Origin: a virus
Direction: 5' to 3' (one strand)
IMG/VR virus record: IMGVR_UViG_3300030060_007206
Coordinates: 1 to 31,925 of that record
Length of the DNA stretch: 31,925 nt
Both the position numbers and the translations under genes were made by a program. Position 1 is the stretch's first letter, and each line of letters starts with the position of its first letter. This document shows, one piece after another, positions 1-31,925 of this stretch. Under the pieces are notes generated by a model. That model did no database searches and had not been told where the DNA came from. It was given only the letters and a program-made list of their open reading frames with translations.

Positions 1-1045
1 GAGCCATATTTTGTTTAAAAAATCTAATTATATTTTTTATGTTTGATGCTTCTTCTGGTTCTCTAGGTGTAAAATTATAGGAATACGTAAATGATCTTAA
101 TTGAGGTCCAGTGAATAAAAGTTCTAAATTGGGGTTAAGTACCATTCCAGTTCCCCTTGTAAAGATATTTGCACCTACTGCTTCACCTGCAAAATATGCT
201 TTGATTTGTTCTTTGCTTATATCACCAAAGGCATCATCAATAATATCTTTATATTTTGCAAACATGTCTTCAAAATTTCCACTTGTTATTCCTGTTATAC
301 CTGCTGCTGCGAGTCTTGCTCCTGCTTGTTGCATAGAATTTAGATTATCTGGTCCCCAACCAACTGAGTTGGATTCACTTATTCCAGCAGTCATTGGCAA
401 TCTTGCTGTACCTAAAATATTTTTCTTTCTTTTATCTGAAGTATATCGATTACTAGGTGTATCTAAGTATTTGTATGTAGTACCAAAAGCATTCTCTTTC
501 TTTGTTATAGCTCCTTCCCAAGACCAATCTTTACTAGCATCACCAGGAATATATCTATATCCTACTATTTGTAGATAATCAAAGTTATCGTCAGAACTTG
601 TTTTTAAAGGATAAACAAGAGATTGTGCATCCGCATTATAGGCTATTCCATATTTTGCAGTTTGAGGCATTATCCCTACATTTTCAAGTTTAGCTTGGAA
701 TTCGGGATCAAATGCTTGTGCAGTGGTAATATTACTTGGCAAGTGTTCTGCAGCATCTCTGAATATATTTTTAGCATTTGGGTCATTAAGTATTTCTTCT
801 ACCTTATCATCTGATGCCCCTAAGACATCTAAGTAAGAATCTTTATCCCATGAAGATATAGTAGCCCAATCAATCTTTCCTTCTGATTCATTATAAAAAT
901 CTCCAGCATCAAGAACTTCCTCTGGTTTTAAAGGAATATCATTATTTCTTTCTATTGTTTGTTGTCCTGTTTCTAGATTTTCTTTAAGATTAAAGGATAA
1001 TCCTGTTAAAAGAAAAGTATCTGATTTTTTAAACTCTAACGCCAT
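1..1045 (-). CDS. 48: gp48-like baseplate tail-tube cap protein (partial, 3' end beyond window)
   Basis: An open minus-strand frame runs from ATG at 1045 to the left edge without a stop (348 codons visible). The last visible part, around residues 310-348, reads NPNLELLFTGPQLRSF, then YNFTPREPEEA and IIRFFKQNMA. This is the pattern of the gp48/gp54-type cap family of T4-like phages, whose tube-like domain closes the baseplate end of the tail tube. T4 gp48 is about 364 residues, so most of the protein is present. The middle is acidic and has no recognised motif. It lies 15 bases downstream of the neighbouring minus-strand gene, and a GCTAAATA octamer sits 17 bases before the start, so it may have its own late promoter. 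The family call is from memory of the pattern, not a search. Confidence 0.7.
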   Translation of the reverse strand, partial: MALEFKKSDTFLLTGLSFNLKENLETGQQTIERNNDIPLKPEEVLDAGDFYNESEGKIDWATISSWDKDSYLDVLGASDDKVEEILNDPNAKNIFRDAAEHLPSNITTAQAFDPEFQAKLENVGIMPQTAKYGIAYNADAQSLVYPLKTSSDDNFDYLQIVGYRYIPGDASKDWSWEGAITKKENAFGTTYKYLDTPSNRYTSDKRKKNILGTARLPMTAGISESNSVGWGPDNLNSMQQAGARLAAAGITGITSGNFEDMFAKYKDIIDDAFGDISKEQIKAYFAGEAVGANIFTRGTGMVLNPNLELLFTGPQLRSFTYSYNFTPREPEEASNIKNIIRFFKQNMA

Positions 1046-1060
1046 CTTAGAATTTTTTAA

Positions 1061-1405
1061 TTATTTAGCACGATATTTGGCATAAGGTAAGGAACGTAGA
1101 TATTCGATTTCATCATTATTAATTACATGTAAAGCTCCAACCACTTCTTGCCAAGTGTAGTTTCGAGATTCACCCCAATGAAAATTAAGTCCTTTGAATC
1201 CCCATTTTTCTACCGATGTAACAGCAACTAATGGGTGTTCGTCATAGTATTTATCAGGAGTCTTTGCTATGTATATAAAGGTATAGTATTTTCCTGCATC
1301 AGGAACCCATTCTGTCTCAGTAAATACTTCCAAAATACTCATCATAATTAGATCAGCATCTTCTGATCCATCTAGTTTTTCTTGAAGTTCTTCTGTTCTA
1401 TCCAT
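1061..1405 (-). CDS. Small conserved baseplate-region protein of unknown function
   Basis: A 114-residue protein, acidic at the N-terminus and aromatic in the second half (WGFKGLNFHWGESRNYTWQEV, residues about 68-88, then SLPYAKYRAK at the end). Its start codon overlaps the stop of the gp4-like gene by one base, so the two are co-translated. In T4 the gene after 4 is 53, a baseplate wedge protein, and by position this could be its counterpart. It is much shorter than T4 gp53 (about 196 residues), and I see no sequence motif that proves the link. It is probably a structural or assembly protein, since every neighbour is. The function is left open. Confidence 0.6.
   Translation of the reverse strand: MDRTEELQEKLDGSEDADLIMMSILEVFTETEWVPDAGKYYTFIYIAKTPDKYYDEHPLVAVTSVEKWGFKGLNFHWGESRNYTWQEVVGALHVINNDEIEYLRSLPYAKYRAK
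1062..1069 (-). promoter_or_regulatory. Late-promoter-like octamer GCTAAATA before the gp48-like gene
   Basis: On the minus strand the octamer GCTAAATA overlaps the stop region of the 114-residue gene and ends 17 bases before the ATG of the gp48-like gene. The same octamer is found before the genes at 13330 and 31899. It differs from the T4 late consensus TATAAATA at the first two bases. Its repeated position just upstream of structural genes suggests a late promoter, but AT-rich DNA makes chance matches common. Confidence 0.4.
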
Positions 1406-1845
1406 TACTTAATACCTAATTCTTTTTCGGTAATAATTTTAAATTCTATTTTATGATCTTTACACCATTCATCTGCTGCTTTCCATTTTGCTTGATTGAC
1501 TGCATATGTAGTGCATTCATATATGTATGATTTAGTTACTCTTTTTCTTTTCTTTGGTGGTCTTGTTTGCTTTAGTGGTTTGACTTCAATTACATAAGTT
1601 TTTACTTCACCGTTAGTTTCTTTTACTTTCATGATAAAATCTGGAAAGTATCTGCGAACTCTACCGTCAGGAGCACGGTAAGGTATAAAAAATTCTTCAC
1701 TGCCCCATTCAAGAATACTTTCATTAAGGTCGCACCATCTGCAAAATTTGCGTTCCCAACTACTTCGGCATATTATATTTCTATAGTCTCCTTTGTATTT
1801 TCTAGGGTTTTCTGGTTTGTACTTACTCTTAATACTCTCTGCCAT
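1405..1845 (-). CDS. 4: gp4-like head completion protein (TnsA-like PD-(D/E)XK nuclease fold)
   Basis: A 146-residue basic protein, the size of T4 gp4 (about 150). T4 gp4 is needed with gp2 to finish DNA-filled heads so that tails can join. Visible features are a conserved SSWERKFCRWCD segment (residues about 28-39), an LEWGSEEFFIPY strand, FPDF (the PD of a PD-(D/E)XK nuclease core), then YVIEVKP supplying the E-x-K, followed by a very basic stretch PPKKRKR. This combination matches the TnsA-like endonuclease N-terminal fold assigned to the gp4 family. Catalytic activity is not proven. It is the first gene of a minus-strand unit, with a TATAAATA late octamer 31 bases upstream on the same strand. 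Confidence 0.8.
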   Translation of the reverse strand: MAESIKSKYKPENPRKYKGDYRNIICRSSWERKFCRWCDLNESILEWGSEEFFIPYRAPDGRVRRYFPDFIMKVKETNGEVKTYVIEVKPLKQTRPPKKRKRVTKSYIYECTTYAVNQAKWKAADEWCKDHKIEFKIITEKELGIK

Positions 1846-1849
1846 CTTG

Positions 1850-1857
1850 TATACATA
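1850..1857 (+). promoter_or_regulatory. Possible late promoter TATACATA for the hub operon
   Basis: TATACATA differs from TATAAATA at one base and ends 27 bases before the plus-strand start at 1885. The 39-base gap between divergent genes must hold the plus-strand promoter if the operon begins here. This is the best candidate seen, but weak. Confidence 0.3.
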
Positions 1858-1875
1858 ATATAACGACCTAAAAAT

Positions 1876-1883
1876 TATTTATA
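1876..1883 (-). promoter_or_regulatory. T4-type late promoter TATAAATA (minus strand)
   Basis: The plus strand reads TATTTATA, which is TATAAATA on the minus strand, a perfect match to the T4 late promoter box. It lies 31 bases upstream of the gp4-like start at 1845, a spacing that allows a start about 10 bases downstream and a short leader. It abuts the ATG of the divergent gene at 1885. Confidence 0.65.
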
Positions 1884-1884
1884 G

Positions 1885-2655
1885 ATGCCAGCTAAGCGTC
1901 CCGAAAAATTAGAGATACGTGATATAAAATCTAGATTGTTGAATGTTTCTCAAACTTCCTATTACCTTTTGAGTTTAACTTTTCCTCAAAATGTGATAAA
2001 GAATTTGTCGCTAAATAATGAGCAATCTAATAATATTGAGTTATTATGCAGTAATGCGAATTTACCAGGATCTTCTCTTGCTACTCATGATGTAACTAAT
2101 GATTATCATGGAGTTACTGAAAGAATGGCATATAGAAGAATATATGATGAAACTTTTAATACCACATTCTATGTTGATCGTGGATATAATGTAATTAAAG
2201 CATTTGAGGGATGGATTAATTATATTAGTGGTGTTGATAATAAAAAGTTTGATGATCCTTATGTTAATGCTAGATATCAATATCCTGGAGGAACAAATGG
2301 ATATAAACAAGACATTTATTTAACTAAATTTGAAAAAGATGTATCTTTTTCTTCTAAGAAAGTGTCATTTAAGAATGATACTATGTTAGATTATTCTTTT
2401 ATTCAAGCTTTTCCTATTAGCATCACTGCGATGCCAGTTTCTTATGATGCACCAGATCTTTTAAAATGCAGTGTCAATTTTTCCTTTATGAGATATAATA
2501 TTAAAGATATAGATGCTACTAATCCTTACAATAATCCTAATGTAATAATGACAAAACAACGTAATTTTGAAAAAAGTTTGGATTCTGCAGCAAGTTTCAT
2601 AACTGGAGCTGGAACTATTTCTGAAATGGTACAAATTAACAATCAAATTGCTTAA
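1885..2655 (+). CDS. 54: gp54-like baseplate tail-tube initiator / tail-tube-fold protein
   Basis: A 256-residue protein. The segments LPGSSLATHDVTNDYHGV (residues about 59-76), YRRIYDETFNTTFYVDRGY (about 83-101), FPISITAMPVSYDAPDLLKC and VNFSFMRY (about 175-205) follow the tail-tube fold shared by T4 gp19, gp48 and gp54 in marine T4-like phages. At the start of a hub operon, next to gp26 and opposite gp48, gp54 is the best fit: it starts tube polymerisation on the baseplate. T4 gp54 is longer (about 320), so a tail-tube paralogue is the alternative. No clear ribosome binding site precedes the ATG at 1885. Confidence 0.6.
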   Translation: MPAKRPEKLEIRDIKSRLLNVSQTSYYLLSLTFPQNVIKNLSLNNEQSNNIELLCSNANLPGSSLATHDVTNDYHGVTERMAYRRIYDETFNTTFYVDRGYNVIKAFEGWINYISGVDNKKFDDPYVNARYQYPGGTNGYKQDIYLTKFEKDVSFSSKKVSFKNDTMLDYSFIQAFPISITAMPVSYDAPDLLKCSVNFSFMRYNIKDIDATNPYNNPNVIMTKQRNFEKSLDSAASFITGAGTISEMVQINNQIA

Positions 2656-2661
2656 TAAATA
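2654..2661 (+). promoter_or_regulatory. Late-promoter-like octamer AATAAATA before gp26
   Basis: AATAAATA overlaps the stop codon of the previous gene and ends 19 bases before the ATG at 2681. It matches the T4 late box at seven of eight positions. Position and spacing fit a late promoter. Chance cannot be excluded. Confidence 0.4.
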
Positions 2662-2680
2662 AAACACTGATCTAATTATC

Positions 2681-3400
2681 ATGCCTTTACCAAAAATTGC
2701 CACTCCAACTTATGAGTTGGTATTGCCTTCTAATAATAAGACTGTAAAATATAGACCTTTTTTAGTTAAAGAGGAAAAACTTTTAGTTTTAGCATTAGAA
2801 TCTGAAGATACAAAACAAATTACAAATGCTATAAAGGCAGTTCTTTCTAGTTGTATTCAAACTAGAGGTGTTAAGGTAGAAACTCTTCCTACTTTTGATA
2901 TTGAATATTTGTTCTTACATATTCGTGGAAAATCTGTAGGAGAAGTTATTGAAGTTAATTTATATGCTCCCGATGATGGCAAAACATCGGTTCCCGTTGA
3001 GATTAATATTGATGATATTAAAGTTCAGAAAGATAAAGAGCATGATAAAAAGATTAAATTGGATGATAATTTAGTGATGGAAATGAAGTATCCTTCATTG
3101 GATCAATTTATTAATAATAATTTTGAAATTGGTGGTGATGTTAGTTTTGAAAAATCATTTGAATTGATAGCATCATCCATAGATACTGTTTATAATGATG
3201 AGGAAGTTTGGTCAGCATCTGATTGTACTAATAAAGAATTGGTAGAATTTTTAGAGCAAATGAATACTGTGCAGTTTAAGAAAGTTGAAAAATTCTTTGA
3301 GACTATGCCTAAGTTGTCTCATAAAGTAACTTTTATTAATCCTAAAACTAAAAAAGAAAATACTGTTCTACTTGAGGGTTTAACATCTTTTTTCGGATAG
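2681..3400 (+). CDS. 26: gp26-like baseplate hub assembly protein (T4 baseplate family)
   Basis: A 239-residue protein. The N-terminal half (PTYELVLPSNNKTVKYRPF, then KEEKLLVLALESED and an AIKAVLSSC helix, residues about 9-65) is the recognisable start of the T4_baseplate family that contains gp26, a hub subunit of about 208 residues. A later part (MKYPSLDQFI, then DTVYNDEEVWSASDCTNKELVEFLEQM) fits the family's helical C-terminal region, and it ends in a basic strand-rich stretch. In T4-like phages gp26 helps assemble the hub. It is the first gene after a candidate late promoter, and the small gene at 3403 follows after two bases, as expected for an assembly pair. Confidence 0.75.
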   Translation: MPLPKIATPTYELVLPSNNKTVKYRPFLVKEEKLLVLALESEDTKQITNAIKAVLSSCIQTRGVKVETLPTFDIEYLFLHIRGKSVGEVIEVNLYAPDDGKTSVPVEINIDDIKVQKDKEHDKKIKLDDNLVMEMKYPSLDQFINNNFEIGGDVSFEKSFELIASSIDTVYNDEEVWSASDCTNKELVEFLEQMNTVQFKKVEKFFETMPKLSHKVTFINPKTKKENTVLLEGLTSFFG

Positions 3401-3402
3401 GG

Positions 3403-3588
3403 ATGTCTCATATGAATCTTGAGAGTTATTTTAAAATAAATTTTGCTTTGATACAGTATCATAAATACTCATTAACTGAGATTGAAAATCTTATTCCTTG
3501 GGAACGAGACGTTTATGTTGGTCTTCTACAACAACATCTTGAAGATGAAAGATTAAAACAACAGCAAGCAAAGAATAGAAATGCCTGA
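3403..3588 (+). CDS. Small hub-assembly / tail-chaperone-like protein (gp51-like candidate)
   Basis: A 61-residue protein just after gp26. It has an IPWERDVYVGLLQQHLEDE segment (residues about 30-48) followed by a charged Gln-rich end. An aromatic W-E-R helix and acidic tail of this type are usual in the second part of tail assembly chaperone pairs, and marine T4-like phages often have a small gene called gp51 (hub assembly catalyst) after gp26. T4 gp51 itself is much longer (about 249), so the name is tentative. The start could be ATG 3403 or the in-frame ATG at 3412. AGGG lies directly before the first. Its end overlaps the next gene by eight bases. Confidence 0.5.
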   Translation: MSHMNLESYFKINFALIQYHKYSLTEIENLIPWERDVYVGLLQQHLEDERLKQQQAKNRNA

Positions 3589-5503
3589 GGCTCCTCCTAA
3601 AAAAATAAATCCATCAAAGTTCATGGGAGCATCTTTTGCTGCTGGTAGTAAATTGGAGGAGAAGGTTGAAAATAATTCAAAAAAGATTACTTTATTAAAG
3701 AATATTATTTCTTTACGTAAAAAAAATATAGATGAAAAAATAGAATCATTAAAACCAGAAGAGACTGATGATAATACTGAGTTGATGAATGGATTACATT
3801 CTGTTATTGAGTCTTTAGTTGGTGTAAAAAAAGTATTATTAGACCAGGTTAAAGGAAGAATAGCAGAAAGAAAGAATTTGAGGTTGCAGAATGAACGGCA
3901 ATCTAAAAAAAGAAGAGAGGATGAATTAGAGAAAGGAAAAGATGGTGACGACGAAAAAGAACCAAAAAATATAGTTAAAGCAGCTACAGGTGTTTTTGAT
4001 AGAATTAAAAAATTTCTTACAAATGTGCTGTTGGGGGCAGCTGCAATAAAATTATTTGAATGGTTTAAAAATCCTGATAATAAAGAAAAATTAGTAGCAT
4101 TTGGTGAATTTTTAGAAAATCATGGTGGTAAGATTGTTGCAGGTTTAATTGCTATAACCGCATTAAATATAATAGGTTCCTTAGTTGGTATAGGTTTAGC
4201 TATTAAGGGTATTGTTGGGTTTCTTGCTGTCAACCCTGTGATAGCGGGAATACTTGGTGCAGCAATATTAACCAGTCCTTTAATGGATGGTGCTTCTGCA
4301 TCAGATCAGGCAGCTATACGTGTTTTAGAGAGTGAATATGGTGGAGATAAAGAAAAAATGGTAGCTGATTTGGAGTTAGCAAAAAGTGATGACGAGATGG
4401 CACAGAAATTTGTAGATCTTGGTGTATTAAAGGGTATGCAAAAAGGATTTGGAGCAAGAAGTGCTGAAATTGATGATATTATAACTATGGTTGATAAAGG
4501 TAAATCAGCTCAATATGGATCTCAACCAAGCAAAGCTCTTTGGAATCCTCAGTATACCTTTGGAGAAAAAGGTCCATTATTTGATTTCAAATCAAATAAG
4601 GAAAAAGAAAAAGTTTTTCAAAAAGATCTTGATATTTTTGTTAAAGGTGGAGGTACTAAGGAGCAACTTACTAAACTATATCAGATAGAACTTCTTGATG
4701 TGCGGTCTAGTTTTAGTGATCCATTTGGATATAGAGCGGGTGAGATAATGATGATGATTAATTATATAAATGAAGGAAAATATAGAAAATTAAAAAATCA
4801 AGAAGCTGCTCAATATATTCCCACTATTCCTAAAGATGTTCAAGTAGAGCATTCTAAATGGAAAAAGTTTGAAAACAATCATGCTGTCCCAGTTCGATCA
4901 AATGGGGTATGGAATACGCAATTAGATCCAAGATCTGCTGATTATCAATCATATCTTAAAGATGAAGGAAAAGTATTAGTTGCACAAAGACCCATATCTA
5001 AAAGTACAGGTATCTTAGGACCAATAAGTAGTGATATTAATGAGATGGTTAATACTAAGGGGTATAAACCTAATACTAAATCCAAATTAATAGATTCTAA
5101 GTCATATTCGACTAATAAAAAGGTTAGTGGTAGATTTGATATAAAAACAGGAAAGGCATATATTAATGATCAAGAGGTTTCTACTGATGAATATGAAAAA
5201 TTTGCTAATATGTCAATGGTAGAAAAAGTATCTCAATATGGTATAGATAAAAGTAATAATAATCTTAATATAGATAAAAGTAATAATACATCTGTAAAGG
5301 GTTCGGATGGTATAGAATCTAAGGTTTCTTCTAATAAAACTCCAAAAATCAACCTTCTGCCATTAACAGCTAATAATGAATCTGGTCCTACAAGTGGTTC
5401 AGGAGCTTTTGGTAATGATTCTGTTATATTCTCATCCGAAGATCCTAACGGAACTGGTTCTGAGTTTGCGGTTGCAGGAATTTATAACGTGACCTCAACA
5501 TGA
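3581..5503 (+). CDS. Tape-measure-like tail protein 1
   Basis: A 640-residue protein, rich in Lys, Glu and Ser. Residues about 20-130 are strongly charged and predicted coiled coil (many KK/EE heptad-like runs). Residues about 140-235 are hydrophobic, with Gly/Ala/Ile-rich helices (IGSLVGIGLAIKG, VIAGILGAAIL) like the membrane-active part of tape measure proteins. The rest is low-complexity and polar. Residues 476-497 (TGILGPISS...EMVNTKGYKP) are almost repeated in the next protein. Position between the hub assembly genes and gp27, size (T4 gp29 is 590) and this layout suggest a tail length-determining or tube-lumen protein. No direct gp29 motif is seen. It overlaps both neighbours (8 and 4 bases). 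Confidence 0.5.
   Translation: MPEAPPKKINPSKFMGASFAAGSKLEEKVENNSKKITLLKNIISLRKKNIDEKIESLKPEETDDNTELMNGLHSVIESLVGVKKVLLDQVKGRIAERKNLRLQNERQSKKRREDELEKGKDGDDEKEPKNIVKAATGVFDRIKKFLTNVLLGAAAIKLFEWFKNPDNKEKLVAFGEFLENHGGKIVAGLIAITALNIIGSLVGIGLAIKGIVGFLAVNPVIAGILGAAILTSPLMDGASASDQAAIRVLESEYGGDKEKMVADLELAKSDDEMAQKFVDLGVLKGMQKGFGARSAEIDDIITMVDKGKSAQYGSQPSKALWNPQYTFGEKGPLFDFKSNKEKEKVFQKDLDIFVKGGGTKEQLTKLYQIELLDVRSSFSDPFGYRAGEIMMMINYINEGKYRKLKNQEAAQYIPTIPKDVQVEHSKWKKFENNHAVPVRSNGVWNTQLDPRSADYQSYLKDEGKVLVAQRPISKSTGILGPISSDINEMVNTKGYKPNTKSKLIDSKSYSTNKKVSGRFDIKTGKAYINDQEVSTDEYEKFANMSMVEKVSQYGIDKSNNNLNIDKSNNTSVKGSDGIESKVSSNKTPKINLLPLTANNESGPTSGSGAFGNDSVIFSSEDPNGTGSEFAVAGIYNVTST
5006..5071 (+). repeat. 66-bp direct repeat, copy 1
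   Basis: This stretch starts ACAGGTATCTTAGGACCAAT and matches 7279-7344 at 62 of 66 bases by direct comparison. Both copies are in frame and encode a 22-residue peptide, TGILGPISS(D/N)I(N/D)EMVNTK(G/E)YKP, with 19 of 22 residues identical. The flanking sequences are not alike, so only this segment is shared between the two tape-measure-like genes. Confidence 0.9.
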
Positions 5504-7539
5504 TATTACCACTATTAGGAAAAGCACTATTAGGTGCAGGTAAGACTGCTGCAAAGTCATTTGCTAAAAGAGAAGCTGCTAGAAAAACTAAAAAAATTGC
5601 TACAGACAAATTTTTAAACAGAGATAAAAAAGAGAAAAAAACATATAGTAGACCAGAGAGTGTAACAGCTCCTAGAAAAAATCAAACTGTTTCAATGCCT
5701 GTAGTTTCTAATACAGGTGATTCTAAATCAACTGAGGTTAAAGATATTTTGGTTGATATGAAAAAGGTTGTTGGTGATATTGAAACTATTATAAAGAAAG
5801 ATCTTGAGATAGATGAGAAAGAAACTAAAAATAAAAAATTTAGTTTAAGAAGAATGTTTGCTCGTCGTAGAGAGAAGAAACTTGAATCCCCAAAAAATCC
5901 TAAGAAACCTAATTTGAAAGTTCTTAAAAATGTTCCAGCTTTACAAAGACTGCAGAAATTTTGGAATTCAATTTTAGTTGGATCTTTATTAACATTCTTA
6001 TATGAAAATATGGATATTATTTTGCAATGGGTTAAAGGTTTTATTAAAATTATCACTCCTATAGTTAAGGTACTAGTTAATATTGGTAAGGTTTTACTTA
6101 ATATGGCTATGATGATACCGTCTAATATAATGAATTCTACTCCTATTGAGGATAAGGAATTGGATAAATTGGAAGAAACTTATACTGATGTTAGGGATGA
6201 AGCATATAAATTAAAAGATGATATAGCAAAAGCAAATCAAAATACGCCAGCAAAAGATAATGGAATAGGAACTAAAGAAGATTTAAAAGACGATGGTAAA
6301 GAAACGAATGCAAGTAAAGTTATGGAAGATGATTTTGTTCCTAATTTAATGAATAAGGGTGGTGTGGTTCCTGGAACTGGTAATACTGATACTGTTCCTG
6401 CAATGTTAACTCCTGGTGAGTTTGTGATGAGTAAGGGTGCAGTTCAAAAGTATGGAGAAAATACTCTTGCTGCTATGAATAGTATGGGTGGTGGAACTAA
6501 TAAACCAGAAGTTGATTTTGCAAACATTACTAATACTGAGACAACTACTGATCCTTCTGACCCTTTTAGTTTTGGAGTAAAATATATCTCACCTAAAGAA
6601 GCAAAAGAAAGAATTGTGGAAATGGGAATGCCATCTATGGAGTTAATGGATGGAACGGTGGTTCCAGATTTTGGTAAGATGGGTGGTGAGGCATTAACTA
6701 AGGGACTTCAATTAACAAGAGATATAATGGTTGAGAATGAAGCATTACCTGAAAGAATTGCTAAATTAGATGAAGTGATTGCGAATCCTCTTGCTCAACC
6801 TGAGAATATTGCAAATATGATTAATCAAATAGTTCCAGGTTCAATGGAAAATACTATGATGAATGTGGGTGATAGTATAACGGCAAGTGCTAGAATGAAT
6901 GGTGGTGGTTTAGTACAACCATATGATTTTGCGAAGAAACATAATTTTAGAATTGAAGATTATGGAGATGGAGTTTATAGAACAGTTAAGATTACAAACC
7001 CTGCATTTAAATATAAGTATGGTAGAAATAAAGGTAGGAGTCCTTCATTAACTGTTACAGGAACACTTAAGCAAGAAGATAAAATATCTACCGAGGATTT
7101 TATTAATAATTATAGGTTTAAAAAGAAAGATGATTTACATTTCAATACTAAAAAACTTAATTATATGTTAACTGATTTGTCAAAGAGTAAACTTGAACGT
7201 GGTATTGATGGACTTTTATCTAATATTAGCAATTTATTTAATCGTAGTAGTGAAGTTGATGATAAAAAATCTAGTAGCACAGGTATCTTAGGACCAATAA
7301 GTAGTAATATTGATGAGATGGTTAATACCAAGGAGTATAAACCTTTAGAAGGTATTAGCACATATGAAGAAGATTTTGATAATGAAATAGATGTTCCTAT
7401 TGCATTACCTAAGAGTCAATCTTCTTTCCCCTCTTCTCAGGGTGGAGGAATGATTCCTATTCCTATAGGACCATCAAGTAGAACCTTATTAAATAGATAT
7501 TATAAGGAACAATTATTATCCTTTTTATATAAAGTATAA
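5500..7539 (+). CDS. Tape-measure-like tail protein 2
   Basis: A 679-residue protein with a very basic N-terminus (residues 1-60, many Lys/Arg), a charged region, then long hydrophobic helices at about 150-207 (FWNSILVGSLLTFLYENMDI, then VKVLVNIGKVLLNMAMMI). Residues about 286-330 hold GGVVPGTGNTDTVPAMLTPG followed by EFVMSKGAV, a motif found in many phage tail tape-measure proteins. Residues 594-615 repeat the peptide seen in tape-measure-like protein 1. Together the two could act as a split or paired tape measure or as tail-lumen proteins. Which of them sets tail length cannot be told. The ATG overlaps the previous stop (ATGA), and the stop overlaps the next start (TAATG). Confidence 0.55.
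   Translation: MILPLLGKALLGAGKTAAKSFAKREAARKTKKIATDKFLNRDKKEKKTYSRPESVTAPRKNQTVSMPVVSNTGDSKSTEVKDILVDMKKVVGDIETIIKKDLEIDEKETKNKKFSLRRMFARRREKKLESPKNPKKPNLKVLKNVPALQRLQKFWNSILVGSLLTFLYENMDIILQWVKGFIKIITPIVKVLVNIGKVLLNMAMMIPSNIMNSTPIEDKELDKLEETYTDVRDEAYKLKDDIAKANQNTPAKDNGIGTKEDLKDDGKETNASKVMEDDFVPNLMNKGGVVPGTGNTDTVPAMLTPGEFVMSKGAVQKYGENTLAAMNSMGGGTNKPEVDFANITNTETTTDPSDPFSFGVKYISPKEAKERIVEMGMPSMELMDGTVVPDFGKMGGEALTKGLQLTRDIMVENEALPERIAKLDEVIANPLAQPENIANMINQIVPGSMENTMMNVGDSITASARMNGGGLVQPYDFAKKHNFRIEDYGDGVYRTVKITNPAFKYKYGRNKGRSPSLTVTGTLKQEDKISTEDFINNYRFKKKDDLHFNTKKLNYMLTDLSKSKLERGIDGLLSNISNLFNRSSEVDDKKSSSTGILGPISSNIDEMVNTKEYKPLEGISTYEEDFDNEIDVPIALPKSQSSFPSSQGGGMIPIPIGPSSRTLLNRYYKEQLLSFLYKV
7279..7344 (+). 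repeat. 66-bp direct repeat, copy 2
   Basis: Second copy of the segment at 5006-5071, with four differences at repeat positions 28, 34, 51 and 56. Three of them change the amino acid (D/N, N/D, G/E) and one is silent. Both copies sit near the C-terminal end of their proteins. Confidence 0.9.
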
Positions 7540-8888
7540 TGTCAGACGCTAGATCAAGCACCAGAGCTGGTTCGATAGATAAATTTGATATTTCTGGATT
7601 AGTAGATATTACTCCAGGTATTACTAAATTGTCTTATTATGAGAATGTTTTGTCCAATTCTCATACTTTAAGTGTGGATATGCTTGAGAGTGGTTCTGTT
7701 GATTCAGGTGAACTCCCCTCTAAAGGAATGTTAAATAATCTTCCAATAACTGGTGGGGAAAAATGTAGTATTAAAATTAAAGATAATATTGGAAATTCTT
7801 TAGATTTTGTAGATGATAAATGTTTTTATGTTAATAGAGTTAGAAATGTAAATCCTGGTACACAAACCGATACCTATACTCTTGATTTTTGCTCAAGAGA
7901 AACTCTTACAAATGAGCAATGTAGAGTTGTAAAAAGATATAATGAGAAAATATCTGATAATGTAAAGAAAATTCTTACTGAAGCAACATCGGGAACTGTA
8001 GGATTAAAAACGCAAAAAAAAGTTAATTGTGATGAAACTTTAGAACCTTATAATTTTATTGGCAATTATAGAAAACCTTTTACTGTTTGTACTTGGTTAG
8101 CATCCAAATCTATTCCTGTAGGTGCTGGTGATAAAGGTGGTGCATCTGGATTTTTATTTTATGAAACTTATGATGGGTTTAACTTCAAATCTATCGATGT
8201 ATTATTTGAGCAAGATTATAAGTACAAATATACTTATACTAATAGTGGGGAACTTCCTAAAGGGTATAATGGAAAGATACTTAACTATTCTGTTGATAGA
8301 AATATAGATCTTTTAAGTAATCTAGCAATGGGTACTTATTCCAATACTAGTTTATTCTTTGATTTCTATGCAAATGATTATCAAAGAAGAAATTTTAATG
8401 TTGATTCTTCAGGATCTGCAGAATCAGATGGTGGAGGTAGTAAAGGAAAAATAGTATCTGCAGGAACTAAAAATTTTGAAGGGGTTTCTTCTGAATTCAG
8501 ATCTGCTCCCACTAGATTGATGAATCATGTTCTTGATATTGGAACACTACCTTCAGGTAAAGATGCAGATGAGCAATTGAAGACTTGGAAGGAAAATAGG
8601 GATAAACCCACTTCCGATCCATTAAATACTATGGTACAATCTTTAATGAGATACAACCAGTTATTCACCATTAAGATTAATATTATGATTCCTGGTAATT
8701 TTTCTTTAAGAGCAGGAGATCTCATTCATTGCGATTTTCCTGAATTAAGTGCAGAAAATACTGGAATGGTTGATCAGATTAGTGGTGGCATATATATGAT
8801 ATCTAGCTTGTGTCATAGAGTAACTCCGCAAGATTGCTTTACAAGTTTAACTCTTGTCAGAGATACTTTTGGAAGAAAACCTTACTAA
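7539..8888 (+). CDS. 27: gp27-like baseplate hub protein
   Basis: A 449-residue protein, somewhat longer than T4 gp27 (391). gp27 forms the trimeric ring of the hub that joins the spike gp5 to the tube. The opening SSTRAGSIDKFDISGLVDIT with YYENVLSNSHTLSVDMLESG is typical of hub proteins of marine T4-like phages, as are a YTLDFCSRETL strand (residues about 110-120), the YRKPFTVCTWLASKSIPVG segment (about 176-194) and a C-terminal barrel part with FSLRAGDLIHCDFPE (about 388-402). The gene lies immediately before the gp5-like block, as in related phages. Identification is by pattern and position. Confidence 0.65.
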   Translation: MSDARSSTRAGSIDKFDISGLVDITPGITKLSYYENVLSNSHTLSVDMLESGSVDSGELPSKGMLNNLPITGGEKCSIKIKDNIGNSLDFVDDKCFYVNRVRNVNPGTQTDTYTLDFCSRETLTNEQCRVVKRYNEKISDNVKKILTEATSGTVGLKTQKKVNCDETLEPYNFIGNYRKPFTVCTWLASKSIPVGAGDKGGASGFLFYETYDGFNFKSIDVLFEQDYKYKYTYTNSGELPKGYNGKILNYSVDRNIDLLSNLAMGTYSNTSLFFDFYANDYQRRNFNVDSSGSAESDGGGSKGKIVSAGTKNFEGVSSEFRSAPTRLMNHVLDIGTLPSGKDADEQLKTWKENRDKPTSDPLNTMVQSLMRYNQLFTIKINIMIPGNFSLRAGDLIHCDFPELSAENTGMVDQISGGIYMISSLCHRVTPQDCFTSLTLVRDTFGRKPY

Positions 8889-8896
8889 GGAAAATT

Positions 8897-9166
8897 ATGT
8901 CAACCAAAACTCCAAATCACGATTTAGATCATGAAGTATATGTTGATCCTAAAGATCATAAAGAACATATCAATCATGGTATGATCGAATATACTGAGGC
9001 AGATCTAGAGATGCACAATGATGCATTTCATGCTCACTCAGATGATGAAGTAGAACCTAATGATGGTAAGATTAACGATTGGCATGAGAGACATGCTGAC
9101 GAGCATTTAGAAGTTTATTGCGACAATCATCCAGACGCACTGGAGTGTAGAGTTTACGACGATTAA
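8897..9166 (+). CDS. Small acidic histidine-rich protein between hub genes
   Basis: An 89-residue protein. ATG 8897 was chosen because AAGGA lies about five bases upstream and because an earlier in-frame start (8834) would lie deep inside the hub gene. The sequence is strongly acidic, with 12 histidines and two cysteines, mostly in short patterns (DHKEHINH, HNDAFHAH, HERHADEH). No known domain is recognised. The composition suggests metal binding, which is inference. Its place between gp27-like and gp5-like genes suggests a role in hub or spike assembly or as a minor hub part. Its stop overlaps the next start (TAATG). Confidence 0.6.
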   Translation: MSTKTPNHDLDHEVYVDPKDHKEHINHGMIEYTEADLEMHNDAFHAHSDDEVEPNDGKINDWHERHADEHLEVYCDNHPDALECRVYDD

Positions 9167-11715
9167 TGATAGAACAAGGACTTTTCAAAAAACATTTTTA
9201 TGGTAGGGATGGACTTGTCTGGTGGATAGGTCAAATTCCTGATGAGAAAACATGGCGCACTAACATTCCTGGAATCAGCACTCCTAGTAATGAGGAGCAT
9301 GATGGGTTTGGGTGGAGATATAAAGTCCGTATCATGGGATATCACCCTGCATCTAAAGAACTATCTGATGAAGAACTTCCTTGGGCAGGAGTTGTTTTTC
9401 CCGTCACTGCTGGTTCTGGTTCAGGTGGAGCATCTCAATCACCCAATCTAAGACAAGGTAATTTTGTTTATGGATTCTTTTTAGATGGTGATGATGGGCA
9501 AATGCCTGTTATCATAGGTGTCATTGATAATAATGATTATACTGCTATACAAAAGGATATTCCAGAAGTTCCTTTTGTACCTTTTAGTGGGTATACGAGT
9601 AATCCTGGAAAACTTACTAGGGCAGCATTACCCTTAATACAGGATTTGGAGCAGATTGCTAAAGCATTTAAGTTTCCAGGTGAAGTTGAAACACCTAATA
9701 ACGATACTGCAATTGAATCTTCAACTGGATATGATGGTAGATCTGATGGAGCAACTAGAGAGCAGTATGTTGATGGATCGAAAGTAGAACCTATTCCAGT
9801 ACCAACATTAAAAGAGAAAGCTCCTTTACCTAGAATTCAAAAGGAAGTTCAAAATTTAATTGCTGATGTTCAGAGATTTAAAAAGTCTCAAACTGATTGG
9901 GAAACTAAAGTATCAACAAGAATTCCTGATGTTGATGCAGCTATTGAAAAAGCTATGAAGAATGCCACTAAGATGGTAACAGGTAATGTTAAAACTATTA
10001 TTAAAGAAGTTCAGCAGAATGTAATCAGTAAACTTAACTTCAATATGAAAGATAAGTATTTTGATTTATTTCCTACTGAGAGACCTGCATTAAAAGCTGC
10101 TGTAGAAACAGCAAATGATGCTATTGCTTGTATGTTTAAAGGGATAATTGACGGTCTTTTTGATATGGTTGGTGGGTTTTTAAAGAATGCTGTAGATAAA
10201 TTTATTAATACTCCTCTTTGTGCTGTTGAAAATTTTGTAGGATCCTTATTGGGTAAGATAAGTGGTATAATTGCTGGAGGTCTTGATGATCTTCTTGGAC
10301 CTGTCAAATCTCTTCTTGGAGTTTTTGATCTTTCATCTCTAACTGGTAATCCTGTAGATTTTGTTGTTGATAGTATTTCTTTCCTTGATTGTGAAGAGGA
10401 TCCTGCAGAATCAGATATTAGAGAATGGAGTCCTTGGAAAGGTGCATTACCTATTCCTAGTACAAATCTTTCTAGTTTAGTTGGTCAAGTTAAAGGATTT
10501 GCTGATCAAGCAAAATCCGCACTTTCTGGTGTTAAGGGGTTGGCAAAAGGTATTGCTGGTGGTGGATTAAGAAAGGCTATTGGTAAAGGAATAACAGGTG
10601 GTATTGATGATGCTCTTGGTGTTACAAATGCCTTAAGTTCTGTTTTAGGTGGTGGACTGAGTGATGTGTTTGATTCTTTGGGTGGGGGTTGTAATGTTGG
10701 TCCTAAGTTTTGTGGTCCTCCTACCGTAGAGTTTTTTGGTGGTAGTGGTGTTGCTGGTGCAGTTAAAGGTGTATTGGGGAATGCTATTGTAAGTGGTGGA
10801 GGTAGTGTTCTTGGAGTTGATTTGCTACAATCTGGTGTTGGATTTACAGTTCCTCCTCTTGTTCAATTTAAAGATTCTTGTAATAAGGGTAGGGGTGCTA
10901 CTGGAAGAGCAATTTTAGGTACTGTTTCTCCTACTGGAAGTGTTGATTCAAATGGAAATCCGACTTATTCACCAGACCCTAATGGCACAGATATAGGAGT
11001 TGTGAGTGTTGCAGTTATTAATGGTGGTATAGATTATCTTCCTACACCTGATGGAAGTCAGGGTGGTGATGGTAGAACTTGGGCTAATGCTGATGAAACT
11101 ACTCTTAGGAGGGCAGATGGAACCTATGAAACTCCAATGAAACCAGGACAAACTGTTGAAGTTTTTCCTGGTGATGAAATTACTTATCCTGGTGGAGTCA
11201 TAGTTGATGTTACTAATCAAGAAACCATAACTACACCTCCAGCAACTGTTAATAGTATTAATCTTACAGGTATAATTAATCCTGCAGGTTCAGTCTCAGG
11301 TACAGATTCTGTTACTATATCTAAACCTATCCCAACTCTTTCAAATGATAGAACTGGAGCATATCCTTCTTTAGGTGAAGGATCTTATCCTGTTATTTTG
11401 GAAATTGGATCTGTTTTTATTACCGATTCTGGATTTAATTATAAGGAGGATGATACTGTTGTTATTGAACCTAGAAATGGTGCTGAATTAAAGGTTAAGT
11501 TGGATGGTACAGGATCTTTAGTGAAAGTCGAAGTTGTATCTAAGGGTCAAGGGTTTACTGAGGAACCAAATGTTTACATTCGCAGTAAAACAGGTTATAA
11601 TGCAACTATAGTTCCAATTTTTAATGTAAATAGAGTTGGTGATACTACTCAGGATGAGGTAATTGCACCTTCTGATTCTGTTATCAATGTTATTGATTGT
11701 GTAGGTAAAGTCTAA
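9166..11715 (+). CDS. 5: gp5-like baseplate hub protein (OB-fold N-terminus, no lysozyme seen)
   Basis: An 849-residue protein. Residues about 10-135 (GRDGLVWWIGQIPDE, WRYKVRIMGYHP, ELPWAGVVFPVTAG, NFVYGFFLDGDDGQMPVIIG) form the OB-fold domain of the gp5/VgrG spike family. Residues about 215-390 are helical, partly coiled coil and partly hydrophobic Gly-rich (FKGIIDGLFDMVGGFLKNAV). The C-terminal third has beta modules of the form G-x-G-F-T-x-x-P-x-V (GVGFTVPPLVQF, GQGFTEEPNVYI). T4 gp5 carries a lysozyme in the middle and a triple beta-helix needle at the end. No T4-lysozyme motif is visible here, and a needle-like protein is encoded by the next gene, so gp5 functions seem split. Confidence 0.6.
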   Translation: MIEQGLFKKHFYGRDGLVWWIGQIPDEKTWRTNIPGISTPSNEEHDGFGWRYKVRIMGYHPASKELSDEELPWAGVVFPVTAGSGSGGASQSPNLRQGNFVYGFFLDGDDGQMPVIIGVIDNNDYTAIQKDIPEVPFVPFSGYTSNPGKLTRAALPLIQDLEQIAKAFKFPGEVETPNNDTAIESSTGYDGRSDGATREQYVDGSKVEPIPVPTLKEKAPLPRIQKEVQNLIADVQRFKKSQTDWETKVSTRIPDVDAAIEKAMKNATKMVTGNVKTIIKEVQQNVISKLNFNMKDKYFDLFPTERPALKAAVETANDAIACMFKGIIDGLFDMVGGFLKNAVDKFINTPLCAVENFVGSLLGKISGIIAGGLDDLLGPVKSLLGVFDLSSLTGNPVDFVVDSISFLDCEEDPAESDIREWSPWKGALPIPSTNLSSLVGQVKGFADQAKSALSGVKGLAKGIAGGGLRKAIGKGITGGIDDALGVTNALSSVLGGGLSDVFDSLGGGCNVGPKFCGPPTVEFFGGSGVAGAVKGVLGNAIVSGGGSVLGVDLLQSGVGFTVPPLVQFKDSCNKGRGATGRAILGTVSPTGSVDSNGNPTYSPDPNGTDIGVVSVAVINGGIDYLPTPDGSQGGDGRTWANADETTLRRADGTYETPMKPGQTVEVFPGDEITYPGGVIVDVTNQETITTPPATVNSINLTGIINPAGSVSGTDSVTISKPIPTLSNDRTGAYPSLGEGSYPVILEIGSVFITDSGFNYKEDDTVVIEPRNGAELKVKLDGTGSLVKVEVVSKGQGFTEEPNVYIRSKTGYNATIVPIFNVNRVGDTTQDEVIAPSDSVINVIDCVGKV

Positions 11716-12311
11716 TGGCACAAAGAAAAAATTACCATGTTATTAGATATGGTAATGAACATGGAGAAATAAAGTTCGGTCATCTTCATGATGATAATAA
11801 CCTTTCTGGGGTTATGTTAAGAACTGGGGAGGATGCTGGTCGTCATTATATGACGATGGATTCTACTGGTGATATGTTAATGGGTAGGCAAGGATCTACA
11901 ATGAATGTATGTCCTGGTCAATTTAGTGTAAAAGCTGGTAAAGATTTGGAAGAAGGAGGCATTCCAGCAATATATCAAATAGCAGAGAATGGCGATATTG
12001 TCATTGGAGCACCAAAAGGAAAGGTTAGAATATATGCAGAGAATATTGAATTATTTGCTAGTGGTTCTGATGGTGAGAATGGGGTTGTGCAAATAGATGC
12101 TAACAACTCAATATTACTAAATGCACAAACTATTGAGATAAAATCAACGGTTTCTAGTAAATTCTTTTCAGAAAAAACTGTAGAGGTTATAGGTGAAAGT
12201 ATACTAAATCTTTATGGTGGATTGGTCGATATGGCCGATGGAGCTACTAAAATTAAAGGGTCTAAAACTTGCGGTGGACCTGCATCTGTAAACGAGGGAC
12301 AACATAAATGA
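11715..12311 (+). CDS. gp5-needle/VgrG-like beta-helix spike protein
   Basis: A 198-residue protein. Residues about 90-175 carry short alternating strands (DIVIGAPKGKVRIYAENIEL, VVQIDANNSILLNAQTIEIK, KTVEVIGESILNLYGG) of the kind that build the triple-stranded beta-helix of T4 gp5 and VgrG spikes. The N-terminal part (MLRTGEDAGRHYMTMDSTGD) resembles the loop region before the needle in VgrG-like proteins. It starts within the stop codon of the OB-fold hub gene and ends ATGA with the next, so the three are probably made together. The inferred role is to pierce the outer membrane at the tip of the hub. The exact attachment to the OB-fold protein is unknown. Confidence 0.6.
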   Translation: MAQRKNYHVIRYGNEHGEIKFGHLHDDNNLSGVMLRTGEDAGRHYMTMDSTGDMLMGRQGSTMNVCPGQFSVKAGKDLEEGGIPAIYQIAENGDIVIGAPKGKVRIYAENIELFASGSDGENGVVQIDANNSILLNAQTIEIKSTVSSKFFSEKTVEVIGESILNLYGGLVDMADGATKIKGSKTCGGPASVNEGQHK

Positions 12312-13093
12312 AATTAGCTGATTTATTCATAGGTAAAAGATTGTTTGTAGGATGCGGTAAACCTGCAGCATTGGGAAAGGGTGAAGAAGAAATTAGAGGA
12401 TCTGCTTATCTTGAAGCACCTGTTCAATTAGGAAGAGATAGTGAGTACTCTAGTGTTGAAGCAACCGTAATGATTGCTGAAGAATATAATACAGATATTG
12501 ATAGTCATCCTGATTTATCAGTAAAAGTTAAAGGTAATGTTGATATTGTTGGTGATAGTAAGACTGCTTATGGATTAGAGGTAAGTGGAGGATCATCTGA
12601 ACCTTTGCATGTGAAAGGAGATATAATATGTGATGCTATTTCTCCTACTAGCATAGCAGAAAGGTTTGAGGTGGCAGATAGTAAACCAAAACCATTTGAT
12701 ATGGTTCATCCAAGTAAAGGTGAAGGAAGTCGTTTGAGATATGCTTGTATTGAGGGACCAGAAGTTGGAGTTTATTATAGAGGTAGAGTTAGAAATGGGA
12801 ATGTGATAGAGTTGCCTACATATTGGAAAGATTTAGTTCATACTGATAGTATTTCGGTTCAACTTCAACCAGTTGGAGCACATCAAAATGTAATAGTAAA
12901 GAGATGGGATAATGAAAAGGTTTATTTACAATCTCAGGGAGGAATGCCAATTGATTGTTTCTTTCATGTTTATGCTGAACGAAAGGATGTAAATAAATTA
13001 GTCACTGAGTATGATGGTGACAGTTGGGCAGATTATCCTGACCCACAATATAATGACCCACAATATGGTGGGCAAAATATAATCACAGGTTGA
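12308..13093 (+). CDS. Spike/fibre-associated protein with FDMVHPSK-EGPEVGVYYRGR domain
   Basis: A 261-residue protein. Residues 1-120 are strand-rich with 'VKVKGNVDIVGDS' and 'LEVSGGSSEPLHVKGDIICD' patterns like phage fibre shafts. Residues about 130-250 hold the FDMVHPSKGEGSRLRYACIE segment, EGPEVGVYYRGR, then LQPVGAHQNVIVKRWD and GGMPIDCFFHVYAERKDV, a domain found in structural proteins of many marine T4-like phages, whose exact role I do not know. The end is Asp/Pro/Tyr-rich (YPDPQYNDPQYGG). The gene starts inside the needle gene stop (ATGA). A spike-tip, needle-cap or fibre-attachment role is plausible from the position. Confidence 0.5.
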   Translation: MKLADLFIGKRLFVGCGKPAALGKGEEEIRGSAYLEAPVQLGRDSEYSSVEATVMIAEEYNTDIDSHPDLSVKVKGNVDIVGDSKTAYGLEVSGGSSEPLHVKGDIICDAISPTSIAERFEVADSKPKPFDMVHPSKGEGSRLRYACIEGPEVGVYYRGRVRNGNVIELPTYWKDLVHTDSISVQLQPVGAHQNVIVKRWDNEKVYLQSQGGMPIDCFFHVYAERKDVNKLVTEYDGDSWADYPDPQYNDPQYGGQNIITG

Positions 13094-13102
13094 GGTTTAA
13101 AA

Positions 13103-13285
13103 ATGGATAATGATTATTTGTCTAGGTGCGTAGTAGATCCTCTCAAAAGAAAAATATATCTTTATTCTGAAGAGGGGAAAGAAAATGTAGTTGATTGTGA
13201 TACTGTAGAGGAATTTATGAGTGCATTGGATTTTGTTCGTAAAACTCTAGATGAGGATACATTATCTTATGCAAATCCCCTTTGA
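13103..13285 (+). CDS. Small uncharacterised protein after the spike genes
   Basis: A 60-residue acidic protein (starts MDNDYLSRCVVDPLKRKIYL, then a VEEFMSALDFVRKTLDED helix). A GAGG ribosome-binding sequence lies about eight bases before the ATG, overlapping the stop of the previous gene. A small gene at this place is common in marine T4-like phages, but no function is recognised. It is the last gene before a candidate late promoter and the giant fibre gene. Confidence 0.55.
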   Translation: MDNDYLSRCVVDPLKRKIYLYSEEGKENVVDCDTVEEFMSALDFVRKTLDEDTLSYANPL

Positions 13286-13291
13286 GAAAAT

Positions 13292-13299
13292 GCTAAATA
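13292..13299 (+). promoter_or_regulatory. Late-promoter-like octamer GCTAAATA before the giant fibre gene
   Basis: The octamer GCTAAATA lies in the 44-base gap between 13285 and 13330 and ends 30 bases before the ATG. The same octamer precedes two other structural genes in the window. Confidence 0.4.
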
Positions 13300-13329
13300 A
13301 ACCATAAGGGACTATAAGAATTAGTAAAA

Positions 13330-16300
13330 ATGGGTCTTTCCAGATTAGATAATTTTCTCAAATCAGTTAGAGGTACTGTTATATACGTTGATCCAAACAG
13401 TCTGGATGCAACGGACAGTATTGAAAATCAGGGAAACTCGCTAACGAGACCCTTTAAAACTATTCAGAGAGCATTAGTAGAAACATCAAGATTTTCTTAT
13501 CAGAAAGGATTGGATAATGATAGGTTTGATAAAACAACCATTTATGTTTATCCAGGAGAACATGTAGTAGATAATAGACCTGGTTGGATTCCTGTTGGTT
13601 CTAATACCTATAAGTTAAGAAGTGGAGAAGTATCTAATGCTTTTGGTGCTTGGGATTTAACTACAAATTATGATTTAACATCTTCAACTAATGCCCTTTA
13701 TAAGTTGAATAGTGTATTTGGTGGTGTAGTTGTTCCTCGTGGATGTTCTATTGTTGGGGTAGATGTAAGAAAATGTAAAATACGTCCTAAGTATGTCCCT
13801 AATCCAGAAAGTAATCTAATTGATAGAAGTGCTATTTTTAGGATTACTGGTTCATCTTATTTTACTGGATTTCAAATATTAGATGCAGATCCTAATGGTG
13901 TTGCTTATAAAGATTTTACTACAAATAAATTTGTTCCTAATTTTTCACACCATAAATTAACTACATTTGAATTTGCTGATGGTGCTAATAACGTAGATAT
14001 TGATGATTCATTTATTAGTGGTACTGATGGAGACTTTAATCGTACCGACTTGGATATGTATTATGAGAAAGTAGGTCTTGCATATGGACCTGCTTCTGGT
14101 CGTGAAATTGAACCAGATTATCCTTCAACAGGACTTGATATACAACCTAAGATTGATGAGTATCGTATTGTAGGATCTAAAGGAGTAGAGGTAGGAATTA
14201 CTAGTATTCGTGCTGGTGATGGAACTACATCCGATACGACTATTACAGTTACATTAGCAGAAGCAGCAACAGCATTTGATGTTGATACTCCTATTAGAAT
14301 TGAGTCTATTGGTTCTGCTGGTTATGATGGCCAATTTGTTATATCTAAAAAAGTAGATGCTACTAATATTGAATATAAAGTACAAAACTCTCCTGCAGAT
14401 CCTCTTCCTTCAGTCGTTGGTTCTACCATTACGATAGCAGTAGACACTGTTACATCTGCTTCACCATATATCTTTAACTGTTCTCAGAAATCTGTTTATG
14501 GTATGAATGGTCTTCATGCTGATGGAGATAAGGCGGATGGATTTAAGTCTATGGTTTGTGCTCAGTTTACGGGTATTGGTCTACAGAAGGATAATAACGC
14601 CTTTGTGAAGTATGATGAAACTATTGGAACATACTTAGATTCTACTTCACCTGGCAATGAGAATATTCATTCCGATTCTAGGGCAAGGTTTAAACCAGAC
14701 TATGCTAACTTTCATATTAAAGCATCAAATGGAGCAGTTATTCAAATAGCATCTGTATTTGCTATTGGATATGCAAAGCATTTCTTAGCTGAGACTGGTG
14801 GTGATATGAGTATCACCAACTCTAACTCTAACTTTGGTGCTCATGCTTTATATTCTAGTGGATTTAGAAAGAATGCTTATAGTAGAGATGATATTGGATA
14901 TTTTACTCATATCATTCCACCAAAAGAAAATGAAAATAAAGATATATCATTAGAATTTAATTCAATTGACGTTAATAAAACTGTAGGAGTAGGTACTACT
15001 AATAGGTTATATCTTTACAATCAAACTAATTTAGAAGCACCACCTGATACTATTGTTGATGGGTATAGAGTAGGTGCAAAGAATGATGAGTTACTAAATG
15101 TTTCCTTAACTAGTGGTGGTATTTCTACTACCTATTCGGCTCGTGTTGTTATGCCGAATACTCAATTTAGTTCTAATGAAGTATCTTCTCAGAAAGAGTT
15201 TACTATAGGTAGGGCTGGAACGGCAAATAGTATTACTTCAAATACTCTAACATTTACTGAGAATCATAGTTTGATTAATGGTGAGAAAATTAGACTAGTC
15301 AGTCAGAATGGTCACATTCCTGATGGTTTAACTCATAATACTGTCTATTTTGCTATTACAACTGGATTAAATGCGGATCAAATAAAAATTGCTCAAACTT
15401 TAAATGATACTATAACAAGTCCAACAAAACCTGTTGAGATTAATAGTAATGGTGGTGTTTTAACGATTGAGAGTAGGGTATCAGATAAGAAATCTGGAGA
15501 CATTGGACATCCAATACAATATGATGCAGCAAATTCTCAATGGTATACTAATGTTGCCACTGCTGCGACTGAAAGGTCTCTTTATGATATTATTGTTGGA
15601 GTTGGATCAGATGGATTAGGTTCTGCTACTCCAAGATCATTCATTACACGTAAACCAGATACTAGAACATTAGATGATACACTTTATCGTTACAGATATG
15701 TTTTATCTAAAGACTCTTCAGTAGTTGCACGTCCACCTATTGAAGGATATATTATTGAGAAATCAAGTACTTCAATTGGATCTACTGATGCAGAGGTTGC
15801 ATATTTATACAGCCCTACAACAACATCTCTTTCTAATTCTACTCAATTAAGAAATCCAAGATATATTGCTGATGCTAATTGGTCTAGTAATGTTGGAAAT
15901 ATTGTCACAGAGATCCCTCATGATTTAACAGTTGGTTCTAGTGTAGAAATTGTTAATATAAAAACTAGTACTAACTCTGTTGGAGTAGCAAATTCTGCAT
16001 TTAATGGTACATTTACTGTTACTGGAATTAGTAGTGCAAAACAGTTTAGTATTTCTATACCAACTAATCCTGGAACATTCTCTAATGATGTTTCTGTTAG
16101 GACAACTTCCTTACCAAACTTCAAGGCAAAGAAAACTGCTGGAACATATCAGGTTTATAGCACTGATGAGGTTCAAGAATATGTTCCTAGTAAACAGGAT
16201 GGAATATATCATATAGCAGTTGTCAACTCCTCTAATAAACCTGCTGTTGCACCATTCTCTACAGAAAGATATACACAACCGATACAGAATCTTTATCCTC

Positions 16301-19300
16301 AAACTAATAGGGATAATCCTAGTTCTGATCCACAAGCAGCAGAGTCTTTTGCTCTTTCTGATCCAATCGGTCAAGTTGTTATTAATGAACCACAAAAATC
16401 TATTACTAAAGAATCTTTAAATAAGAGATTAGTTGATGTTGGAGTTGGTTTTGGTCTAACTGATGTTAAGTCTGGAACTTCTGGAACTACTCACACATTA
16501 TATACTGATATTGATCATGGACTAAATCGGATAACAAATGTAGATATATTCAATGCTGGTGCTAATTATGTTGATGGAAGTTACTATAATGCAAAGTTAG
16601 TTTCTATTGGAGCATCTACTACAGGTAAATATGCAACCGCAAGAGTTACTGTAAGTAGTGGATCTGTCACCTCTGTAAAAATAATAGATGGTGGTAGTGC
16701 ATATGGTATTGGCAACACTGTACATGTTACTGGTGTTACAACATCTGCAAGTAATACAAAGGCAGTTCTTAAAGTATCATCCATCTATAATAATATTGGA
16801 GATACCTTAAGTATTACAGGTCTTTCTCCTGATTCATTTAATAAGTACGATTCTCTTTACCAAGTTACTTCAGTTGGTGTTGGTAGTGATAAAGAAATTT
16901 CTGTTTCTTCTGCATCTACAATTTCATCTCCTTCTACGACTGGTATAGGTGTTACAGTTGCATCAACTGGAAATGTTAGAGTCACTGGTAATACTTTAAA
17001 TGTATATTCTATTGTTTATGATGGTACAGTTGGACTTGCTACTGTTCTAACACATCAAACTCATGGTTTACAGGTTGATAATAAGATTCAGATTGGTGGA
17101 GCAGATTCTCAACTTCTTAATGGATCTTTTGTTATTAAGAAAGTTGGAACAACTACATCGTTTGTTGCGAATGTTGGAGTAAGTACAATAACACCAGTAA
17201 CTACTGGTAATATGTTTGTTTATCCTACAACATATAGTTCACAGGGTGGTAACGTTGCCAAGGAGACAGAGAGTACTTCTGGTAGATTGATGCCCGAATA
17301 TGCTGGTATTACCACTGTTGTTTCTGGATCTATAACAGACTCTGCTACTACGATAGGTATTACTAGTGTATCTGAATATAATTTAGATATTGGTGATTAC
17401 TTGATGGTAGATAATGAAATAATGAGAGTTAAGTCTACCGTTTCAAGTGATAGTATTACGGTATTCAGAGGTCTTTTAGGAACTCTTAATAATCCACATG
17501 ATTCTGGAGCAGTTGTTAGAAGAATCAAACCAAACCCAGTTGAATTCCATAGAACTTCTTTACTTCGTGCATCTGGTCACACGTTTGAATATCTTGGTTA
17601 TGGTCCAGGTAACTATTCTACTGCACTTCCTGAGAGACAGGATAGAAATATTTCTCCACAAGAGGAGATATTAGCACAAGCAACCTTAACTGATGGTGGT
17701 AATGCTAACTATACAGCAATGAATGCTGATGGAAACTTATATACTAGAAACAAGAAAGTTAGTGCAGAAACAGGTCAAGAAGAAAGATTCAATACTCCAA
17801 TCCCAACAGTAACAGGAGAAGATCCTGGTATTGGAGTTGGTGTTAATGTTGGATTTGGTTTAATAACACCTCAAGAGATAACAGTTAATCGTTCTCTAAG
17901 AGTTGAAGGTGGTCCTGATTCTAATATGATATCAGAGTTTGATGGTCCAGTTATCTTTAACGATAAGATTAGTTCCAACTCTCCTAAAGGAATTGAAGCT
18001 AATTCATTATTCTTACAAGGTGATCAAACAATTTCTAGAAAGTATACAGTTGGTATTTCTACTCCAACAGCAGCAGGAAACGTAGGTGATGTTGTATATA
18101 ATACTTCAGTTGCTTCTGGTGGATTCTTAGGATGGGTTTACTCATCATCAAATCGTTGGGAGAAATTTAGTAAGATAGGTGCTAATGGTGCAGAACCATC
18201 TGCTGCTATTGGTATAGCAAGTGGTGGTAATTATGTTGGACTTGCCACTCAAATTAATGTTGTAGGTGCAGGTATTACAGTTAAGACTGTGCTTGATGCG
18301 ACTGTTGGTATTGCTACTTTAACTCTAGATGCAAATCCAAGAGTTGCAATTTCTACAGGAACTGGAAATAATTTCACGGGTATTGCTACTCAACTTAACT
18401 TTATCGGTTATGGAGTAACAGTTAGAACTGAATATGCAGATGCTAATACTGGTATTGCTACTGTTATTATTGATTCTACTGTCGGTCTTGGTTCTACTAC
18501 ACAACCAGGAGGAAATACATATTCACTTCAATATAATAACAATGGATTCTTTGGTGGAGGAAACGACTTTATATATGATGGGGTGAATGTTTCTCTTGCT
18601 TCTACATCTACTAATGCACTCTTTACAGTTAAGCAATTTGGTACAGGAAATGCATTAGAGGTTCATGATTCCACTTCAACTTCTTCAGTATTTTCTATTA
18701 CTGGATCTGGTTCTGTTGGTATTGGAAGTTCGGTTCCTAGTGCTAAATTAGAAGTTAATTCAGCATCTGGTGAATCAATTAGAGTTAAATCTACTAGTGG
18801 TTCTGGAAATATAGTAAGAGTTGATAAGAGTGCTAGTGATACTACACCATTTATCGTAGATACTGATGGTCGGGTAGGTGTTAACACTATAACTGCTAGA
18901 GATGCTTTAGATGTATACGGAACAGTTGCTGTTGGTAATACAGTAGCATTTTATAATGACGCAAGAACTTACTATGCTTCACTTACAGCATCTAGTACAC
19001 TTGCAGAAAATGTTAGTTTAACATTGCCAACCAAAGTTGGTGCTGCAAGTAGTGTCCTTTATACTACAGGAAGTGGACAGTTAAGTTGGATTTCTATGAG
19101 TGGTATTGCCACTAACGCATTCCCTAATACCGATTCACTCGCTGAAGGATCTGCTAATTTATATTATACTGACGAAAGAGCTCAAGACACATTTGGAAGC
19201 GCAATTAATTCAGGCATTCAAACTGGTATTAAGGTAACATATAATGACACTGCAAATAGTATAAGTTTTGATGTAGGAAACCAATCACCATATCCATTCA

Positions 19301-19329
19301 CAACAAAAGGATTCAGTATGCCTCTCTGA
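13330..19329 (+). CDS. Giant tail fibre / virion structural protein (1999 aa)
   Basis: A 1999-residue Ser/Thr/Gly/Val-rich protein. Residues about 15-240 (VIYVDPNSLDATDSIENQGN, then LTRPFKTIQRALVE, IYVYPGEHVVDN) look like the start of a pectate-lyase-type right-handed beta-helix. The middle holds many strand modules with 'H-x-L-x-x-G...FNG-x-F-x-V' spacing (around residues 850-920 and 1230-1290). Residues about 1347-1470 (YLMVDNEIMRV, EFHRTSLLRASGHTFEYLGY, GPGNYSTALPERQDR) are typical of a fibre family in marine T4-like phages. Near the end come a VGIGSSVPSAKLEV motif (about 1797-1810) and LYYTDERAQDTF (about 1940-1951). Role: long tail fibre or baseplate-attached fibre. The receptor-binding part is not identified. 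The stop TGA forms the palindrome TGATCA with the opposite gene's stop. Confidence 0.75.
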   Translation: MGLSRLDNFLKSVRGTVIYVDPNSLDATDSIENQGNSLTRPFKTIQRALVETSRFSYQKGLDNDRFDKTTIYVYPGEHVVDNRPGWIPVGSNTYKLRSGEVSNAFGAWDLTTNYDLTSSTNALYKLNSVFGGVVVPRGCSIVGVDVRKCKIRPKYVPNPESNLIDRSAIFRITGSSYFTGFQILDADPNGVAYKDFTTNKFVPNFSHHKLTTFEFADGANNVDIDDSFISGTDGDFNRTDLDMYYEKVGLAYGPASGREIEPDYPSTGLDIQPKIDEYRIVGSKGVEVGITSIRAGDGTTSDTTITVTLAEAATAFDVDTPIRIESIGSAGYDGQFVISKKVDATNIEYKVQNSPADPLPSVVGSTITIAVDTVTSASPYIFNCSQKSVYGMNGLHADGDKADGFKSMVCAQFTGIGLQKDNNAFVKYDETIGTYLDSTSPGNENIHSDSRARFKPDYANFHIKASNGAVIQIASVFAIGYAKHFLAETGGDMSITNSNSNFGAHALYSSGFRKNAYSRDDIGYFTHIIPPKENENKDISLEFNSIDVNKTVGVGTTNRLYLYNQTNLEAPPDTIVDGYRVGAKNDELLNVSLTSGGISTTYSARVVMPNTQFSSNEVSSQKEFTIGRAGTANSITSNTLTFTENHSLINGEKIRLVSQNGHIPDGLTHNTVYFAITTGLNADQIKIAQTLNDTITSPTKPVEINSNGGVLTIESRVSDKKSGDIGHPIQYDAANSQWYTNVATAATERSLYDIIVGVGSDGLGSATPRSFITRKPDTRTLDDTLYRYRYVLSKDSSVVARPPIEGYIIEKSSTSIGSTDAEVAYLYSPTTTSLSNSTQLRNPRYIADANWSSNVGNIVTEIPHDLTVGSSVEIVNIKTSTNSVGVANSAFNGTFTVTGISSAKQFSISIPTNPGTFSNDVSVRTTSLPNFKAKKTAGTYQVYSTDEVQEYVPSKQDGIYHIAVVNSSNKPAVAPFSTERYTQPIQNLYPQTNRDNPSSDPQAAESFALSDPIGQVVINEPQKSITKESLNKRLVDVGVGFGLTDVKSGTSGTTHTLYTDIDHGLNRITNVDIFNAGANYVDGSYYNAKLVSIGASTTGKYATARVTVSSGSVTSVKIIDGGSAYGIGNTVHVTGVTTSASNTKAVLKVSSIYNNIGDTLSITGLSPDSFNKYDSLYQVTSVGVGSDKEISVSSASTISSPSTTGIGVTVASTGNVRVTGNTLNVYSIVYDGTVGLATVLTHQTHGLQVDNKIQIGGADSQLLNGSFVIKKVGTTTSFVANVGVSTITPVTTGNMFVYPTTYSSQGGNVAKETESTSGRLMPEYAGITTVVSGSITDSATTIGITSVSEYNLDIGDYLMVDNEIMRVKSTVSSDSITVFRGLLGTLNNPHDSGAVVRRIKPNPVEFHRTSLLRASGHTFEYLGYGPGNYSTALPERQDRNISPQEEILAQATLTDGGNANYTAMNADGNLYTRNKKVSAETGQEERFNTPIPTVTGEDPGIGVGVNVGFGLITPQEITVNRSLRVEGGPDSNMISEFDGPVIFNDKISSNSPKGIEANSLFLQGDQTISRKYTVGISTPTAAGNVGDVVYNTSVASGGFLGWVYSSSNRWEKFSKIGANGAEPSAAIGIASGGNYVGLATQINVVGAGITVKTVLDATVGIATLTLDANPRVAISTGTGNNFTGIATQLNFIGYGVTVRTEYADANTGIATVIIDSTVGLGSTTQPGGNTYSLQYNNNGFFGGGNDFIYDGVNVSLASTSTNALFTVKQFGTGNALEVHDSTSTSSVFSITGSGSVGIGSSVPSAKLEVNSASGESIRVKSTSGSGNIVRVDKSASDTTPFIVDTDGRVGVNTITARDALDVYGTVAVGNTVAFYNDARTYYASLTASSTLAENVSLTLPTKVGAASSVLYTTGSGQLSWISMSGIATNAFPNTDSLAEGSANLYYTDERAQDTFGSAINSGIQTGIKVTYNDTANSISFDVGNQSPYPFTTKGFSMPL

Positions 19330-19695
19330 TCAACCAGACTCAGGGATAACAAGAATATTATATGTGTTGGAAGTACTACCTCCACCATCTGTTAAACTAA
19401 AGGTGTCTCCATTTGCTAGTGCAAGTTCTGTAGGAGCACCTTCAAATCCGCCAGCATGATTGGTAAAGGCATTTTGTCCAGCTATACCTCCTAAACTTGT
19501 ATTTATTGTATCAAGGAAAGCTATATTTCTACCAATTGTACAATCTGATACTAAAGTTATACTTGCACCACCGCCCCATGTCATGCCACCATCAGAAGAT
19601 CCTATTCTTAGAAAGTTGATAACAATTCTTACATTTTCTCCAGTGTTGTTGGTATATGCTAATGCACCAGTTCCTGATAATACTTGAGCTGCCAT
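19330..19695 (-). CDS. Small Gly/Ala-rich putative structural protein on the opposite strand
   Basis: A 121-residue protein with strand-forming polar sequence (MAAQVLSGTGALAYTNNTGE, VRIVINFLRIG, ELALANGDTFSLTDGGG, YNILVIPESG). It fits a small beta-sandwich virion or fibre-accessory protein and has no charged-lysine-rich or random look. It fills the gap between two plus-strand fibre genes exactly, and a minus-strand TATAAATA box lies 22 bases before its ATG, which argues that it is real despite the unusual strand. The overlapping plus-strand frame at 19460-19687 looks like its shadow. No family is recognised and no ribosome binding site is obvious. Confidence 0.7.
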   Translation of the reverse strand: MAAQVLSGTGALAYTNNTGENVRIVINFLRIGSSDGGMTWGGGASITLVSDCTIGRNIAFLDTINTSLGGIAGQNAFTNHAGGFEGAPTELALANGDTFSLTDGGGSTSNTYNILVIPESG

Positions 19696-19717
19696 ATCTA
19701 AACGAAATACTTTTTTA

Positions 19718-19725
19718 TATTTATA
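19718..19725 (-). promoter_or_regulatory. Late promoter TATAAATA, minus-strand half of a bidirectional promoter
   Basis: The plus strand reads TATTTATA, giving TATAAATA on the minus strand, 22 bases upstream of the minus-strand ATG at 19695. It overlaps the plus-strand box at 19722-19729, so 12 bases (TATTTATAAATA) contain two opposed perfect late boxes. Confidence 0.65.
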
Positions 19726-19729
19726 AATA
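19722..19729 (+). promoter_or_regulatory. Late promoter TATAAATA for the 1056-aa fibre gene
   Basis: A perfect T4 late box, ending 28 bases before the ATG at 19758. A GGAG ribosome-binding sequence (19743-19746) follows in the leader, consistent with a transcript that starts near 19738. Confidence 0.75.
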
Positions 19730-19757
19730 AAAAGAAAAGGGCGGAGAGTGAAACCCG

Positions 19758-22700
19758 ATGGCTGTCAACAAGAATTTTATAGTTAAGAATGGTATTGAGG
19801 TAAAAAATAACCTCATATATGCGGATACAGATTTAAATTCAGTTGGTATTGGTACTACTATAGTACAGCACAAATTCCATGTTATTGGTGGAATAGGTGC
19901 TACTACGACAGTAATATCTGGAATTTCTACTGTAGGATCATTAAGTGTTGGGTCGAATGAAGTTATAAGTTCTGCGAGACAATTAAAAAATATTGCTAGT
20001 CTGGATACGACAACCCAGAATACGATTGAAGCAGCTACTAAAGGTAGTCCTAATGAATATGATGATTTAGTAGTAACTGGAGTTTCTACATTCAAGGCGG
20101 ATGTAATTGCTGAAGATAATTTATTAGTAAGTGGTATTGCCACATTTACAGGTACACCTAATCTTCCTGGCGCAAATGTTTCAGGTGTATCTACATTTGC
20201 TGCTTTAGTTGATGCTAATGCTGGAGTGGATGTTACTGGACATTCAGAGTTAGATAATGTAAACGTATCAGGAGTATCTACATTTGCTGGTATTGGTACG
20301 TTTAGTAGTCATTTATATGTTGGTGGTAACTTAAATGTTGTTGGTGATGTTGTATATGATGAGGTAACAGGTAGAAATATTAATATTACTGGTCTTGGTA
20401 CTATTGCCCAGTTTAATTCTACTAATGCAGTATTAGGAGTTGCAACTGCTACTACCTTTAGTGGCGATTTAACGGGTACTGTTAATACTGCTGCCCAACC
20501 AAACATAACTTCTTTAGGCACTATTGCACAATTAGGAGCAACTAATGCGAATGTAACGGGTGTTGGTACAGTTGCTCAGTTTAATGCAACGAATGCAGTA
20601 TTAGGAGTTGCTACTATTACTACTGCTAATATTACCAATCCAACTCTTGGTAATATTGCTCATCTTAATGCAACGAATGCTGTAGTTGGTGTTGCTACCT
20701 TTACGACTGCTACTATTGGTACTTTAGTTGGTGGATTGAGTGGTGTTAGTACAGAGTTTACTGGTCAGATTGGTATTCAGTCTGGTGGAGTCAGAATTGG
20801 TACTGGTGTAACTCAACTTAACTTCGTTGGTTCTGGTAATACTTTCCAATATAATCCATCAACTGATACAGTAGACATCACCATTTCTGGTGGTGGTGGA
20901 GGAGGAGGTGGAGGTTCTGTTAGTATTGGACAAACTGCTCCTGTTACTCCTTCTAGTGGAGATTTATGGTTCAATATTGATATCGCAAGAACATTCGTTT
21001 ATTATGATGAAGCAGCTTTAGGTGTTGGTTCTTCTGCTTTCTGGGTAGACGCATCACCATTTGAAGCAAGTGGAATGTTCCTCAGTAAGATGGGGGATAA
21101 TATGTTGGCAGGACTTGGAATTACTGCTGGTACAATTTCAGCACCAGGTCTTTACTTTAATGGAGATACAAACACTGGTTTATATTCACCTGCTGCAGAT
21201 CAATTTGCATTTACTGCTGGTGGAGTAGGAATTGCTACATTCCAGAGTGGTATATTAGAAGCTGGTGGTGCTAGATTTAGTTCTGGTGGAGTTACTGTTG
21301 GTGTTATAACAGCAACAAGCTTAGAAGCATCAACTAGTATGACAATAGGTGGTGCTAATGTATTAACAGATGCCGCACCTCAAATACAGTTAGTTGCTTC
21401 AGGTACAATACCTGCAAATAAACCAGTTGTGATTAGAAATGATAATAAAGTGGGTGTTGTTACGGGTACAAACTTTGGATTTGGAGATAAAAATGCCTTC
21501 GGTACTAGTAGTAATACTTGGTCCTCTATTGCATGGGATACTGCAAATAGTAGAGTAGTTGTTGTATGGAGAGATGGTACTGGTGCTGGTAAGTGTAAGG
21601 TTGGTACAGTTACAGGAACAAGTATATCATGGGGAAGTTCTGTAGACTTTACATCTAACAATCCATATTGGCCTAGAGTTATCTTTAATAGTAATACTGG
21701 TAAAGTAGTTATAGTTTATTCTGATGCTAATGATAACAATAAAGCAAAGTGTGTAATTGGAACAGTGAGTGGAACATCCATATCGTTTGGTTCTATAGTT
21801 AACCTAGAGTCTTCTGGAACTAACAGTGCTTATGCTCAATTTGCTCTATTTAATGTTGGGACTACAAATAAATTTATAGTTGCGTATAGAACTCAAGGTG
21901 ATTCTGATGTTGTGGTTGGTAGTATAAGTGGCACAACACCTTCATTTGGTACTGCAGGTGAAGTTACTGGAGAAAACTGGTCATTTGTAGATGGTGCTTG
22001 GGATGCTTCGAGTGAGACTGGTGTGATTATTTGGTATAATTCTGGAGGTCAATTACAATCTAAATGTGTTAGTGTAAGTGGAACATCTCTTGATAGAACA
22101 GGAGAGATTGTTCAAATAACTAATGGAAACACTCAACAAGCCTATCCTACAGTACAATATGATCCTGTAAATAAGAAAATAATGATTGCTTGGATGTCTC
22201 AAGCAGAAACAACTTCTCCCGAAAGAGGTTTAATGATTGCTACTGGTATTGCTTTTAATGTTGGTGGTGGTACAAAGAGAGCGTTGAGAGTACAATCAGT
22301 CAGACTAATTGAAGATATTGATGCAGAATATCTATCAAGCACATTTGACACTGTAAATAATGAAATGATTCTGGCGTATAGAGGAGCTTCCTATCAAGCA
22401 GCAAGATATTTCAGAGCTAAGATAATAAGTGGAGATATTGATGATCCTACAAGTTCTTTAGGTATTGGTAATACTTTTGGTGGATATGAAAGAGTTGCAG
22501 TTACAACTCCAGTTGGTTTTGCAGGATCTTATCCTATGGCATATTACAGTAGTATGGCATTTGATCCTACAGGAAAGAAAGTCTTTGCTGGATTCCCCTA
22601 TTATTATGAGTCTGGTCAAGCAAATGCAGTTACTGGTGCTGTATGGGTTGCTAATATTGCAGATAGTAATTTAACGTCAGAAAATTTCTTAGGATTCTCT

Positions 22701-22928
22701 AAAGCTTCCTATACTGATGGACAGACAGCAACTATTAGCCTTTCTGGAGCAGTAAATACGAGTCAGGTAGGATTATCTACTACGAAAAATTATTATGTAT
22801 TACCTGATGCTTCGTTAACTAATAGTCCTTCTGTAAGTGGACAGTTCTTTAATGACCCAGAAGGAAAATATGGGTATATTTCTGCTGGTATTGCATTGTC
22901 AGCTACTAGTCTCTTGATTAAAACCTAG
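19758..22928 (+). CDS. Tail fibre protein with repeat shaft, poly-Gly hinge and propeller-like C-terminus (1056 aa)
   Basis: A 1056-residue fibre. Residues 1-30 (MAVNKNFIVKNGIEVKNNLI) are a known N-terminal type of marine T4-like fibres, probably for attachment. Residues about 105-180 repeat SGVSTF/SGIATF. About 213-325 repeat LGTIAQ(F/L)xATNAVLGVATxTT. Nine glycines in a row (378-386, bases 20889-20915) form a likely hinge. About 415-555 have the YFNGDTNTGLYSPAADQFAF pattern common in fibres. About 565-840 contain roughly five repeats of about 50 residues built on 'GTVSGTSISFGS ... (V/I)xFNSxTGKVVIVY', suggestive of a beta-propeller, the likely receptor-binding part. The GGAG ribosome-binding sequence and a perfect late box lie upstream. 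Confidence 0.75.
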   Translation: MAVNKNFIVKNGIEVKNNLIYADTDLNSVGIGTTIVQHKFHVIGGIGATTTVISGISTVGSLSVGSNEVISSARQLKNIASLDTTTQNTIEAATKGSPNEYDDLVVTGVSTFKADVIAEDNLLVSGIATFTGTPNLPGANVSGVSTFAALVDANAGVDVTGHSELDNVNVSGVSTFAGIGTFSSHLYVGGNLNVVGDVVYDEVTGRNINITGLGTIAQFNSTNAVLGVATATTFSGDLTGTVNTAAQPNITSLGTIAQLGATNANVTGVGTVAQFNATNAVLGVATITTANITNPTLGNIAHLNATNAVVGVATFTTATIGTLVGGLSGVSTEFTGQIGIQSGGVRIGTGVTQLNFVGSGNTFQYNPSTDTVDITISGGGGGGGGGSVSIGQTAPVTPSSGDLWFNIDIARTFVYYDEAALGVGSSAFWVDASPFEASGMFLSKMGDNMLAGLGITAGTISAPGLYFNGDTNTGLYSPAADQFAFTAGGVGIATFQSGILEAGGARFSSGGVTVGVITATSLEASTSMTIGGANVLTDAAPQIQLVASGTIPANKPVVIRNDNKVGVVTGTNFGFGDKNAFGTSSNTWSSIAWDTANSRVVVVWRDGTGAGKCKVGTVTGTSISWGSSVDFTSNNPYWPRVIFNSNTGKVVIVYSDANDNNKAKCVIGTVSGTSISFGSIVNLESSGTNSAYAQFALFNVGTTNKFIVAYRTQGDSDVVVGSISGTTPSFGTAGEVTGENWSFVDGAWDASSETGVIIWYNSGGQLQSKCVSVSGTSLDRTGEIVQITNGNTQQAYPTVQYDPVNKKIMIAWMSQAETTSPERGLMIATGIAFNVGGGTKRALRVQSVRLIEDIDAEYLSSTFDTVNNEMILAYRGASYQAARYFRAKIISGDIDDPTSSLGIGNTFGGYERVAVTTPVGFAGSYPMAYYSSMAFDPTGKKVFAGFPYYYESGQANAVTGAVWVANIADSNLTSENFLGFSKASYTDGQTATISLSGAVNTSQVGLSTTKNYYVLPDASLTNSPSVSGQFFNDPEGKYGYISAGIALSATSLLIKT
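20395..20716 (+). repeat. Degenerate in-frame repeats in the fibre shaft
   Basis: Several units of the form ATTGCTCAGTTTAATGCAAC followed by a GTTGCTACTATTACT-like tail recur (near 20402, 20521, 20572 and 20656) with varied spacing. They encode T(I/V)AQFNATNAVLGVAT-type peptides. They are similar at DNA level and could recombine to lengthen or shorten the shaft. Confidence 0.7.
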
Positions 22929-22942
22929 TTCTAAGATATAAT
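22914..22942 (+). promoter_or_regulatory. Sigma-70-like promoter before the glycan cassette
   Basis: TTGATT (22914-22919) and a perfect TATAAT (22937-22942) are separated by exactly 17 bases. The -10 box ends 18 bases before the ATG at 22961. No late octamer is seen in the same gap. This suggests that the cassette can be read by the host polymerase early in infection. It is inferred from the motif only, in AT-rich DNA where chance matches occur. Confidence 0.4.
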
Positions 22943-22960
22943 TTTATATTATGAGTTATT

Positions 22961-24247
22961 ATGATACCACAATTAATTAATGAGTTGTATGATGCAAAGG
23001 AATTTGCTGCAGTACAAAAACTTGCTATTGCTTATTTGAATTATGAGGAAGATGATCAAATTCTAGGTCTTTTAGCTGGAACCTACTATGAAGATAAGAA
23101 GTTTGATAAAACTTTAGAATGTTTGGATAAATTACCAGAAACACCTTATCTTCTTATTAACAAAGCTAGTTGTTTATATTTTTTACATAGAGCACCTGAA
23201 GCGGAAGAGATTATGAGATCTCTTCCGACACTTGATGATGGGCATAAAATAGATTTGTCTTTATATTTAAATGCACAAGGTAAATTTGATGAATCTAGAG
23301 AAGTTTTAGCACCGATTGCAGATACTAATGTAAGAGCATCATTTAATTATGGATGGTATCTATTAGCAGAAGATAAATTGCAAGAAGGATATAAGTATAT
23401 TCGTGCAGGTGCGATAGATGAATTAAGAGTATGGGGTCATGAGTGGATACTAAGGAAGGATTATAATATAGGTGAACAGTATAGGTGGAATGGTGAGACA
23501 GTAGATACCATTGCTTTTTATCTTGAAGGGGGTATGGGTGATGGAATGATATTTGTTCGTTATGTAGAAAATTTTAAAAAATATTGTAAGACAGTAAAGA
23601 TATTTGCTCCTAAATCATTAATACCTTTATTAGAAGAATGTGGATATGAGAATGTATATACACCTGAATATATTACAAAGACTGGTTGGGACAAATATGT
23701 ACCTGCTATGTCTGCTCCATATTTTCTAGGGTTAAATCATCCTCGTGAAGGAGTAACTTTCCCATACTTAAAGAGGAAAGCAAATCCCGTTGATGAGATG
23801 AATAGGATTGCTAATGGTAAGAAAAAGATATGTATTCGATGGAGAGGTAATCCTCAATTCGAACATGAACAATTTAGAAGTGTTCCTGTTGAGGGTTTAT
23901 TGGGACTTGAGAAGTATGGACAATTGTTTTCGTTGCAAATAGAGGATAGTAATCTTCCTAAGAATGCAAATGTATGGGATCTTTCTCATTTGATTCATGA
24001 TTGGCGTGATACGTATGATGTTATTGCTGAGTCTGATTTAGTAGTTACATCATGTACTGCAGTTGCACATCTTGCTGGTGCAATGGGGGCAAAGGTTGTT
24101 GTTCTTCCTCCTTTAGTGCCATATATAACGTGGAATGTTAAAGAAAATACTTGGTATCCTGATAATGTTGTCGTTATTCAACAAATGGAGTATAATGGTT
24201 GGGATAAGACGATTGAAAAATTACATGATTTTATGAAAGATTTCTAA
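22961..24247 (+). CDS. TPR-domain glycosyltransferase (GT9/heptosyltransferase-like)
   Basis: A 428-residue protein in two parts. Residues 1-180 are helical repeats of TPR type (LAIAYLNYEEDDQILGLLAG, LINKASCLYFLHRAPEAEEI, YLNAQGKFDESREVL). Residues 185-428 follow the GT-B fold of the TPR-linked glycosyltransferase family 9: EGGMGDGMIFVRYV (nucleotide-sugar loop, Gly190-Asp194 region), KICIRWRGNP, an RSVPVEGL strand, LVVTSCTAVAHLAGAMGAKV and WYPDNVVV near the end. GT9 members use ADP-heptose to extend lipopolysaccharide, and related enzymes glycosylate proteins. With ADP-heptose-type synthesis genes in the same operon, heptose transfer is a reasonable guess. A TPR arm suggests a protein acceptor. 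It is the first gene of the cassette and shows no clear ribosome binding site. Confidence 0.75.
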   Translation: MIPQLINELYDAKEFAAVQKLAIAYLNYEEDDQILGLLAGTYYEDKKFDKTLECLDKLPETPYLLINKASCLYFLHRAPEAEEIMRSLPTLDDGHKIDLSLYLNAQGKFDESREVLAPIADTNVRASFNYGWYLLAEDKLQEGYKYIRAGAIDELRVWGHEWILRKDYNIGEQYRWNGETVDTIAFYLEGGMGDGMIFVRYVENFKKYCKTVKIFAPKSLIPLLEECGYENVYTPEYITKTGWDKYVPAMSAPYFLGLNHPREGVTFPYLKRKANPVDEMNRIANGKKKICIRWRGNPQFEHEQFRSVPVEGLLGLEKYGQLFSLQIEDSNLPKNANVWDLSHLIHDWRDTYDVIAESDLVVTSCTAVAHLAGAMGAKVVVLPPLVPYITWNVKENTWYPDNVVVIQQMEYNGWDKTIEKLHDFMKDF

Positions 24248-24912
24248 TGAAAAGAGCTATACTTACATATTATAATGATGCTATAGATAAAAACCTTTTA
24301 TTTTTACATCAAAGAGTATTACAGAAATATAATACTGTTGCAGATTATAAACCATTATTCTGTAAAGTAGGAGAAGATCAAATAATACATTATCAAGCAT
24401 TAGATTATGGTGCATCTGCTTTATTTGAAGAAGGATATGATAGTGTACTATTTTTAGATGTTGATTGTATACCATTAAATTCTTATGCATTAGATTATAT
24501 CTTTACACAAGCAGAGAAGAATATTATAATTGGTAATGCTCAACGATCTATGCATATTGATAATGATGAGCATATGTTTGTTGGATCTTCATGTTTCTGT
24601 ATAAACAGAACCAACTATGATAAGTTTGGTAGAAGATCATTTGCTCCTGATCATATCAAAGCAGATACGTGTGAATATTATACTTATGATGCAGAGGAGC
24701 AAGGAGTAGAAGTTGAGATATTCATGCCAAAATCTTACATCAGAGATCCTTTTGGTGGTAAATGGAATCTTGGGAAGGATCGTGGTAGTTATGGCATTGG
24801 AACTACATTTGAAAATTCTTTAGGTGTTGAGATGTTCTTTCATTTATTTTCTAGTCGAGAAAATGTATATAATACTTACTTTTATGATAAGTGTGAGGAA
24901 ATATTAAAATGA
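24247..24912 (+). CDS. GT-A type glycosyltransferase
   Basis: A 221-residue protein with the start MKRAILTYYNDAIDKNLLFL and a strand-DxD motif FLDVDCIPLNS with Asp71-Val-Asp73, the metal and nucleotide-sugar site of GT-A folds. Further conserved-looking parts are MHIDNDEHMFVGSSCFCINR (about 98-117) and FGGKWNLGKDRGSYGIG. Small enzymes of this type occur in glycan clusters of marine T4-like phages. The sugar donor and acceptor cannot be told. Its ATG overlaps the stop of the TPR gene (TAATG), and the stop overlaps the next start (ATGA). Confidence 0.65.
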   Translation: MKRAILTYYNDAIDKNLLFLHQRVLQKYNTVADYKPLFCKVGEDQIIHYQALDYGASALFEEGYDSVLFLDVDCIPLNSYALDYIFTQAEKNIIIGNAQRSMHIDNDEHMFVGSSCFCINRTNYDKFGRRSFAPDHIKADTCEYYTYDAEEQGVEVEIFMPKSYIRDPFGGKWNLGKDRGSYGIGTTFENSLGVEMFFHLFSSRENVYNTYFYDKCEEILK

Positions 24913-25643
24913 ATTATTATAATTCTTATGATATGGATGTGGGGGCAACTTATATTATCTCTATTAAGGGTAATGAGGTTTCTGAGAAACTTACTCAACA
25001 ATGTTTTGAATCATGTAAGAAAGTAGGTCAACCTAATGTTATAGTTGTGCCTGGTTTTGATGCTACAAATTCTCCTATATCGACTCAAGATCATAAGCTT
25101 GGAAAACCAATAGGGGAGATAGGAACTATTAAGGTTCCTGAAGCTTTAAAAGACCAAGCATTTCTTAATTTTTTAAGATTGCGTAGATCTGATTTATTAA
25201 TGACTCAGATTGCATGTTTCCTTTCTCACTATTCGTTGTGGTGTCTATGTTTATCTCAGGATAAACCAATTGTTATTTTAGAACATGATGCTGTTATGAT
25301 TAAACCATATCTTAGGCATAGTTATTATAATAATATTGTTTATTTGGGAGGTAGTGAGCAAGTAGATGGAAGTATGCCTATGGATGATACTATTCCTCCA
25401 CATGCAACAGACCATAAAGGACTGGATAGATTTATTTGTAGAGCACATGCTTATTCTATTGATCCTGCTATTGCAAAGAACTTGGTTGCATATAGTATTA
25501 ATCATGGTATAATAACCACTGCAGATGCAATGATAAGATCCGATATGTTTGGGATAGTTCAAGATGATCTTTATGCATACGAAGATAATTATGGGTTATC
25601 GACAATTAGAGAAGATGGAACTGCATTAACTGAATATAAATGA
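24909..25643 (+). CDS. Glycosyltransferase family 25-like enzyme
   Basis: A 244-residue protein. It has the layout of family 25 (lipopolysaccharide-type beta-galactosyltransferases): an N-terminal YIISIKGNEVS strand, TQIACFLSHYSLWCLCL (residues about 99-115) matching the G-C-x-x-S-H-x-x-x-W motif, then PIVILEHDAVMIKPY with Glu125-His126-Asp127 standing in for the usual E-D-D, and a later RAHAYSIDPAIAKNLV segment. Donor and acceptor are not known. The His in place of Asp in the acidic motif is notable but still leaves an acidic pair. It is in the same overlapping operon (ATGA on both sides). Confidence 0.7.
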   Translation: MNYYNSYDMDVGATYIISIKGNEVSEKLTQQCFESCKKVGQPNVIVVPGFDATNSPISTQDHKLGKPIGEIGTIKVPEALKDQAFLNFLRLRRSDLLMTQIACFLSHYSLWCLCLSQDKPIVILEHDAVMIKPYLRHSYYNNIVYLGGSEQVDGSMPMDDTIPPHATDHKGLDRFICRAHAYSIDPAIAKNLVAYSINHGIITTADAMIRSDMFGIVQDDLYAYEDNYGLSTIREDGTALTEYK

Positions 25644-26305
25644 AAAAGGTAATACACGTACTCAATATTAATAATTTCTTTCCAGAACTTTTTAGGATAA
25701 CATATCCTACTATTAGAGCATATGCAGAGAAGAATGGATATATTATCAATATGATAACAGAGAGAAAGTTTCCAAATTATCCTATCACTTATGAGAAGAT
25801 GCAAGTCTATGAGGATGGTAAAGATAATCAGATGAATGTTTTAGTTGATGCTGACATGTTACTTCATCCAAACTTACCAGACTTTGAAACTTTTTTATCT
25901 GAGGATGCAGTTGCTTTTAATTATGGTTATAATATTAGTGAAAAATATTATACTAATAGAATAAAGTATTTTGTGCGAGATGGTAGAGACGTTGGAATTG
26001 CTACTAATCTTGTTGTTTCGTCACAATTAACTCATGATATTTGGGAACCATTGCCACTCACACCTGAACAAATTGCTGACTTAGCAGTTCCTAATGATGA
26101 GGAACCAAATGAATGGAACCGTGGGTGGGGTCATTATGCTGATGAGTTTGCTTTATCATATAATCTGGCAAAGTATGGTTTAAAGTATCAAGGAGTTCTT
26201 GGTTCTGGTCCTCAACATGATTATGCTATTCATGTTGGCACTGGTGATAAAGAAAAGTCTATAAGAATAGCAAAGGAAACAATGGTGAAATGGAGTAAGT
26301 TGTGA
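25640..26305 (+). CDS. Putative GT-A glycosyltransferase
   Basis: A 221-residue protein with MKKVIHVLNINNFFPELFRI at the start, YEKMQVYEDGKDNQMNVLVD then ADML, giving an Asp70-Ala-Asp72 metal motif, and a later GWGHYADEFALSYNLAKYGL (about 157-176) of the type seen in nucleotide-diphospho-sugar transferases, where a late acidic residue follows the DxD. A His-rich end (GPQHDYAIHVG) also fits, since a late His often helps to bind the metal. Specific sugar unknown. It starts in the previous stop (ATGA) and ends with a GTGA overlap. Confidence 0.6.
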   Translation: MKKVIHVLNINNFFPELFRITYPTIRAYAEKNGYIINMITERKFPNYPITYEKMQVYEDGKDNQMNVLVDADMLLHPNLPDFETFLSEDAVAFNYGYNISEKYYTNRIKYFVRDGRDVGIATNLVVSSQLTHDIWEPLPLTPEQIADLAVPNDEEPNEWNRGWGHYADEFALSYNLAKYGLKYQGVLGSGPQHDYAIHVGTGDKEKSIRIAKETMVKWSKL

Positions 26306-26928
26306 AGATAGCAATTTTCTATCACTTATACCAGACCGAACTGTCTGGTTTAATATATCAACAACAGATGCACAGATTACATGCATCTGGATTGATGGAT
26401 GCGTGTGATTTTATTCATATTGGTGTTGTAGGTGAGCATGAATTATTCTCCCGACCAAAAAAAGCACAAGTTCTTTATAATAGACGATTAACTAAGGATG
26501 AGGGTGAGACGGTAGAGTCTGTATATAGATTTTGTAAGTTGAATCCTAATTATAAAGTATTATTCTTTCATGCAAAGGGAGCAAGTAGACAATTTGTTCC
26601 TCAACTTCATGCATGGAGAATGTTTTTAGAGTATATTGTTATTGATAGATGGAAAGAATGTATCAAAAAATTAAAAACCTATGATGCAGTGGGAGCTAAG
26701 TTGAGGATGCATCCTTCACCTCATTTTAGTGGTAATTTTTGGTGGGCTAATGCAGACTATGTGGCAACATTAGATGAGAGTTTTTTATATACTGATGGAG
26801 AACATGGTAAAATTGATAGAGAGTTGATGATTGGTACTGGAGATAGGTTTGATCCTTGTGATATGCATCATGTACATAAGGAGATGAATATGTATGATAA
26901 AATATTTACAGAAGACAATTATATATGA
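26302..26928 (+). CDS. Putative glycosyltransferase/glycan-biosynthesis protein
   Basis: A 208-residue protein. GTG at 26302 is the likely start because it overlaps the previous stop as GTGA, as the neighbours do. It begins IAIFYHLYQTELSGLIYQQQ. Residues about 84-100 (KVLFFHAKGASRQFVPQLH) and about 133-155 (MHPSPHFSGNFWWANADYVA) match a set of small proteins found in glycosyltransferase clusters, where SGNFWWA is typical. There is no classical DxD, so catalysis is not shown. It could be a transferase of unclassified type. Confidence 0.5.
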   Translation: MKIAIFYHLYQTELSGLIYQQQMHRLHASGLMDACDFIHIGVVGEHELFSRPKKAQVLYNRRLTKDEGETVESVYRFCKLNPNYKVLFFHAKGASRQFVPQLHAWRMFLEYIVIDRWKECIKKLKTYDAVGAKLRMHPSPHFSGNFWWANADYVATLDESFLYTDGEHGKIDRELMIGTGDRFDPCDMHHVHKEMNMYDKIFTEDNYI

Positions 26929-27677
26929 TTAATCAACTCAAATTAAAAAGTGAGTTTACTTCAGGAAAACCATTTCATCATGCAGTTATAGATAATTTTT
27001 TTGATGAAGAGACTGCTATATCATTAAGTCGTGAGTTTCCTGATTATAATTCTGATGTGTGGTATGTATATAATAATCCATTAGAAAATAAAAAAACATG
27101 TAACGTATGGAACTTGTTTCCTAGAAATTTATACTCTACATTTTCTTATTTAAATTCTTCTTCATTTATATCTAAGTTAAAAAAAATTACTGGTATTAAG
27201 AAACTATATCCTGATATTGGTTTGCATGGAGGAGGGTTGCATATACATGGAAAAGGTGGTAAACTTAACATACATCTTGATTATTCTATACATCCTAAGT
27301 TAAAATTACAACGTAAGTTAAATCTTATTGTTTACTTGGGAGAAAATTGGGATCCATCTTGGAAAGGTCAATTAGAATTCTGGTCACCAGATAGAAAACA
27401 ATGTGTAACTTCTATTGATACCTTGTTTAATCGTGCTGTAATTTTTGATACGACGCAAAACTCATATCATGGATTACCTACTCCTCTAGAGTGTCCTGAA
27501 GGGTGTTACAGAAAGAGTATAGCAGTCTATTATCTAACTGATCCTGTAAAGAATTGTCCTATAAATTCAAAGGCAATTTATATTCCTACTGAGGAACAGA
27601 AAGATGATCCTAATATAAATGAAATCATTAATAAGAGGGCAAGTATGGTAACTGTAGACGAGGTTTATCGTGTCTAA
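26925..27677 (+). CDS. 2-oxoglutarate/Fe(II)-dependent oxygenase (prolyl-4-hydroxylase-like)
   Basis: A 250-residue protein with the jelly-roll iron site: His117-Leu-Asp119 (NIHLDYSIH), a distal His182 (NSYHGLP) and Arg196 (CYRKSIAVYY) for 2-oxoglutarate. The segments LNLIVYLGENWDPSWKGQLE and FNRAVIFDTTQNSYHG are standard for this family. It begins PFHHAVIDNFFDEETAISL. Such enzymes hydroxylate proteins, sugars or small molecules. T4-like marine phages carry several with unknown targets. Here it sits inside a glycan cassette, so a sugar or an acceptor residue on a virion protein is a likely substrate. It overlaps the previous gene (ATGA) and the next by eight bases. Confidence 0.75.
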   Translation: MINQLKLKSEFTSGKPFHHAVIDNFFDEETAISLSREFPDYNSDVWYVYNNPLENKKTCNVWNLFPRNLYSTFSYLNSSSFISKLKKITGIKKLYPDIGLHGGGLHIHGKGGKLNIHLDYSIHPKLKLQRKLNLIVYLGENWDPSWKGQLEFWSPDRKQCVTSIDTLFNRAVIFDTTQNSYHGLPTPLECPEGCYRKSIAVYYLTDPVKNCPINSKAIYIPTEEQKDDPNINEIINKRASMVTVDEVYRV

Positions 27678-28071
27678 AACTGTATGGTGTAATGGTACGT
27701 TTGATATCCTACATCCTGGTCACATTCAACTCTTTAAGGTTGCAAGGTCACTAGGTGATAGAGTTATTGTTGCCACGGATACTGATGAGAAGATAAAGAA
27801 AGATAAGGGGGATAATCGACCTGTCAATGATCTTTGTTTTAGAGTAGCAATGCTTGAAGCAATTAAATATATTGATGTTGTGTTGACATTTAATGACAGA
27901 AAAGAACTAGAGGGGTTGATTCAATTATATCAACCTGATATACTATTATTAGGTGATGACTGGAGATATGGTGATGTGGTAGGTAGAGAATATGGTAAGG
28001 AAGTTAGATTCCTACCAAGAGTTGGTGGTTATGCAAGTAGCAACACAATCAAACGGATTCATAACTTATGA
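27670..28071 (+). CDS. hldC: Heptose-phosphate adenylyltransferase-like (HldC / HldE C-domain-like)
   Basis: A 133-residue nucleotidyltransferase. GTG 27670 was chosen because the protein then opens as V/MSKTVWCNGTFDILHPGH with the HxGH site His15-Pro-Gly-His18 at the normal place, and because the overlap with the previous gene is only eight bases. KKDKGDNRPVND (residues about 43-54) fits the K-G-D-x-R-P-V-N motif of bacterial HldE/HldC, and NTIKRI near the end is the family finish. HldC adenylylates heptose-1-phosphate to ADP-heptose. Glycerol-3-phosphate or other cytidylyltransferases share the fold, so the sugar is inferred from the kinase and epimerase next door. Confidence 0.7.
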   Translation: MSKTVWCNGTFDILHPGHIQLFKVARSLGDRVIVATDTDEKIKKDKGDNRPVNDLCFRVAMLEAIKYIDVVLTFNDRKELEGLIQLYQPDILLLGDDWRYGDVVGREYGKEVRFLPRVGGYASSNTIKRIHNL

Positions 28072-28796
28072 AAATATTGTTAATTGGTGATAGTTGTATT
28101 GACAAATATGTTTATGGAGATGCCAAAAGGTTGAGTCCAGAAGCACCTGTTCCTGTGTTAAATTATATTAGGACAACTAAAACGGAGGGAATGGCATGGA
28201 ATGTTTTTAATAATCTAAAAGCTTTTGGTGTTGAAGTTGATATGATCACTCAAGAAGAGAAGATTGTAAAGACTAGATACATTGATAAGAAATCAAATCA
28301 ACAAATTCTTCGTGTTGATGAAGAATATGAGGTTGAAGAATTAAAGTTTGAAAAACCAGAAAATAATTATGATGCTCTTGTCATATCAGATTATAATAAA
28401 GGATTCATAACACAAGAGAAATTATTTGAGATAGTTTATTCGTTTCAAGGTCCAGTATTTGTTGACACTAAAAAGCAAGAAATACCTCATGGATGTTTTA
28501 CTAAAGTAAATGATATTGAATATGAAAATTTAAAAACACCAACAGATAGGTTGATTATAACTAGAGGTGGGAAAGGTGCAGAGTATCAAGGTAAGTTATA
28601 CCCAGCAGAGAAAGTAAATGTCTTTGATGTTGCTGGTGCAGGAGATACTTTCCTTGCAGCATTAGTTGTTGGTTATATACAAACTAAATCAATAGAGACT
28701 GCGATCCCTCTTGCTAATAAAGCAGCAGCAATTGCTGTATCACATGCAGGAACTTATGTATTAACAAAGGAGGATATAGATGAGATATTGTATTGA
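28068..28796 (+). CDS. hldA: Heptose-7-phosphate kinase-like PfkB sugar kinase (HldA / HldE N-domain-like)
   Basis: A 242-residue PfkB kinase. Segments in order match the HldE kinase domain: GDSCIDKYVYGDAKRLSPEA (residues 8-27), PVPVL, QQILRVDEEYE, ALVISDYNKGF, RLIITRGGKGAE, and VFDVAGAGDTFLA with catalytic Asp193. NKAAAIAVSHAGT near the end is also typical. The usual kinase domain is about 310-320 residues, so about 70 are missing, mainly from the middle. The substrate loop, normally G-G-A-A-N, reads TEGMAWN, so one Gly is lost. It may still work. It follows the adenylyltransferase with an ATGA overlap: the two domains of HldE are separate and in reversed order. Confidence 0.7.
   Translation: MKILLIGDSCIDKYVYGDAKRLSPEAPVPVLNYIRTTKTEGMAWNVFNNLKAFGVEVDMITQEEKIVKTRYIDKKSNQQILRVDEEYEVEELKFEKPENNYDALVISDYNKGFITQEKLFEIVYSFQGPVFVDTKKQEIPHGCFTKVNDIEYENLKTPTDRLIITRGGKGAEYQGKLYPAEKVNVFDVAGAGDTFLAALVVGYIQTKSIETAIPLANKAAAIAVSHAGTYVLTKEDIDEILY
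28766..28773 (+). promoter_or_regulatory. Strong ribosome binding site inside hldA, sets the HAD start
   Basis: AAAGGAGG lies within the end of the kinase gene and six bases before the ATG at 28780. It is the best Shine-Dalgarno sequence in the window and supports this start for the HAD gene, which overlaps the kinase by 17 bases. Confidence 0.75.
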
Positions 28797-29118
28797 TATT
28801 GATGGTACGATTTGTAGTCCAACTGTTGGTAGGGATTACCATAAAGCGGAACCTTGGCAAGATCGTATTGCAAAAATAAATAAGTTATATGATGAAGGTC
28901 ATTATATTATCTATTTCACTGCAAGAGCAATGGGTAGATTTTCTGATAAACCTCATTCTATTGCATCTGTATCAGCAGAGGCAGTTTTATTTGATCTTAC
29001 AAAACAACAATTAGATGATTGGGGTTGTAAGTATAACGAATTGATCATGGGTAAACCCCATGCAGATTTATTCATAGATGACAAAGGAATCAACTGTGAT
29101 GACTTCTTCAGAAATTAA
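28780..29118 (+). CDS. Small HAD-superfamily phosphatase
   Basis: A 112-residue protein opening MRYCIDIDGTIC, the HAD motif I with Asp6 and Asp8. YIIYFTARAM (about 46-55) gives motif II (Thr) and LFIDDKGIN near the end gives the acidic motif IV. It lacks the long cap and the cysteine-rich zinc loop of GmhB, the phosphatase that converts heptose bisphosphate in the ADP-heptose route, and GmhB is about 190 residues. It may therefore do the same job with a minimal fold, or act on another sugar phosphate. It overlaps the kinase before and the cupin after, in a tight translation unit. Confidence 0.6.
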   Translation: MRYCIDIDGTICSPTVGRDYHKAEPWQDRIAKINKLYDEGHYIIYFTARAMGRFSDKPHSIASVSAEAVLFDLTKQQLDDWGCKYNELIMGKPHADLFIDDKGINCDDFFRN

Positions 29119-29455
29119 ATATGTAAAAAAAGGATGGGGATTTGAGAAATGGATTGCCAATTCTCCTGAATATTGTGGTAAGCTTTTGTTTATTAGGGAG
29201 AACAAGAGATGTTCGTGGCACTATCATAAATTAAAAGACGAAACATTTTATATTCAATCAGGTATGGTTCATTTGTTTTATGGAGAAACAGATGATCTTT
29301 CAAAAGCAAAGAGTACTATATTAGAACCTGGAGATAAATTTTATGTTTATAGAGGATTGAGGCATCAAATGATTGCATTAGAAGATACAGAACTATTTGA
29401 GTTTTCTACTCAACATTTTGATGAAGATTCGTACAGAGTATTTAAAGGTGATTAA
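29099..29455 (+). CDS. Cupin protein (ManC/phosphomannose-isomerase-type cupin)
   Basis: A 118-residue single cupin. ATG 29099 was chosen over the upstream 29078 because AAAGGA precedes it by about 12 bases and the overlap with the HAD gene drops to 20 bases. Metal-site residues are visible: His41 and His43 in SWHYHKLKDETFYI, Glu48 in the same segment, and the second-motif GLRHQM. The parts VKKGWGFEKWIA near the start and EFSTQHFDEDSYRV near the end resemble the C-terminal cupin of GDP-mannose pyrophosphorylase/phosphomannose isomerase. Probable role: isomerisation or epimerisation of a phosphorylated sugar. A sugar-binding regulator is possible too. Confidence 0.6.
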   Translation: MTSSEIKYVKKGWGFEKWIANSPEYCGKLLFIRENKRCSWHYHKLKDETFYIQSGMVHLFYGETDDLSKAKSTILEPGDKFYVYRGLRHQMIALEDTELFEFSTQHFDEDSYRVFKGD

Positions 29456-29457
29456 CT

Positions 29458-30240
29458 ATGATTATACTAACAGGTGATGAAGGTTTTATAGGGAAAAAGT
29501 TCCTTGAAAAACTATCGGGAAAAGAAGTAATTAAAGTTGAAAAAAGAAACAGTTGGCACTTTCGTAGTTTTAATGAGTGGGACAAGGTAGAACTCATACT
29601 ACATCAAGGTGCTATCTCTGATACTACATGCACTAATCTAAAAGCAATCAATCATTTTAATGTTGAGTTTAGTGAGTGGATATTTGAACAAGCAATAAGA
29701 TATCAAATACCAGTTAAGTATGCATCCTCTGCATCTGTCTATGGCAATCAAGAAGGAATCATCAATCCCCTCAATTACTATGCTATATCCAAAGTCATTA
29801 TGGACTATTGGGTTCTGGATAATATGGATAGATTTGAATTAGTACAAGGATTCAGATACTTCAATGTCTATGGTGATGGTGAAGAGCATAAGGAAGACCA
29901 AGCAAGTCCTGTTCATAAATTTACAAAGCAAGTTAAAGAAACAGGAACACTTAAATTATTTGAAGGGTCTCAAAGTTTCTTTAGAGACTTTATATGCGTT
30001 GATGATGTTGTAGATATTGTTCTGAACAATGATAAACCATCAGGTATCTATGACTTAGGTACAAGCAATCCTACCAGTTTCCAAGAAGTAGGAGAACTAG
30101 TAGCAGACAAATATAATGGTGCTATAGAATATATCCCCTTCCCATTACATCTAAACAATAAGTATCAAAGATATACCTGTGCTAAAAAGGAATGGGATTA
30201 TAAGTTTAAAACAGTTGAGGATTATATTAAAGATAAATAA
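29458..30240 (+). CDS. hldD: HldD-like ADP-heptose 6-epimerase (SDR family)
   Basis: A 260-residue NAD(P)-binding epimerase. The Rossmann motif GDEGFIG (Gly6, Gly9, Gly12), SASVYGNQ, and the catalytic Tyr108-x-x-x-Lys112 (YAISK) are in place. Segments FRYFNVYGDGEEHK, FEGSQSFFRDFICVDDV and GIYDLGTSNPTSFQEVGELV, then IEYIPFPLHLNNKYQRYTCA, follow HldD (RfaD) closely, including the IEYIPFP stretch typical of HldD. HldD changes the C6 configuration of ADP-D,D-heptose to ADP-L,D-heptose and is normally about 310 residues, so this is a compact version. It has an AAAGGTG ribosome-binding sequence and ends the cassette. GDP/dTDP-sugar epimerases are the alternative. Confidence 0.75.
   Translation: MIILTGDEGFIGKKFLEKLSGKEVIKVEKRNSWHFRSFNEWDKVELILHQGAISDTTCTNLKAINHFNVEFSEWIFEQAIRYQIPVKYASSASVYGNQEGIINPLNYYAISKVIMDYWVLDNMDRFELVQGFRYFNVYGDGEEHKEDQASPVHKFTKQVKETGTLKLFEGSQSFFRDFICVDDVVDIVLNNDKPSGIYDLGTSNPTSFQEVGELVADKYNGAIEYIPFPLHLNNKYQRYTCAKKEWDYKFKTVEDYIKDK
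30232..30239 (+). promoter_or_regulatory. Late-promoter-like octamer GATAAATA before the RCC1-type fibre gene
   Basis: GATAAATA overlaps the last codons of the epimerase gene and ends 31 bases before the ATG at 30271. It matches the T4 late box at seven of eight positions and is likely to restart late transcription after the cassette. Confidence 0.4.
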
Positions 30241-30270
30241 GAAAAGCAAGCCTTAAATATAAATTGATAA

Positions 30271-31206
30271 ATGGCTAAGTTACCAAGAGCACAATTAGTA
30301 GACACTTCAGTTGCAGGACATATAGAGTTTGGTGGTGGAATTAATATAACTGGAGTTGTAACTGCCACTGGTTTTGAAGGAAATACTACGGGTACAGCTA
30401 CTAATTTGACGGGTAATCCTAATATAGTTGGTGCTATTGTAACAGCAACCACATATAGAGGAAGTGGATCTGGAATAACAGGATTAGCAGGAACATCATA
30501 TATTGGACAAACTACTTCTTTTACATCTGCAGCAACATATACGATTGATTTATCTAAAGGAAATGTAGTTCATATTGAGGATGGTGGTTTTAATGGAACT
30601 GCTACAGTAGGATTTTCTAATACTACTACTGGAAGTGGTGAGGTAAGAATTATTAGAAAACCTATATGTGCTAGATGTAACTGTGAAATATATCTTAATT
30701 GGCCTTCAAATATTACTTGGGAAGGAAATGGACAAAAACCTGATAGTGTTTTTAATCCAAGATGTAATAATGCTCAAGAAATAACTTTACTTACTACAGA
30801 TTCTGGTGCAAGTTGGTATGGAAGTGAAACAGTTCGTTCAAATCCAACCACTACTAATAGGTGGGCATGGGGATACGAGTATAGGAAAGGATCGTTTGGA
30901 ATGAACGCCAAATGGGGAGGTCCAGCTGGCAACTGTGCTGCATGTAGTAAGTATTCATCACCAGTTTCTATTGGAGCTTCATGGATGAGTGGTTGTAATC
31001 CATACTCTGAATTTACAGATATACAATGGGGACATTATTATGCTTTAGGTCTTAAAAATGACGGAACAATATGGTCATGGGGTGAGAATAATCAAGGAGA
31101 AATAATACAACGATGTCATATTCAATACCAATTCAAATATGCCATTGCCAAGGATATAAATGGACATGTCTTTCATGGGGCAAAGAAGATGGTGCTCTTG
31201 CTATAG
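30271..31206 (+). CDS. Short tail fibre with RCC1-like propeller, 5' part (frameshifted)
   Basis: 311 codons before a stop in this frame. Residues 1-90 (MAKLPRAQLVDTSVAGHIEF, GVVTATGFEGN, ATTYRGSGSGITGL) are a fibre N-terminus. Residues about 90-195 hold a strand-rich domain with a Cys group (RKPICARCNCEIYLNWPSNI). From about 192, WAWG, YYALGLKNDGTIWSWGENNQ mark RCC1-like repeats. From about residue 278 (base 31104) the frame no longer fits (IIQRCHIQYQ...), while the repeat pattern continues in the -1 frame at 31104-31877. So the true protein was probably about 535 residues, and the last 33 residues here are not original. There is no clear ribosome binding site. Confidence 0.7.
   Translation: MAKLPRAQLVDTSVAGHIEFGGGINITGVVTATGFEGNTTGTATNLTGNPNIVGAIVTATTYRGSGSGITGLAGTSYIGQTTSFTSAATYTIDLSKGNVVHIEDGGFNGTATVGFSNTTTGSGEVRIIRKPICARCNCEIYLNWPSNITWEGNGQKPDSVFNPRCNNAQEITLLTTDSGASWYGSETVRSNPTTTNRWAWGYEYRKGSFGMNAKWGGPAGNCAACSKYSSPVSIGASWMSGCNPYSEFTDIQWGHYYALGLKNDGTIWSWGENNQGEIIQRCHIQYQFKYAIAKDINGHVFHGAKKMVLLL
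31101..31112 (+). other. Apparent frameshift site in the RCC1-type fibre gene
   Basis: Reading ...GENNQGEI in frame one and then NTTMSYSIPIQI in the -1 frame gives an unbroken RCC1 repeat (compare G-E-N-x-x-G-Q-L-G...TTSSxPxQ). The junction lies in AAATAATACA. It needs one missing base or a -1 slip. No standard X-XXY-YYZ slippery heptamer is in frame, so a deletion or a sequencing/assembly error is more likely than programmed slippage. Confidence 0.6.
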
Positions 31207-31877
31207 ATTGTGAGGGAATATTGTGGGGATTTGGTAGGAATTATCAAGCACAGAGATCAGCAGGTCAACTTGGAACTAGTATTAATAATAAGTCTGCTCC
31301 AGCTAAAGTTTGTGCTTCTGGTCTTACTTGGAAAGCTATTGCAATGATGCAATCAGGTTCATTAGGAGTTACAAAGGATGGAAGATTATATTCATGGGGT
31401 TGTGGTCATTATGGCCAAACTGGCAATTCTTCGTGGGCAAATGGCCAAGCTGGATTTCCTTGTTCTCCTAGACAAGTAGGATCTGCGACTGATTGGAAGT
31501 GTGTTTGGGGTGGAGAATATAATGGTGCAGGATTACGAGGAAATAGTTTATATGCATGGGGTTCTCATTCATCTGGAGTAATAGGTTGTAGCGTATCAGA
31601 AAATCAAGGTTGTACTAGTGGAGGTGTTTCTTCACCAGTATCAGTGTTAGGCAATTTTCATTGCAATTTACGATGTCTTCATTATGCAGGAAATTCTGTA
31701 TCTTCAGTAGATTGTTGTGGAAGAATGTGGGTATGGGGATCTAATGAACATGGTAAACTTGGTTTTGTAGGTGATGCATCTGGAAGATCTTCACCACTTC
31801 AGATTATGTGTGATAAAAAATTTGGTGCAGTAGCTGGTAGTATGAATCACCATGCGGCTATTTCTCTAACTTGCTAA
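31113..31877 (+). CDS. RCC1-like Cys-rich beta-propeller, 3' part of the frameshifted fibre
   Basis: The open frame continues the propeller of the preceding gene part. Repeat ends are seen as ILWGFG, LYSWGCGHYGQTG, LYAWGSHSSGVIG and MWVWGSNEHGKLG, each preceded by a 'xxLx(V/I)xxDG'-type turn (GALAIDCEG, SLGVTKDGR, GAGLRGNS, SVDCCGR), and the end is HHAAISL. Counting the two units upstream, about six blades result. RCC1 proteins make a seven-bladed propeller, so the ring may be six-bladed or complete it with strands from elsewhere. It is unusually rich in Cys for a phage fibre. ATG 31113 is only the first Met in this frame and probably not a true start. The role inferred is receptor binding. 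Confidence 0.65.
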   Translation: MSYSIPIQICHCQGYKWTCLSWGKEDGALAIDCEGILWGFGRNYQAQRSAGQLGTSINNKSAPAKVCASGLTWKAIAMMQSGSLGVTKDGRLYSWGCGHYGQTGNSSWANGQAGFPCSPRQVGSATDWKCVWGGEYNGAGLRGNSLYAWGSHSSGVIGCSVSENQGCTSGGVSSPVSVLGNFHCNLRCLHYAGNSVSSVDCCGRMWVWGSNEHGKLGFVGDASGRSSPLQIMCDKKFGAVAGSMNHHAAISLTC

Positions 31878-31880
31878 ATA
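31873..31880 (+). promoter_or_regulatory. Late-promoter-like octamer GCTAAATA before the last gene
   Basis: The third copy of GCTAAATA in the window. It overlaps the stop codon of the RCC1 fibre gene and ends 18 bases before the ATG at 31899. Confidence 0.4.
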
Positions 31881-31898
31881 TTTAAAAATAATATTCTA

Positions 31899-31925
31899 AT
31901 GAGTCAAAAGAAGGCACAATTAATA
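31899..31925 (+). CDS. Start of a further fibre-type gene (partial, runs off the right edge)
   Basis: Nine codons, MSQKKAQLI, are visible. The opening resembles the MAKLPRAQLVD start of the preceding fibre and sits behind a GCTAAATA octamer, so another fibre or fibre-accessory gene is likely. Too short for more. Confidence 0.45.

Follow-up and report, generated by a model that had tools for sequence, protein, structure and literature searches.

A cyanophage gene cassette predicted to make ADP-heptose, with a cupin as candidate for the missing GmhA isomerase

The window analyzed here is the whole of a 31.9 kb sequence fragment from a marine cyanobacterial virus (IMG/VR record IMGVR_UViG_3300030060_007206, positions 1 to 31,925). 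Five genes on its plus strand, between positions 27670 and 30240, form a tight cassette in which each gene overlaps or abuts the next (Table 1). The open reading frames for an adenylyltransferase (AT), a kinase, a HAD phosphatase and a cupin overlap, and an epimerase gene follows. All five were found where the original prediction had placed them. The same gene order was found again in many cyanophages. To compare these occurrences, we used the 60 phage loci in which the set is flanked on either side by 4 kb or more. In the window and in its near-twin (L018) the epimerase gene lies on the same strand as the other cassette genes; in 36 of the 60 loci it lies on the opposite strand.

Table 1. Cassette genes and upstream neighbors in the window
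Feature	Position	Strand	Details
TPR protein, C-terminal stretch weakly resembling GT9 (heptosyltransferase); possible acceptor transferase	22961..24247	+	PF01075, E 0.064, residues 352-382, below cut-off
GT25-family glycosyltransferase, possible sugar-transfer neighbor	24909..25643	+	PF01755, E 2.1e-11
2OG-Fe(II) oxygenase, overlaps first cassette gene	26925..27677	+	PF13640, E 4.7e-15
HldC-type D-glycero-beta-D-manno-heptose-1-phosphate adenylyltransferase (AT), stand-alone	27670..28071	+	133 aa, GTG start
HldA-type D-glycero-beta-D-manno-heptose-7-phosphate kinase, compact PfkB fold	28068..28796	+	242 aa
Minimal HAD phosphatase, EcbF/BcbF type	28780..29118	+	112 aa
Metal-site cupin	29099..29455	+	ORF open from 29078 (29078-29455, 125 aa); probable start ATG at 29099
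HldD-type ADP-glyceromanno-heptose 6-epimerase, compact SDR	29458..30240	+	260 aa

Three of the five proteins resemble enzymes of ADP-heptose biosynthesis. The AT (family phrog_7878) is 40% identical to the C-domain of E. coli HldE, keeps the HldC motifs HxGH and KGxxRPxN (as HPGH and KGDNRPVN) and matches TIGR02199 with 107.8 bits (E = 3.9e-31). Its PDB matches are cytidylyltransferase-fold enzymes generally. The profile for glycerol-3-phosphate cytidylyltransferase (TIGR01518) scores clearly lower at 73.6 bits, and we therefore rejected that function for the first gene. The best curated match of the kinase is TIGR02198 (E = 5.2e-43), the top PDB sequence match is HldA from B. cenocepacia (4e84), and the seven best PDB fold matches of the kinase model (pLDDT 92.7) are all HldA. 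This protein also contains the HldA substrate motif RxSPEAPVPV (as RLSPEAPVPV) and, within AGAGD, the catalytic Asp of the PfkB motif GAGD (D193, corresponding to D264 in E. coli). Since the kinase belongs to the PfkB type and not to the GHMP type, a GDP-type pathway was rejected for the window; this variant does exist in other phages. Finally, the epimerase matches TIGR02197 (E = 1.2e-59, 202.1 bits) and E. coli HldD (PDB 1eq2, 1.5e-36), and contains the motifs IEYIPFP and Y-x3-K. By pairwise comparison, its residues S91, Y108, K112 and K145 correspond to S116, Y140, K144 and K178 of the E. coli enzyme.

Top curated profiles, residues and, for the kinase, the predicted fold agree. On this basis they show that the three proteins belong to the HldC, HldA and HldD families with the checked active-site residues intact, as the original prediction had concluded from the same motifs. 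The reversed order of the two HldE domains (HldC before HldA) and the compactness of kinase and epimerase were also correctly recognized. Catalytic residues are retained, and other sugars did not give better-scoring matches. The NCBIfam E-values are far past chance, but the bit scores of AT, kinase (147.4 bits in three stretches of a compact protein) and epimerase lie below the equivalog cut-offs of 181.5, 345 and 274.6 bits, respectively. We count these scores against the ADP-heptose reading, together with the catalytic diversity of cupins. The low scores and the shortened kinase and epimerase domains could indicate that the Hld-like enzymes now act on a different sugar with seven or six carbons, and in two phages (S-T4 and Sf-CH8) an epimerase was not seen near the set. 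We consider such a drift unlikely, given that a single three-step heptose route provides the best match of all three proteins, that the checked residues are kept and that the cupin is also paired with HddA/HddC-type genes, which represent a second heptose route.

The third gene codes for a protein that RefSeq names "phosphoheptose isomerase". This name was rejected because HAD motifs are present and an SIS domain is absent. The protein matches TIGR01689 (E = 1.3e-7) and PDB entry 9iqw (1.2e-11), and the HAD signature (DxDGT, here DIDGT, T, K, DD) is represented by the invariant residues D6, D8, T10, T47, K92 and D101 and by the nearly invariant D100. A search with E. coli GmhB returned no match to the cassette HAD. 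Clear GmhB homologues were found beside the set only in three contigs (L083, L086 and L087), where true GmhB adjoins the set instead of the HAD, and in two cellular loci (L098 and L119). Conserved linkage, gene fusions, complementary distribution and fold suggest that the HAD is a non-orthologous stand-in for GmhB. The HAD family was found in 385 phage records, mostly from non-cyanophages, and is therefore not heptose-specific.

The original prediction saw no GmhA in the window, and this observation holds for the 31.9 kb fragment: SIS_2 was not found in it, and neither an SIS domain nor TIGR00441 describes the cupin or the HAD, which have other folds. GmhA could lie elsewhere in the genome. 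A phmmer search detected no GmhA-like ORF in any of 95 phage records, window included. Across the 60 comparable loci, AT and cupin were counted 60 times each, HAD 54 times, epimerase 45 times and GmhA not once. Cupin and kinase are equally constant, also at loci where HldD was not found. HAD and cupin are part of the unit, since both are conserved with the Hld genes and each is fused to such a nucleotidyltransferase in a relative. The three contigs that carry true GmhB encode the cupin and HldC as a fusion. The HAD is fused to a nucleotidyltransferase in SynMITS9220M01, beside an SIS isomerase and a GHMP kinase. In this phage and in Bellamy the cupin sits between HddA- and HddC-type genes of the GDP-heptose route, and in AG-345-E15 it lies between homologues of those genes.

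What reaction might this cupin catalyze? RefSeq calls it "cysteine dioxygenase". The metal site HxH(3-4)E...H, here HxH(4)E...H, is formed by H48, H50, E55 and H96, which are invariant in 33 sequences, and K35, K53 and E108 are also invariant. By E-value, the top PDB matches of the cupin profile are quercetinase and oxalate decarboxylase, which reflect the local cupin motif; the profile also matches D-lyxose ketol-isomerase (2y0o, 3.7e-7). The cupin resembles cupin ketol isomerases of the D-lyxose and phosphomannose types, and shares C, K, HxH, K and E with L-ribose isomerase. Its fold matches include the phosphomannose isomerase cupin of Thermococcus and CapF, a capsule enzyme with a cupin domain that works on sugar nucleotides.

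Cellular genomes contain related arrangements. One Parcubacteria genome (G020), in which no SIS_2 (GmhA-family) protein was found, carries an operon of the order GT9-cupin-HldA...HldC::GmhB-HldD. In a survey of this class, HldA was detected in 9 of 238 genomes. Three of these contain the cupin and no SIS_2 protein (G015, G020 and G102), three contain GmhA and no close cupin (G057, G087 and G125), and the other three have neither. This association is suggestive at most, because G015 and G020 were found by way of the cupin and only G102 is independent. Among the 41 genomes of the order to which G022 belongs, HldE is present in 39, the cupin in 36 and a GmhA-like gene in 4, each of these four adjoining genes read as hydrogenase-maturation genes. 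A cupin locus assigned to Prochlorococcus (L113) was not counted as a host gene because its neighbors are phage-like.

Within the order of G022, the usual neighbor of the cupin is a GDP-mannose-dehydratase-like gene. A mannose-6-phosphate isomerase would suit this position too, and would agree with the Thermococcus fold match. That the cupin is an enzyme of this type seems quite improbable to us: the core phage cassette contains neither mannose-1-phosphate guanylyltransferase nor phosphomannomutase, HldC is the fusion partner in the three contigs, and the cupin is the sole isomerase candidate beside HldA, HldC::GmhB and HldD in the Parcubacterial operon. Since the isomerase chemistry is identical in the sedoheptulose-7-phosphate (S7P) and mannose routes, dual specificity is possible. 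Alternatively, ADP-heptose is made with a host GmhA providing the first step, and the cupin is a later tailoring enzyme such as a sugar-nucleotide epimerase. GmhA-like proteins in 44 of 201 Cyanobiaceae genomes and the fold match to CapF would agree with this division of labor. However, most genomes of this host family show neither HldE-like (present in 27 of 201) nor GmhA-like proteins, the core set lacks the 4,6-dehydratase required by RmlC-type epimerases, and the cupin is kept as constantly as the kinase in loci without a detected HldD. The cupin also retains its metal-type site, which RmlC enzymes are not known to have. We give a host-supplied first step little credence.

The lines of evidence given for the HAD (linkage, fusions, distribution and fold) also argue that the cupin is probably a non-orthologous GmhA. 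We think it likely that T4-like cyanophages possess in these five genes a self-contained nucleotide-heptose cassette making ADP-heptose, with the cupin in place of GmhA and the HAD in place of GmhB. The pathway would start from S7P, an intermediate of the host Calvin cycle and pentose phosphate pathway, which the cupin would isomerize to D-glycero-D-manno-heptose-7-phosphate. The HldA-type kinase would then phosphorylate C1, the HAD enzyme would take off the 7-phosphate, the HldC-type enzyme would add AMP, and the HldD-type epimerase would invert C6 to give ADP-L-glycero-beta-D-manno-heptose. With slightly more reserve, we favor the broader proposal of a cupin family, not described before, that serves as a second and non-homologous S7P isomerase. 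It would replace GmhA in ADP- and GDP-type pathways of marine cyanophages and in certain bacterial lineages where HldE or HldA occurs without GmhA. Cyanophages would thus bring an entire heptose pathway into hosts most of which show no heptose kinase gene themselves. Should the cupin be the missing isomerase, an established pathway would lose a gap, the enzyme would be expected in bacteria seemingly without GmhA, and two misleading names that recur in the RefSeq records examined would be corrected.

Bacteria use ADP-heptose as a key precursor for their surface glycans. We infer both the enzyme activities of the cassette proteins and the final sugar acceptor; the latter may equally well be a virion fiber protein, glycosylated by the phage for its own use, or a host surface glycan. 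A heptosyltransferase in the window was rejected, since the sole match is the sub-threshold GT9 stretch. Collagen-like fibers, suggested as glycosylation target by the GT25 protein and the 2OG oxygenase, were also dismissed: the tail proteins examined contain no G-X-Y runs. According to reviews, cyanobacterial lipopolysaccharide (LPS) does not contain heptose (PMC4390846; PMC4377996 for Synechococcus), and a phage heptose route would therefore put a foreign sugar on virions or on the host surface.

As an object, the cassette is already known, being carried by P-SSM2, S-SM2, S-SSM7, S-CAM1/3 and others, and is therefore less surprising than the original prediction held. Most of the genes appear in a 2010 paper as "functionally linked LPS genes" whose function was unknown, and for T4-GCs 304, 305, 307 and 308 co-occurrence and a probable functional link have been noted (PMC3037559). 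The same five families (T4-GC 303-308) are adjacent in P-SSM2, S-SSM7 and S-CAM1 and close by in S-SM2, so the window is a further member of these LPS clusters, for which the papers assign neither the pathway nor a role to the cupin. The open-access literature searched yielded nothing relevant linking a cupin to S7P or ADP-heptose. New here is the cupin as candidate for the missing GmhA; pathway product and first step had not been worked out before.

Compared with the E. coli ADP-heptose pathway (GmhA, HldE, GmhB, HldD), the window encodes homologues of HldA, HldC and HldD in which the active-site residues correspond. Unlike in E. coli, HldE is split with its domain order reversed, the kinase is about 70 and the epimerase about 50 residues shorter, and unrelated or distant proteins take the places of GmhA and GmhB. 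The GDP-D-glycero-alpha-D-manno-heptose pathway (GmhA, HddA, GmhB, HddC) starts with the same isomerization of S7P, and Bellamy-type cyanophages place the same cupin among its genes, whereas the window has a PfkB kinase and HldC and lacks GHMP kinase and HddC. With the cupin ketol-isomerases for D-lyxose/D-mannose and L-ribose (2y0o, 7nzo and 5avp) the window cupin has in common the fold, the HxH(4)E metal motif and a conserved Lys. It is shorter (about 118 residues), about 22% identical by structure alignment, and forms a distinct family (phrog_7851). By analogy, the aldose-ketose chemistry of these enzymes at C1-C2 is of the same kind as that which we propose for the cupin.

Genes for a tail tube, a baseplate hub and a tail lysozyme mark the record, 31,925 bases long, as part of a T4-like phage genome. 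Among named sequences it is closest to those of marine cyanophages and to contigs of marine viruses from single cells. The five genes at 27670–30240, three of which the original prediction read as a split HldE with HldD in a tail fibre region, are present as described (table). The first four overlap, the fifth starts two bases after the fourth, and the G+C content of the cassette (33%) is the same as that of the remainder of the record.

Features discussed in the window and in two cyanophage genomes used for comparison
Feature	Sequence	Coordinates	Strand
Upstream block	window	22961–26928	
HldC-type adenylyltransferase	window	27670–28071	+
HldA-type kinase	window	28068–28796	+
HAD phosphatase (phrog_1238)	window	28780–29118	+
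Cupin (phrog_7851)	window	29078–29455	+
HldD-type epimerase	window	29458–30240	+
RCC1-like ORF, first	window	30271–31206	
RCC1-like ORF, second	window	31113–31877	
HAD phosphatase (PSSM2_311)	P-SSM2 (L001)	20719–21063	
Two heptose-like sets	SynMITS9220M01 (L177)	7943–17635	

Family matches support the predicted ADP-heptose-type pathway, as do conserved residues and the kinase fold. The best NCBIfam match of the adenylyltransferase is heptose-1-phosphate adenylyltransferase (TIGR02199, 107.8 bits; glycerol-3-phosphate cytidylyltransferase scores 73.6). For the kinase the matching family is heptose-7-phosphate kinase (TIGR02198, 147 bits), and for the epimerase it is ADP-glyceromanno-heptose 6-epimerase (TIGR02197, 202 bits); all three scores lie under the equivalog cut-offs. 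The top PDB sequence matches of these last two proteins are Burkholderia cenocepacia HldA and Escherichia coli HldD. The phage kinase is shortened by about 26 residues following LKAFG and by the loss of other loops, and about 30 residues are absent from the NAD-binding half of the epimerase; these compact forms are common to the whole phage family. In pairwise alignments with the K-12 proteins, kinase D193 corresponds to HldE Asp264, and epimerase S91, Y108, K112 and K145 to HldD Ser116, Tyr140, Lys144 and Lys178. Structure prediction gave a confident kinase model (pLDDT 92.7), whose seven top PDB fold matches are all HldA. By these alignment and model tests, both compact proteins are intact enzymes rather than decayed ones.

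The cassette is a conserved unit that has been recorded in cyanophages before. P-SSM2, S-CAM1, S-CAM3, S-SSM7 and Sf-FS3 share the order adenylyltransferase–kinase–HAD–cupin, some with intervening genes, and have the epimerase farther along on the other strand. In S-SM2 and P-TIM68 the same five genes stand in other orders amid glycosyltransferases, and no epimerase was found near the set in S-T4 and Sf-CH8. Sullivan et al. (2010) reported T4-GCs 304, 305, 307 and 308 together in P-SSM2, S-SM2 and S-SSM7; they described these as LPS genes with a probable functional link and stated that it was not known whether the genes work (PMC3037559). An IMG/VR scan returned at least 574 kinase relatives. 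The comparison of gene content covered 60 loci in which the kinase has 4 kb or more of sequence on each side, a kinase-selected sample that includes near-identical copies. All 60 have the adenylyltransferase and the cupin, 54 have the HAD and 45 the epimerase, while none has a GmhA-like protein. Nor did any ORF of 95 phage records, the window among them, match E. coli GmhA in a phmmer search.

The epimerase is co-oriented with the cassette only in the window, contig L018 and a few rearranged loci, and lies downstream on the opposite strand in 36 of the 60, which suggests a local inversion. Beyond it, two overlapping ORFs in different frames resemble parts of one RCC1-repeat tail protein (weak matches in the first; similar repeats, judged by eye, in the second), suggesting a frameshift or an assembly error.

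The tail-fibre block holds the cassette in the window, P-SSM2, S-CAM1 and S-SSM7, next to oxygenases, a carbamoyltransferase (in the three named phages only) or GT25; in S-SM2, P-TIM68, S-T4 and Sf-CH8 the set belongs to a sugar island, with tRNA or hli genes close by. An upstream block in the window encodes a TPR protein with a weak GT9 match, GT25, and two or three unassigned proteins bearing DxD-like motifs. The block is conserved in L014, L018, L019 and L021, and part of it recurs in the bacterial MAG contig L102; these proteins are possibly transferases that use the sugar. According to reviews, the LPS of cyanobacteria (PMC4390846), and of Synechococcus in particular (PMC4377996), is free of heptose and KDO. 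Since, in addition, an HldE-like kinase occurs in only 27 of 201 host-family genomes, the phage probably introduces the pathway instead of adding to a nucleotide-heptose pool that is already there. The sugar could either decorate the virion or change the host surface, and superinfection exclusion by the latter means has been suggested for P-SSM2 (PMC2984593).

The HAD protein may fill the slot of GmhB, a weaker case than that of the cupin for GmhA. It is of the EcbF/BcbF type with its HAD motifs kept. In the divergent contigs L083, L086 and L087, which lack it, a true GmhB homologue adjoins the set, and in SynMITS9220M01 an HAD is fused to a nucleotidyltransferase. The presence of the family in 385 phage records, many from enterobacterial phages, speaks against heptose specificity, as does the result that neither HAD nor GmhB was found near the set in four other divergent contigs (L089, L091, L095, L096). 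RefSeq names this family, including PSSM2_311, "phosphoheptose isomerase"; HAD phosphatase motifs and the absence of an SIS domain rule this out, and with a family this widespread the name may misdirect annotation on a broad scale.

Several independent lines indicate that the cupin probably fills the GmhA slot. First, it is linked to different heptose genes. In L083, L086 and L087 it forms a single ORF of 261–263 aa with the HldC enzyme. In the Synechococcus phages Bellamy and SynMITS9220M01 it is flanked, with overlaps at its ends, by a GHMP kinase (best curated match HddA, 279–287 bits) and a nucleotidyltransferase (HddC ranks first or second among its matches, at about 60 bits), a set predicted from these matches to be of the GDP-heptose type; AG-345-E15 has homologues in the same order. 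The ADP- and GDP-heptose routes share the isomerisation of sedoheptulose-7-phosphate. GmhB provides the phosphatase step in both, and the cupin would not be GmhB. SynMITS9220M01 carries two separate heptose-like sets; the second comprises a GHMP kinase, an SIS isomerase, the HAD::nucleotidyltransferase fusion and an epimerase, so that each set has one isomerase candidate.

Similar linkage appears among 30 cupin-bearing loci from bacterial and archaeal genome records. A Parcubacterium (G020) has the order GT9–cupin–HldA–HldC::GmhB–HldD, with one opposite-strand ORF separating HldA from HldC::GmhB, and no SIS_2 protein was found in its genome; few Parcubacteria enter this count, and of the three cupin positives two are the seed genomes. 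Marinimicrobia contig L098 combines HldA–HldC, HldD, cupin and GmhB, with SIS_2 present elsewhere. In the order of G022, where as throughout the survey genomes are often incomplete, HldE occurs in 39 of 41 genomes, the cupin in 36 and a GmhA-like protein in four, each adjoining hypD/hypE-like genes that we read by eye as hydrogenase-maturation genes. In the Prochlorococcus family, by contrast, a GmhA-like match was obtained for 25 of the 27 genomes that are HldE-positive. Mannose-6-phosphate isomerase is a live alternative for the cupin of the G022 order, where a GDP-mannose-dehydratase-like gene usually adjoins it; two of these genomes (G287, G294) have the order HldE–dehydratase–cupin, while G288 has a second HldE-type gene directly upstream of the cupin.

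The module itself is not new; the new point is the probable replacement of GmhA by a cupin. We found no description of it in the open-access papers searched, a set without most subscription journals. RefSeq calls the cupin family (PSSM2_312 and homologues) "cysteine dioxygenase"; profile and linkage point instead to a sugar isomerase. The cupin model (pLDDT 94) matches the folds of D-lyxose isomerases, phosphomannose isomerase and CapF, and the family profile matches D-lyxose ketol-isomerase 2y0o over nearly its full length (E = 3.7e-7). Across 33 sequences, no change occurs at K35, H48, H50, K53, E55, H96 or E108. C33, K35, H48, H50, K53 and E55 align with L-ribose isomerase, and conversion of sedoheptulose-7-phosphate to D-glycero-D-manno-heptose-7-phosphate is the same type of reaction as the interconversion of xylulose and lyxose or of fructose and mannose.
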